Positions 1 through 41,664 of a DNA stretch of 41,664 bases are shown piece after piece. The notes beneath the pieces are model-generated. The model was not told the DNA's origin. It worked only from the letters and a program-made list of their open reading frames with translations, and ran no database searches. This stretch comes from a virus. The position numbers and the translations under genes were made by a program. The stretch spans positions 1 through 41,664 of IMG/VR virus record IMGVR_UViG_3300042934_000819. One strand, given 5' to 3'. Numbering within the stretch: position 1 is the stretch's first letter; every line of letters begins with the position of its first letter.

Positions 1-127
1 CTCCTTATGACGCATTATTGTACTGTTACTCACTTATATTTAACTGCTTTATTGAATCTTTCTATATACTCGCATTCTCTTTTATTAAGTTCTTCAAACT
101 CATCTCTTATAATCGAACAATTTCTAT
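1..127. repeat. Terminal direct repeat, left copy
   Basis: The first 127 bases are identical to the last 127 (41538-41664). A repeat of exactly this length at the contig ends is what a de Bruijn assembler run at k=127 leaves when it closes a circle. I therefore read the molecule as circular, 41,537 bp, rather than as one with biological terminal repeats. The repeat covers the 3' half of the small minus-strand gene at 30-206 and the ribosome binding site of the Tal gene that starts at 41529. Confidence 0.93.
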
Positions 128-206
128 CATTAATTACCATAGATTCTGCGTTCTTCCATTCAGATAAAAGTTCGTTAAACACAGACAATAACTCTTTATC
201 TTCCAA
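30..206 (-). CDS. Small acidic helical protein upstream of Tal
   Basis: A 58-residue protein read from a TTG start at 206, with an AAGGAG ribosome binding site seven bases upstream; there is no better in-frame start. It is rich in Glu, Lys and Asn, looks entirely helical, and has no membrane segment or Cys motif. I do not recognise a family. It is the last gene before the cut point: across it, about 35 bases separate its stop from the Tal start at 41529, so both probably belong to the late tail operon. A small accessory tail protein is possible but is inference from position only. The plus-strand frame over the same bases is a shadow. Confidence 0.7.
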   Translation of the reverse strand: MEDKELLSVFNELLSEWKNAESMVINDRNCSIIRDEFEELNKRECEYIERFNKAVKYK

Positions 207-235
207 AATAAATTCTCCTTCTTTTTATTTAAAAC

Positions 236-244
236 TGCTATAAT
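236..244 (+). promoter_or_regulatory. Extended -10 promoter for the 264-965 gene
   Basis: TGC-TATAAT, a perfect -10 hexamer with the TG extension. No good -35 is seen 17 bases upstream, as is usual for extended -10 promoters. The predicted start near 251 leaves a very short leader before the ATG at 264. The same TGC-TATAAT nonamer precedes the other plus-strand accessory gene at 35832. Confidence 0.55.
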
Positions 245-263
245 TATTGCTGAAAGGATGTGT

Positions 264-965
264 ATGTGCATGGAATGGTTATCTGATTCAAGAGCATGTC
301 TTGCTGTAGCTTATTCAATGTTGGAAAATATTAAAAATGAATATCGAGAAGCAATTCTAAAGGACAATACTCCGTCCACTCTAAATGTCACAATAAAAAA
401 CTTTCTGGAAAATGTGCGTTCCTCATTAGAATATTCCACTCATTACATATTTACTACCCATTGTTCAATACACTATAATGCGAAAGAATTAGAACGGAAA
501 AATGTTTATTTCCCTATAAGAAAAACTCAAAGCAGTTTTGATGAATGTATTAATTCAGATTTCCGTGGTTTACGTGATGATAAACCAGAGATATATCAAA
601 TTTTAAAAAGTTGCCAATCTTTCAATGGGCAGATGTGGGCTCAACACTTAGCCACATTATCAAATAAAAATAAACACATTAAGTTAACAAAGCAGAAAAA
701 AAAGAATAAAATTGTAAATATTGTACATGGCAAAGATTTTTTTGATAATAACTTTAAAAATGTTGTTTTTGAAGATTGTAATGTTGGTCTTTCTTATAAC
801 GATAAGTATGATCAAGATGCACACATATTTTTTAAAGATTTTAATATGAAAGTAGAATTTGAATACTTGTTCGAAGATATAAACCAACCTGTAATTCCAA
901 CTCTTCAAGATATATATTCTGGTGCAAACTTAATAATTAGTAAACTAAGTAATTGTGTTTTATAG
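264..965 (+). CDS. Accessory (moron) protein of unknown function
   Basis: A 233-residue protein encoded opposite to the surrounding tail genes. ATG codons lie at 258, 264 and 270; GAAAGG at 252-257 fits 264 best. It is visibly more AT-rich than its neighbours, is mostly helical at the N-terminus (a segment near residues 45-65 with RSSLEY), has a Lys-rich stretch near 145-155, and has no signal peptide. It has its own extended -10 promoter and a hairpin after the stop, the usual build of a gene expressed from the prophage independently of the lytic programme. The N-terminal helices loosely recall HEPN-like proteins of defence systems, but no diagnostic R-x4-6-H motif is clear, so no function is assigned. 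Confidence 0.75.
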   Translation: MCMEWLSDSRACLAVAYSMLENIKNEYREAILKDNTPSTLNVTIKNFLENVRSSLEYSTHYIFTTHCSIHYNAKELERKNVYFPIRKTQSSFDECINSDFRGLRDDKPEIYQILKSCQSFNGQMWAQHLATLSNKNKHIKLTKQKKKNKIVNIVHGKDFFDNNFKNVVFEDCNVGLSYNDKYDQDAHIFFKDFNMKVEFEYLFEDINQPVIPTLQDIYSGANLIISKLSNCVL

Positions 966-995
966 ATATTTTTCTTTCTCTCGCACCTTTGTGGT

Positions 996-1034
996 AAGTT
1001 ACAAGGACTATCTTAAAGATAGTCCTTGTAACTT
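996..1034. terminator. Long palindrome between convergent genes
   Basis: Perfect 19-bp inverted repeat (arms 996-1014 and 1016-1034, one-base centre) between the stop of the plus-strand gene at 965 and the stop of the minus-strand spike gene at 1063. U-tracts are weak on both sides. It probably ends the plus-strand message; late minus-strand transcription towards Tal would have to read through it. Confidence 0.65.
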
Positions 1035-1062
1035 GATTCACTCTTAAAATCCTTGAATGTTT

Positions 1063-2856
1063 TTATACTTGTATTAATCCATATCCTTTCCACGTTCCTG
1101 GGCTTCCTGCTGTAATACATACCCAACCAATATAACCACCAGCAGTTGGAGCAGAATTTAATACGATTTCATTTTTAGCCCAGTAGCCTGTAGTAGGCGC
1201 GGCTGCACCATATGTTACTCCTCTACCACGTTGTTTAGATGTTAGTTTATTTTGTGCTATAGCAGTATATTTTTCTTGTGGAAAAACCTCGCTTATTACA
1301 AAGGCATGAACATAACACTCGAAAGGTGTTCCTGTAGCGTCTAATCCATATGCTTTAACTGTATTTACTCCATTTGCTGGAGGAGTAAAAGGTACTCCAT
1401 TTGTAACAGTTAATGAGCCACATTTTATCGATGTAATGCCACTTCCAGCAATTGTAGTGCTTGCTAAATCTATTACATATTGCTTGGTATTATCAAGAGT
1501 TATGTCTTGCTTCATACCATAAGTATTGTCACCAGCGGTTGTACCTGCTATTTTATAGCCTTGATTAGCAAAATCCCATCCTTGAAATTCTGCTGAACGA
1601 TTAGAGACCCATGCCGCTGGATTTAGTGAATTGTCCCCACGTATTATAGGTACAATTGCTTCTCCGTATTTAAGACCAACATTATTATTGTTGCCGAAAG
1701 CGCTAAAATATTTTGGATCTGTACCATAGTTTGAAAGTAAACCCACTCTCTTAGCTAAAACATCTGATTTATTATCTCGTACATATCCTCGGTCAGCTGC
1801 AGGGATTAGCCCAGTGAAAGTTACTTCCACACCATCGGTGTCAAGGTTGTTTGAGTAGGAATACAGATCTTGCACTTCACTATCAATTGCATAACATCCT
1901 TTTATAAAATTACCCTCAAAGTAGCATCGATATAATGTAATTGCACAAGCGTTCAAGTAAATACCATAATCGCAATATTCTGCTACTATCTTAAATGAAC
2001 TTCTGTATAACTTTCTAGCATCTATACCTCTTATACAAGATGAAACATAAATATCATTCATAGTTACCGTTGTACCAAATGATAAGTTTTCGGCGTCTCT
2101 ATCAAATATTACAGCCTTACCACAGCTAACAAGATAGGCGAAATTATACGTGAATTGTATAGGATTGATAACTGTAAGTCCACCTTCTAACCCAAAACCT
2201 ATTATGTTTACATTGTGCCATTCTGAAAAGCCTATAGAGCTTATTGGTGTTTTTGCATAATAAAATCCTCTAGTACCAAGTCCATCAGTTTTGTTTCCTT
2301 GATTCTTTATCGTGATATCTCTACAAGATACAAAGTGTTGCTTAACTGTAACTGCTGTTGTACCGCTCTTGGCAATTATCTGGTCTTGTGTGCCCCTACC
2401 AACAAATGTTACATGTTCTTTATCTACAATAACGTCACCTACTAAGAATTTCCCCGGGCAGTATATAATTCCACCATCAGAAGGTAAACTATCCACAGCG
2501 CTCTGCATCGCTAGCGAAGCGTCTAATACTCCGAGGGGGTCGGCTCCAAAGCCTGTTACTAAGTTGACTATATTTGTCACAGTTCCAGCCAAATGCGTGT
2601 CATACCCATCTAGCCTGTCACCAAGTGTAGCTTCTCCTCCTCTAGCATCTATAAGCTCTTGGGCAGCTGCTTCACCTTCAATCGGCGTGGTTATTATTGT
2701 ACTTACTCTTTCATCTACGGTATCTACAAAGCCCTTCAGCTCGTTGTAATTATCATAGTCCTTCTGAGCTAGGTTATTAAAATTGGTATTAAGAATACTC
2801 TTAAAATCAAGATTTAGAAATAAGCCGATTTGGGCTATGACTGCTTTTATATTCAA
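1063..2856 (-). CDS. Tailspike / receptor-binding protein, pectate-lyase-like beta-helix
   Basis: A 597-residue protein from a TTG start with AGGAGG about ten bases upstream. Residues 1-100 form an anchor with coiled-coil character and an ARGGEATLGDRLD motif common at the N-terminus of Firmicute phage tail fibres. At about 103-145 the GADPLGVLDAS...DGGIIYCPG segment is the typical entry into a Pectate_lyase_3 right-handed beta-helix, which continues to around residue 370. The C-terminus (GWVCITAGSPGTWKG) is a small domain seen at the end of such spikes. Expected role: binding to, and perhaps hydrolysis of, a host surface polysaccharide. It sits directly after Dit and before Tal, the reverse of the more usual Dit-Tal-fibre order. 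Confidence 0.85.
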   Translation of the reverse strand: MNIKAVIAQIGLFLNLDFKSILNTNFNNLAQKDYDNYNELKGFVDTVDERVSTIITTPIEGEAAAQELIDARGGEATLGDRLDGYDTHLAGTVTNIVNLVTGFGADPLGVLDASLAMQSAVDSLPSDGGIIYCPGKFLVGDVIVDKEHVTFVGRGTQDQIIAKSGTTAVTVKQHFVSCRDITIKNQGNKTDGLGTRGFYYAKTPISSIGFSEWHNVNIIGFGLEGGLTVINPIQFTYNFAYLVSCGKAVIFDRDAENLSFGTTVTMNDIYVSSCIRGIDARKLYRSSFKIVAEYCDYGIYLNACAITLYRCYFEGNFIKGCYAIDSEVQDLYSYSNNLDTDGVEVTFTGLIPAADRGYVRDNKSDVLAKRVGLLSNYGTDPKYFSAFGNNNNVGLKYGEAIVPIIRGDNSLNPAAWVSNRSAEFQGWDFANQGYKIAGTTAGDNTYGMKQDITLDNTKQYVIDLASTTIAGSGITSIKCGSLTVTNGVPFTPPANGVNTVKAYGLDATGTPFECYVHAFVISEVFPQEKYTAIAQNKLTSKQRGRGVTYGAAAPTTGYWAKNEIVLNSAPTAGGYIGWVCITAGSPGTWKGYGLIQV

Positions 2857-2871
2857 TTAAACCAGCCTCCT

Positions 2872-3684
2872 TTACAAGTATAAATATCTAAATATTAAAG
2901 TCACTGTACAGTTAAGTCCAGCGCCTGTTATTTGTAATTGATTGTCTCCATGCACAAACTCAATATAATCTCCTGCGATATTGTTGTTTACATTGTCAGT
3001 GCCTTTTACGGCTTGTGGTTTGCTGCAGTCTATATCTATTGTTCCTGATGCCGATGCAGCTCCGTAGGTGAGTGTTTTACCATTGGTTGTAAATGATATA
3101 TTTGTGAGTACTCCTGTTATACGGATAATAGGTTTCACAAACCTTCCAGGATTATATATGTTCAGTGTAGTTGCTCCGGTTATGTTGAACACTAAAGGCA
3201 CCATATCAAGTTTATAACCATATCCAAGCGTTAGTCCTTGGTCAAACTGTATCTGTTCTGTAGAGTCCACAACAGAGTATGCGTATGGTCTGGACTTCCA
3301 TCTTACTGTAAACTTCCTTAATGAAACAATCAGATTTTCAAGGTCTAGCTGGTTTACAACTCTGGCCATATAAAAAACAGCAGTCTCATCATCATAGATA
3401 AGCTGCTGCTCTCCGCATGCAAGCCAATTTGCAATTTCATGGGCTTTTATTCTCAATAATGCCATGTTCCGCTCCTGCAGGCTAAAACCTATGTCATGTG
3501 GTCTGGTCTTATACTTCGTCCTGCCTTCAGGGTTACTATCGGAATAATCAAATTCACCGTCTGTTCCTGCTGCCTCTTCTACTATAATCTTGGACTCTGG
3601 GAGGATAGGACGGTTTTTGCTTTCCATTATCAAGCCAAGGTCCTGATAACTATGTAAACCATTGAATTTTACTCCATTACGCAT
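2872..3684 (-). CDS. Distal tail protein Dit (phage tail family)
   Basis: A 270-residue protein of the Sipho_tail (PF05709) type, with ATG preceded by GGAGGATG. The N-terminus (NGVKFNGLHSYQDLGLIM) and the following TDGEFDYSDSNPEGR segment are characteristic of Dit, as is the WKSRPYAY segment near residue 130 ahead of the C-terminal galectin-like half. Dit forms the hexameric hub joining the tail tube to the tip complex. It follows the tape measure gene by 15 bases, the conserved order in siphophages of Firmicutes. Confidence 0.9.
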   Translation of the reverse strand: MRNGVKFNGLHSYQDLGLIMESKNRPILPESKIIVEEAAGTDGEFDYSDSNPEGRTKYKTRPHDIGFSLQERNMALLRIKAHEIANWLACGEQQLIYDDETAVFYMARVVNQLDLENLIVSLRKFTVRWKSRPYAYSVVDSTEQIQFDQGLTLGYGYKLDMVPLVFNITGATTLNIYNPGRFVKPIIRITGVLTNISFTTNGKTLTYGAASASGTIDIDCSKPQAVKGTDNVNNNIAGDYIEFVHGDNQLQITGAGLNCTVTLIFRYLYL

Positions 3685-3699
3685 TTATCCATCATCCTC

Positions 3700-6600
3700 C
3701 TACTTCAGGTTTAGAGCTGTGTTGAAAAGCTCCTGGGTATAGTCAATTGCTTCATCTTTGCTATTAATGATCTTGTCTCCGTAATCATTCACATGAATGT
3801 TTGTTCCACCGCCTGTCGGTGTGGCACCAGATTCTTGCGCCATGGCGCCGCTCGGTATTTGCAATTTTGTAATCTCTTGTACCATTGTTTGGATCTTCTT
3901 AGTAACTTCTTCAATAGCGCTTGCTGATATGAATGCATAATCGCTGATATTGCTGAGTATTGTCTTTTGAGCTAAGTCAAGCTTATTATAGTCCTCATTC
4001 AGTATTTCAAGCTTTCTAAGCCTTTCTGTTTCCAAGCTATCTCTCTCTGCATCAACCTCACTGAGCTCTTTCTTTTTCTCAGCAGCCCGATGCTCTTTTG
4101 CTATATCCTGGTTAATACTCTTTATTTCATCTCGTATTCTTTTCAGTCTGTCTTGACCTTCCCGAGATGCAGCATTTTCATATTTTTCTTCTGCATCCAG
4201 CAGTTCTTTGAGCTTTTCTGCTCTGTCTTGCTGCTTCTCTTCTCGGTCAATCTCATCATAATAATCCTCAATTGCCTTTTTCCGAGCATCATAAGAATCT
4301 TTTATATTCTTCTCCTCGTCTACGAGAGCAGCTTTTCTGGCATCCAATCCAGCTTTTTCAGCTTTTATACTATCATCTATTGCATCCTCAAGCATGTTCT
4401 TCCGTACAGTAAATATGTTCTTATCAATATCCCTGATCTGGTTTTGATATTCCTTATAATCTATAACCCCATCTTTGTAATACTGATCAACATAATTCCT
4501 TATACGTTCATATGCTGCAATTTCCTCATTTGCAGTTAGTTTGCTGTAATACTTTTGTTCTGCTATCCACATATCGGAAAATTTACGGCGTTCTTCAAAG
4601 GCTTTTTTAGCCTTATCTTCTACATCTTTTTTATCACTTCCCGCTAATGGTGGTGGAGTATATGGAGGCGGTGCGTATGGATCTGTTTCAGGAGGACCAT
4701 ATTTGCTTGTATATTCAGCTGAAAAATCAAAAGAATCACGAATTGCTTTATCTGCATCAGCGATTGCTTTATCTGTTTGAATTATGCTATCTTTTATTTT
4801 TGACAGCTGCTGTTCTGTCTTAATTAGCCCTAGAAATGCATTTGGATCATAATTATAACCTCTTGCACTGTTACTGCCATTTTTATTTTTATCATCTAGT
4901 TCTTCCTGCTGCTTTGTCAGTTCTGACAGCTCAGCGCTAAGTTTTTGTTTCTGATCTCTCAGGTCCAAAAGACTTTCCGCTGCTGCTGTAGCTTTTTTTT
5001 CGCTGGCCTTAACAAGGAGCAGCTGCTTGTATGCTTCTATAGCATTTTGCACAACACCTATCTGCTTATTGAGTTCACCTGTCTCTGCGTTGATTGAAAG
5101 CGCTAGATTCGGTATTTTGATGTTAAGCTGGTCCACAATGGCAGCCATCCGCTCTTTGTCTTGAGCTGTTTTGTCAACCTTCTGACTCAGGTTATCCAGT
5201 TCCCCGACAAGTCTATTAAGTATCTCAACTTCTCCCAGTTGTCTATTCTCTTGACGTTCAGCAGCTTTAATGTTTCTCTCGTACTCATCTGTGAGCTCTG
5301 CGGTCTTTTCTACAAGCTTATCAGTTTCAGTAGCTGCATCGCCAGCTATTACATTGTAGGCTATTATTCCGGTTATTACTGCAGCAACGGCTGATGCAAG
5401 CAACACCCATGGATTCACATTCAACATTGCATTTAATGCCGCTGTCGCAGTGCTGCCTGCTTTAACTGCGGTTGTATAGGTTTCTAAGGCATCTGCTACT
5501 GCCATTACAGTACCTGATATAGCCATTGAGGTTTTAAAAGCTACTACACCCGCTCCCGCTGCAAGTAAAACTTCTTTCATTTCCCACAGCACCATAATTG
5601 CTTCCGCACCCGTGGAAACAAAATCAGCAATGTTCCTTCCCCAATCTGCAGCGATATCTCCAAGTTCTCCACTCTGGGCCATTCTGTTTATTTCATCAGT
5701 TAGATCACCTAGGGAGCCCTTAAGATAATTGAAGCTGTTTTCCCCTACCTCACGAGCAAATATCCCGAAATTATCCTTTAGTGTAGATAACATCCCTGTC
5801 ATAGTTTGGCTTTGTTTATCCATCATACCGAAGAATTTGCCACCTGCAGAAGTCATTCTCTCCAGGGCAGCAGTAACAGCATCTGCTCCTACCTTCCCAT
5901 CCGAAACCATTTCACGCATTTCAGCTTCTGTTACACCATACATTTTAGCCAGTTCTGCAAGCAGTGGAACCCCATTTTCTGCAAACTGCCTCAATTCAGT
6001 ACCATACAAACGCTGACTTGAAACAACTTGGCCATAGGCAAGAGATATTCTATCAAGCTTTTCAGCATTGCCCAAGGATATATCGCCTAACATTGGAAGA
6101 ACCTTTGCTGTTTCTTTTACTGCTACCCCATAGGCTAAAAGCCTTTGTTCTGCTTGAACCATCTGAGGAAGTTCAAAAGGAGTAACAGCTGCAAATTGTG
6201 TTAACTCCTGCATCCGTTTTTCAGCATTATCGATGCCGCCCAGTAACACTTCAAAGGATGTCATGTATTGCTCAAATTGAGCATTATCACCAATCAGAGC
6301 CTGATAAAGGCTTTTACCGGCATATCCTACGGCAAGCCCTTTAAGTAAAGTATACACATTCAGGAGATTTCCTGTATTTGTAACAACATTCCGTGTATTT
6401 TGCGCATTTTGAGCGAGGGCTTTGTTATGCTTTTCAACCTCATCATTGGTCTGCTTTACGGCTACTTTTAGTTGATTTTCGGCTTTCTGGCTGTCAAGAA
6501 GCTTATTATTCCATGTTTGTACTGCTTTACCCAATCTATCATAGATATTATTTGTTATATCCAACTCTTTTTTCAATTTTTGTAGCTCTTCTTTTGAAGC

Positions 6601-6915
6601 ATTTTCACTTTTGGCTACTTTCTCATATGCCTGTCTTGCCGCTTCTACTCTGAAGCCTGCATCAGTATAGGCTTTAGCTGACTGTTCTACTGCTTCCTTG
6701 GCTTTTGCTGTGATTGCCCTTTGTTGCTCAGCTTGCTTTGAATATCCAGCAATCTTATTTGCCGCCAAATCTAACTGATTGCCGTTGGCTTGTATAGCAA
6801 GATTTGAAACCTCAAACTCCTTTTTTGTAGTTTTGAGGGCATCATTCATCTTTTTAATTTCAGCTTGAAATGCTGATGCTTGGAAACTTAAACTGATATT
6901 TGGATTCCTTGACAT
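3700..6915 (-). CDS. Tail tape measure protein
   Basis: A 1071-residue protein, the longest in the genome. Residues 1-180 are heptad-rich coiled coil. Residues about 200-400 match the tape-measure N-terminal family (FEQYMTSFEVLLGG, GEVGENSFNYLKG-type features). Hydrophobic segments at about 445-475 and 495-525 are the predicted membrane-inserting part, and a long charged coiled coil runs from about 760 to 990. By the usual rule of about 1.5 angstrom per residue it predicts a tail near 160 nm. The ATG has GGTGAGG upstream and directly follows the frameshift-encoded chaperone. No lysozyme or peptidase domain is obvious. Confidence 0.93.
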   Translation of the reverse strand: MSRNPNISLSFQASAFQAEIKKMNDALKTTKKEFEVSNLAIQANGNQLDLAANKIAGYSKQAEQQRAITAKAKEAVEQSAKAYTDAGFRVEAARQAYEKVAKSENASKEELQKLKKELDITNNIYDRLGKAVQTWNNKLLDSQKAENQLKVAVKQTNDEVEKHNKALAQNAQNTRNVVTNTGNLLNVYTLLKGLAVGYAGKSLYQALIGDNAQFEQYMTSFEVLLGGIDNAEKRMQELTQFAAVTPFELPQMVQAEQRLLAYGVAVKETAKVLPMLGDISLGNAEKLDRISLAYGQVVSSQRLYGTELRQFAENGVPLLAELAKMYGVTEAEMREMVSDGKVGADAVTAALERMTSAGGKFFGMMDKQSQTMTGMLSTLKDNFGIFAREVGENSFNYLKGSLGDLTDEINRMAQSGELGDIAADWGRNIADFVSTGAEAIMVLWEMKEVLLAAGAGVVAFKTSMAISGTVMAVADALETYTTAVKAGSTATAALNAMLNVNPWVLLASAVAAVITGIIAYNVIAGDAATETDKLVEKTAELTDEYERNIKAAERQENRQLGEVEILNRLVGELDNLSQKVDKTAQDKERMAAIVDQLNIKIPNLALSINAETGELNKQIGVVQNAIEAYKQLLLVKASEKKATAAAESLLDLRDQKQKLSAELSELTKQQEELDDKNKNGSNSARGYNYDPNAFLGLIKTEQQLSKIKDSIIQTDKAIADADKAIRDSFDFSAEYTSKYGPPETDPYAPPPYTPPPLAGSDKKDVEDKAKKAFEERRKFSDMWIAEQKYYSKLTANEEIAAYERIRNYVDQYYKDGVIDYKEYQNQIRDIDKNIFTVRKNMLEDAIDDSIKAEKAGLDARKAALVDEEKNIKDSYDARKKAIEDYYDEIDREEKQQDRAEKLKELLDAEEKYENAASREGQDRLKRIRDEIKSINQDIAKEHRAAEKKKELSEVDAERDSLETERLRKLEILNEDYNKLDLAQKTILSNISDYAFISASAIEEVTKKIQTMVQEITKLQIPSGAMAQESGATPTGGGTNIHVNDYGDKIINSKDEAIDYTQELFNTALNLK

Positions 6916-6930
6916 ATCCTCACCTACCTT

Positions 6931-7131
6931 TTACAACAGTCCCATTATTGCGCCGTCTTCGTCTTCCAGCTCTTTGTTCTTTTCCGCATTATCACTCAAG
7001 ATAATCCACAGTAGTGTATCAAGATCCTGCTTGTCTACTTCTGATGGCATTATATTCATTTTAAGAAAGCTTTTATATAAATCTCTTAAACGCCCACATC
7101 CTCCTTTTGCTCCGGTTGCGGGCTGGACAAG
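6931..7131 (-). CDS. Tail assembly chaperone gpT-like extension, expressed by -1 frameshift
   Basis: This frame has no ribosome binding site of its own but is open from the slippery site in the upstream gene to a TAA 15 bases before the tape measure ATG. It adds 66 residues, including RLRDLYKSFLKMNIMPSEVD, a pattern typical of the T-domain of Firmicute phage tail chaperones (often annotated as an XkdN- or gp15-like second ORF). The product would be an 88 + 66 = 154-residue GT fusion that binds the tape measure during tail assembly. The coordinates give the -1-frame part only. Confidence 0.85.
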   Translation of the reverse strand, partial: LVQPATGAKGGCGRLRDLYKSFLKMNIMPSEVDKQDLDTLLWIILSDNAEKNKELEDEDGAIMGLL

Positions 7132-7394
7132 TTTTTTATTTCTACATCAATTCCCAGATACATATCAAGGATTTTGTTAATAGCTTTTTTCAGTACTTTA
7201 ATATCAATTTCGGTGTCGATTTTCTCTTCTGTCAAGATAGTCCCTTCGAACATCTTTACAAGAGCAGTTCTTGCTCCTGTGGCCAAGCCACCGTCTCTGT
7301 ATCTTTCATCATCAACAAGGCACGCATGCTTGAAGGTGAATGGTTGTGAAACAACTTGAGTACCTTTATATTCAATTAAAATCGTCTTTTGCAT
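7086..7394 (-). CDS. Tail assembly chaperone gpG-like
   Basis: A 102-residue protein. The frame is open further upstream, but the ATG at 7394 has GGAGGAATGAG just before it and begins MQKTILIEYKG, typical of this family. It sits between the tail tube and tape measure genes, where siphophages carry the G/GT chaperone pair. Its 3' part contains the A AAA AAC frameshift site, so two products are expected: this short form and the longer GT fusion at a few percent. The C-terminal 14 residues (after the slip site) are a low-complexity tail. Confidence 0.85.
   Translation of the reverse strand: MQKTILIEYKGTQVVSQPFTFKHACLVDDERYRDGGLATGARTALVKMFEGTILTEEKIDTEIDIKVLKKAINKILDMYLGIDVEIKNLSSPQPEQKEDVGV
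7092..7137 (-). promoter_or_regulatory. Programmed -1 frameshift signal: A AAA AAC plus hairpin
   Basis: In the frame of the upstream gene the codons read ATA AAA AAC, giving the canonical slippery heptamer A AAA AAC at 7137-7131. Seven bases downstream GCCCGCA (7123-7117) can pair with TGTGGGC (7098-7092) in a 7-bp stem with one G-U pair and an 18-base loop. Slippery site, spacing and hairpin match known -1 frameshift signals, and the -1 frame stays open to 6931. Confidence 0.85.
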
Positions 7395-7444
7395 AATCTC
7401 ATTCCTCCATAATATGAGTAAGGGCAGGTTGCCCTGCCCACTCA

Positions 7445-8152
7445 TTAGCTTATTTCTACAAAATCAGATCCATCCCAATAGTGGAAGGTATCATCAGTAG
7501 TCAGATGATATATTATGCCTGCTGTACCAGTGCCAGGCAACGCTCCAACAGATTCAACATCTGCAGGCTGACCATATACTTGACTTGCCACATTTGCAAG
7601 AGTCTCTAGCTTTGCTTTTGTGAAGAATGTTGCAGCAAAATTCGGGTCACTGGATTTTACTGAGTAAATCCAAGCTCCGTCAGCTGTTCTGGTAATGGCT
7701 GCGCCACCCAAGCTGTCATACTGTGGATTGACACTGTCAACTGGTTTTGTATCTGCAGTACTGTTTGAAGGTTTAAATTTCACCTTGAACAACCAAACAT
7801 ACAATCCTACGTTACTATTCTTAAATGTCCTCATATAACCGAATGCTACATTGGGAGCATTATCAAATGTGCCTCCGTAGGCACCACCATCAGTGTCTAC
7901 TGGACGCCCTAGCAATATGGCCTCCTCTTGGGGAGTTATTTCTGAACGCTGCATTACAATATCGGCACCTAGGCATTCGGAGATTTCTTCGACAATTATA
8001 TCATCGCCAGGGACCTGCACATTGCTGACCTTCGGGTTTACCTGTACTTGCTGCATATTGGCCAGTGCTACAGGTGCGTTGTATACTGCTGCGCCTTCTA
8101 CGTCTGATGTCTGGACTGCGTAATACGCTTTCTTTAAACCTATTTTAGGCAT
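7445..8152 (-). CDS. Major tail (tube) protein
   Basis: A 235-residue protein of the phi13-type major tail family: MPKIGLKKAYYAV at the start, then the VQTSDVEGAAVYNAPVAL and QVNPKV segments that open the tube fold, and a predicted beta-rich body. GGAGAGTG precedes the ATG. About 50 residues at the C-terminus (after about 185) look like a separate small module ending in HYWDGSDFVEIS, a short aromatic beta element also seen at the ends of tail proteins. It polymerises around the tape measure to form the tail tube. Position between the head-tail connectors and the tail chaperones supports the call. Confidence 0.87.
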   Translation of the reverse strand: MPKIGLKKAYYAVQTSDVEGAAVYNAPVALANMQQVQVNPKVSNVQVPGDDIIVEEISECLGADIVMQRSEITPQEEAILLGRPVDTDGGAYGGTFDNAPNVAFGYMRTFKNSNVGLYVWLFKVKFKPSNSTADTKPVDSVNPQYDSLGGAAITRTADGAWIYSVKSSDPNFAATFFTKAKLETLANVASQVYGQPADVESVGALPGTGTAGIIYHLTTDDTFHYWDGSDFVEIS

Positions 8153-8171
8153 TATAAATCACTCTCCTGTT

Positions 8172-8588
8172 CTATTTTAAATGTTTTTCTATTTCTTGAA
8201 GTAAAGCTTTTTCCATTGGTGTGCTTGCTACAGCTCTTGCTGCGCGCTCTGCCTTCTCTAGAAACTGCTTTCCATGGATTGTTATTGTACCCTTTTCAAG
8301 GTACCAAAGGTAAACGAATTTTTTGCCCTCAGCACCAATTATTCTGTATTTACTACCTTTTCTGGACTTTTTGGTTTTTGACACTATAATGTTATCCTTG
8401 GCATGTGGATGTCTGCGCTTTTCTTCTGGTGTAGTCTTGTCTACCGGCATATGGATTTGAAAAACCCTTCGTGCCGGTTCACTACCTGCATTAAGCACTT
8501 TTTCAGCTATCTGGTCCGTATCAGCTCCCAGACTTTCAATCTGTTTTATCAGTTCAGTAAATTCCGTAATATCAAAGCCATTTTTCAT
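8172..8588 (-). CDS. HK97 gp10-like tail completion protein
   Basis: A 138-residue protein. The N-terminal helix (FTELIKQIESLGADTDQIAEKVL) followed by a basic central part (HPHAKDNIIVSKTKKSRKG) and a KFVYLWYLEKGT element matches the HK97-gp10 family, where the residues around YLEKGT are the conserved core. These proteins complete the tail end before it joins the head. GAGGTGACTG precedes the ATG, and the gene lies nine bases after the previous connector gene in a tightly packed operon. Confidence 0.85.
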   Translation of the reverse strand: MKNGFDITEFTELIKQIESLGADTDQIAEKVLNAGSEPARRVFQIHMPVDKTTPEEKRRHPHAKDNIIVSKTKKSRKGSKYRIIGAEGKKFVYLWYLEKGTITIHGKQFLEKAERAARAVASTPMEKALLQEIEKHLK

Positions 8589-8597
8589 ACAGTCACC

Positions 8598-8936
8598 TCA
8601 TATGGAATCATTAACGATTTCCCAAGTCCATAAGTGACGTATATACCCTGAGTCACGAATTTTCTCTGTTAAATCCCATTGCCAAACCATTTCATCAATG
8701 TTCACAGAATTGAGCAATGTTTGTATAGCATCAAACATAGGATCAAACTCCGTTTTAGTAAAATATTCAATTGTCCCTCTGATTGTTTGCATCACTACAT
8801 GATTGTCGGCCGTATGTGACTGGCCTTGCCCTTCTTCAGCCCATACAATGTAATTGCCTTTGGCTTTGCTAGCTTCATAGTGGAATGTTTCAATGCCAGT
8901 GCTAAGAAGTATGTCTCGTAGATCAACTAATTTCAT
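8598..8936 (-). CDS. Minor head-tail/tail terminator-like protein
   Basis: A 112-residue protein. An upstream extension of the frame exists, but it runs through the preceding gene; the ATG at 8936 (MKLVDLRDILLSTG) has GGAAG before it and overlaps the upstream stop by 14 bases. The sequence YIVWAEEGQGQSHTADN fits the family of small tail terminator or minor capsid proteins found at this position (tail-component group with HK97 gp10). Assignment to the tail terminator rests mainly on position between head closure and gp10. Confidence 0.65.
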   Translation of the reverse strand: MKLVDLRDILLSTGIETFHYEASKAKGNYIVWAEEGQGQSHTADNHVVMQTIRGTIEYFTKTEFDPMFDAIQTLLNSVNIDEMVWQWDLTEKIRDSGYIRHLWTWEIVNDSI

Positions 8937-9279
8937 ACTCTTCCACCAACCTTTCGAGAGACAGATCCATTGATAGTGGTAATACATCTGGTGGATATTG
9001 AACCTGCTTAATTTCATACTGCCCATCTACTAAAACTGCAACATCCTGTGAGGAAACCGACTGTATTCTTGGAACACGTATCATTCGGTCTATCTTAATT
9101 TGATATTGCTTTGCTGACCAAAACCTTCCCATGCCAACTATGCGCTCTTCAAAACGCAAAGCTTCAACTTTCGGTGGTATTTTTAAGCCTTCCTTAGCCA
9201 TGTTGCCAGACTCCCCTATGTTATCAACACTGTATATGCTGACAACTCCATCATTAAACGTCTGAGTTTTCTGCTTCAT
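8923..9279 (-). CDS. Head closure / head-tail joining protein
   Basis: A 118-residue beta-rich protein with FNDGVVSIYSVDN at the N-terminus and SAKQYQIKIDRMIRVPR in the middle, a pattern of the phage head-tail joining (SPP1 gp16-like) family in Firmicutes. The ATG at 9279 lies inside the end of the upstream connector gene (26-base overlap) with GGAGGTGG as ribosome binding site, indicating coupled translation. Such proteins close the portal channel after packaging and provide the tail docking surface. Confidence 0.75.
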   Translation of the reverse strand: MKQKTQTFNDGVVSIYSVDNIGESGNMAKEGLKIPPKVEALRFEERIVGMGRFWSAKQYQIKIDRMIRVPRIQSVSSQDVAVLVDGQYEIKQVQYPPDVLPLSMDLSLERLVEEYEIS

Positions 9280-9559
9280 AGGCCGCCACCTCCGTCTCGA
9301 TTTGAAGAGACAGTAATTCTGCTAAGTAGTTATTTTGAAAGTCTGCCAATGCATTTGACCTTACATACCTACAATAATCCATTAAGAGTTCCCTAGGCTT
9401 ATCTTCAATGGTATAATCAAGCTCTGCTCCTGCAGCTTTGTTTATATATTTCATCCCACGTGCAATTATGCCGGAGAGTTTTTCATCTCCGGCTGCGTCA
9501 ACCCATGTTATGTCAAGGTAGCTACGGACTGCCTCAAGCAATCCTGTTGGCAGTGCCAT
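9254..9559 (-). CDS. Head-tail connector (gp6-like)
   Basis: A 101-residue helical protein of the Phage_connect_1 / HK97 gp6 type: the opening LPTGLLEAVRSYLDITWVDA, then DEKLSGIIARGMKYINKAAG and LLMDYCRYVRSNALADF are the usual landmarks of this family. It forms the ring below the portal. GGGGGTGAG precedes the ATG, and it directly follows the capsid gene. Confidence 0.87.
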   Translation of the reverse strand: MALPTGLLEAVRSYLDITWVDAAGDEKLSGIIARGMKYINKAAGAELDYTIEDKPRELLMDYCRYVRSNALADFQNNYLAELLSLQIETEVAAYEAENSDV

Positions 9560-9576
9560 ATAAGCTCACCCCCGAA

Positions 9577-11109
9577 TTATGACTTAGTAACAATTACAGT
9601 GTAAGTTTCAGTATCTGTACCACTTACAACTGTTATTTCAACAGTATTTCCACCAGCATCCCATGTTGCAGCAGTTCCGTTAACATGAGCTACACCATTA
9701 AGCTCTATAGTGATTTCTGCTTCACCATCTAGTGCAAGAGCTGTTATTGTATTTGTTGCATTTGTGGTTGCTGCTGTGTAGTTGTGAGTGGACTTATTGA
9801 ATATTGGCACTAAATCCAATGCTCCAATGGTTAAGCTAGCTAATCTAGCATCATATATTGGGTATATTGGCAATGCATCACCTTCTGTATTTGTAACAAA
9901 TACTTGATGTGCTGCAGGCTTTAATCCAGATATATCAGCATAAACAAATGCTGTATTATCAAGAGGCTCACCATGGCCATAAAGCTTAACAAGGTAAATT
10001 CTTTCATCTTCAAGGAACTTGTACTCATCAGAGTACTCAATCTTTCCACTCTTAGCTGTACCAATTCCCATAAAGTACCTCTTAGCAAGTCCAAAGATTG
10101 CTTTTCCTACAGGTACTTGCGTAGATTGAACAACTGTAGTGGGGAATGGGAATACATTGTTTACATATGTTCCATCTGCTGAACGAATAGTAGTAGCTGG
10201 CATTACCTTTTGAAGGTAATCAACTGGATTTACTATAAGTATTACCTCTTTTACTACCCTTGATTTGCCATTAGGTCCAACTGCCATTCCAGATATAAGT
10301 ATTCCGTATGATACAGGATCAAGGCTTTCGACCGCAACAGTTGCCTTTACCGGATATACGCCATCAGTTACAGTAACGCCTTCTCCAACTTGTCTGTTCA
10401 TTCCGATTGGCATATCCTTACCAGTGCCTACGATTATTCCAGATTCTAATCCATTAGCTGCAGATTCTCCAAGTATTGCTCTTGTATATCTATCTAACCA
10501 TACTGGACCAAGATCAAGCATGGATTTAGCAACTGGTAAGAACGCTGACAGTTTGTGAAGCGTCATAGGGATTTTCTTAAATCCAGAAGTCAATTCCTTT
10601 ACAATTGTTGCAGTCAAAGTTCCCCATGTAGCAAGTTCTGTTCCATTTGTATTTACAAGGAACTCAATCAGGCCGCTAGTGTTTTGGAAGTTGATTGCTT
10701 CCAACAAAGGATGAGTTGCAACTAGATCTTCAAATACAGCGTCAATAACTGTCTTTGGCATCACTACATCTAACTCCGTAAGCGCCTGTTTAGGATTACT
10801 GGAATTCATAGCTTCTATAACTTTCTGATAGTAGTTATTTTCATCAGAGGTAAGTTGTCTAACTCCTCTGCCTACCAACACTGTGTTATCTGCAGCTTGG
10901 ATAAGACCTTTTGCTTCTTCCATTACAGCTGCTTGAATATTCTCAGTGAACTCTGTAAAAGCTTGTGCAAAAGCAGTTTCATCGCCATCCTTCATGGCTT
11001 GGTTCAGTTTGTTCATGATCTCGGCTTTCTTAGCTTGCAGCAAGTCAAGATTTTTCATTGCAAATACCTGTAGATCCATTTGGAATAGTGGTTTAAATAT
11101 TTTTTTCAT
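9577..11109 (-). CDS. Major capsid protein (HK97 fold) with C-terminal cadherin-like domain
   Basis: A 510-residue protein; the ATG at 11109 is preferred because AAAGGAG lies nine bases upstream (a GTG at 11115 is too close). Residues 1-100 are helical and charged, the expected N-terminal delta/scaffold part removed by the protease encoded just upstream. Residues about 100-420 carry the capsid core (ALTELDVVMPKTVIDAVFEDL, then HPLLEAINFQNTSG). The last 85 residues (about 426-510) resemble the cadherin-like beta-sandwich PF12733: LTIGALDLVPIF, NYTA, WDAGGNTVEITVVSG, YTVIVTKS. This extra domain should lie on the outside of the capsid. No separate scaffold gene is present. Confidence 0.9.
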   Translation of the reverse strand: MKKIFKPLFQMDLQVFAMKNLDLLQAKKAEIMNKLNQAMKDGDETAFAQAFTEFTENIQAAVMEEAKGLIQAADNTVLVGRGVRQLTSDENNYYQKVIEAMNSSNPKQALTELDVVMPKTVIDAVFEDLVATHPLLEAINFQNTSGLIEFLVNTNGTELATWGTLTATIVKELTSGFKKIPMTLHKLSAFLPVAKSMLDLGPVWLDRYTRAILGESAANGLESGIIVGTGKDMPIGMNRQVGEGVTVTDGVYPVKATVAVESLDPVSYGILISGMAVGPNGKSRVVKEVILIVNPVDYLQKVMPATTIRSADGTYVNNVFPFPTTVVQSTQVPVGKAIFGLAKRYFMGIGTAKSGKIEYSDEYKFLEDERIYLVKLYGHGEPLDNTAFVYADISGLKPAAHQVFVTNTEGDALPIYPIYDARLASLTIGALDLVPIFNKSTHNYTAATTNATNTITALALDGEAEITIELNGVAHVNGTAATWDAGGNTVEITVVSGTDTETYTVIVTKS

Positions 11110-11134
11110 CTTCACTTTCTCCTTTAAATTAAAA

Positions 11135-11890
11135 TTAGCGGAACAATGCCGCCATTAATTTGAGTGTATTGTTTTCCTTAGGTGGTTCTGGTTCCTTTGG
11201 TTGTGGTGGTGGAGTTTTCATCTCCTGTAACAAAGCAACAAGTTGCTTATTCTTTGTCATAATAGATTGATTGATTTCTTTTAAAGCTTCAGCAGCTTTT
11301 GTCATGTCAACTTGCTTATCGGATATTTCATCAGCTAGTCCATATTCTAGGCATTGTTCTGCAGTTAACCATGTTTCCGCATCCATGATAGCCCTTAACT
11401 GTTCTTCATTGAGCTTACCATTTGCCTTTTCAAGATATGCTTGTCTGTTCCCCGCCATTATCGCATCCAAATCATCTGCATTTTTTCTATGAGCCCTAGC
11501 ATTACCTACAGACCAGTTCCACATATCATGTAACATTTGCATAGTTGGTGCTGCCATTATAACCTTGTCACAAGCAGTCAAAAGAAAAGATGCAGCAGAA
11601 GCTGCAAATCCATCTACATATCCGGTTACATATGCTTGATGTCTTTTTAGTTGGCTATGTATACCCATTGCCTCCTTAACATCTCCACCATAACTGTTTA
11701 CATAGAGATTTATAAACTTTGCATCAGGGTATTTCGCTAGTTCCTCTCTAAAGTGTTGAGCAGAGGTTTCGCTAACAATCTTTTCATCTGACCACCAATC
11801 ATAACTATCTGGTTTTATACTTTCATAGATATACATTTCCAAGGTCTCTAGTTGTGCCGATTGTTTTAATTCCCAGATTGTTTTTCTCAA
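11135..11890 (-). CDS. Head maturation protease, ClpP (S14) type
   Basis: A 251-residue protease with ClpP fold. Catalytic Ser98 is in GFAASAAS, His121 in MLHDMWN, and Asp170 in IMDAETW is the likely third residue, nearly the same numbering as ClpP (98/123/172). The NSYGGDVKEAMGI segment is the conserved oxyanion region. It cleaves the capsid N-terminal part during prohead maturation. The start is TTG at 11890 with GGAGGTG upstream and a 4-base overlap with the portal stop. The C-terminal 50 residues include a proline-rich tail (PPPQPKEPEPP), probably a linker. Confidence 0.92.
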   Translation of the reverse strand: MRKTIWELKQSAQLETLEMYIYESIKPDSYDWWSDEKIVSETSAQHFREELAKYPDAKFINLYVNSYGGDVKEAMGIHSQLKRHQAYVTGYVDGFAASAASFLLTACDKVIMAAPTMQMLHDMWNWSVGNARAHRKNADDLDAIMAGNRQAYLEKANGKLNEEQLRAIMDAETWLTAEQCLEYGLADEISDKQVDMTKAAEALKEINQSIMTKNKQLVALLQEMKTPPPQPKEPEPPKENNTLKLMAALFR

Positions 11891-13062
11891 TTCGTATCAC
11901 CTCCTCCCATAGCCGCTAACAAGTCAGCAATTGTTGAATAGTTTTTAGTCATGAAATGTTGCTTTGCCCATGCTTCATCTATTTCTGGTTCACCCACTAG
12001 TTTACGAATATCATTGATGCAGAAGGCTCCTGAAGCAATAAGCTTGTCTATTGCAGTAGATACACTTAGCAGATCAACATGTTTGATTGCCTTAGTATCA
12101 ATCTGAACATAAGTGCCTTGGATGAATGCATCTCTGCCGCTTCGTTTGCGATTAATTTCTTCCTGCAGCATGTCACATAACGGATCAACGCAAAAAGTCA
12201 ACAATTGATCTACTACATCTTTTACACCCTGTACATCGCCTCGAATTAATGCCGGATGCATCCCAAAACCTTTTGCAGTGAAATCTGAAATATCATCAAT
12301 CATTGCCCTAATATCCCTGGTACTTTCACTGGAGTATGTCTTTGACCCTATATCTGTATAGCTCTGGCCTTTACCAAGTGGAATGATGGCATCGGATGTC
12401 TCCATAAAGTTTTTGAATTTTTTACTGATGAGTTCATCAAAGAATATTCTTTCCTGTGAACCTGCAACTGGCAATGTTTCATAGTTAAATGTACCCTTTG
12501 TTCCTCGGGATTTTTTGTAAGACTTCATGCCATGAGCGATTAATTTTGAGTAGCTTTCATACAAGCCCGCTGTTACCCTTCTCATATCACATTCAGACAA
12601 CTTAAAGTAAAGTACCTCAGATTGTACAAATGGTCTATTGAAAGTAAAATCCCCTACTGTAACTTGAGTGAATACATCACTATATAATGCATAAGGTTTT
12701 CTTATAAAACTGTCTGCAACAAGTAGTTGTCCCTTCTGCTCAATGATTAGGCATTCATTTTTACTATAGAGCTGTGCTAACCATTTATGAATAAATCCAC
12801 TGGAGTTTTGGTTTAAATTTGGCTCAACATTCCAGAGATAATATTCAGGTCCCTTTTTTTCTTCGCCATTCACATAGGTTTTAAACTCACATTTACTTAC
12901 GGCATTTGCAATTATATTCACCGCTGACCAAAATGCCATCTCTCTGAAATATACATCTGCCATCAAAACATTGTATTCATCCATATATTCTTGGAGTTCA
13001 TCTCCACTCAGCGGCACTGAGCCTAACCCGAATTTACAACTTAACCACGATATAAGTCCCAA
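11887..13062 (-). CDS. Portal protein (HK97 family)
   Basis: A 391-residue protein of the HK97-type phage portal family, with TTG start at 13062 and AAGGAGGTGAG upstream. Landmarks: ADVYFREMAFWSAVNIIANAVSKCEF near residue 35-60, YLWNVEPNLNQNSSGF near 75, then PLGKGQSYTDIG near 225 and the C-terminal GAFCINDIRKLVGEPEI clip/stem segment. The dodecamer forms the vertex through which DNA is packaged. It lies 12 bases after the terminase gene. Confidence 0.92.
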   Translation of the reverse strand: MGLISWLSCKFGLGSVPLSGDELQEYMDEYNVLMADVYFREMAFWSAVNIIANAVSKCEFKTYVNGEEKKGPEYYLWNVEPNLNQNSSGFIHKWLAQLYSKNECLIIEQKGQLLVADSFIRKPYALYSDVFTQVTVGDFTFNRPFVQSEVLYFKLSECDMRRVTAGLYESYSKLIAHGMKSYKKSRGTKGTFNYETLPVAGSQERIFFDELISKKFKNFMETSDAIIPLGKGQSYTDIGSKTYSSESTRDIRAMIDDISDFTAKGFGMHPALIRGDVQGVKDVVDQLLTFCVDPLCDMLQEEINRKRSGRDAFIQGTYVQIDTKAIKHVDLLSVSTAIDKLIASGAFCINDIRKLVGEPEIDEAWAKQHFMTKNYSTIADLLAAMGGGDTN

Positions 13063-13074
13063 TATCTCACCTCC

Positions 13075-14745
13075 TTAACATGTAATAACCGGCAGGTCAT
13101 CAAATGTACTGCCGGCTTCATCAAGTTCCTCTTCAATAACCATCGAGTGTACCAAGGCCATGAATGGATCTGTCTTTCTGCTTTTAGGTTCAATCTTTGC
13201 ATAATAGAAATTGCCTGTTTGTGTACCATCCTTTTTACCAGCAGGCATTTTTTTGGTATTGTTTGTAGCCCATCTAAGAGGTGGGTAATCTCCCCAGGTA
13301 AATTGATGCCGCGTGAAGCTGCTGTCAATCACTGTCTGAACCTTGTAAATATCGTTTGGCCTAACAAGCTTTACATTCTTGTTCTCATTGGCATCAAATC
13401 CGATTTTTTTCAACTCTGCGGATACTAGGGCATAACGGTTATTATCTACTGCAATCTTCTTGATGTTGTACTTCTGAGCTTTTTCAGCGATATAGTCGCA
13501 AAGCAGTTTTGGGTGAATCTCTACATCATCAACACTTGTGATATACTCAGCTCGCTCCCATTCTTCCCATGGCACGGTCAACCGCTTCAAGTCCGCAGAC
13601 TTTAGGCACAACCACGAGTGATTAATATCGTATCTTTCTTCACCCTTCTTAAAGTGAAAATTCACGCTTGCCCAGTCGTTTATTTTTGCATAATCTATAC
13701 CCACTGTACATGACCAACCTGCCATATCCGGCAGCGGCTTGTTTGTAGGTACGATATTCTTATCATAGTCAGTAACAACAATCTCTGCATTTGACAATGG
13801 CCAGTTCATACGCTTTGTATAAAATTCACTTTTTATTTCAGGATCATAATCCATTTTCATGAATTCTTCTTCCATAGTCTCTTGCAGTACTGGTAAGTAT
13901 TTTAACGAAGGATTTGCTTTGTGCCACATACGAGGGTTTAATACTTCTTCTTCAGAATTTACACGGTATAGCAGCGGCAAAATCTTTGAATTTTTGATTA
14001 TGCCCCTCAAAATGTCATAGCAAATTTTTAATTCCTTATCCAAAACTCCATCCCTGACATGGCCATTTGTGGTAATCTTAAAGGTCCTGGAATGCTTCCT
14101 TTTACCAAACCCGCTTGTAAATACATTAATCATTGCATAGGTCATATACTCATGTATTTCATCGAATATCAGGCAGGCTGACCGCTTACCATCTTTTGTC
14201 TTTGCATTGGATGTATGATATCTTATTACAGATCCAGTCCTAAGATTCTTGATAATTTCTTTGCTTTTGTAAAAGAACTTTTTCAGTTTTATCCAGAATT
14301 TTTCAAGCACATTATATATATCAGCAAATGAGGTTTCGGCTTGATCCTCACTGTTTGCAATAATATCCACATTGTACTCTTTAATTCCGTGATAGTGAGT
14401 TGTCAGATACCAGGCCACCGGTGAAATAAATCCGTTTTTGCCATTGCCTCTGCCCATCATGATGATAAAACTATTAAATACCAAAGTGTCATTACCGTAA
14501 TAGCAATGTATCAAAGCAAATAAAAAGAGCTCCCAATCGAATAACTGAATTTCAAAATACCGCTCTGTTAATTCCACGGCTTTTTCGATCTTTTCATTAT
14601 CGATGAAAACTCTATCATCATTTAGTTTTTCTTCGACGATATGCATAGCTAATATGATTTCGTCTGACGATATTATCTCCCCACTGTATATTCCATCTAT
14701 GTAACTATCAATAAAAGGATGGTAATTACATTTCCTCGTTTTCAT
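13075..14745 (-). CDS. Terminase large subunit
   Basis: A 556-residue packaging ATPase/nuclease. The ATG at 14745 follows GGTGGTG by six bases; GTG at 14757 is an alternative. The Walker A-like GRGNGKN lies at about 98-104, Walker B LIFDE at 192-196, and the TTNGHVRDG coupling segment near 225. The nuclease half begins at about 340 with GIDYAKINDWAS and carries further acidic residues (IAVDNNRY). It belongs to the Terminase_1 (HK97/P27-associated) group. It works with the P27-type small subunit it overlaps by 20 bases. Confidence 0.95.
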   Translation of the reverse strand: MKTRKCNYHPFIDSYIDGIYSGEIISSDEIILAMHIVEEKLNDDRVFIDNEKIEKAVELTERYFEIQLFDWELFLFALIHCYYGNDTLVFNSFIIMMGRGNGKNGFISPVAWYLTTHYHGIKEYNVDIIANSEDQAETSFADIYNVLEKFWIKLKKFFYKSKEIIKNLRTGSVIRYHTSNAKTKDGKRSACLIFDEIHEYMTYAMINVFTSGFGKRKHSRTFKITTNGHVRDGVLDKELKICYDILRGIIKNSKILPLLYRVNSEEEVLNPRMWHKANPSLKYLPVLQETMEEEFMKMDYDPEIKSEFYTKRMNWPLSNAEIVVTDYDKNIVPTNKPLPDMAGWSCTVGIDYAKINDWASVNFHFKKGEERYDINHSWLCLKSADLKRLTVPWEEWERAEYITSVDDVEIHPKLLCDYIAEKAQKYNIKKIAVDNNRYALVSAELKKIGFDANENKNVKLVRPNDIYKVQTVIDSSFTRHQFTWGDYPPLRWATNNTKKMPAGKKDGTQTGNFYYAKIEPKSRKTDPFMALVHSMVIEEELDEAGSTFDDLPVITC

Positions 14746-15076
14746 CAGGATCACCACCCGTTTGCGTTGGTTTTATTCCCAATTCCGCCAGAAGCTTAAG
14801 CATTTGTCCATTAACCTTAATACTCTGCTCGACAGACTCATTTTTCTTGTGACCTTTCTGTCCTCCGCCATTGTCATACTTAACATTTACACCACGCTTC
14901 TGAATATCATCAGTCAACAGAGACTTTGTTACCCACATATCCATATAGTCTCGCACTAAATCAGTATAGTATTTTCCTGTAGTACCATTTCTGTCGAGTT
15001 GGTCTAGTAAATCCTGTTTGATTTCTGCAAATAATTCTGACTCCAAATATTTCCTAACACAGACTTTTACTGCCAT
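14726..15076 (-). CDS. Terminase small subunit, P27 family
   Basis: A 116-residue protein with the P27 terminase pattern: YLESELFAEIKQDLLDQLDRNG, then YYTDLVRDYMDMWVTKSLL and the C-terminal QMLKLLAELGIKP. It recognises the packaging site and loads the large subunit. The ATG is preceded by an unusual G-rich tract (GGGGGGGG-T-GGGGG on the minus strand, an 8-base homopolymer) that also serves as ribosome binding site. The 3' end overlaps TerL. Confidence 0.88.
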   Translation of the reverse strand: MAVKVCVRKYLESELFAEIKQDLLDQLDRNGTTGKYYTDLVRDYMDMWVTKSLLTDDIQKRGVNVKYDNGGGQKGHKKNESVEQSIKVNGQMLKLLAELGIKPTQTGGDPDENEEM

Positions 15077-15187
15077 ACCCCCACCCCCCCCTCATGTGAG
15101 ATTTTGAAAATTTCTCTTTTGTCTTAAACCCACCCGAGTCAAGCCATACCGTATTAAAATGCGTTTTTATTTGACCGGGGGTATATA
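15077..15187. other. Candidate cos region between HNH and TerS
   Basis: A 111-bp non-coding stretch with GC-rich islands in AT-rich DNA: CCCCCGGTC on the minus strand just after the HNH stop, CGGGTGGG in the middle, and the G-rich tract before TerS. Phages with an HNH nuclease beside P27-type terminase mostly package from cohesive ends with the cos site in or next to this interval. The site itself cannot be read from sequence. Confidence 0.4.
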
Positions 15188-15595
15188 TTACCATCTCTCC
15201 ACAGTCAAAGGCTTCACATTCTTATTAACTCTATAACCATGCGCCTTCTCATGGCAATCATGGCACAAAGGAATCAAGTTCTTATACTCTTTACCCATGT
15301 ATATATATGTCTTGCTCAATGCCAGCTCAGGATGCTTCTTAACATACTGCACATGATGTACCGTGTTAGCTTTAGTATAGAATCCTTTAGCTTTGCAATG
15401 CTGACATTCATGTTTATATTCATCTAATACTTCTGCTCTAAGGCGTAACCACTCGCTTGATGTATAGAAAGCATGCAAGTTGTTTGTATCTATAAGTGAG
15501 TTTATCCACTGACATACTACAACTTGATTGCTTAAATCCAATTTAATCAACTCCAAAATAAAAAGAGCCTTTTGGCTCTCTCCATTATTTTTCAT
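15188..15595 (-). CDS. HNH endonuclease
   Basis: A 135-residue HNH nuclease. Two zinc-binding CxxC pairs (CQHC near residue 64 and CHDC near 107) flank the HHVQYVKKHP active-site segment, followed by NLIPLCHDCHEKAHG; the consecutive HH and the final Asn/His are the expected catalytic and metal residues. HNH proteins next to terminase take part in cos cleavage and packaging in HK97-like phages. Residues 1-45 are an N-terminal helical extension. The ATG overlaps the upstream gene by 11 bases and has only a weak ribosome binding site, so coupled translation is likely. Confidence 0.9.
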   Translation of the reverse strand: MKNNGESQKALFILELIKLDLSNQVVVCQWINSLIDTNNLHAFYTSSEWLRLRAEVLDEYKHECQHCKAKGFYTKANTVHHVQYVKKHPELALSKTYIYMGKEYKNLIPLCHDCHEKAHGYRVNKNVKPLTVERW

Positions 15596-15764
15596 TCCAT
15601 AGAAGTATTTTTTTTAATTTTTCTTCAATTGCTTTATTGTTTTCACTAATTACAGTCGCTATTGCATCTCTTAAATTATTTGCGGATATTGCTTCTCCTG
15701 ATATTATTCCTTTATCCTCAAGTTTTTGAATAATTTCGTCTTTTGATAACCCAAGATTATTCAT
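15585..15764 (-). CDS. Small unknown phage protein
   Basis: A 59-residue protein. AGGGAGG eight bases upstream selects the ATG at 15764 over the GTG at 15773. It is charged and helical; the N-terminus (LSKDEIIQKLEDKGII) is like a small helix-loop-helix and the C-terminus is Lys-rich. No family recognised. It is part of the start of the late operon and overlaps the HNH gene. Confidence 0.65.
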   Translation of the reverse strand: MNNLGLSKDEIIQKLEDKGIISGEAISANNLRDAIATVISENNKAIEEKLKKILLWNEK

Positions 15765-15830
15765 TTCTATCACCTCCCTTCAATCACCATATTCGGCAAT
15801 CGAAAGGAAATTCCTTCTACATTAGGCTAC

Positions 15831-16028
15831 TCACATCTTATACAACATAATTGCTGCAAGCACTACATTTAATGCAGTCAAACCAAGTATTACCCATGTT
15901 AATCTAAGCATAGATTTAGACAATTTAGTACTTCCCTTATCAAATCTATCCATAATCTCATTTAGCTTTTGGACTTCATCTTTGATATTCTGTTCACCTC
16001 TTGAAACATTTAGCTGTCCACCACTCAT
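15831..16028 (-). CDS. Small single-span membrane protein
   Basis: A 65-residue protein with a charged, probably coiled-coil N-terminal half (EQNIKDEVQKLNEIMDRFDKG) and one transmembrane segment at about 43-63 (LTWVILGLTALNVVLAAIML). GGAGTGATAG precedes the ATG. Such proteins occur near the late control region of Firmicute phages; the function is unknown, and lysis accessory or superinfection roles are only possibilities. It is the first gene after the terminator at 16097-16130, so it probably starts the late message. Confidence 0.65.
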   Translation of the reverse strand: MSGGQLNVSRGEQNIKDEVQKLNEIMDRFDKGSTKLSKSMLRLTWVILGLTALNVVLAAIMLYKM

Positions 16029-16096
16029 GCTATCACTCCTTAGTTTGTATTAGTCTTGTATACGATATTCTACAAACAGAAGTAGATTCCTTCAAT

Positions 16097-16130
16097 AAAA
16101 GGGCTCGACACGGAGGAAGGTGCCAAGCCC
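16097..16130 (-). terminator. Rho-independent terminator after the 33-residue gene
   Basis: On the minus strand GGGCTTGGCAC pairs with GTGTCGAGCCC (11 bp with two G-U pairs, 8-base loop) and is followed by TTTTATT. It lies just downstream of the small gene ending at 16136 and before the late structural genes. Confidence 0.8.
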
Positions 16131-16135
16131 CCAAG

Positions 16136-16237
16136 CTATCTGTTCTTAAAGCATTTGCTAAACGGACAGTAGAAACTTAATCCAGTCCAGGTACTCCAAA
16201 TGCAGCCATAACATTTGTGTTGTTTGTTATCATCCAT
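16136..16237 (-). CDS. 33-residue Cys-rich mini-protein
   Basis: ATG at 16237 with GGAGATGATC upstream. The sequence has a CxxC pair (CYGC) near residue 9 and two more Cys 5 residues apart near 24-29, with aromatic residues between, which suggests a zinc knuckle. It lies between two strong terminators, so it is expressed only by read-through or antitermination. It is too short for most gene finders. Function unknown. Confidence 0.6.
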   Translation of the reverse strand: MDDNKQHKCYGCIWSTWTGLSFYCPFSKCFKNR

Positions 16238-16255
16238 AGGATCATCTCCAATAGA

Positions 16256-16280
16256 AAAAGCCCGCCTATTAAAAGCGGGC
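16256..16280 (-). terminator. Strong rho-independent terminator
   Basis: On the minus strand GCCCGC-TTTTAATAG-GCGGGC followed by TTTTTCT. It lies 75-80 bases downstream of a consensus minus-strand promoter (16342-16370), and ahead of the 33-residue gene and the late genes. It therefore ends both the late-regulator message and the short leader RNA from that promoter. Confidence 0.88.
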
Positions 16281-16341
16281 CTCTTGTTAATTATTTTCCT
16301 GTACAGCTATTATTAAAATTCTATACAGTTTTGACAATACT

Positions 16342-16370
16342 ATTATATAACGCTTATAAATCATTGTAAA
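16342..16370 (-). promoter_or_regulatory. Consensus sigma-A-type promoter, candidate late promoter
   Basis: Minus strand: TTTACA (16370-16365), 17 bases, TATAAT (16347-16342). The predicted start is near 16335, downstream of the late-regulator stop at 16402. The terminator at 16256-16280 would stop this transcript after about 75 bases. A weaker plus-strand TTGACA-18-TATAAA lies over the same AT-rich stretch, and I give it less weight. Confidence 0.6.
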
Positions 16371-16401
16371 ATCATCTTTATTGCAATGATTTGTCAAGTG
16401 C

Positions 16402-16971
16402 TTAACGCATCTGTATCCCAGACATACCAAAGATTAGAACACTCAATTGTCTTATCATTTCATTTGCCCACCTTCTTGCAGTTGCTTCACTTATATGAAA
16501 CTGATCTGCTACATTTGCGAACTCTTCATCATGGAAATATACCTGTTTCATCAGCCTATACTTTTCATAGTTGTCTTCTTTTGTTGCTTTTATGGATAGA
16601 AGCTTTAGGTTGGTATCAATATGTGACATTATAACTATTGTTGCAACTCTGCTTCTCTTTATTGAGCTAATAAATATATCAGGTGCTAATTCGAGCATGT
16701 CCATGTCGTATTCATTTTCAAAGTAAGGATCTGCACCTTCTAGGTCAATATCATCTATCGAGTCAATTACATCTTGTGCGCAATCCTTAGCTTTAGCAAT
16801 ATGGTTCTTTAAATCATCATAATTTTCAAGAAGCAGCTTTGTTCTCCCAAACCAATAATTGCGATCTTTCCGATTTTGCTCTTTAGCATATTCTTTTAAG
16901 ACTTCACTTGCTGCTATCTTTGCTATATCAATTAGCTTTTGCTCCTGGTCACTTACTCTGTTTTTTGTCAT
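16402..16971 (-). CDS. Sigma-like phage late transcription regulator (ArpU/RinA type)
   Basis: A 189-residue protein ending in a sigma region 4-like helix-turn-helix (FANVADQFHISEATARRWANEMIRQLSVLIFG, residues about 150-185). Helical N-terminal half; central IKRSRVATIVIMSHIDTNLKLL. Size and domain layout match the ArpU/RinA-type regulators that switch on packaging and structural genes in Firmicute phages. AAAGGTAGGA precedes the ATG. It is the last gene before the late promoter/terminator region at 16.1-16.4 kb, the place where such regulators act. Activation and antitermination are both possible modes. Confidence 0.8.
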   Translation of the reverse strand: MTKNRVSDQEQKLIDIAKIAASEVLKEYAKEQNRKDRNYWFGRTKLLLENYDDLKNHIAKAKDCAQDVIDSIDDIDLEGADPYFENEYDMDMLELAPDIFISSIKRSRVATIVIMSHIDTNLKLLSIKATKEDNYEKYRLMKQVYFHDEEFANVADQFHISEATARRWANEMIRQLSVLIFGMSGIQMR

Positions 16972-17273
16972 ACAGTCCTACCTTTCTACCTTATCGGTAA
17001 TTTGTCTATCAATTAATTTATACTTCCTACAACCTTCATCATTCTCAAGGCATTGATTTTACTATGTTTATTATATATATATTTCTTTTTGGTGAAGATT
17101 GGTGAAGGTAAAATATAAAAGTACTATAGGAAAAATAATATAAAAAAGTTATAGAAACTGAATCACCATGTACACCAATTCGAAATTTTTATCCTTCTAA
17201 GTTTTAGTAATCTCAATGCTTTAAAGGCATTGGTGAAGATTGAAAAATATGGTGATGTACATGATGAAGTTCA
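16972..17273. other. AT-rich non-coding region with iteron-like repeats, possible origin
   Basis: No gene is seen on either strand. TTGGTGAAGATTG occurs twice as an exact 13-bp direct repeat (17089-17101 and 17230-17242), with a further partial copy GGTGAAGG at 17101-17108 and related inverted pieces (CACCATGTACACCAATT at 17165-17181; GGTGATGTACATGATG at 17251-17266). Long A/T runs lie between. Its place next to the primase-helicase gene makes a replication origin plausible. Confidence 0.4.
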
Positions 17274-19655
17274 TCACTTTCTCCAAAATGTTGGCTGCAA
17301 TGCATCCTCCATTTCTTCAGGAGTTGCTACCCCAATTCCAAGCCAATTGTATCTTCTGCTCCTGGTTATTTCCTGAATAAAGCCTTTATCTCTCATTGCT
17401 CTGACAAAGCTCTTGGAAGTAAGAGGTTTATAATTCGATTCCTCACACCATCGCTCATATTCACTATACAATTGGTTTCCCGAACACCTCGCCCTCTCCC
17501 CAACCACACAACAAGTAGAAATAAACTCACCAAACATATCCTGATCCTGCTTATATTCATCAGTAGCAGCTAACACACTTGATGGCGGCTTAAGTCCTTG
17601 TTTCTGCCATTCAATGCAGCCTTCCACAGCCCAACGCAATATAGCTGGGTATTCTTTTTTAAGTTTCTCAGGTAGCTTAACATCCTTCTCTTTATCTGAG
17701 ATATATGCATTGAAAGGTACTATCCTGATTCTACGCCATATTCCTATGTCTGTACCCTTGATGATGGGCAAGTGGTTTACTGCCATCCAAATCTTAAATA
17801 CAGGCTTGTACTCAAATGCATCTGCATAAAGTCTCTTGGCCACAATTAAATCACTGCCGGTGAGCTTCTTAACCAGAGCTTCATTCAACCTTACACCATC
17901 ATTAGTCTCAACTGTGGTTACCAATCTTGAGCCCTGCAGCATAGCAACCTCATTTGATGAATTCTGATTGTTTCTACGCTCAGTAAAGAGCTCCATATCA
18001 GCTGTCTTTGAGTAATCACCCAGGATGTCACTCAACACATTAAACAAAGTTGACTTTCCATTACTGCCGGTACCATGGCACATAAAGAAGCATTGTTCTG
18101 CAGTAGATCCAGTGAGACTATAACCGACAGCTCTCTGGATGAAACTGATGAGCTCTTTATCGCCACAAAATATAGAATTCAGGAAAGTTTCCCATACAGG
18201 AGCTTTTCCAGTTGGGTCATATGAAATAGGAGTAATCTTAGTAATCATATCCCCTCTATCATGCTCCCGGAGCTTTCCTGTCTTAAGGTCAATCGTTCCA
18301 TTATCGACGGCTAAAAGCCAATTACTCTTGTCAAATTCTAATGGATCCACAGGCACACCTGTCAAACTTCTTGCTTGTTTTATCATTGCTTCCATCTTTG
18401 CACTGTCACAGCTCTTGCGCGCATGCTTTAATATAGAATCTCTCTTCTCATCCGGAGCGTTGAAAGCCTCATGGATGATTGCTCTTGCTGTCTGTCTTGC
18501 CATCTCAAATATCTCACCTTTGTTATCCATGCGCCATCGGTTTTTATCCCACACAAGCCATGACTTAAAGGGAAAGCAATACCTTAATCCTTGGCCAAAC
18601 TTCGCAATTAATCTTTCTGCATTGCCGATATCATCCAAGGAGAATGCTTTAGGCTTTTCCTTTTCTTTATCCTTCAGCAGATGCTCAAAGCCATCATCAT
18701 AATCTGGAGGGAAATGCTCTTCTTGTACAACTTGCACCGGATTAGATTTCTTTTGAGTTCTTTCCTTTCGAGGTTCATAGACCTTATCACACTTATCAAT
18801 TGCCTCCTGGATGGTGACGCTGCCATAAGTTCCCCCAGGGCGGCGCTCATCCCACTTCTCTCTATACAAACCTGATCTGCAAAATATCCTATTCATTAGA
18901 TCAGCATCATTTCCTGCCCAGAATGCAAGCATATTACATAGTGCCATATCTGCTTCACTCTGGCTGCTGTATAAGCCATTCCAATTACCATTCATTAGGC
19001 TTTCAAATCTGCTACCATTCTTTGAAGCTATAGCCTTTTCAATAATGGTATCATCAGAAAGCCCAAATACAGAATCATCACTTTTATGTACAGTTTCATT
19101 GTTTTTTGATACATTTTTAGATGATCTCTGCACATTTATATACTTTTGGTGTACGATAGCCAGCTGCTCAGTACATTCATGAATTGTGTCTTTGTCATCG
19201 ATAATGTCACCGGTCATGATGAAATATCTGCCCTTATAGTACAACTCATATTTACCATTACGAGCTCTTCCATCAGGAACGGTACCTTTACAAATTACAT
19301 GAACTCCCTTACCGCTGGCACTCACTTCTGTATAACTATCTAGTGTATTAATAATATCCTGCGCCTCAGGCGTAAGCTCTCCAGTCTCCTTATCACGGCA
19401 TCCGTCAATATCAAACCCAGCATAACCGGACCCCTCAAACTGAAAGCCGACACCTAATAAGGTTTTATCTTTTTTCAATCTATCCATTGCCTGTTTGAAG
19501 CTTCCCCAGGTATCAGGTTCATTTGACATTGCATTGTTACCGGTCTTTGGATTCTTAGGAACTTTTGTGGGCTTGCCTTTACGGTCCTCCATGGTCCAAC
19601 AAACCCACCTATTTAACTGCCTTAATTCATTTGGTATGTTTATAAATTGTTGCAT
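17274..19655 (-). CDS. D5/P4-like primase-helicase
   Basis: A 793-residue replication protein. The frame is open to 19712, but the ATG at 19655 has AGGTGAG upstream while the earlier one has none. Residues 1-170 form a bifunctional primase-polymerase domain: FDIDGC at 81-86 supplies the paired metal-binding Asp and SGKGVH near 115 the phosphate-binding residues. A D5_N-like helical domain follows at about 380-500, then an SF3 helicase with Walker A GTGSNGKST at 528-536. The C-terminal 100 residues are a winged-helix DNA-binding part. It primes and unwinds at the phage origin. The iteron-like region lies directly after it. Confidence 0.92.
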   Translation of the reverse strand: MQQFINIPNELRQLNRWVCWTMEDRKGKPTKVPKNPKTGNNAMSNEPDTWGSFKQAMDRLKKDKTLLGVGFQFEGSGYAGFDIDGCRDKETGELTPEAQDIINTLDSYTEVSASGKGVHVICKGTVPDGRARNGKYELYYKGRYFIMTGDIIDDKDTIHECTEQLAIVHQKYINVQRSSKNVSKNNETVHKSDDSVFGLSDDTIIEKAIASKNGSRFESLMNGNWNGLYSSQSEADMALCNMLAFWAGNDADLMNRIFCRSGLYREKWDERRPGGTYGSVTIQEAIDKCDKVYEPRKERTQKKSNPVQVVQEEHFPPDYDDGFEHLLKDKEKEKPKAFSLDDIGNAERLIAKFGQGLRYCFPFKSWLVWDKNRWRMDNKGEIFEMARQTARAIIHEAFNAPDEKRDSILKHARKSCDSAKMEAMIKQARSLTGVPVDPLEFDKSNWLLAVDNGTIDLKTGKLREHDRGDMITKITPISYDPTGKAPVWETFLNSIFCGDKELISFIQRAVGYSLTGSTAEQCFFMCHGTGSNGKSTLFNVLSDILGDYSKTADMELFTERRNNQNSSNEVAMLQGSRLVTTVETNDGVRLNEALVKKLTGSDLIVAKRLYADAFEYKPVFKIWMAVNHLPIIKGTDIGIWRRIRIVPFNAYISDKEKDVKLPEKLKKEYPAILRWAVEGCIEWQKQGLKPPSSVLAATDEYKQDQDMFGEFISTCCVVGERARCSGNQLYSEYERWCEESNYKPLTSKSFVRAMRDKGFIQEITRSRRYNWLGIGVATPEEMEDALQPTFWRK

Positions 19656-19712
19656 TCTTTGTTTCTCACCTGCCTTTGCGCTTATAGTTAAAAAATATTT
19701 TTTTGGAATCAT

Positions 19713-19740
19713 TTAACAATTTAATATAGTTTGATATTAT
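19713..19740 (+). promoter_or_regulatory. Promoter of the small hydrophobic peptide gene
   Basis: TTAACA (19713-19718), 16 bases, TATTAT (19735-19740): one mismatch to consensus in each box. The predicted start near 19747 coincides with the 5' arm of the inverted repeat at 19749-19761. It points right, against the flanking minus-strand genes. Confidence 0.5.
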
Positions 19741-19748
19741 AAATATAG

Positions 19749-19946
19749 GATGGTCTCGTGGTAGATTCGCAAAAGGAGTCTGATAAATTGAAAAACCTTG
19801 AGTTTGTTAGTATCATACTAAGTATTATAGCTAACACCTTAATCATAATGACTACACTTAAGTAATAACCTAATTATTAAGTTTACTCGAGGGGTTTTTA
19901 TATTCTTTTTTTTTACACTAGAGGGGTGATTCGCCACGAGATCATC
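19749..19946. repeat. 13-bp inverted repeat bracketing a small-peptide transcription unit
   Basis: GATGGTCTCGTGG at 19749-19761 and CCACGAGATCATC at 19934-19946 are complementary over 13 bases with one G-U pair. The heptamer GATTCGC also lies next to each arm as a direct repeat. They bracket the 25-codon gene and its leader. In an RNA starting at about 19747 the arms would join the 5' and 3' ends. No target-site duplication is visible, so a mobile element is less likely. Confidence 0.6.
19788..19865 (+). CDS. 25-residue hydrophobic peptide, type I toxin-like
   Basis: Starts with TTG at 19788, nine bases after AAGGAG. The peptide has a short polar start (MKNLE), a continuous hydrophobic span of about 18 residues (FVSIILSIIANTLIIM), and ends TTLK: size and shape of membrane-acting type I toxins or a tiny membrane regulator. 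It has its own promoter and lies on the strand opposite to all neighbouring genes. Its stop lies in a 9-bp bulged hairpin (19857-19881), followed by T-rich DNA to 19914. A TATAAT facing left at 19824-19829 could start an antisense RNA, but its -35 is poor. The family is not recognised; the toxin role is inference. Confidence 0.5.
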   Translation: MKNLEFVSIILSIIANTLIIMTTLK

Positions 19947-19972
19947 TGTCCCATAATTTTTGTAATGTACAA

Positions 19973-20320
19973 CTATTCTTCATACAATGAAATATCTAAG
20001 CACTCAGTAATTTCTTTTACATTATGGCTATTCTCATCAAAATCCGTATATTGTATTGAAATATATACATTCTTAAAAATGTCTTGTACCTCACAGAAAA
20101 GAGTATTAACTGATTCAATGTCGTAAACGAGCGGTACAATTAAAACTAAATCGTCAATTGGTGCTTCAACATAGTCCCATCCATGAACATCATGTTTTCT
20201 TAGTTGTTTCGCAACAAATTTTTCATTTGCCTTGAACTGTTCTAATGTCACACACACCTTGTTTTCTCCAAGCTGAACTCCTATAGTAAAATCCTCTACT
20301 TCTCTACCGTTATATTTCAA
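19973..20320 (-). CDS. Hypothetical early protein
   Basis: A 115-residue acidic protein from a TTG start at 20320 with GAGAGGAAAA upstream; no ATG start fits. Alternating beta and helical segments, with a DDLVLIVPLVYDIESVN core near residues 57-72. No motif or membrane span, and no family recognised. It is the last gene of the replication run before the plus-strand peptide unit, about 50 bases after the 89-residue gene. Confidence 0.65.
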   Translation of the reverse strand: MKYNGREVEDFTIGVQLGENKVCVTLEQFKANEKFVAKQLRKHDVHGWDYVEAPIDDLVLIVPLVYDIESVNTLFCEVQDIFKNVYISIQYTDFDENSHNVKEITECLDISLYEE

Positions 20321-20369
20321 ATTTTCCTCTCTTTCCGCAACTCATGTTGCACAAAATATTTATACATCG

Positions 20370-20639
20370 CTACTGAAACTTCAAATACTTCTTTACATCA
20401 GATTCATTGACCCCCATGGCCACTAATACATTAACCGCTGCAGTAATAGTTCTCATGAATTCAACTGCTAATGGTTCAAACTTATCTTTTTCTGCTTGAG
20501 GAGTATCTTTATTTTCAAGATATTTAAACATGTTATTTAGTTTAGTAGTCATCTTGTCGAAGTCTAAAAGAGCTTCTTTCTTTTGCTCCTCTGTAGCAGT
20601 TATCACTAAGGTAAATTTATCTTTGTTATAGCTCAGCAT
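20370..20639 (-). CDS. Hypothetical helical early protein
   Basis: An 89-residue, wholly helical, Lys/Glu-rich protein; the ATG at 20639 follows GAGGGGGAAG and begins immediately after the helicase stop, so it is in the same operon and probably co-translated. The LVITATEEQKKEALLDFDKM segment and the C-terminal AAVNVLVAMGVNESDVKKYLKF helix pair suggest a small protein-binding partner. No family recognised. Confidence 0.7.
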   Translation of the reverse strand: MLSYNKDKFTLVITATEEQKKEALLDFDKMTTKLNNMFKYLENKDTPQAEKDKFEPLAVEFMRTITAAVNVLVAMGVNESDVKKYLKFQ

Positions 20640-20640
20640 A

Positions 20641-22044
20641 TTACTTCCCCCTCACTTTTGGATTATTGACGATTTCACAACCTAAAGCTTTATAAACCTT
20701 TAACCTGTCATATCCCCATGTCTTAAGCTGTGGAGTAAGCTTATCTATTATGTCATATACTACTGGTTGCTGCTTTCCTTCCTCAGGCCTCATGATTCTG
20801 CCCACAGCTTGCTGGATGCTTGTTTTGTCCCTTTTAGGTGTTGCCAGTACCAATTTATTCAGCCTCGGGATATCAAGTCCAAGCTTGGCCAACTGATAAG
20901 TAGCAAACAGATAATGATATTGTCCTGAGCGCATATCCTGCATTATCAATTCACGTTCCTTCTTTGGAGTGGTACCGCAAACAAATGCTGCTAGCCTTCC
21001 TTGCTTTTCTATGAATGACTTAAGCATCCTTAAGTGATCCAAGTTATCTCCCAACACTAGGCAATAATCTGTGTTATCAACATGATTGATTAATGTGCTC
21101 TTGAGTATTGCATTACGTCCTGCATCATCCTTCATACATGCTGTCATCACTGCTACATTAAGCATCTCATCCTCTGGCGGCTCATAGAAGAAGTCTGTTG
21201 GTATGAATTCAACCTTTGGTTTCATTGTCATGAGCCTTGGATCACTTTGTTCTACTTCATAAAGCTTAGGTCCTAAAATGTGAAACATGCTCTCAATCAG
21301 TCCATCACTTCTATGCTCACTAGCTGTCAGACCAAAACGATAATATGCGGGAAATTGAGAAATAACACCGTTGAACATCCTCATTTTATTGCCATCACCC
21401 TTGAACACTAGATGGCATTCATCCACAATGATGCAACCAAACTTCTTAACAACTTCTGACAAATCTCTGTTGGCCAAAGTCTGAACTGTAGCAAATGTCA
21501 TGTGACTTCCTATGCTGCACTTATCTCCCTGGATGATTCCAATTTGAGATCCGGATATTCCTAAGAACTTCTTTGCACTCTCCATACTCTGATTCAACAA
21601 GTCTATGGTGTGGGTTATCCATAGGGTAGGTTGCTGCAGCTCGTATACTATACCCATAGCACTTGATGTTTTTCCAGCTCCACACGGCATTATGAAAACT
21701 CCGTTGCCAATTGATTCTCTTGCTTGTACTGGAAATGGTTCTTGGTAATCTCTCAGCTTTGGCTTTTGAGGGTAATAAACAGGAGCTAACTGAACCCTAC
21801 AACTCTGATATGTGCTCATATCTGTCAAATCATATAGCCTATTCATGTACCCCCTGGGTAATATCAGCGTGCCATCTTCTTCACTGTAAAACTTGAGTAT
21901 CTGCTCAGTTCCCCATAATGGCAGTCCCATCTGTTTCTTCTTTATGTACAAAGGATTTTTCATAGTAAGTTCTTTCTTTATGGCCAATAGGATGTGCGCC
22001 GGCACATCCCTCAACCTAATCATGCAATCTATTGTTATTTGCAT
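20641..22044 (-). CDS. SF2 DEAD/DEAH-type helicase
   Basis: A 467-residue helicase. N-terminal DNA-binding part about 1-95; QEPFPVQ (Q-like motif) near 101; Walker A CGAGKT at 121-126; DECH box at about 206-209; GLTASEHR (motif III-like) near 240; and motif VI QQAVGRIMRP near 415. This is the UvsW/ERCC3-like group common in Firmicute phage replication modules, which remodel forks or D-loops. AGGAGGTAG precedes the ATG. It is encoded next to SSB and upstream of the primase-helicase. Confidence 0.92.
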   Translation of the reverse strand: MQITIDCMIRLRDVPAHILLAIKKELTMKNPLYIKKKQMGLPLWGTEQILKFYSEEDGTLILPRGYMNRLYDLTDMSTYQSCRVQLAPVYYPQKPKLRDYQEPFPVQARESIGNGVFIMPCGAGKTSSAMGIVYELQQPTLWITHTIDLLNQSMESAKKFLGISGSQIGIIQGDKCSIGSHMTFATVQTLANRDLSEVVKKFGCIIVDECHLVFKGDGNKMRMFNGVISQFPAYYRFGLTASEHRSDGLIESMFHILGPKLYEVEQSDPRLMTMKPKVEFIPTDFFYEPPEDEMLNVAVMTACMKDDAGRNAILKSTLINHVDNTDYCLVLGDNLDHLRMLKSFIEKQGRLAAFVCGTTPKKERELIMQDMRSGQYHYLFATYQLAKLGLDIPRLNKLVLATPKRDKTSIQQAVGRIMRPEEGKQQPVVYDIIDKLTPQLKTWGYDRLKVYKALGCEIVNNPKVRGK

Positions 22045-22054
22045 TGACTACCTC

Positions 22055-22234
22055 CTAATAAATCTCTACTTTTATTTCTGCTTCATCAAGTTCTCGTTGA
22101 GCAGCTTCCCAAACTTCAAAATCACATGTTAAAGCATTAGGGCAAGTCTTGCATCCTTGATCATCAGGAAGTGCTTTTACTTGAAGTTCACAGAACGTCT
22201 TAAGTAATTCTAAAATTTTTATTACATTATCCAT
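22055..22234 (-). CDS. Small Cys-containing early protein
   Basis: A 59-residue protein, unannotated in long-ORF searches. ATG at 22234 has a textbook AGGAGG five bases upstream. The CKTCPN...TC arrangement (Cys near 28, 31 and 37, plus one at 15) suggests a metal site, followed by a helical acidic C-terminus. It sits tightly between SSB and the helicase. Function unknown. Confidence 0.7.
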   Translation of the reverse strand: MDNVIKILELLKTFCELQVKALPDDQGCKTCPNALTCDFEVWEAAQRELDEAEIKVEIY

Positions 22235-22243
22235 AACTGCCTC

Positions 22244-22660
22244 CTAAAATGGAAGGTCATCTTCTGATTCATCTACAGTAGTGAATCCACTTTCTTTACC
22301 AGAATTGCCCGCTGTAGATGAGGATGAAGCCTGTCCATTTTCTTTTGCCTTATCAAGATAATGAACTTCATCTGCTATAACTTCTGTGGCAAAATGTCTC
22401 TTGCCATCCTGATCGTCCCAACTTCTTGTTTGGATTCTTCCAGATACTGCAACTAGTCTACCTTTTCCAATATATTTACCTGCGTTCTCTGCAGGCTTTC
22501 CAAATACTACTATTGGTATGAAATCGGCATCTGGTTGTCCTTCTACCTTGAACATTCTATTTACTGCTATAGTGAATTTTGCTACTGCTGTATTATTATT
22601 TGCTGTATATCTAACCTCTGGGTCTTTGGTTAATCTACCTACAAGTGCGACTTTATTCAT
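22244..22660 (-). CDS. ssb: Single-stranded DNA-binding protein
   Basis: A 138-residue SSB: the OB-fold begins MNKVALVGRLTKDPEVRYT and ends near residue 105; the Ser/Gly-rich linker leads to the acidic tail ending DDLPF, the partner-binding tip of bacterial SSBs. It coats single-stranded DNA for the helicase, RecT and the primase encoded around it. GGAGGGAT precedes the ATG. Confidence 0.97.
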   Translation of the reverse strand: MNKVALVGRLTKDPEVRYTANNNTAVAKFTIAVNRMFKVEGQPDADFIPIVVFGKPAENAGKYIGKGRLVAVSGRIQTRSWDDQDGKRHFATEVIADEVHYLDKAKENGQASSSSTAGNSGKESGFTTVDESEDDLPF

Positions 22661-22663
22661 CTA

Positions 22664-22819
22664 TTAATATCCCTCCACTACTTTATATTCTGCTACTGCA
22701 ACAAGCTTGCCGGGACTCATTTTCTCAGCACTCTTGTTGTCAAAAGGTATTAAATATATCTCTGCTCTCATTTTCTTTTTCTTCTGCCCTTGTCTGGCAT
22801 TAGATTTTTTTCTTGGCAT
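22664..22819 (-). CDS. Small basic protein
   Basis: A 51-residue protein with a very basic N-terminus (MPRKKSNARQGQKKKKMRAE) followed by a beta-like segment (IYLIPF...LVAVAEYKVVEGY). GTGAGG is upstream of the ATG at 22819. It lies between the RecU-like nuclease and SSB with short spacing on both sides. The basic tail suggests nucleic-acid binding. Family not recognised. Confidence 0.65.
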   Translation of the reverse strand: MPRKKSNARQGQKKKKMRAEIYLIPFDNKSAEKMSPGKLVAVAEYKVVEGY

Positions 22820-22830
22820 ATATATCAACC

Positions 22831-23289
22831 TCACTTAATAATTTTGAATCTCTCTAAATTCCAACCAGCACCTTTACGCTCAAGCTCTTCAAACTCTAGC
22901 ATCTTTATGCTGCCTCGAACTCCACTGCAGACAGCTTCTCTGACATCGACCCAAGGTATAAGGAAAGCTCTCTTTATATCACCATCTATCCATATCCCGA
23001 TAATGAATGCATTGTCAGCTCCAACCTTCTCTACAAAAGAATTTAATCCCCTACGCTCATTCTTGGTAATGCTCTTTGTGTTGTATCCAATTGTGGGCTC
23101 CTTACGCACCTTGATCTCTAGACCATATCCTCCTCCTGGAGGAATAACTAGCTTATCAAATACGGTACCGAATCCAGCATTAATAAATTTGTGATTCCAC
23201 AGCTTGGAGGATTTGAGGGAAGAAGTTATTAACTCCTCCCCCTTTGCGCCCCTCTCAACCTTATCTTTTTGAGTCATCTTATCTGTCAT
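22831..23289 (-). CDS. RecU-like Holliday-junction resolvase / nuclease
   Basis: A 152-residue nuclease-like protein. The GAKGEELITSSLKSS start, the GTVFDKLVIPPGGGYGLEIKVRK segment (Asp, then the E-x-K of a PD-(D/E)xK active site near residues 45-60) and the following SITKNERRGLNSF match the RecU / penicillin-binding-protein-related recombinase group. It would cut recombination or replication intermediates. It lies in the recombination module between SSB and PhageMetallopep; GAGGGAT precedes the ATG. Confidence 0.8.
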   Translation of the reverse strand: MTDKMTQKDKVERGAKGEELITSSLKSSKLWNHKFINAGFGTVFDKLVIPPGGGYGLEIKVRKEPTIGYNTKSITKNERRGLNSFVEKVGADNAFIIGIWIDGDIKRAFLIPWVDVREAVCSGVRGSIKMLEFEELERKGAGWNLERFKIIK

Positions 23290-23292
23290 TCT

Positions 23293-23793
23293 TTATCCCT
23301 CAGTGCCTGTCTCAGGGAACATTGACAACTGTTCATATTCAGAATTTGCTTTAACTAGATTCTGCAGTCCAGTTGTCCAAAGTCCATGTCGTTGAATTAT
23401 GCCAACGAAATCCTCAACTGAATGAAGCTGAATATACCATTTCGGATTTCCTTGTTTGTCATCCTCACCTCTAGCACAGTGCATTAACTCATGATCAAGG
23501 AGTGCTTGCCTTAACTCTGGTTTATTTGCAAACCATATATCACGATTAATGGTTACAACAAAATCATATCCAGTAAGATGCTTCCATTTTGCAGCAACCT
23601 TCTCTGCTTTACCGTAAATAATTCTGCCTTTCAGTTCCCACTTGCCAGTACGAAATAAATATTTAATTCTTGCTTCAGCTAAATGACCATGTATATTATC
23701 AATAAGTCGTGCAGCTAACTCTTGTACCTCTGGCGCATCTTTCAATTCTGCTTTTTCTTTTGGTGGTTTAACTCCCATATTTCTTCTTGCCAT
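23293..23793 (-). CDS. Putative phage metallopeptidase (PhageMetallopep)
   Basis: A 166-residue protein with a clear HExxH zinc-protease motif, HELMH, at 101-105, followed by CARGEDDKQGN and a second conserved HSVEDF near 128, as in the PhageMetallopep family (PF18894). N-terminal helix APEVQELAARLIDNIHGHL and the VAAKWKHLTGYDFVVTINRDIW core are also typical. These proteins occur in the replication modules of many Gram-positive phages; the substrate is unknown. A possible GGGAG lies about 14 bases before the ATG. Confidence 0.85.
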   Translation of the reverse strand: MARRNMGVKPPKEKAELKDAPEVQELAARLIDNIHGHLAEARIKYLFRTGKWELKGRIIYGKAEKVAAKWKHLTGYDFVVTINRDIWFANKPELRQALLDHELMHCARGEDDKQGNPKWYIQLHSVEDFVGIIQRHGLWTTGLQNLVKANSEYEQLSMFPETGTEG

Positions 23794-23958
23794 TTATTTT
23801 CTTTCTCCCTTCTTAAACACTTTTGGTTTATTTGATTGTATATGTATAAAATGGACTTCATCTGGTGTATTTTTTACATATAGCCAGTTCTCTGGATTAA
23901 GTCCTATACTTTTGAGAAACTTCTTCATGTCGAGGGTTAGTCTCTTTCCATGCTTCAT
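23794..23958 (-). CDS. DUF6906-like small protein
   Basis: A 54-residue protein; GGGAGGACAGGCT directly before the ATG at 23958 decides the start. MKHGKRLTL...LKSIGLNPENWLYVKNTPDEVHFIH is the pattern of the DUF6906 family, small proteins widespread in Firmicute phages and conjugative elements. Function unknown. It starts inside the end of the MBL hydrolase region (about 14 bases from its stop). Confidence 0.78.
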   Translation of the reverse strand: MKHGKRLTLDMKKFLKSIGLNPENWLYVKNTPDEVHFIHIQSNKPKVFKKGERK

Positions 23959-23971
23959 AGCCTGTCCTCCC

Positions 23972-24700
23972 TTAAAATGGTTGCATCTCAAAATCGATAT
24001 GCTTGCCTGCAGTGGCAACTTGCGTTTCTATCTTTGTCTGCTCTGTTATCTCCCTGATCATCCTATTTGCATCTGAATTATTGTTTGATAAGTGAAGCAG
24101 TACAATCTTTCTGACACTTGCCATATCATTTGCAGCTAGAAAATCTTTAACATTCTCAAGACTGAAATGACTTTCCTTAAGCCGATTCCTGATGACGCTA
24201 TCCTCTATCAAGTCAGCAATGTGGTTGCACTCAATCATGATGTAATGCAGACCGCTGAATTTATATTTGATGTAGTATGTATCAGTTGCAAACAGTATCT
24301 TCTCTTTAGTCTTTTTATCTTGAATAATGTAGCCCACAGGCTCAGCACAGTCATGCTGCACTGAGAAAGGAAGTATAATAAACTGCCCTATCTCAAACTG
24401 CATGAAGCCGTCCCCCTTATACCGGTGAGTTATTAATCTGTGACTTTTCAACCTCAAAGCATCCTTAGTTCCTTTGCTCATATATACATCGATGCTTTTG
24501 TTGATTAAATCCGGGACTGCTTTGCTGTGGTCTTGATGTTCATGAGTTATAATGCACCCAACTACATCACTAAAGTTAAAATCTACAGCCTTTTGAATAT
24601 CCCTATAGCTGACACCACACTCTATTATTAGCTTTTGACCTTCAGCAGTAAGGATGTAACAATTACCCTTACTGCTGCTGCCAATTACCTGGAGCTCCAT
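23972..24700 (-). CDS. MBL-fold metallo-hydrolase (YycJ/WalJ-like)
   Basis: A 242-residue metallo-beta-lactamase-fold protein: the HEHQDH metal motif at 53-58, preceded by IIECGVSYRDIQKAV, then QHDCAEPVGY near 114 and ATDTYYIKY with the bridging Asp near 138, and LLHLSNNNSDANR near 203 with a later His. The family includes the YycJ-type exonucleases encoded beside RecT in phages, so a DNA-processing nuclease is a reasonable inference. GAGGTTTCTA precedes the ATG, which overlaps the RecT stop. Confidence 0.88.
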   Translation of the reverse strand: MELQVIGSSSKGNCYILTAEGQKLIIECGVSYRDIQKAVDFNFSDVVGCIITHEHQDHSKAVPDLINKSIDVYMSKGTKDALRLKSHRLITHRYKGDGFMQFEIGQFIILPFSVQHDCAEPVGYIIQDKKTKEKILFATDTYYIKYKFSGLHYIMIECNHIADLIEDSVIRNRLKESHFSLENVKDFLAANDMASVRKIVLLHLSNNNSDANRMIREITEQTKIETQVATAGKHIDFEMQPF

Positions 24701-25608
24701 TAGAAACCTCTCTCATCTTCATCATCTGAAGTTGGAGCAGGATCAGAAACTAGGGCTGCGTCTTGAGAAGGTGGATCAATAATTTCATCAGGATCTACTG
24801 TGAACACTGGTATAATATCAATTATCTCTCTATTTGCATTGTCAGCTATTTCTTCTGCAACCTGTGCATCCTGCAGCTCATCAGAAACCTTCTTAGCAAA
24901 TTGAACTATAATATTGCGATCATCTGAGGTATTAATAATTGTCTTGGCTGCCTTATTGATTACAGTACGTTTGCACATCTCAACAGGGAATTTTCCGTGA
25001 GTGCTATCTTCTTTAACTGCCCCGTTCTCAAGTACCGGTTTAACAATGCTTTGCTTCCAGCTCTGCTTGATATCATCGATCGTCATAATTACAGCTTCTT
25101 CACGTCCATCCCTATATGTGATTACTGCATATGCCGCTACAATTTCATTCTTCTTGATATTCCCGAGCTCTTGCTCATGTTGGGTGACTATAGTCCTGCC
25201 TTTTTTCTTTTCATACTTGAAGGTATCGCCTTTGTAAACAACGTCAGCATAGATGTCTTCAAGTTCCTCGTTTACAGTTTTAGCAACGTGTACAGCTCCA
25301 AAATAGGATCTCATCAATGTGAGCTGGTTGCCATATGCCACAAAATAACATTGTTTCTTATCTGGATTAAGTCCCTGAACAGCCATGCTCAACAATGAGT
25401 TTGCGATGCTGTCCTTTGTACAGCTCTCCAATACAGGCCGTTGGGCTCTATCCTTTGTATTCTGCAGTACCAGCCAAGCACTCTTCAGAGCATTCTGCGG
25501 AACATAATTTGCAGGAAACTGCAGCTCTCCACTCTGGCTTAATGCCTTAATCTTTGCTTCAACTAAATCTATGGTGTCTTTTTTAACTACTAGCTTGTTA
25601 TCACTCAT
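24700..25608 (-). CDS. recT: RecT single-strand annealing protein
   Basis: A 302-residue RecT-family recombinase. Conserved blocks are SIANSLLSMAVQGLNPDKKQCYFVAYG (about 68-93), LMRSYFGAVHVAK (about 98-110) and the ADVVYKGDTF block near 125; the C-terminal 60 residues are acidic and probably bind SSB or partner proteins. It anneals complementary single strands in phage recombination. TTGGAGGGATAAAC precedes the ATG. It is encoded between the SbcC-like ATPase and the MBL hydrolase, which together may do the work of a RecE-type exonuclease, since no RecE is present. Confidence 0.95.
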   Translation of the reverse strand: MSDNKLVVKKDTIDLVEAKIKALSQSGELQFPANYVPQNALKSAWLVLQNTKDRAQRPVLESCTKDSIANSLLSMAVQGLNPDKKQCYFVAYGNQLTLMRSYFGAVHVAKTVNEELEDIYADVVYKGDTFKYEKKKGRTIVTQHEQELGNIKKNEIVAAYAVITYRDGREEAVIMTIDDIKQSWKQSIVKPVLENGAVKEDSTHGKFPVEMCKRTVINKAAKTIINTSDDRNIIVQFAKKVSDELQDAQVAEEIADNANREIIDIIPVFTVDPDEIIDPPSQDAALVSDPAPTSDDEDERGF

Positions 25609-25610
25609 GT

Positions 25611-27563
25611 TTATCCCTCCAACTCTACTTTCAATGTTTTCTGTCCTGTGGTCTTTATAAGATTAATAATTTGACTTCCGGTAGGAATGATATTTGTTAC
25701 TGACTCTCTGAAGTCGATGTATATAGGTGCATGCACTTTATAATGCTCTGCAAGGGTGCAGATAATATCTAATCCAGCATTTACCTTGCCTGCATGGTTT
25801 GCATCGCTCCAGGGGACACCATTGACCAAAGTCTCACAGGTTTCCACAATGCCACCATTTATTTGAACATCAAACATTTTGAAGTTTACATGCTTGAACT
25901 TGTTGTTGATTCCTTCCTCGAGAAGCTTCACTTTAGTTCTGATGAACTGCTCTATCAGGAATATCTGTTTGTCCAGTTCATTAAGCTGTGCAGCCAATGT
26001 CTTCTCTTCCTGCTTCAGCTCTTCAATGCGCTTCTTATTGTTTTCTGCATATTCTTTCTTAGCAAGTATTGCTTTTGCTAAGTCTGCATCAGATTGAATA
26101 GCTTTCTTTTGTTCCATTAATTCTGCAGTATCATAAGCTGGGGCAATTTCCAGCTTGCTTTGTAGCTTGTCAATTTTCTCTTTAAGCTCAATCCATGCAG
26201 AGTCACTTGTGTAATCCACATCAATATTTATATTTTCTAATTTGCCTGTGCACTCAGATAGATGCTCTTCTACGTTCTTAAGCTCTAAAGTCTTTTCTGC
26301 CAATTCAACTTGCATGTTTGAAATTCGATTCTGTCTCTCATCATTTCCAGCTTTCAGTGATTTGCCTTTTGTTTGGATAATACTAAGCTGCCTATTCTTT
26401 TCTACTTCAAAGCACTCTCTAAGGTCAGCTATCTTTTCATCGATTGCATCTGTGGGCAAAACTTGCTTGCATGTAGGACAACTAAATTCATTCCTATCAG
26501 GCTCTTCAAACATCTCCGCCTTTTTCTTGTCCCAATCATTTCTAAGCTCTTGGATATCTCCATTAACCATTGCTATCAAATCACTGTCAGTGTTTATTCT
26601 TCTGTTCAGATTATCAATCTGTGTATGCAAAATTGCTGTATCATTCATCAATGAAGCCTTTTGCCTTACCAGCTCATTTCTTTCAGTATTAGCATCCTTT
26701 TCAATTTGCCTTTCTCTCTCAGTCTGCTGACTCTTCAAACTAGCAAGGTCCTGATATCCTTTAACAACTCTATCCTTCTTAGCTTGAATATCTGTGAAGC
26801 TATTCTCTATTGCTTCCAGCTCCTGATTAAGTTTCTCTAACCTTTGTTCGATCTCTTCATAGTCCACTTCTTCCTCAGTCGAATTAATTGATATCTCATC
26901 TATTCTAACTGGGATTTTCTCAATCTCTTTGTTGAGTTTGCTGCGCTTCTCAGCTATGATTTTCTTGAAATCATCTGTGCTTTTACCATTGAGTATTTTT
27001 AGTAGATCCTTTAACTTATCATCGCTGGCGATAACATCTTCATCTGAAATGTTTCCGGATATCTCGAGGAGGATTTTCTTTCTTTCCTCTTTTGACAAAA
27101 CCAGATTGAAGTAGAAAGGATCCGTAAGCAGCTTGAATATATTCTCATCAATAACCTCGTTGATACGCTGCTGAAACTCACCTTTCTTAACTGGTACCTC
27201 ATCAACCCAATAAGCTGTTTCATGGCCAGTAAATTCCTTTTCAGCCTCTCCCCTCTTCTTGGTCCACTTCTCTGTAAATTGTTTCTTTAAAGTTAATATT
27301 GTTCCATCGATGGAGAGTTGAGCTTCAACCTCGTGTTCAAGGCAATGGATAACATCACCATTCTTGTCATGAGTCTTTATAGCAAAGTCCTTGCGGTTTG
27401 TGCTGTCCTTATCAAATAGCAGCCACTTGAATGCATCAAACAATGTGGTCTTACCTACACCGTTATCAGCTAGAATTGAAATATTCTTACCTTCTGTTTG
27501 AAGAACAAAGGATTTTATACCCTTGAAATTCTTTATGACCATTTGAAGTATTTTAATTTGCAT
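25611..27563 (-). CDS. SbcC/Rad50-like AAA ATPase
   Basis: A 650-residue ATPase. Walker A ADNGVGKTT at 32-40, two long coiled-coil arms from about 200 and 400, and a zinc-hook CPTC at 362-365 (second Cys pair forms in trans in Rad50). The C-terminal half ends with HAGKVNAGLDIICTLAEHY and APIYIDFRESV, where the Walker B/D-loop Asp and Glu are spaced as in the phage subfamily rather than the usual LDEP. These proteins hold DNA ends and act with nucleases such as the MBL protein. TAGGAGGAC precedes the ATG. Confidence 0.92.
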   Translation of the reverse strand: MQIKILQMVIKNFKGIKSFVLQTEGKNISILADNGVGKTTLFDAFKWLLFDKDSTNRKDFAIKTHDKNGDVIHCLEHEVEAQLSIDGTILTLKKQFTEKWTKKRGEAEKEFTGHETAYWVDEVPVKKGEFQQRINEVIDENIFKLLTDPFYFNLVLSKEERKKILLEISGNISDEDVIASDDKLKDLLKILNGKSTDDFKKIIAEKRSKLNKEIEKIPVRIDEISINSTEEEVDYEEIEQRLEKLNQELEAIENSFTDIQAKKDRVVKGYQDLASLKSQQTERERQIEKDANTERNELVRQKASLMNDTAILHTQIDNLNRRINTDSDLIAMVNGDIQELRNDWDKKKAEMFEEPDRNEFSCPTCKQVLPTDAIDEKIADLRECFEVEKNRQLSIIQTKGKSLKAGNDERQNRISNMQVELAEKTLELKNVEEHLSECTGKLENINIDVDYTSDSAWIELKEKIDKLQSKLEIAPAYDTAELMEQKKAIQSDADLAKAILAKKEYAENNKKRIEELKQEEKTLAAQLNELDKQIFLIEQFIRTKVKLLEEGINNKFKHVNFKMFDVQINGGIVETCETLVNGVPWSDANHAGKVNAGLDIICTLAEHYKVHAPIYIDFRESVTNIIPTGSQIINLIKTTGQKTLKVELEG

Positions 27564-27577
27564 AGCCTGTCCTCCTA

Positions 27578-29626
27578 TTACTTATTTGCTATTTCATTAT
27601 CTATAGCATCCATCATATTACCAATGTTTCTATTGAGGGCTATGAGGTTCTGTTTTGTTCTCTCTAGCTCTTGTTTGTTGACATTCTCTCCTAGAACCTT
27701 TGCCCAGTTTTTAAGCTGCCCAGTATGAACTGTAAAAAACTTGCCAAGGAAGTCCACCACATATTCATAGTCTTTATCTGCAGATCTCTCAACTTCTTTT
27801 TCTACAACAGCTGGTTCAAGATTAACTGGCTTCATCAGCTCATCAGTGAGGATTTCAACTTGTCTTTCAGCTTCTTTTAGCTGCTTTCTAAGTTCGCTAA
27901 CTTCCACAGGCTCCTGAGTATTGTTTGTCTGAATTGATAATTCTTTGATTCTCTTTTGTAGCTGCTCAATCTCAAATTTTTGGTTGTCATTCTTGCTTTG
28001 ATGCTCACTTTGAGACTGTCTTAGAGCCTGTTCTGCTTTTCGCGCACGTTCATCAGCTTCTCTGGCTACGATAGAATTTTGTCTAGCCTTTTCTTCTTCC
28101 CACTTCTTCTCTTGTTCTCTAGCCTTAAGCTGAGCTTCCAACTCCTTGTACTGCTTGTGAGTTGTAATATCTCCCTCTATAACAGCTTTCTGCAGTTCTG
28201 CAGGTGCTGATTGTTTTGAAACAGCGAATAATAATGAAGATTGGATATTTTCAGCATCCTCGATATTGCCAAAATTTTTGGCAATATATTCGTACCCTCT
28301 TATATAGTTCATTGCCGATTGATCTGACATACCCAAGCTTTTACACCATAACCCAAAGGTACCAGTTTTATTGTTGGCTAACTTCTCATGTACTTCTTTG
28401 AGTTCTTTCCCAATAGCCAACACAGACATCATCCTTATTTGCGTTATCTTCGCTTCCTTCTCCTGCAGAAAAGCTGCAGTGTCAGTATCAATTGTGCTGT
28501 AATCAAATCCTTGAGGCTTATCTTCTTCAATGTACTTATTTTCTGGCTTTACTAATTCCATCATTCCCTCCTCTGGAGTCTTTTTAATTGGGAATTGCTT
28601 CTCATATACCTTTTTATAAATGTCGCAGTCTAAGACTCCGAATTGCTTATTTGTTCCTTCTATGTAGTCTTTAAGTACATTTCCTTTAATGAGCCTTACT
28701 GAGCATCCATCATTATGCGCACAAAAGCATGGACAATCTTCTTTCATCGCTTCACACACTTCATCTATAAGATTTCTTGGTTTCTTAGGGCTTGTACCCA
28801 AACATGGCTGATTGTGGAAGGCTCCTTTCAACGCTTCATTCTGACAACCAAGCTTGATTGCTTCCTGGGCATATTCAGTGAAGACCATATTTCCTATATC
28901 ACCTACTTCAAATCCACAGCCCCCAGCTTCATTATTAAAGCCGCATTTTGTAATCTTGCAATTCATATCCCGCTTGTCTCCATCCTTCAGTAATTCATCA
29001 AATTGATCTTCTAAATCCATTGAATCAATGTCCTCATCAATTTCATTCAGCTCATCTATAATTGGTTCAAACTTATCACATGCTTTCTGCTTGATGGTTA
29101 CAAAGCTTCTTTTCTTTGTACACTTCCTGTACTCCACAGATTCGCCCTCATCCAGACATGATGCACAATTGATACAATATTCACCTGTATAAGTTTCTTC
29201 TGATTGCTTCTCTCCAAAGAACTTATCAACCAGTTCCTTCTTGGCAGCCATACCCTTTTTATTTGCTGAGCAGCTGATTGATAATACCTTTCTGCAGTCA
29301 TCTAGATCCTGATTGTATGAAGCTCCAAGCTCTGGATGAGCGATACAATATTCTCTAATGGATTCTAAAAGTTCATTATCTAAGGACCAGATAGCCATTG
29401 TTGCTTTATCATTCAGGTTTCCTCGCCACTCACTCTTTTTATTTGGCGGTCTGCTGCCTGCACGACATTCCCATTTATCATGAACTGGCGGCCAGCCTTT
29501 TGTTACTTCAATCGGGAAAGGACAATTTGCACATTCGTTCTTCTCTGGATCAATGGTGTATCCGGTTACCATTGCACTACTCGATTTCTTAAATTCAATA
29601 CTGCATTTGGTATAGAAGGTTTTCAA
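27578..29626 (-). CDS. Large Cys-rich, coiled-coil early protein (DUF3102-like C-terminal half)
   Basis: A 682-residue protein from TTG at 29626, with AAGGGGG upstream. The N-terminal 340 residues hold about 25 Cys in several clusters (CANCPFPIEV near 33; CINCASC near 150; MNCKITKCGFNNEAGGCGF near 220; CPCFCAHNDGC near 295), suggesting several zinc or iron-sulphur modules. Residues about 390-470 have a DUF3102-like helical part (AIGKELKEVHEKL...FGLWCKSLGMSDQSAMNYI), followed by a long charged coiled coil to about 620. Related large proteins occur in Clostridia phage recombination modules. Function unknown; a DNA-binding organiser is possible. Confidence 0.75.
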   Translation of the reverse strand: MKTFYTKCSIEFKKSSSAMVTGYTIDPEKNECANCPFPIEVTKGWPPVHDKWECRAGSRPPNKKSEWRGNLNDKATMAIWSLDNELLESIREYCIAHPELGASYNQDLDDCRKVLSISCSANKKGMAAKKELVDKFFGEKQSEETYTGEYCINCASCLDEGESVEYRKCTKKRSFVTIKQKACDKFEPIIDELNEIDEDIDSMDLEDQFDELLKDGDKRDMNCKITKCGFNNEAGGCGFEVGDIGNMVFTEYAQEAIKLGCQNEALKGAFHNQPCLGTSPKKPRNLIDEVCEAMKEDCPCFCAHNDGCSVRLIKGNVLKDYIEGTNKQFGVLDCDIYKKVYEKQFPIKKTPEEGMMELVKPENKYIEEDKPQGFDYSTIDTDTAAFLQEKEAKITQIRMMSVLAIGKELKEVHEKLANNKTGTFGLWCKSLGMSDQSAMNYIRGYEYIAKNFGNIEDAENIQSSLLFAVSKQSAPAELQKAVIEGDITTHKQYKELEAQLKAREQEKKWEEEKARQNSIVAREADERARKAEQALRQSQSEHQSKNDNQKFEIEQLQKRIKELSIQTNNTQEPVEVSELRKQLKEAERQVEILTDELMKPVNLEPAVVEKEVERSADKDYEYVVDFLGKFFTVHTGQLKNWAKVLGENVNKQELERTKQNLIALNRNIGNMMDAIDNEIANK

Positions 29627-29628
29627 GA

Positions 29629-29763
29629 TTAGTACCCCCTTGCTCTTTGTCTCTTCTTGATAGCCTTATATCTGCCGCTGATCTTTCTATTCACCTTATC
29701 TACACCTTGCTTTTCCATAGTCACCCTAAGGATATTTCTTTCAATTTTTCTTAAAAAGCTCAT
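29629..29763 (-). CDS. Small basic protein
   Basis: A 44-residue protein with ATG at 29763 after GGGAGGTAACG. It is strongly basic (KKRQRARGY at the end), helical, with no membrane span or Cys. Its last codons supply the ribosome binding site of the large Cys-rich gene, and its stop lies three bases before that start. Function unknown; nucleic-acid binding is suggested by charge. Confidence 0.65.
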   Translation of the reverse strand: MSFLRKIERNILRVTMEKQGVDKVNRKISGRYKAIKKRQRARGY

Positions 29764-29776
29764 TGCGTTACCTCCC

Positions 29777-29805
29777 TTGATTAATTTAATTGCCAGTGTT
29801 ATACT
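29777..29805 (+). promoter_or_regulatory. Plus-strand promoter for a candidate small RNA
   Basis: TTGATT (29777-29782), 17 bases, TATACT (29800-29805), with TGT directly before the -10 (extended form). It points right, against the flanking minus-strand genes. The predicted start is near 29812, about 45 bases before a plus-strand terminator. Confidence 0.5.
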
Positions 29806-29811
29806 GTCATT

Positions 29812-29857
29812 GAGATTTTATATTTACTTTCGTGCCTCTATGTGGGCACTTTTTTTA
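29812..29857 (+). ncRNA. Candidate short regulatory RNA ending in a strong terminator
   Basis: From the promoter at 29777-29805 an RNA of about 45 bases would end in GTGCC-TCTATGTG-GGCAC followed by TTTTTTTAT (29832-29857). The U-tract is on the plus strand only, so the hairpin terminates rightward transcription although both neighbouring genes run left. It overlaps the last codon of the minus-strand HTH gene. There is no ORF. It could be an antisense or trans-acting RNA, or just a block to counter-transcription. Confidence 0.45.
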
Positions 29858-30574
29858 TAGGATTTCATCTAGTAGTTGTATTACCGCAGCAGCTTCTTTG
29901 AATGTCATGTCAGATTTTAAAAATCTAATTATCTCTTCTTGGAAATTTACTATCACAAGAACTTGTCCCACTTGATAAGTTGCCATTGATAGACTCACCT
30001 TTATTTCAGATTCTATGTTAATTTCTATTGATTTTTCTTCCAATACTGGTTCCACAGCAACTGCAAAGGAATCCAAAGCTTTAGCAGCATTTGTTATTAT
30101 CTCAGTTGATGATTGTATAGAAGCCGAGTATTCTCTTTCTATAGTTAAGTTCGGACCCTGTTCTCCATCCTTACTCATTACTACAGGAGTTTCCATATGA
30201 CTATCCTGTCCAATCTTAATGCCAGCCTCCGTAATCCATCTTGTTATACAAGATCTACTAACTCCCAGCTTATCCACTAAAGCTTTTGATGCTGCATATA
30301 CTGTGGGATACCCCTGACATAATTTTGCTAACTCTTCATTTGTTGGTCTTGGTGCTCTCTTTGGCATATTCTCATCCTTCCTCTCTTCTCTTAAATTTCT
30401 TTCTGCGTTCTTAATGTGGCCATAGTCGGTAAATACTTTATCTTCTTGCTTATTAGCTGGCTTTAGATTCGCGTATTTTGCTATTTCTTCGTCTGTCATC
30501 TGCCTGGTAGTGACTCCACTTGTTACGCTCTTAACTGCTACTTCTATTTGTGTCTTTGGTATCGGTGTCCCCAA
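29855..30574 (-). CDS. HTH-domain early protein
   Basis: A 239-residue protein; AAAAGGAGGG eight bases upstream selects TTG at 30574, inside the end of the preceding gene. Residues about 90-118 form a helix-turn-helix (TVYAASKALVDKLGVSRSCITRWITEAGI), suggesting DNA binding. The N-terminal 70 residues are charged and likely flexible, and the C-terminal half (from about 165) is acidic and may oligomerise. It resembles phage early regulators by layout but is not matched to a named family. Confidence 0.7.
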   Translation of the reverse strand: MGTPIPKTQIEVAVKSVTSGVTTRQMTDEEIAKYANLKPANKQEDKVFTDYGHIKNAERNLREERKDENMPKRAPRPTNEELAKLCQGYPTVYAASKALVDKLGVSRSCITRWITEAGIKIGQDSHMETPVVMSKDGEQGPNLTIEREYSASIQSSTEIITNAAKALDSFAVAVEPVLEEKSIEINIESEIKVSLSMATYQVGQVLVIVNFQEEIIRFLKSDMTFKEAAAVIQLLDEIL

Positions 30575-30758
30575 TCTGCTCTCCCTCCTTTTTGTACTTG
30601 TCCAATAACTGACCATTATTAGAACAGCCTGTATTAAGGTTCTTGGCCATTAATCCTACTTTGCACTTTGCGTTTCCATTGATACCCTTTATACATTCCC
30701 AACAAGCAATAAACCATTTGCCACCGCCAGTTCTAAAACTGCCTTTAGGTTGTTCCAA
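30531..30758 (-). CDS. Small Cys-containing early protein
   Basis: A 75-residue protein. The start is taken as TTG at 30758 (AGAGGTG six bases upstream, 14-base overlap with the previous gene); a longer frame runs into that gene. It contains CWEC and a second pair of Cys further on (AKC, TGC), so a zinc site is possible, and ends in a charged tail that overlaps the HTH gene by 44 bases. Family unknown. Confidence 0.55.
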   Translation of the reverse strand: MEQPKGSFRTGGGKWFIACWECIKGINGNAKCKVGLMAKNLNTGCSNNGQLLDKYKKEGEQIGDTDTKDTNRSSS

Positions 30759-30975
30759 TAGAGTCACCTCTTTTAGCACAGATTTTCTTGAGGCTTTCAT
30801 CATCTCTGACATGCTCCAGCAGCTCCACAATTTCACCATATACCTGAGCGGTTTGAGTATCGCCTATTGCTTCAGCTGATTCCTTCTTAGCTTGGTATCG
30901 TCCAAGCAGGAACCATATATTTTCATCCATCTGCTCTACGCGTTCTTGCATTTGTCTTACTTGAAATGAAGTCAT
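30745..30975 (-). CDS. Small helical early protein
   Basis: A 76-residue protein. Three successive ATG codons lie at 30981, 30978 and 30975; AAGGGGG spacing favours the last. Glu/Lys-rich, with two helices (VRQMQERVEQMDENIWFLLGRY and QVYGEIVELLEHVRDDESL) typical of small phage coiled-coil proteins. Overlaps the next gene by 14 bases. Function unknown. Confidence 0.65.
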   Translation of the reverse strand: MTSFQVRQMQERVEQMDENIWFLLGRYQAKKESAEAIGDTQTAQVYGEIVELLEHVRDDESLKKICAKRGDSIGTT

Positions 30976-30988
30976 CATCATTCCCCCT

Positions 30989-31087
30989 TTAACTTAATAA
31001 CTGTACAAAGTTCCAAAACATTAGGTAGAAAGCTAATGCTGTTACAGATCCATAGAACAGAGCATCTTCAATTTTGCGTGCATCCAT
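30989..31087 (-). CDS. 32-residue membrane mini-protein
   Basis: Read from ATG at 31087 (an ATG at 31096 is too close to the AAAGG). A short charged N-terminus (MDARKIEDALFYG) is followed by one transmembrane segment (VTALAFYLMFWNFVQLL). It overlaps the end of the previous gene in another frame and ends 14 bases before the next. Too short for standard gene finders. Function unknown. Confidence 0.5.
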   Translation of the reverse strand: MDARKIEDALFYGSVTALAFYLMFWNFVQLLS

Positions 31088-31253
31088 TGTTTTCATATCC
31101 TTTCATAAGCTTGTCCTGCGCTTTTAGCTGCTCAATTACCTTATGGCCAGCTGCTTCAAATTCTTTATAAACGTTAATGTCAGAAACGGTTTTTGAAGTA
31201 TTAATTAAAACAGCATGTACATGGAGGATTGCATCTTTGTTTTTCATATGCAC
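31068..31253 (-). CDS. Small helical early protein
   Basis: A 61-residue protein from GTG at 31253 (GGGGAGG eight bases upstream), or ATG at 31247. Helical and charged, with no membrane span; NVYKEFEAAGHKVIEQLKAQDKLMKGYENN forms the C-terminal half. It lies between the membrane-anchored 123-residue gene and the mini-membrane gene. Family not recognised. Confidence 0.6.
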   Translation of the reverse strand: MHMKNKDAILHVHAVLINTSKTVSDINVYKEFEAAGHKVIEQLKAQDKLMKGYENNGCTQN

Positions 31254-31267
31254 GTTGCCGACCTCCC

Positions 31268-31639
31268 CTACAAGCCGAGGTCATCAGGGATCCAGTGGCC
31301 ATAGCCCATAAGTTTGTCTTCGCTTATCCATCCGTCAACAGGAAGTATAACTGGTGCCCATAACCGTATAAATTTCATACTGTCCTTTGCCTTATAGTGG
31401 ATGTAGTTGCCTTCGTAGTAATGCTCTGTTATGTATATTGCATTTGTCCATCCTCCTGGAGCGTAATGGATGATTGTGTACTCACCTGTGATTATCTCTG
31501 GTTCCAAAGTTTCAATTGCTGGCTGTGCCTCTAACGTATCAATCTTTGTTTCCAACCATCCTATAAATCCTATGGATGCTATTAAAAATATAAGTAAAAT
31601 GGAAATTATAATTTTTTGCCTAGTTTGGTATTTGTTCAT
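31268..31639 (-). CDS. Membrane-anchored hypothetical protein
   Basis: A 123-residue protein with one N-terminal transmembrane segment (about 9-28, IIISILLIFLIASIGFIGWL) after a basic start, then an extracellular beta-like domain with YTIIHYAPGGWTNAIYI and GYGHWIPDDLGL. Signal anchor rather than cleaved signal peptide, as no AxA site is evident. GTAGGGAGGGCAAC precedes the ATG. A role at the cell surface of an infected or lysogenic cell is possible; function unknown. Confidence 0.65.
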   Translation of the reverse strand: MNKYQTRQKIIISILLIFLIASIGFIGWLETKIDTLEAQPAIETLEPEIITGEYTIIHYAPGGWTNAIYITEHYYEGNYIHYKAKDSMKFIRLWAPVILPVDGWISEDKLMGYGHWIPDDLGL

Positions 31640-31652
31640 AATGTTGCCCTCC

Positions 31653-31895
31653 CTACTTTCTTAGTTCAGTGATACAATCGCTGCATATGTTCTTGCCCTT
31701 GTGGAATTTCATGTTCTTAGCTTGTCCACAGAATATACAGGATGGTTCGTACTTTCTGAGTATTATTTTGCCACCATCATCAGTGAAAATCTCAAGCGGA
31801 TCTCCTTCCTCGATTGCATGTGTTCTCCTAAGTTCTTTTGGTATTACTACCCTTCCTAGCTCATCTACCCTGCGCACTATGCCTGTTGATTTCAT
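31653..31895 (-). CDS. AbrB-family transcription regulator with zinc ribbon
   Basis: An 80-residue protein. Residues 1-48 are an AbrB/SpoVT swapped-hairpin DNA-binding domain (GIVRRVDELGRVVIPKELRR, then GDPLEIF and KIILRKY). The last 30 residues hold CIFC and CSDC, a small zinc ribbon seen on AbrB homologues of Clostridia. It likely regulates phage early or host genes. AGAGGAGGAATAC precedes the ATG. Confidence 0.92.
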   Translation of the reverse strand: MKSTGIVRRVDELGRVVIPKELRRTHAIEEGDPLEIFTDDGGKIILRKYEPSCIFCGQAKNMKFHKGKNICSDCITELRK

Positions 31896-31919
31896 TTGTA
31901 TTCCTCCTCTAATTTATTC

Positions 31920-32105
31920 TTAGATTTCTTTGCCTGCAGTTCGTGCAGATTGTACACATCTCCAGCCGATATCAGTCAACCTATCAAGTATCTTGTTTAT
32001 CTCTTCAGGAGTTTTATTAATGTATGCTGCATCGCATATTTTTATTGTGGTGTTGCCAATTTTATATTCTTCTACTACATTGCCTAAGCTTGAAGTGTCG
32101 ACCAA
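31920..32105 (-). CDS. Small conserved phage protein
   Basis: A 61-residue protein; the start is taken as TTG at 32105 (GGGGGTG upstream) over the GTGs at 32111 and 32114. The core NVVEEYKIGNTTIKICDAAYINKTPEEINKIL recurs in small early proteins of Firmicute prophages near the repressor region. Mixed beta/helix fold; no catalytic motif. Function unknown. Confidence 0.7.
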   Translation of the reverse strand: MVDTSSLGNVVEEYKIGNTTIKICDAAYINKTPEEINKILDRLTDIGWRCVQSARTAGKEI

Positions 32106-32161
32106 TCTCACCACCCCCTATTACATTTGTATTTGAGTTTGAATTTGTACTATGCATATTT

Positions 32162-32359
32162 TTATTTTGAAAAGAATACTTCCGGCACAGTCCTCTTCAA
32201 TGCGAAAGCAATTCTTTCCATTACATCTTTTGTAGGGTTTGTTGTACCCTCAGCATCATTCTCAATTTCACTTATATACCCAATCGCAACACACGCCTTT
32301 TCAGATACTTCCTTCAATGTCATATTTGCTTTCTTTCTATAGAATTTAATTTTGTTCAT
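32162..32359 (-). CDS. Cro-like HTH repressor (XRE family)
   Basis: A 65-residue XRE protein: KFYRKKANMTLKEVSEKACVAIGYISEIEND is the helix-turn-helix, followed by NPTKDVMERIAFALKRTVPEVFF. GAGG eight bases upstream of ATG 32359 favours it over GTG 32368. It is the first DNA-binding protein of the lytic direction, opposite the CI-type gene, so a Cro role is the natural reading. Its gene lies just after a minus-strand terminator (32386-32426), so expression probably needs read-through. Confidence 0.87.
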   Translation of the reverse strand: MNKIKFYRKKANMTLKEVSEKACVAIGYISEIENDAEGTTNPTKDVMERIAFALKRTVPEVFFSK

Positions 32360-32385
32360 TAAGATCACCTCATTCCCTTATAAAT

Positions 32386-32426
32386 AAAAAAAACCGAATA
32401 ACCCCGCATAATACGTTGTTAATCGG
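32386..32426 (-). terminator. Terminator in front of the Cro-like gene
   Basis: Minus strand: CCGATTAAC (32426-32418) pairs with GTTATTCGG (32402-32394) with one mismatch, and is followed by eight T. It ends 27 bases before the Cro-like start, leaving no room for a separate promoter. It may be an attenuator rather than a full stop. Confidence 0.7.
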
Positions 32427-32463
32427 CTCTCTGGCTCTCGTTGTTCTGGCTCTCTGGCTCTCG
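32425..32463. repeat. Tandem GGCTCTCTGGCTCTCG repeat
   Basis: The 16-mer GGCTCTCTGGCTCTCG occurs at 32425-32440 and 32448-32463, separated by TTGTTCT, and is itself two near-copies of GGCTCTC. On the minus strand it lies between the zinc-ribbon gene stop and the terminator, and reads GAGAGCC repeats. An ATGA overlap with the zinc-ribbon stop opens an 18-codon frame (MNCSREPESQ...) across it; another frame also gives REPE repeats. Coding remnant or RNA signal. Confidence 0.75.
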
Positions 32464-32471
32464 CGAACAAT

Positions 32472-32663
32472 TCATTTTGCAATTTTAAGTTTCTGCAGCT
32501 TCTTCTCTTGCAGTTCAATAAATTTATTTAACCCCTCGTTCCTCCCTTCATAAGTGACTTCAACTTCTTTTTTACAGTAACTGCAATACACGTGTACTTT
32601 ACATCCCCCAGGTTCAACTTTGGCTATCCTACTCCCACACTTATGGTAATACCAATCTCTCAT
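32472..32663 (-). CDS. Small zinc-ribbon protein (Com-like)
   Basis: A 63-residue protein with HKCGSR near residue 8, CK near 21 and CSYC near 28, arranged as a zinc ribbon, and a Lys-rich C-terminal helix. It loosely resembles the Com-like zinc-finger proteins of phages, which bind mRNA leaders, so a role in controlling the message it heads is conceivable. GAAGGCG before the ATG is a weak ribosome binding site. It is the first gene of the leftward early operon. Confidence 0.7.
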   Translation of the reverse strand: MRDWYYHKCGSRIAKVEPGGCKVHVYCSYCKKEVEVTYEGRNEGLNKFIELQEKKLQKLKIAK

Positions 32664-32779
32664 AAAGCGCGCCTTCTTTCGTGTTTTTTATCAATATGAA
32701 TTAAATATAAAAATGCTATAACGAGTAATTTCTATCACCTCCGTCATTTGCTTGTCCTAAGTATTTTCTCTACAAGAGA

Positions 32780-32808
32780 ATAATATCATTTCTCCCTCAG
32801 AGAAACAA
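32780..32808 (-). promoter_or_regulatory. Leftward early (lytic) promoter
   Basis: Minus strand: TTGTTT (32808-32803), 17 bases, TATTAT (32785-32780) preceded by TGA (extended -10). The spacer overlaps operator 2 and operator 1 lies over the -10 and start, so repressor binding would block it. It should drive the zinc-ribbon gene and, beyond the attenuator, the Cro-like and replication genes. Confidence 0.6.
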
Positions 32809-32890
32809 AGTCAATTTCTATTCATTTTTAACCGTTTAGAATGATTGTTTTTCTCTATCAGAGAAATGCTCTAATTATCTCAATTTTTCA

Positions 32891-32919
32891 TTGACAGAGA
32901 AAATAAAATGTTTTAAAAT
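32891..32919 (+). promoter_or_regulatory. Repressor maintenance promoter
   Basis: TTGACA (32891-32896), 17 bases, TAAAAT (32914-32919): perfect -35 and a 5/6 -10. Operator 4 overlaps the -35 and operator 5 begins at the end of the -10, consistent with negative autoregulation. The predicted start near 32926 rules out translation from upstream in-frame codons and supports the ATG at 32951. Confidence 0.8.
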
Positions 32920-32950
32920 TTCTTTAACAGAGAAATTAAGGAGGTGTACA

Positions 32951-33556
32951 ATGTTAGGCGATAATATTAAATTGATTAGAAAATCGAAAAACTTAACTTT
33001 AAGTCAAGTAGCTAATAAAAGCAAAATTTCTGTTGGATATTTAAGTGACATAGAAAAAAACAATAAAACAAATCCAACAATGGATACTTTAGAAAAAATA
33101 GCTGATGCTTTAGGCGTTTCAATAAATGAATTTTTAACAAGCAATTCTTTTTCAATAGAGTTATTAGCTGCTTTGCAAAATGCTTACGCGGATCCAATTA
33201 CTGGCGCTATAAACTCTGAACGCTTTATTAGTAAATTGTCAAATGAGTTGAACATGGAAGATATGGAATTTTATAAAGTTATCAATAATAAATCACTAGA
33301 GTTACCTATAGAACTGCAAAAGATATTATTAGATCACTTAAAAGCAATAGATATGAGCATTTATAATAAATTCATGAGTGAATATTCGGAGCAAAATTCA
33401 AATATTGGCGAGACTCCTTCACAATATACCGCTGCTGCTCATATGGACAATATGTCAGATTACGAAGATGGTCTTTCTGATGATGAAAGAATTGCTGTAA
33501 GGGCATTTATTGAAACGTATAGAAAGCAAAAATTATCTAGTGAGAAGGGAGAATAG
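32951..33556 (+). CDS. CI-type phage repressor (XRE HTH)
   Basis: A 201-residue protein. ATG 32951 follows AAGGAGG by six bases and lies downstream of the mapped promoter. Residues 1-60 are an XRE helix-turn-helix (LIRKSKNLTLSQVANKSKISVGYLSDIEKN). The rest is helical, with no S24/LexA-type Ser-Lys self-cleavage domain (no conserved AxG or Lys motif seen), so RecA-dependent autolysis is not expected; the ImmA peptidase next door would cut it instead. The C-terminal part (DGLSDDERIAVRAFIETYR) is a short helix typical of such ImmR-like repressors. Confidence 0.9.
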   Translation: MLGDNIKLIRKSKNLTLSQVANKSKISVGYLSDIEKNNKTNPTMDTLEKIADALGVSINEFLTSNSFSIELLAALQNAYADPITGAINSERFISKLSNELNMEDMEFYKVINNKSLELPIELQKILLDHLKAIDMSIYNKFMSEYSEQNSNIGETPSQYTAAAHMDNMSDYEDGLSDDERIAVRAFIETYRKQKLSSEKGE

Positions 33557-33559
33557 CTT

Positions 33560-34069
33560 ATGGCAATAAGACTTTCAAAGCTAGAGTTACTACTAGATGA
33601 AGCCAGGTTATACAGAATTGAAGTTAAGAATGCAACACTCCCAAAGCGGATTAAGGGGCTATACTTTAGTGATAATAATCTCCCTCCGGTAATTGCCCTT
33701 AACAAGCAATGTATTGAAGGTATGTCTGAAGAATTATGTATAATGGCTGAGGAGATTGGCCACCACTTCACCTCTGCTGGAGATTTATTATCTAATTCTA
33801 TTGATAAAGCAATTATTGTAAAACAAGAGCAAATAGCCCGTAAATGGGCTGTAAAAAGAATAGCATCCTTAACTGATATAATAAATGCTTATGAGAATGG
33901 CGCTCAGTCGTTATATGAAATGGCTGAATATATGGACATTACTGAAGATTTTCTTTGTAGGGCTATTGAGTTATATAGAAGAAAGCATGGGCTTATGACA
34001 GAGGTTGGGGATAAATACATAGTGTACTTTGAACCCTTTGGTGTTCTAAAAAAAATAAGCGTTATTTGA
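33560..34069 (+). CDS. ImmA/IrrE-type metallopeptidase (anti-repressor)
   Basis: A 169-residue ImmA/IrrE-type protein three bases after the repressor stop. The zinc motif is EEIGHH at 64-69: the first His of HExxH is Glu, a variant often seen in phage ImmA proteins, with the second His kept. ImmA cleaves the cognate repressor on DNA damage or quorum signals, turning on the lytic genes. AAGGGAG precedes the ATG. A terminator follows the stop. Confidence 0.87.
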   Translation: MAIRLSKLELLLDEARLYRIEVKNATLPKRIKGLYFSDNNLPPVIALNKQCIEGMSEELCIMAEEIGHHFTSAGDLLSNSIDKAIIVKQEQIARKWAVKRIASLTDIINAYENGAQSLYEMAEYMDITEDFLCRAIELYRRKHGLMTEVGDKYIVYFEPFGVLKKISVI

Positions 34070-34091
34070 AATCCCACTCACATGGGATTTT
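34069..34091 (+). terminator. Rho-independent terminator after immA
   Basis: AAATCCCA-CTCACA-TGGGATTT (perfect 8-bp stem, six-base loop) followed by T. It starts at the ImmA stop and separates the repressor operon from the integrase gene. Confidence 0.8.
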
Positions 34092-34128
34092 GTATTATAT
34101 TAAACTAATAATGTAGAGGATGATCATC

Positions 34129-35715
34129 ATGCCATACTGCTTATATTTAAGGAAATCAAGAGCTGATATTGAAGCTGAATCTAAAGGGGAAGAAGAAACC
34201 CTTGCAAGACATGAGAAAGCACTTCTTGAGCTTGCTAAAAGACAGAAGTTTAATATCACTCATATATATAGAGAAGTTGTATCCGGAGAAACTATTGCAG
34301 CCAGACCGATAATGCAGCAGCTCCTCACTGAGGTCGAGCAGGGCATATGGGAAGGCGTGCTTGTTATGGAAGTCGAGCGTCTAGCTCGTGGAGATACTAT
34401 GGACCAAGGACTGGTTGCGCAAACATTTAAGTACTCCAACACAAAAATAATAACTCCTATGAAGACCTATGATCCCAATAATGAGTATGATGAAGAGTAC
34501 TTTGAGTTTGGCCTTTTTATGTCACGCCGTGAATACAAAACAATAAACAGACGCTTGCAGCGTGGACGTATAGCTTCTGTTAAAGAAGGCAAGTACTTAG
34601 GCAACAAACCTCCTTATGGGTACATTCGGAAGAAGCTTGAAAATCAGAAGGGTTATACGCTTGAAATCGTCCCTGAGCAAGCCGAAATCGTTAAGTTGGT
34701 GTATGAACTATACACCACAGGAGAACTGCAGGCAAACGGAAGCACACAGCGCTTAGGGGTATCTTTGATAGTGCGTAAATTAAATGATTTAAGAATACCA
34801 CCTTTAAATAGTGATGCATGGGTTATGTCCACAATTCAAGGCATGCTGCGTAATCCAGTTTATATTGGTAAAATAAGATGGAATGCGCGTCCTGCAGTTA
34901 AAAAGATGGTAGATGGAGAAATGAAGAGAGAACGGCCAAGAGCCGATGCTGTAGATTGGATCCTTGTTGAAGGATTACATGCAGCAATCATTGACGAGGC
35001 TATTTTTAATCTCGCCCAAGAATACATGTCAAATAATAAACCTCTACCTGCACCAAAGGACAGACAAATTAAAAACCCTCTTGCTGGTTTAATTATATGC
35101 GGCATGTGTGGGCGTAGAATGGTGCGCCGTCCATATGCTAGAAATTACCCTGATGGTTTGATGTGTCCTGTTACTTCATGCTCCAATGTGAGTTCTCAGC
35201 TGCAAATAGTTGAAAAACGATTACTGGAAGCACTAGAGCAATGGCTTCAGGAATATAAAATGAATTGGAATATTTCTGAAGAAAATAAACCTAAACAAAA
35301 TATACAAGTAGAAATAAATAAAAAAGCCGTCAAGAAGCTTGATGATGAAATTAAGAATCTCGAAAAGCAGATAGATAATATTCATGATCTCCTGGAGCAA
35401 GGTGTATACTCCACAGATACATTCCTTGAGCGTTCAAAGGTCATAAATGAGAAAATTAATACTGCTCGTAAAGGTAAAGAAGATATGTTAAAAGACTTAC
35501 ACTGGCAAATATCAAGAGAGGAAAACTTGCAGGTCTTTATTCCTAAGGTTGAAAGAGCCATGGAGCTTTATAAAGAAACCGATGATATAGCTCTTAAGAA
35601 TGAGTTGTTGAAAGGAATTATAGAAAAGGCTGTATATACCAAGACCCAGGGCTCCCGATGGCATGGTACGCTTGATGACTTTGAACTTTCTCTGCTGCCA
35701 AAGGTTCCTAAATAA
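34129..35715 (+). CDS. int: Large serine integrase
   Basis: A 528-residue serine recombinase. AGAGG nine bases upstream supports ATG 34129 over 34120. Resolvase-type N-terminal domain with catalytic Ser10 in YLRKSRAD and the conserved ERLARGD at 83-89; recombinase domain with LGNKPPYGYIRKK near 160-172; zinc ribbon with CGMC near 323 and further Cys near 345-351; and a C-terminal coiled coil (about 400-470). It inserts and excises the phage at attP x attB. The candidate attP lies 9 bases after its stop, the usual place. Confidence 0.96.
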   Translation: MPYCLYLRKSRADIEAESKGEEETLARHEKALLELAKRQKFNITHIYREVVSGETIAARPIMQQLLTEVEQGIWEGVLVMEVERLARGDTMDQGLVAQTFKYSNTKIITPMKTYDPNNEYDEEYFEFGLFMSRREYKTINRRLQRGRIASVKEGKYLGNKPPYGYIRKKLENQKGYTLEIVPEQAEIVKLVYELYTTGELQANGSTQRLGVSLIVRKLNDLRIPPLNSDAWVMSTIQGMLRNPVYIGKIRWNARPAVKKMVDGEMKRERPRADAVDWILVEGLHAAIIDEAIFNLAQEYMSNNKPLPAPKDRQIKNPLAGLIICGMCGRRMVRRPYARNYPDGLMCPVTSCSNVSSQLQIVEKRLLEALEQWLQEYKMNWNISEENKPKQNIQVEINKKAVKKLDDEIKNLEKQIDNIHDLLEQGVYSTDTFLERSKVINEKINTARKGKEDMLKDLHWQISREENLQVFIPKVERAMELYKETDDIALKNELLKGIIEKAVYTKTQGSRWHGTLDDFELSLLPKVPK

Positions 35716-35723
35716 ATATTACA

Positions 35724-35765
35724 GATAACATCGTGGTACTCATTCCTCTGTACCATGAGGTTATC
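35724..35765. other. Candidate attP of the serine integrase
   Basis: GATAACATCGTGGTAC (35724-35739) and GTACCATGAGGTTATC (35750-35765) are inverted repeats matching at 14 of 16 positions, around a 10-base centre. Arm length, spacing and position directly after the integrase gene are those of serine-integrase attP sites. No T-run follows, so a terminator is less likely. The centre would be the crossover, near TC at 35744-35745. Confidence 0.7.
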
Positions 35766-35794
35766 AATGATAATATACATTCACTTCCATAAAA

Positions 35795-35803
35795 TGCTAT
35801 AAT
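35795..35803 (+). promoter_or_regulatory. Extended -10 promoter for the 35832 gene
   Basis: TGC-TATAAT, identical to the promoter of the accessory gene at 264. A start near 35810 gives a leader of about 20 bases before the ATG at 35832. Confidence 0.6.
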
Positions 35804-35831
35804 AGTAATAAAATTGTCACGAGGTGATATG

Positions 35832-36104
35832 ATGCTAACACTAAAAGATGATAGAGAAAATACATATAGAGCCGTTACAACTGCGCCACCAAAACTTAAT
35901 AGCCGCTCAAAATGGCATACTGTTGTAAAGTACATCAATAATGAAGCTATAACATTCTACTTTGTAAAAGGTAATGGTTCGTACTTCTATTTCTTATATA
36001 AGGATACTTGGCACAGAATGATCAAGGCAAGTATTACAAATGAATATATCCAAACAAAATACACTATCATTCTCGAAGATTGGTACTTCCTTCATAACAA
36101 ATAA
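35832..36104 (+). CDS. Accessory (moron) protein of unknown function
   Basis: A 90-residue protein with ATG at 35832 after CGAGGTG; ATG 35829 is an alternative. Beta-rich and aromatic (VKYINNEAITFYFVKGNGSYFYFLYKDTWHRM), with no membrane segment. It lies immediately beyond attP, so in the prophage it would be the terminal gene at the end opposite to the integrase. Own extended -10 promoter; it converges with the LexA-box gene with seven bases between stops. Function unknown. Confidence 0.75.
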   Translation: MLTLKDDRENTYRAVTTAPPKLNSRSKWHTVVKYINNEAITFYFVKGNGSYFYFLYKDTWHRMIKASITNEYIQTKYTIILEDWYFLHNK

Positions 36105-36111
36105 TGCGAAT

Positions 36112-36372
36112 CTACATCAAATACCACATACAGCTATTGTTATCAAACATCAACTTGAAAGGCACTCTTAAACCATCAACTATACTTTCACATTTATAGT
36201 GAAACGTCCTTCCAGCAGGATTATTCATCGATGCAAATACCTTTTTTGTCTCTTGCTCAATTATCTTATTCACTTTTATAACATGCTTTCCCTCTTTGTC
36301 TTCAAATCTAATTCGTATAGGCTTAAGCCCACCTTTGCCATCACAATCAGCTATACATTCCACAGGCCTCAT
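36112..36372 (-). CDS. Small protein under a LexA-like box
   Basis: An 86-residue protein; GGAGGGG before ATG 36372 decides the start. It carries VECIADCDGKGGLKPIRIRF, KVNKIIEQE, FHYKCESIVDG and CMWYLM, a pattern I associate with small proteins found beside error-prone DNA polymerase genes in Clostridia; no biochemical function is established. Its promoter spacer contains a 14-bp palindrome very close to the Bacillus-type LexA box, so expression is probably SOS-induced, either with prophage induction or independently of it. Confidence 0.8.
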   Translation of the reverse strand: MRPVECIADCDGKGGLKPIRIRFEDKEGKHVIKVNKIIEQETKKVFASMNNPAGRTFHYKCESIVDGLRVPFKLMFDNNSCMWYLM

Positions 36373-36398
36373 GATACCCCTCCACACATTTTTAGTAT

Positions 36399-36427
36399 AT
36401 TATACCAAACATATGTTTGCATGTGAA
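36399..36427 (-). promoter_or_regulatory. Promoter with LexA (SOS) box
   Basis: Minus strand: TTCACA (36427-36422), 17 bases, TATAAT (36404-36399). The spacer contains the perfect palindrome CAAACATATGTTTG (36406-36419), which differs from the B. subtilis LexA consensus CGAACRNRYGTTYG at one position. LexA bound there would block the polymerase. Confidence 0.78.
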
Positions 36428-36431
36428 GGCA

Positions 36432-36476
36432 TAAAAAAAAGATAAACAAAATACCTTCTGCACAATTGCTTATCTT
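36432..36476 (-). terminator. Terminator after the PIN toxin gene
   Basis: Minus strand: AAGATAAGCAA (36476-36466) pairs with TTGTTTATCTT (36449-36439), 11 bp with one G-U, followed by eight T. It overlaps the PIN stop codon and separates the toxin-antitoxin unit from the LexA-box gene. Confidence 0.82.
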
Positions 36477-37009
36477 CTGTTTGATTTATTAGGATTATGA
36501 AATCGTCTCTGTAATTTAAAGCATTGAGTAAATGTTTCAGGAGTCATAACTTCAATTTGCCTTCCTGACTTGGTCTTTATACCGTTTTCTTCAACACACT
36601 TCAAATCGTTGATATTCTTTGTGATAATCGTATGGCAATTGGAATCTATAGCAAGATTAACAATTTTATCATCGTCTGGATCTGAATCGCAAATTTTCAA
36701 CTTTGAAGTAACTTCTACCATTCTGCAATTGCCTACCATGATTTTAGCCATTTCATCTGAACAATTATAAACAGCACCTTGTATTGCCTTGAAGTCTTTA
36801 AGATCTAATTCATCCTTATTAAACTTCTTTTCCAAAGCTGCTATTCCCATTTTGGAAGGTACAAATATATATTCCCTCAATAAGCCATTGGATACAACAG
36901 GTTTAATTTGTTTGCATCTGACCAATCGAAGGATTTCCCAGCAATCTTCATTATTAAGCTGATCCAATATAGCATTAACAAAGACATTCGTGTCTACAAT
37001 TACTTCCAT
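36470..37009 (-). CDS. PIN-domain toxin of a toxin-antitoxin pair
   Basis: A 179-residue PIN-domain protein: Asp6 in IVDTNVF, Glu46 in LLREYIF, and the acidic cluster SDPDDDKIVNLA (about 108-119) are the metal-binding catalytic residues of the ribonuclease; KNINDLKCV near 135 follows. The group is the COG1569-like putative toxins. It overlaps the upstream antitoxin gene by 10 bases, the usual TA order here. GGAAAGA precedes the ATG. Likely role: stable maintenance of the prophage or defence, inferred from the pairing. Confidence 0.88.
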   Translation of the reverse strand: MEVIVDTNVFVNAILDQLNNEDCWEILRLVRCKQIKPVVSNGLLREYIFVPSKMGIAALEKKFNKDELDLKDFKAIQGAVYNCSDEMAKIMVGNCRMVEVTSKLKICDSDPDDDKIVNLAIDSNCHTIITKNINDLKCVEENGIKTKSGRQIEVMTPETFTQCFKLQRRFHNPNKSNRR

Positions 37010-37230
37010 TCTTTCCTTGCATCCTTTATCGCTTCATTAATATCGTCTTGACTAAAATTAAAATATGAGTTTAATACCTTCCCGGCAGCTCTTAAGTTCG
37101 CGATAACCTCATCTTCTTTAACTTGACACTCTTTCATAGGAAGAATTTTTGTTTTTCCTAATGCTAATACATCCATCTTAGAACCCCCTAACTTTTTTTT
37201 GCTGCTAAGTTGGACAACTTTCTTACCCAT
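37000..37230 (-). CDS. Antitoxin partner of the PIN toxin
   Basis: A 76-residue protein directly upstream of, and overlapping, the PIN toxin. N-terminal basic part (KKVVQLSSKKKLGGSK) followed by the conserved VKEDEVIANLRAAGKVL and a charged C-terminal helix (DINEAIKDARKEWK) expected to occlude the PIN active site. GGAGGG eight bases before the ATG. The nearby TCGA-CATATA-TCGA repeat (37270-37283) could be its operator, but this is only suggested. Confidence 0.8.
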   Translation of the reverse strand: MGKKVVQLSSKKKLGGSKMDVLALGKTKILPMKECQVKEDEVIANLRAAGKVLNSYFNFSQDDINEAIKDARKEWK

Positions 37231-37380
37231 ATTATAGCCCTCCAGGTATATATTTGGAATACTTTTCCTTCGACATATATCGACACAGTTTAATTAATTC
37301 TTTAGTTTTCTGAATTCTAGCCTTGTACAATAGTCTTTAATCATTAGTATTAGCCCATACTTAAAAATATGCAAAAAATA

Positions 37381-37410
37381 AAAAAAAGGTGCAGCCCTAA
37401 GACCACACCT
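37381..37410 (-). terminator. Terminator after the endolysin gene
   Basis: Minus strand: AGGTGTGG...GCTGCACCT (37410-37387), a 5-bp core stem extended by G-U pairs, followed by TTTTTTT. It lies just after the endolysin stop and ends the late message before the toxin-antitoxin pair. Confidence 0.75.
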
Positions 37411-37417
37411 CAAATCA

Positions 37418-38140
37418 TTATGCATTATAAAGTTTATTCCAAGTCTTTTGACCCACAATGCCGTCTGCCAAAAGCTTTCTGGTTACCTGAAAGTCTCTTA
37501 CGGCTTTTCCTGTTTTGAATCCAAAGTCGCCATCAACAACAAGATTATAACCAAGTTTGTTAAGCAGCTCTTGAAGTATTTTGACATCTTGGTTTTTCAT
37601 ACCCATCTTTAGAGTTGGGAGACCAGTGATATCAAATTGTTTCACATAGAATATGAAATACTGCTTACACTCTGTTTCAAAGGTCTTTATATCTCCATAT
37701 GTACGTGCTTGAAGTGTACTAGCTGGGTCGTGGACCAATAATCTATCGTCTTTGAAATCCCAAACTAAGATATAATGACCGCCTTTGGTAAACTTACCTG
37801 GTTTCATGCTGCAGACAACATAAGCTCCCGCTTTTAGTGCTTCAATAGCTTCTTGTGTTTTGCCTGATTGTTTAAATGGAATACTATATCTGATTGCAAT
37901 CTTTCTAAAGAATTCCCATTCAGTACCGTTGTTTGCTGTTCTATCCCCTAATACTATAGCCAATCTGCACATTTCAACAGGAGTTATCTTTGGATCCTTT
38001 ACAGTAGCAATTATCATAGCTGCACATGTAGGTCCGCATCCGGAGGCTCCTATTGTTTCATTTTTATCACCATCTACTGTATATGGTATCTTACCCCACT
38101 TAGGATCTGATTGTTTGTAATACAAAGGCTTCTTATTCAT
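37418..38140 (-). CDS. Endolysin: C39-like peptidase plus peptidoglycan-binding domain
   Basis: A 240-residue lysis enzyme. Peptidase_C39-like N-terminal domain with catalytic Cys35 in SGCGPTC, His122 in GGHYILV and Asp138 in HDPAS; C-terminal PG_binding_1 repeat (about 175-238, MGMKNQDVKILQELLNKLGY...DGDFGFKTGKAVRDFQ). No signal peptide, so export depends on the holins. A papain-like peptide-bond lytic activity on the wall is expected. It starts 8 bases inside the LL-H holin gene end. Confidence 0.93.
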   Translation of the reverse strand: MNKKPLYYKQSDPKWGKIPYTVDGDKNETIGASGCGPTCAAMIIATVKDPKITPVEMCRLAIVLGDRTANNGTEWEFFRKIAIRYSIPFKQSGKTQEAIEALKAGAYVVCSMKPGKFTKGGHYILVWDFKDDRLLVHDPASTLQARTYGDIKTFETECKQYFIFYVKQFDITGLPTLKMGMKNQDVKILQELLNKLGYNLVVDGDFGFKTGKAVRDFQVTRKLLADGIVGQKTWNKLYNA

Positions 38141-38495
38141 TAAGCTTCACATCCTTTATATATTTATCTTTACGATCAAGTATAGTTGTGTTCATGTAAA
38201 AAACAGCCGCTTCAATCATTAAATCTATAGTGCTATCAGATATAAATATATTGACCTCTGCCAACAATCTCTTAAGTCTATCTCTGGCCACCAGCTTTTT
38301 ATCTTTACTCTCTGGATATGTTTGTTCAATGAAGCAAACCACATCAAGTGCCCATGTTCTAACTTTATCTAGAACGGCTTGTGGTACCTCCTTATTGATT
38401 TTAGGAGCTATATATTTGCTGTACAGCATAAACGCTCCTAGTATAATGGCTATTGCCACCAGTAAAAAGAAAGCTAACTCTTGAATATTAAACAT
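38133..38495 (-). CDS. Holin, LL-H family
   Basis: A 120-residue protein with one N-terminal transmembrane span (about 6-28, ELAFFLLVAIAIILGAFMLYSKY) and a cytoplasmic helical C-terminus (RTWALDVVCFIEQTYPESKDKKL), the pattern of Holin_LLH. AATATGGAGGGAT precedes the ATG. It is one of two membrane proteins before the endolysin and probably forms pores with, or controls, the other. Confidence 0.9.
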   Translation of the reverse strand: MFNIQELAFFLLVAIAIILGAFMLYSKYIAPKINKEVPQAVLDKVRTWALDVVCFIEQTYPESKDKKLVARDRLKRLLAEVNIFISDSTIDLMIEAAVFYMNTTILDRKDKYIKDVKLNE

Positions 38496-38498
38496 GAC

Positions 38499-39017
38499 TT
38501 ATCCCTCCATATTTTCATTATTTTGTTCAGACTCAATGCCTACTTGAACATAAATGTCTTTCTCTTTTCGTTTTGACCACAATAGAAAAGGCTTGAGCCA
38601 ATCAGCTCCAGCCTCGATAAGATTTTCTAAATTACTTTGAGTTTCTCGAATGAATATTACTGCATAAGCAAATGTTGCAAATCCAATACCCACAATTTCG
38701 AGTGGTGTAACTCTTGCAGAAAGACCTGCTAAAATAAGTATTATAAAATATGAGTATATCTTTATACTAGTCTTCTTCCAAAGAGTATCCGATAATATAA
38801 TCTTCTTTTCAATTGCTTTGATATATCCACCGCTTATCTTCGCCAGCGAATATAGCTTGGTGAAAATATCCAATAGGAATGCTATCCCTACTGCTATTGC
38901 CCCTGGTATATGTGCTGCATCAGGAAATAGCACCCAAAAAATGCAAGTCCACAGGATAGCAAGCACAGGGCTTACGTTGTCCCACATCTGACGAACAAAG
39001 TGTTGAAATTCATTCAT
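38499..39017 (-). CDS. Holin, Cph1/TcdE-like family (Phage_holin_4)
   Basis: A 172-residue protein; AGAAGGTGCACT selects ATG 39017. Three to four membrane segments: about 17-37 (PVLAILWTCIFWVLFPDAAH), 41-58 (GAIAVGIAFLLDIFTKL), 89-108 (YSYFIILILAGLSARVTP) and 110-125 (EIVGIGFATFAYAVIF), with the GGYIKAIEKK charged loop typical of Phage_holin_4_1. It is followed by the LL-H holin and endolysin. The acidic tail ends ESEQNNENMEG. Confidence 0.88.
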   Translation of the reverse strand: MNEFQHFVRQMWDNVSPVLAILWTCIFWVLFPDAAHIPGAIAVGIAFLLDIFTKLYSLAKISGGYIKAIEKKIILSDTLWKKTSIKIYSYFIILILAGLSARVTPLEIVGIGFATFAYAVIFIRETQSNLENLIEAGADWLKPFLLWSKRKEKDIYVQVGIESEQNNENMEG

Positions 39018-39105
39018 AGTGCACCTTCTTTCAAATTTTGATATATTTAAAGCGCCCAACAAGGCGCATAAAAAATAACTACTGTATATTTATTCCAAAC
39101 AGGTA

Positions 39106-39111
39106 TATAAT
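39106..39111 (+). promoter_or_regulatory. Probable -10 of the accessory surface-protein gene
   Basis: A perfect TATAAT with no clear -35, about 40 bases upstream of ATG 39151 and ahead of a GGAGG ribosome binding site. The gene is opposite to its neighbours and needs its own promoter. Confidence 0.45.
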
Positions 39112-39150
39112 GATATTAAAATCATAAACATATAGTTTGGAGGTTATTTC

Positions 39151-39759
39151 ATGAAGAAGTATAAACAATTTGTCATTGGCTTTCTAGTCGGAGCAATACT
39201 ATTTTCCATAGCACCAGTTAGTGCCGCCATTGAAGAGTTTATTTGCTATAAAGCTGATTACAAGGTTACTATTAATGGTTCAGAATTTATTAGTGAAGAT
39301 TTGCCTATCCTCAATTATAAAGGAAATACCTATGCACCCTTTAGACCAATACTAGAGAAAGCTGGGCTTAATGTTAACTGGAATGCTGAGCTCGGTCAAG
39401 CTGAGGTTACTTCCACAACCACAAACATTAACCTTGATGAAGCAGCAAATATAAACACCCCTACAGCAATAGAGTTTGACCCATTAACAGGATTACCGAT
39501 TGGAGCTGCATATATCGAGAATGAGAAGGGCGTCAAGAAATATAAAACTATAATTTATAATGATGATATCTACATTGCTGCAGTAGACCTCAAAAATTTA
39601 TTTGGTTTAGATTATAAATTTGTTGATGGATGGGGTATTCGTTTTTATAAAGATGGTCAATTAATTCCGGTTGATGCAAATGATAAGTCGAATCATTTCT
39701 ATGCAAATAGCAGACTATATTATAAAAAAGCACTGTTTCAGAATTATATGGGGGAATAA
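39151..39759 (+). CDS. Accessory (moron) secreted protein with copper amine oxidase N-like domain
   Basis: A 202-residue protein with a clear signal peptide (MKKYKQFVIGFLVGAILFSIAP, cleavage near VSA-AI at 24-25). Residues about 37-90 (KVTINGSEFISEDLPILNYKGNTYAPFRPILEKAG) have the Cu_amine_oxidN1 stalk pattern, common in cell-wall proteins of Clostridia. The remainder is a repeat-like second copy (YIAAVDLKNLFGLDYKF). It is transcribed against the lysis genes with its own promoter and terminator, so it is a lysogenic-conversion candidate. GGAGG eight bases before the ATG. Confidence 0.85.
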   Translation: MKKYKQFVIGFLVGAILFSIAPVSAAIEEFICYKADYKVTINGSEFISEDLPILNYKGNTYAPFRPILEKAGLNVNWNAELGQAEVTSTTTNINLDEAANINTPTAIEFDPLTGLPIGAAYIENEKGVKKYKTIIYNDDIYIAAVDLKNLFGLDYKFVDGWGIRFYKDGQLIPVDANDKSNHFYANSRLYYKKALFQNYMGE

Positions 39760-39773
39760 ATCCCCCTTTTTTT
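39750..39773 (+). terminator. Terminator of the accessory surface-protein gene
   Basis: GGGGGA-ATAAA-TCCCCC followed by seven T, overlapping the stop codon of the plus-strand gene and ending at the stop of Tal. The U-tract is on the plus strand only. Confidence 0.87.
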
Positions 39774-41529
39774 ATTGATGTACAAAATTATTTGTTACCC
39801 ATTGTCTTATATCTTCATCAATTGCATATCCCGAATTCTCAAGACCTGTCACATTTGAACTTCCAAAATCCCAATCTTGTAGAACCGTCACATTGTACCC
39901 ATCGCTTAGTAACATCCAATATCCGTGAGTTTCTAATGCAATAGATCCATCGTTTAGACGATTAACTGAGAATATCTCATTGCCAGCATATTTCAAGCCA
40001 AATTCAGCGTATATTGATTCTGGATCAGAGTAAAAGCCTTGCTCAGTAAGACCATCAAAGTAACTTCTTATCCCATTTGTTTTAAGCTCAATTCTTGGTC
40101 CAGTTGCTGCTGTTTTGATTGTGCAGCCCTCTATGGTTATAGCTTTCAAGATTCCAGCCACAATCAAATCAGCAAAGAATCCATCTGCAGTTCCGAAGGT
40201 CTTCCAGTCCCAATCACCATTAGATTTTTTACTATTTGCTATTGCAAATCCATCTGCTAGGATGCCCATGGCTTTAGTAGGATTGTCTGGATTGTCAACC
40301 CAAATATCACCATCTTTATGCATGATGGCTTTTCTTAAATCTCCATCAAATAATGTTGAAAGTTTTGACTTGATGTTTTCAAACCATCCAGGGTTTAGCT
40401 GCCCATTTGCTGTTGTAACCTTGTCCACAGTTTTTCTAGAACTTATAAGCTTGGATAGTGCACTTGCACTGGATAGCATCCTTGTGGTTGCATAGGTGTA
40501 ATAATCACGCATTGTTAGATTTCCTAAACCTACAGTTGAACGTTTAGGTTCATAGGGGTATTCGGTATACTCCAATATCCGCTGCTTGGTGTCAGTTGCT
40601 ATGCCTTCATCGATAATCTTAATGGCATCTCCGATGGAGAAGTTTTCTATGTCTCCATAATCTTTCAGTTTCTTCAACTCCAGAACCTCGATGGCATAGG
40701 TTACTTTGGGTTTATCTATTCCATCCAGCTCAGATGTGGACCATTCTTTCAGTGCTGCTGCTAACAGTTCTGCAGGATCCTCGATGTCCTTGTAATCAAG
40801 ATACCCTACTTTTGGTCGGTCGTACTGATCTATTAAAGGACTATCGATATATGGTACATCACCATTTACAGAATCAATCTGCAGACCATCTTTGCCGTAG
40901 GGATACAGCCTCGTTATAATATCCTTTGCATCTGTATGCCGCTTCAGAGACTTGTTGTTTTTACCAAATCGAAACTGTACCCCAGTATCGCTACCACGCT
41001 TTGTTACCAGGTGAATAGTCCAGTTATCTCTGATGAGCTCTCCCCCGACATTCTCTATAAGCTTATTTGTCACGGATTGTGGGTTTGTCTTGCTCATGAT
41101 GATATCAGTTGCTGTAGCTATCTCAACTGTACCTATGGTGAAGCGGGTACCAGAGAAAGCTTCTTCTAGTACGTCTGACGGCGATACCCCTATCATCTCT
41201 AAGTTAGGTATGTGCTTGCTGTCTGTTGCATCAAAATACACATGATTACATTGGATATTGCTTGTTAGTTTGCCCTGCTCATCTCGTATTTCATCGAAGC
41301 TCTTTATTCGGAATAACTGATCCTTATTCTGTGATGCATGATATGCTTTAACAAAGTTTTCTGGTTGTATGTACTGCCACTTATGATCGTTTCTGGGTAA
41401 AACAAAGGAGAGTGAATACTCTCCGTTAATGATCTCTTTTATTTTTACTTCACTTGCATTCTCCAGCACCGCTATGCCGTTGGCCGTGAATGCGGTTTCG
41501 AATTTATCGTAAACTTTTATGTAGCTCAA
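39772..41529 (-). CDS. Tail-tip protein Tal (prophage endopeptidase tail family)
   Basis: A 585-residue protein from TTG at 41529 with AGGAGG upstream (that site lies in the terminal repeat). Residues 1-380 match the Prophage_tail (PF06605) baseplate hub: VLENASEVKIKEIINGEYSLSFVLP, the RFGKNNKSLKRHTDAKDIITRLYPYG segment near 190-215, and the typical helical ending. The C-terminal 200 residues form a beta-rich domain (GDIWVDNPDNPTKAMGILADGFAI) similar to fibre-tip/peptidase-associated modules. No catalytic peptidase motif is visible. It forms the tail tip with Dit. Across the cut point it follows the small gene at 30-206. Confidence 0.9.
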   Translation of the reverse strand: MSYIKVYDKFETAFTANGIAVLENASEVKIKEIINGEYSLSFVLPRNDHKWQYIQPENFVKAYHASQNKDQLFRIKSFDEIRDEQGKLTSNIQCNHVYFDATDSKHIPNLEMIGVSPSDVLEEAFSGTRFTIGTVEIATATDIIMSKTNPQSVTNKLIENVGGELIRDNWTIHLVTKRGSDTGVQFRFGKNNKSLKRHTDAKDIITRLYPYGKDGLQIDSVNGDVPYIDSPLIDQYDRPKVGYLDYKDIEDPAELLAAALKEWSTSELDGIDKPKVTYAIEVLELKKLKDYGDIENFSIGDAIKIIDEGIATDTKQRILEYTEYPYEPKRSTVGLGNLTMRDYYTYATTRMLSSASALSKLISSRKTVDKVTTANGQLNPGWFENIKSKLSTLFDGDLRKAIMHKDGDIWVDNPDNPTKAMGILADGFAIANSKKSNGDWDWKTFGTADGFFADLIVAGILKAITIEGCTIKTAATGPRIELKTNGIRSYFDGLTEQGFYSDPESIYAEFGLKYAGNEIFSVNRLNDGSIALETHGYWMLLSDGYNVTVLQDWDFGSSNVTGLENSGYAIDEDIRQWVTNNFVHQ

Positions 41530-41537
41530 AAGTCCAC

Positions 41538-41664
41538 CTCCTTATGACGCATTATTGTACTGTTACTCACTTATATTTAACTGCTTTATTGAATCTTTCT
41601 ATATACTCGCATTCTCTTTTATTAAGTTCTTCAAACTCATCTCTTATAATCGAACAATTTCTAT
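41538..41664. repeat. Terminal direct repeat, right copy
   Basis: Identical to 1-127. It contains the same 3' portion of the small minus-strand gene (its stop would be at 41567), here cut off by the window end. Confidence 0.93.

What the first reader, a model, noticed from the sequence alone, without database searches (positions are those of the whole stretch)
19713..19950. Plus-strand 25-residue hydrophobic peptide with a self-pairing mRNA: possible new type I toxin-like element
Promoter (TTAACA-16-TATTAT), ribosome binding site, a 25-codon frame with one membrane span, and complementary ends of the predicted message (19749-19761 with 19934-19946, 13 bp). The 5' end would start right at the 5' arm. 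5'-3' pairing that hides translation is a hallmark of hok-, fst- and bsrG-type toxin mRNAs. It lies between replication genes but on the opposite strand. I do not recognise the peptide family.
Basis: partly seen in the sequence, partly recalled or inferred. Interest (0 to 1): 0.65.

Follow-up and report, generated by a model that had tools for sequence, protein, structure and literature searches.

The report
Orphan phage self-closing toxin-like mRNA
A temperate phage carries, backwards inside its replication genes, a tiny gene for a 25-residue membrane peptide whose message is predicted to fold shut much as known "type I" bacterial toxin messages do, although the peptide resembles no known toxin and no dedicated antidote RNA could be found.

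Summary
Between a 115-aa gene and the primase gene, on the opposite strand, lie an extended -10 promoter, a 15-bp pairing of the message's 5' end with its 3' region (19748-19762/19933-19947), a Shine-Dalgarno site in its own 6-bp hairpin, and a TTG-started 25-aa one-span peptide. The arm pair is the strongest long-range helix on either strand. A scan for ribosome site + short hydrophobic ORF + 5'/3' helix finds only this place in the window; composition-matched sequence gives 0.001 per window. The same scan recovers most PF16935 (BsrG-class) toxin loci fetched from Clostridia, which share the layout: closing helix about 40 nt before the start and 50-100 nt past the stop, SD hairpin beside it. 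So it is built like a BsrG-class type I toxin message. It is not a member of that family: the peptide scores below most of its own shuffles, and no antisense promoter of the family type was found. No homologue turned up in phages, IMG/VR patterns or about 400 Clostridia genomes, so covariation could not be tested. Likely a lysogeny-strand toxin-like peptide, silenced by its own fold and perhaps by antisense read-through of the lytic operon. Correction: the arms do not cover the ribosome site; a separate hairpin does.

The parts
19713..19740 (+). sigma-A type promoter TTAACA-16-TATTAT with extended -10 (TG at 19732-19733); predicted start of transcription about 19747
   Evidence: 10/12 matches plus TG; start inferred from spacing, not mapped
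19748..19762 (+). 5' arm of the closing helix (GGATGGTCTCGTGGT), at the predicted 5' end of the message
   Evidence: strongest long-range helix of the window
19763..19781 (+). SD hairpin AGATTC-(GCAAAAG)-GAGTCT, stacked directly on the closing helix; its 3' strand and loop hold the Shine-Dalgarno sequence
   Evidence: 6 bp, 7-nt loop, 0 nt from the arm; SD region mean paired probability about 0.77 in the full-length RNA
19773..19778 (+). Shine-Dalgarno AAGGAG, 9 nt before the start codon
   Evidence: sequence; (large genes of this phage use TTG with similar SD and spacing, e.g. 11887-13062)
19788..19865 (+). ORF, TTG start, 25 aa MKNLEFVSIILSIIANTLIIMTTLK, one predicted membrane span
   Evidence: hydropathy 2.28; no family match
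19796..19803 (+). early codons CCTTGAGT, paired with 19885-19892
   Evidence: minimum-energy fold
19885..19892 (+). 3' UTR segment ACTCGAGG that pairs with the early codons
   Evidence: minimum-energy fold
19933..19947 (+). 3' arm of the closing helix (GCCACGAGATCATCT), about 80 nt after the stop codon
19658..19972 (-). untranslated stretch of the minus-strand replication operon between the 115-aa gene (stop at 19973) and the primase start (about 19657); read-through here would be antisense to the whole element
   Evidence: (start position by comparison with L002), 37, 82: no minus-strand terminator and no minus-strand promoter of 10/12 in 17000-24800

Best explanation
The element is a stand-alone transcription unit on the lysogeny strand of a temperate Firmicutes-type phage that makes a short membrane peptide from an mRNA built like those of BsrG/TxpA (Hol_Tox)-class type I toxins. 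Proposed steps: the promoter at 19713-19740 drives an mRNA starting at about 19747 (inferred); while it is made, a 6-bp hairpin masks the SD (predicted); when the 3' arm emerges, the 5' end is locked to it by 15 bp, with the early codons paired to the 3' UTR, leaving a stable, poorly translated store of message (predicted); loss of the 3' arm by trimming or cleavage, or failure to close, lets some peptide be made, which inserts into the membrane and slows or kills the cell (inferred by analogy). When the lytic operon on the minus strand runs, its read-through transcript is complementary to the whole message and would silence it through duplex formation (inferred). The likely benefit is prophage maintenance or exclusion of competing phages (inferred).
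For: Shown by sequence and computation: promoter, SD, TTG ORF, arms; fold z -3.45 on this strand versus -1.74 on the other; unique in the window and 0.001 per simulated window; start-anchored helix 0 of 20,000. Same layout in known toxin loci: 5'/3' helix in most Hol_Tox loci and in bsrG, at about -40 to -50 and mostly +50 to +100, with a local SD hairpin beside the closing helix in 21 of 23 comparators (22 loci of the PF16935/BsrG class plus L038). A background of 784 kb of other phage and clostridial DNA gave one hit, L038, itself toxin-like. Literature: txpA, bsrE and bsrG hide their RBS in 4-5 GC pairs, and yonT and fst use a rare GUG start (PMC6562991); aapA3 combines SD-masking hairpins with a 5'-3' interaction relieved by 3' trimming (PMC6733600); type I toxins stabilise a C. 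difficile prophage (PMC7699646). No minus-strand terminator across the element.
Against: No homologue of peptide or RNA anywhere searched, so conservation is untested. The closest phage, L002 (84% primase identity), lacks it at this place. No dedicated antisense promoter and no + strand terminator. The peptide has only a single C-terminal lysine, less charge than most type I toxins. The closing helix changes the predicted SD masking little: about 0.69-0.80 paired in most prefixes with or without it. Toxicity and expression are wholly inferred.
Confidence: 0.6

Rival explanations
1. A non-coding antisense RNA. The + strand transcript is an antisense regulator of the minus-strand replication operon: in the lysogen it pairs with the mRNA upstream of the primase and directs its cleavage; the ORF is incidental.
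For: It lies exactly opposite the untranslated stretch just upstream of the primase, inside an apparently unbroken operon. The strong fold would stabilise an sRNA.
Against: A correctly spaced SD plus a one-span ORF is expected in only 0.1% of such gaps. The combination with SD hairpin and closing helix matches toxin mRNAs. The transcript starts about 90 nt away from the primase start and would not cover its ribosome site.
Confidence: 0.15
2. A real small membrane peptide, but not a toxin: for example a superinfection-exclusion, immunity or lysis-modulating factor expressed from the prophage, with the RNA structure serving mRNA stability.
For: Own promoter on the lysogeny strand inside a lytic operon is a moron-like layout. 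Weakly charged peptide and no evident antisense gene.
Against: Layered masking of the SD is needed only if unscheduled translation is harmful; the layout is shared with toxin mRNAs.
Confidence: 0.15
3. A decayed or mobile-element remnant: the inverted arms are terminal repeats of a small insertion and the ORF is chance.
For: 13-15 bp inverted ends about 200 bp apart; the element is absent from the relative L002.
Against: No target-site duplication at the arm ends (sequence), no second copy of the arms in the window. The promoter lies outside the repeats and is spaced to start at the 5' arm; joint chance is very low.
Confidence: 0.05
4. Chance: an AT-rich gap with a fortuitous ORF and fortuitous complementarity.
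For: A helix this strong somewhere in the window is expected about 0.3 times per strand. No homologues.
Against: Joint rate about 0.001 per window or lower, and the start-anchored helix never arises in 20,000 draws.
Confidence: 0.05

Closest known systems
BsrG/SR4 of Bacillus phage SPbeta (TxpA/BsrG family, Pfam PF16935 Hol_Tox)
   Same: Short one-span peptide; 5' arm about 40 nt before the start paired to the 3' UTR; SD in a local hairpin next to the closing helix; temperate phage.
   Different: Peptide unrelated by profile. TTG start. bsrG has a 10/12 antisense promoter at stop+180; this element has none above 8/12. Longer closing helix here (15 versus 10-11 bp) and weaker overall fold.
Clostridial Hol_Tox loci
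   Same: Closest in RNA layout: L010 has a 13-14 bp closing helix, 1-nt gap, 6-bp SD hairpin, 7-nt loop; this element has 15 bp, 0-nt gap, 6 bp, 7-nt loop.
   Different: Their peptides share the motif M-x-x-[YF]-[EQ]-x-L-x-L-M-I; this one lacks it. Several carry an antisense promoter at stop+82 to +98.
aapA/IsoA of Helicobacter pylori and hok/Sok of plasmid R1
   Same: Principle: 5'-3' pairing of the full-length mRNA with short SD-masking hairpins during transcription (PMC6733600).
   Different: There the SD itself pairs with the 3' end (aapA3); here the arms lie upstream of the SD. Unrelated peptides; antisense RNAs proven there.
C. difficile prophage type I toxins (CD0956.2, CD2907.1 and others)
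   Same: Small hydrophobic peptides in prophages of Clostridia, linked to prophage maintenance (PMC7699646, PMC6563280).
   Different: 34-59 aa with a charged, lysine-rich C-terminus and mapped antisense RNAs.

Membership tests
TxpA/BsrG family (PF16935 Hol_Tox) | Peptide matches the family profile | tested here: not met
   No match in Pfam at E up to 10. Against a profile built from 17 family peptides it scores -0.1 bits; 822 of 988 of its own shuffles score at least as high.
TxpA/BsrG family (PF16935 Hol_Tox) | Long helix between the 5' UTR and the 3' UTR of the toxin mRNA | tested here: met
   15 bp at -40 and about +80; family loci mostly 11-16 bp at -37 to -55 and +51 to +101.
TxpA/BsrG family (PF16935 Hol_Tox) | SD sequestered in a short local hairpin | tested here: met
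   6 bp, 7-nt loop beside the closing helix, as in L010, L033, L025.
Type I toxin-antitoxin system | Small hydrophobic one-span peptide with its own promoter and RBS | tested here: met
Type I toxin-antitoxin system | Antisense RNA antitoxin with its own promoter | tested here: inconclusive
   Best minus-strand site only 8/12 at stop+184 and none of 9/12 nearby, while several family controls show stronger sites. Consensus scans cannot exclude other promoters; operon read-through could serve instead.
Type I toxin-antitoxin system | Peptide is toxic on expression and the RNA antidote neutralises it | not testable with these tools
   Needs induction in a laboratory host.
Type I toxin-antitoxin system | Arms covary in relatives that keep the peptide | not testable with these tools
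   No relative found.

The most novel reading that the evidence does not exclude
A new family of phage type I-like toxins that has the closed mRNA of the BsrG class but no antidote gene of its own: the lytic replication operon, transcribed through the element on the other strand, is the antitoxin. The toxin message is then live only while the lytic genes are silent, coupling a membrane toxin to the lysis/lysogeny state.
Probability: 0.2. Interest if true: 0.75.

Novelty: new variant of a known kind. Interest (0 to 1): 0.52.

Why it matters
If translated and toxic, it would be a toxin peptide family with no sequence relative that nevertheless uses the same message architecture as a widespread family. 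That suggests that the RNA layout (closing helix plus SD hairpin plus short membrane ORF) can be used to find type I toxins that peptide searches miss, and raises the question of whether a lytic operon can act as an antitoxin. Both are directly testable.

Tried and rejected
Homology: blastn and tblastn against 50,697 phage records, none; the BsrG control peptide, at 38 aa, was found easily. IMG/VR scans: the N-terminal and arm patterns gave only unrelated ORFs or DNA without a 3' arm, stricter core patterns none, the neighbouring 115-aa protein no relative. Peptide search in 399 clostridial genomes: six weak hits, E 0.14 or worse, in open frames of 52-611 aa. DNA hits in the family of G001 were short AT-rich matches; the three checked that overlapped the ORF start gave unrelated frames. 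Rfam: no family. Membership in Hol_Tox rejected. Mobile-element reading rejected for lack of a duplication or second copy. A GTG start at 19758 (35 aa) was judged unlikely: it lies inside the 5' arm with no good SD. A first scan for helices timed out, and an early version missed the arms through a G-U filter. The host could not be named.

Full report
Setting. The window is a virus record of 41,664 bases with a repressor-like gene, a second gene and a serine recombinase on the + strand (32891-35715) and structural and replication genes on the - strand: a temperate phage of Firmicutes type; the host was not identified. The replication block on the - strand (SSB, helicase, an 89-aa and a 115-aa protein, a D5-type primase) is interrupted by a 315-bp gap, 19658-19972, one of the three largest in the window. 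Comparison with the nearest relative, L002 (84% primase identity), places the primase start at about 19657.

The observation. In this gap, on the + strand, are a promoter with an extended -10 (19713-19740), the only such site of 10/12 in 7.8 kb; a 5' arm at 19748-19762; AAGGAG at 19773-19778; a TTG ORF of 25 codons; and a 3' arm at 19933-19947. TTG with this kind of ribosome site is used by large genes of the same phage, for example 11887-13062 and 39772-41529. The RNA from 19747 to 19962 folds at -55.2 kcal/mol, z -3.45; the opposite strand has z -1.74. One arm position is G-U on the + strand and would be A-C on the - strand, a small further sign that the + strand RNA matters.

Chance. The arm pair is the strongest long-range helix on either strand, though a helix of that score somewhere is expected about 0.3 times per strand. 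Anchored at the predicted start, it never arises in 20,000 draws. An SD with a hydrophobic smORF in such a gap has p about 0.001. The full combination occurs 0.001 times per simulated window at a lower helix threshold and never at the observed one in 4,090 windows. Criteria were drawn up after seeing the element, so I treat these as support, not as exact probabilities.

Comparison with known toxin messages. Loci of the Hol_Tox family (PF16935, which includes BsrG) were fetched from clostridial genomes and bsrG from phage SPBc2 as a control. Most show a helix of 11-16 bp between a segment about 40-50 nt before the start and one usually 50-100 nt past the stop, with different arm sequences in different loci but complementarity kept. 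Folding them gives a closing helix with a local hairpin near or over the SD beside it in 21 of 23 comparators; L010, for example, has 13-14 bp, a gap of 1 nt, a 6-bp hairpin and a 7-nt loop. The element has 15 bp, no gap, 6 bp and 7 nt. A scan for this layout found most Hol_Tox loci, the element, and one further candidate in 784 kb of other DNA.

Not a member. The peptide has no match in Pfam, NCBIfam, PHROGs or PADLOC, and against a Hol_Tox profile it scores lower than most of its own shuffles. Several Hol_Tox loci show a strong antisense promoter at stop+82 to +98; the element's best is 8/12 at stop+184. On present evidence it works like the TxpA/BsrG family but is not filed under it.

Mechanism. 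The SD hairpin is predicted from the shortest transcripts on (SD about 0.7 paired in most prefixes), the early codons pair with 19885-19892 once about 155 nt are made, and the 5' arm goes from about half to 0.98 paired when 19948 is reached. So the arms do not themselves hide the SD; they lock the 5' end and stack on the SD hairpin. In B. subtilis, 4-5 GC pairs over the RBS are reported to suffice to block efficient ribosome binding (PMC6562991), and in aapA3 SD-masking hairpins act before a 5'-3' interaction forms (PMC6733600). By analogy the full-length message would be a silent store activated by trimming. No terminator or strong promoter was seen on the - strand between 24800 and 17000, so the lytic operon should be read through the element and would act as a complete antisense; this is inference. 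Prophage maintenance is a documented benefit of such peptides in Clostridia (PMC7699646).

Limits. No homologue was found, so covariation and purifying selection could not be tested; the relative L002 has other DNA at this place. Whether the RNA exists, where it ends, whether it is translated and whether the peptide is toxic are open. The 25-aa query is short, and tblastn and HMMER can miss diverged relatives; the collections may omit records near the window.

Verdict. A real, well-formed element, very likely a type I toxin-like message with a new peptide and without an evident antidote gene.

Noticed in passing
L004-L033 (Hol_Tox loci), e.g. L006, L008, L012, L014, L020, L026, L027: Clostridial Hol_Tox toxin loci keep 5'/3' complementarity through quite different arm sequences (helix scores 31-43 in many), and several carry an extended -10 antisense promoter at stop+82 to +98. 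The layout is distinctive enough to be scanned for without any peptide profile.
   Followed up: partly
L038 9141, minus strand: IMG/VR contig with a 26-aa peptide MTTFEKIVATCTVVQTVVTVLNYFFQ, strong SD hairpin and a 12-bp 5'/3' helix; no Pfam match. A further possible toxin-like element found by layout alone.
   Followed up: partly
window 16030-16400, minus strand: Strongly folding stretch (z -4.2) with a terminator-like hairpin GCCCGC..GCGGGC-TTTTT and a small ORF beginning MDDNKQHKCYGCIW, a cysteine-containing peptide; probably near the end of the early operon.
   Followed up: no
window 36470-37230, minus strand: PIN-domain protein (PF13470) overlapping a 76-aa gene just upstream: a possible type II toxin-antitoxin pair.
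   Followed up: no
window 31653-31895, minus strand: 80-aa protein with a MazE/AbrB-type DNA-binding domain (PF04014) in the early region.
   Followed up: no
window 39151-39759, plus strand: Secreted-looking protein with a copper amine oxidase N-terminal domain (PF07833), on the opposite strand next to the tail and lysis genes: a possible lysogenic-conversion gene.
   Followed up: no
window 19909-19917: Run of nine T between ORF and 3' arm; it could pause or end the + strand transcript before the 3' arm, giving a short message without the closing helix. Not explained.
   Followed up: no
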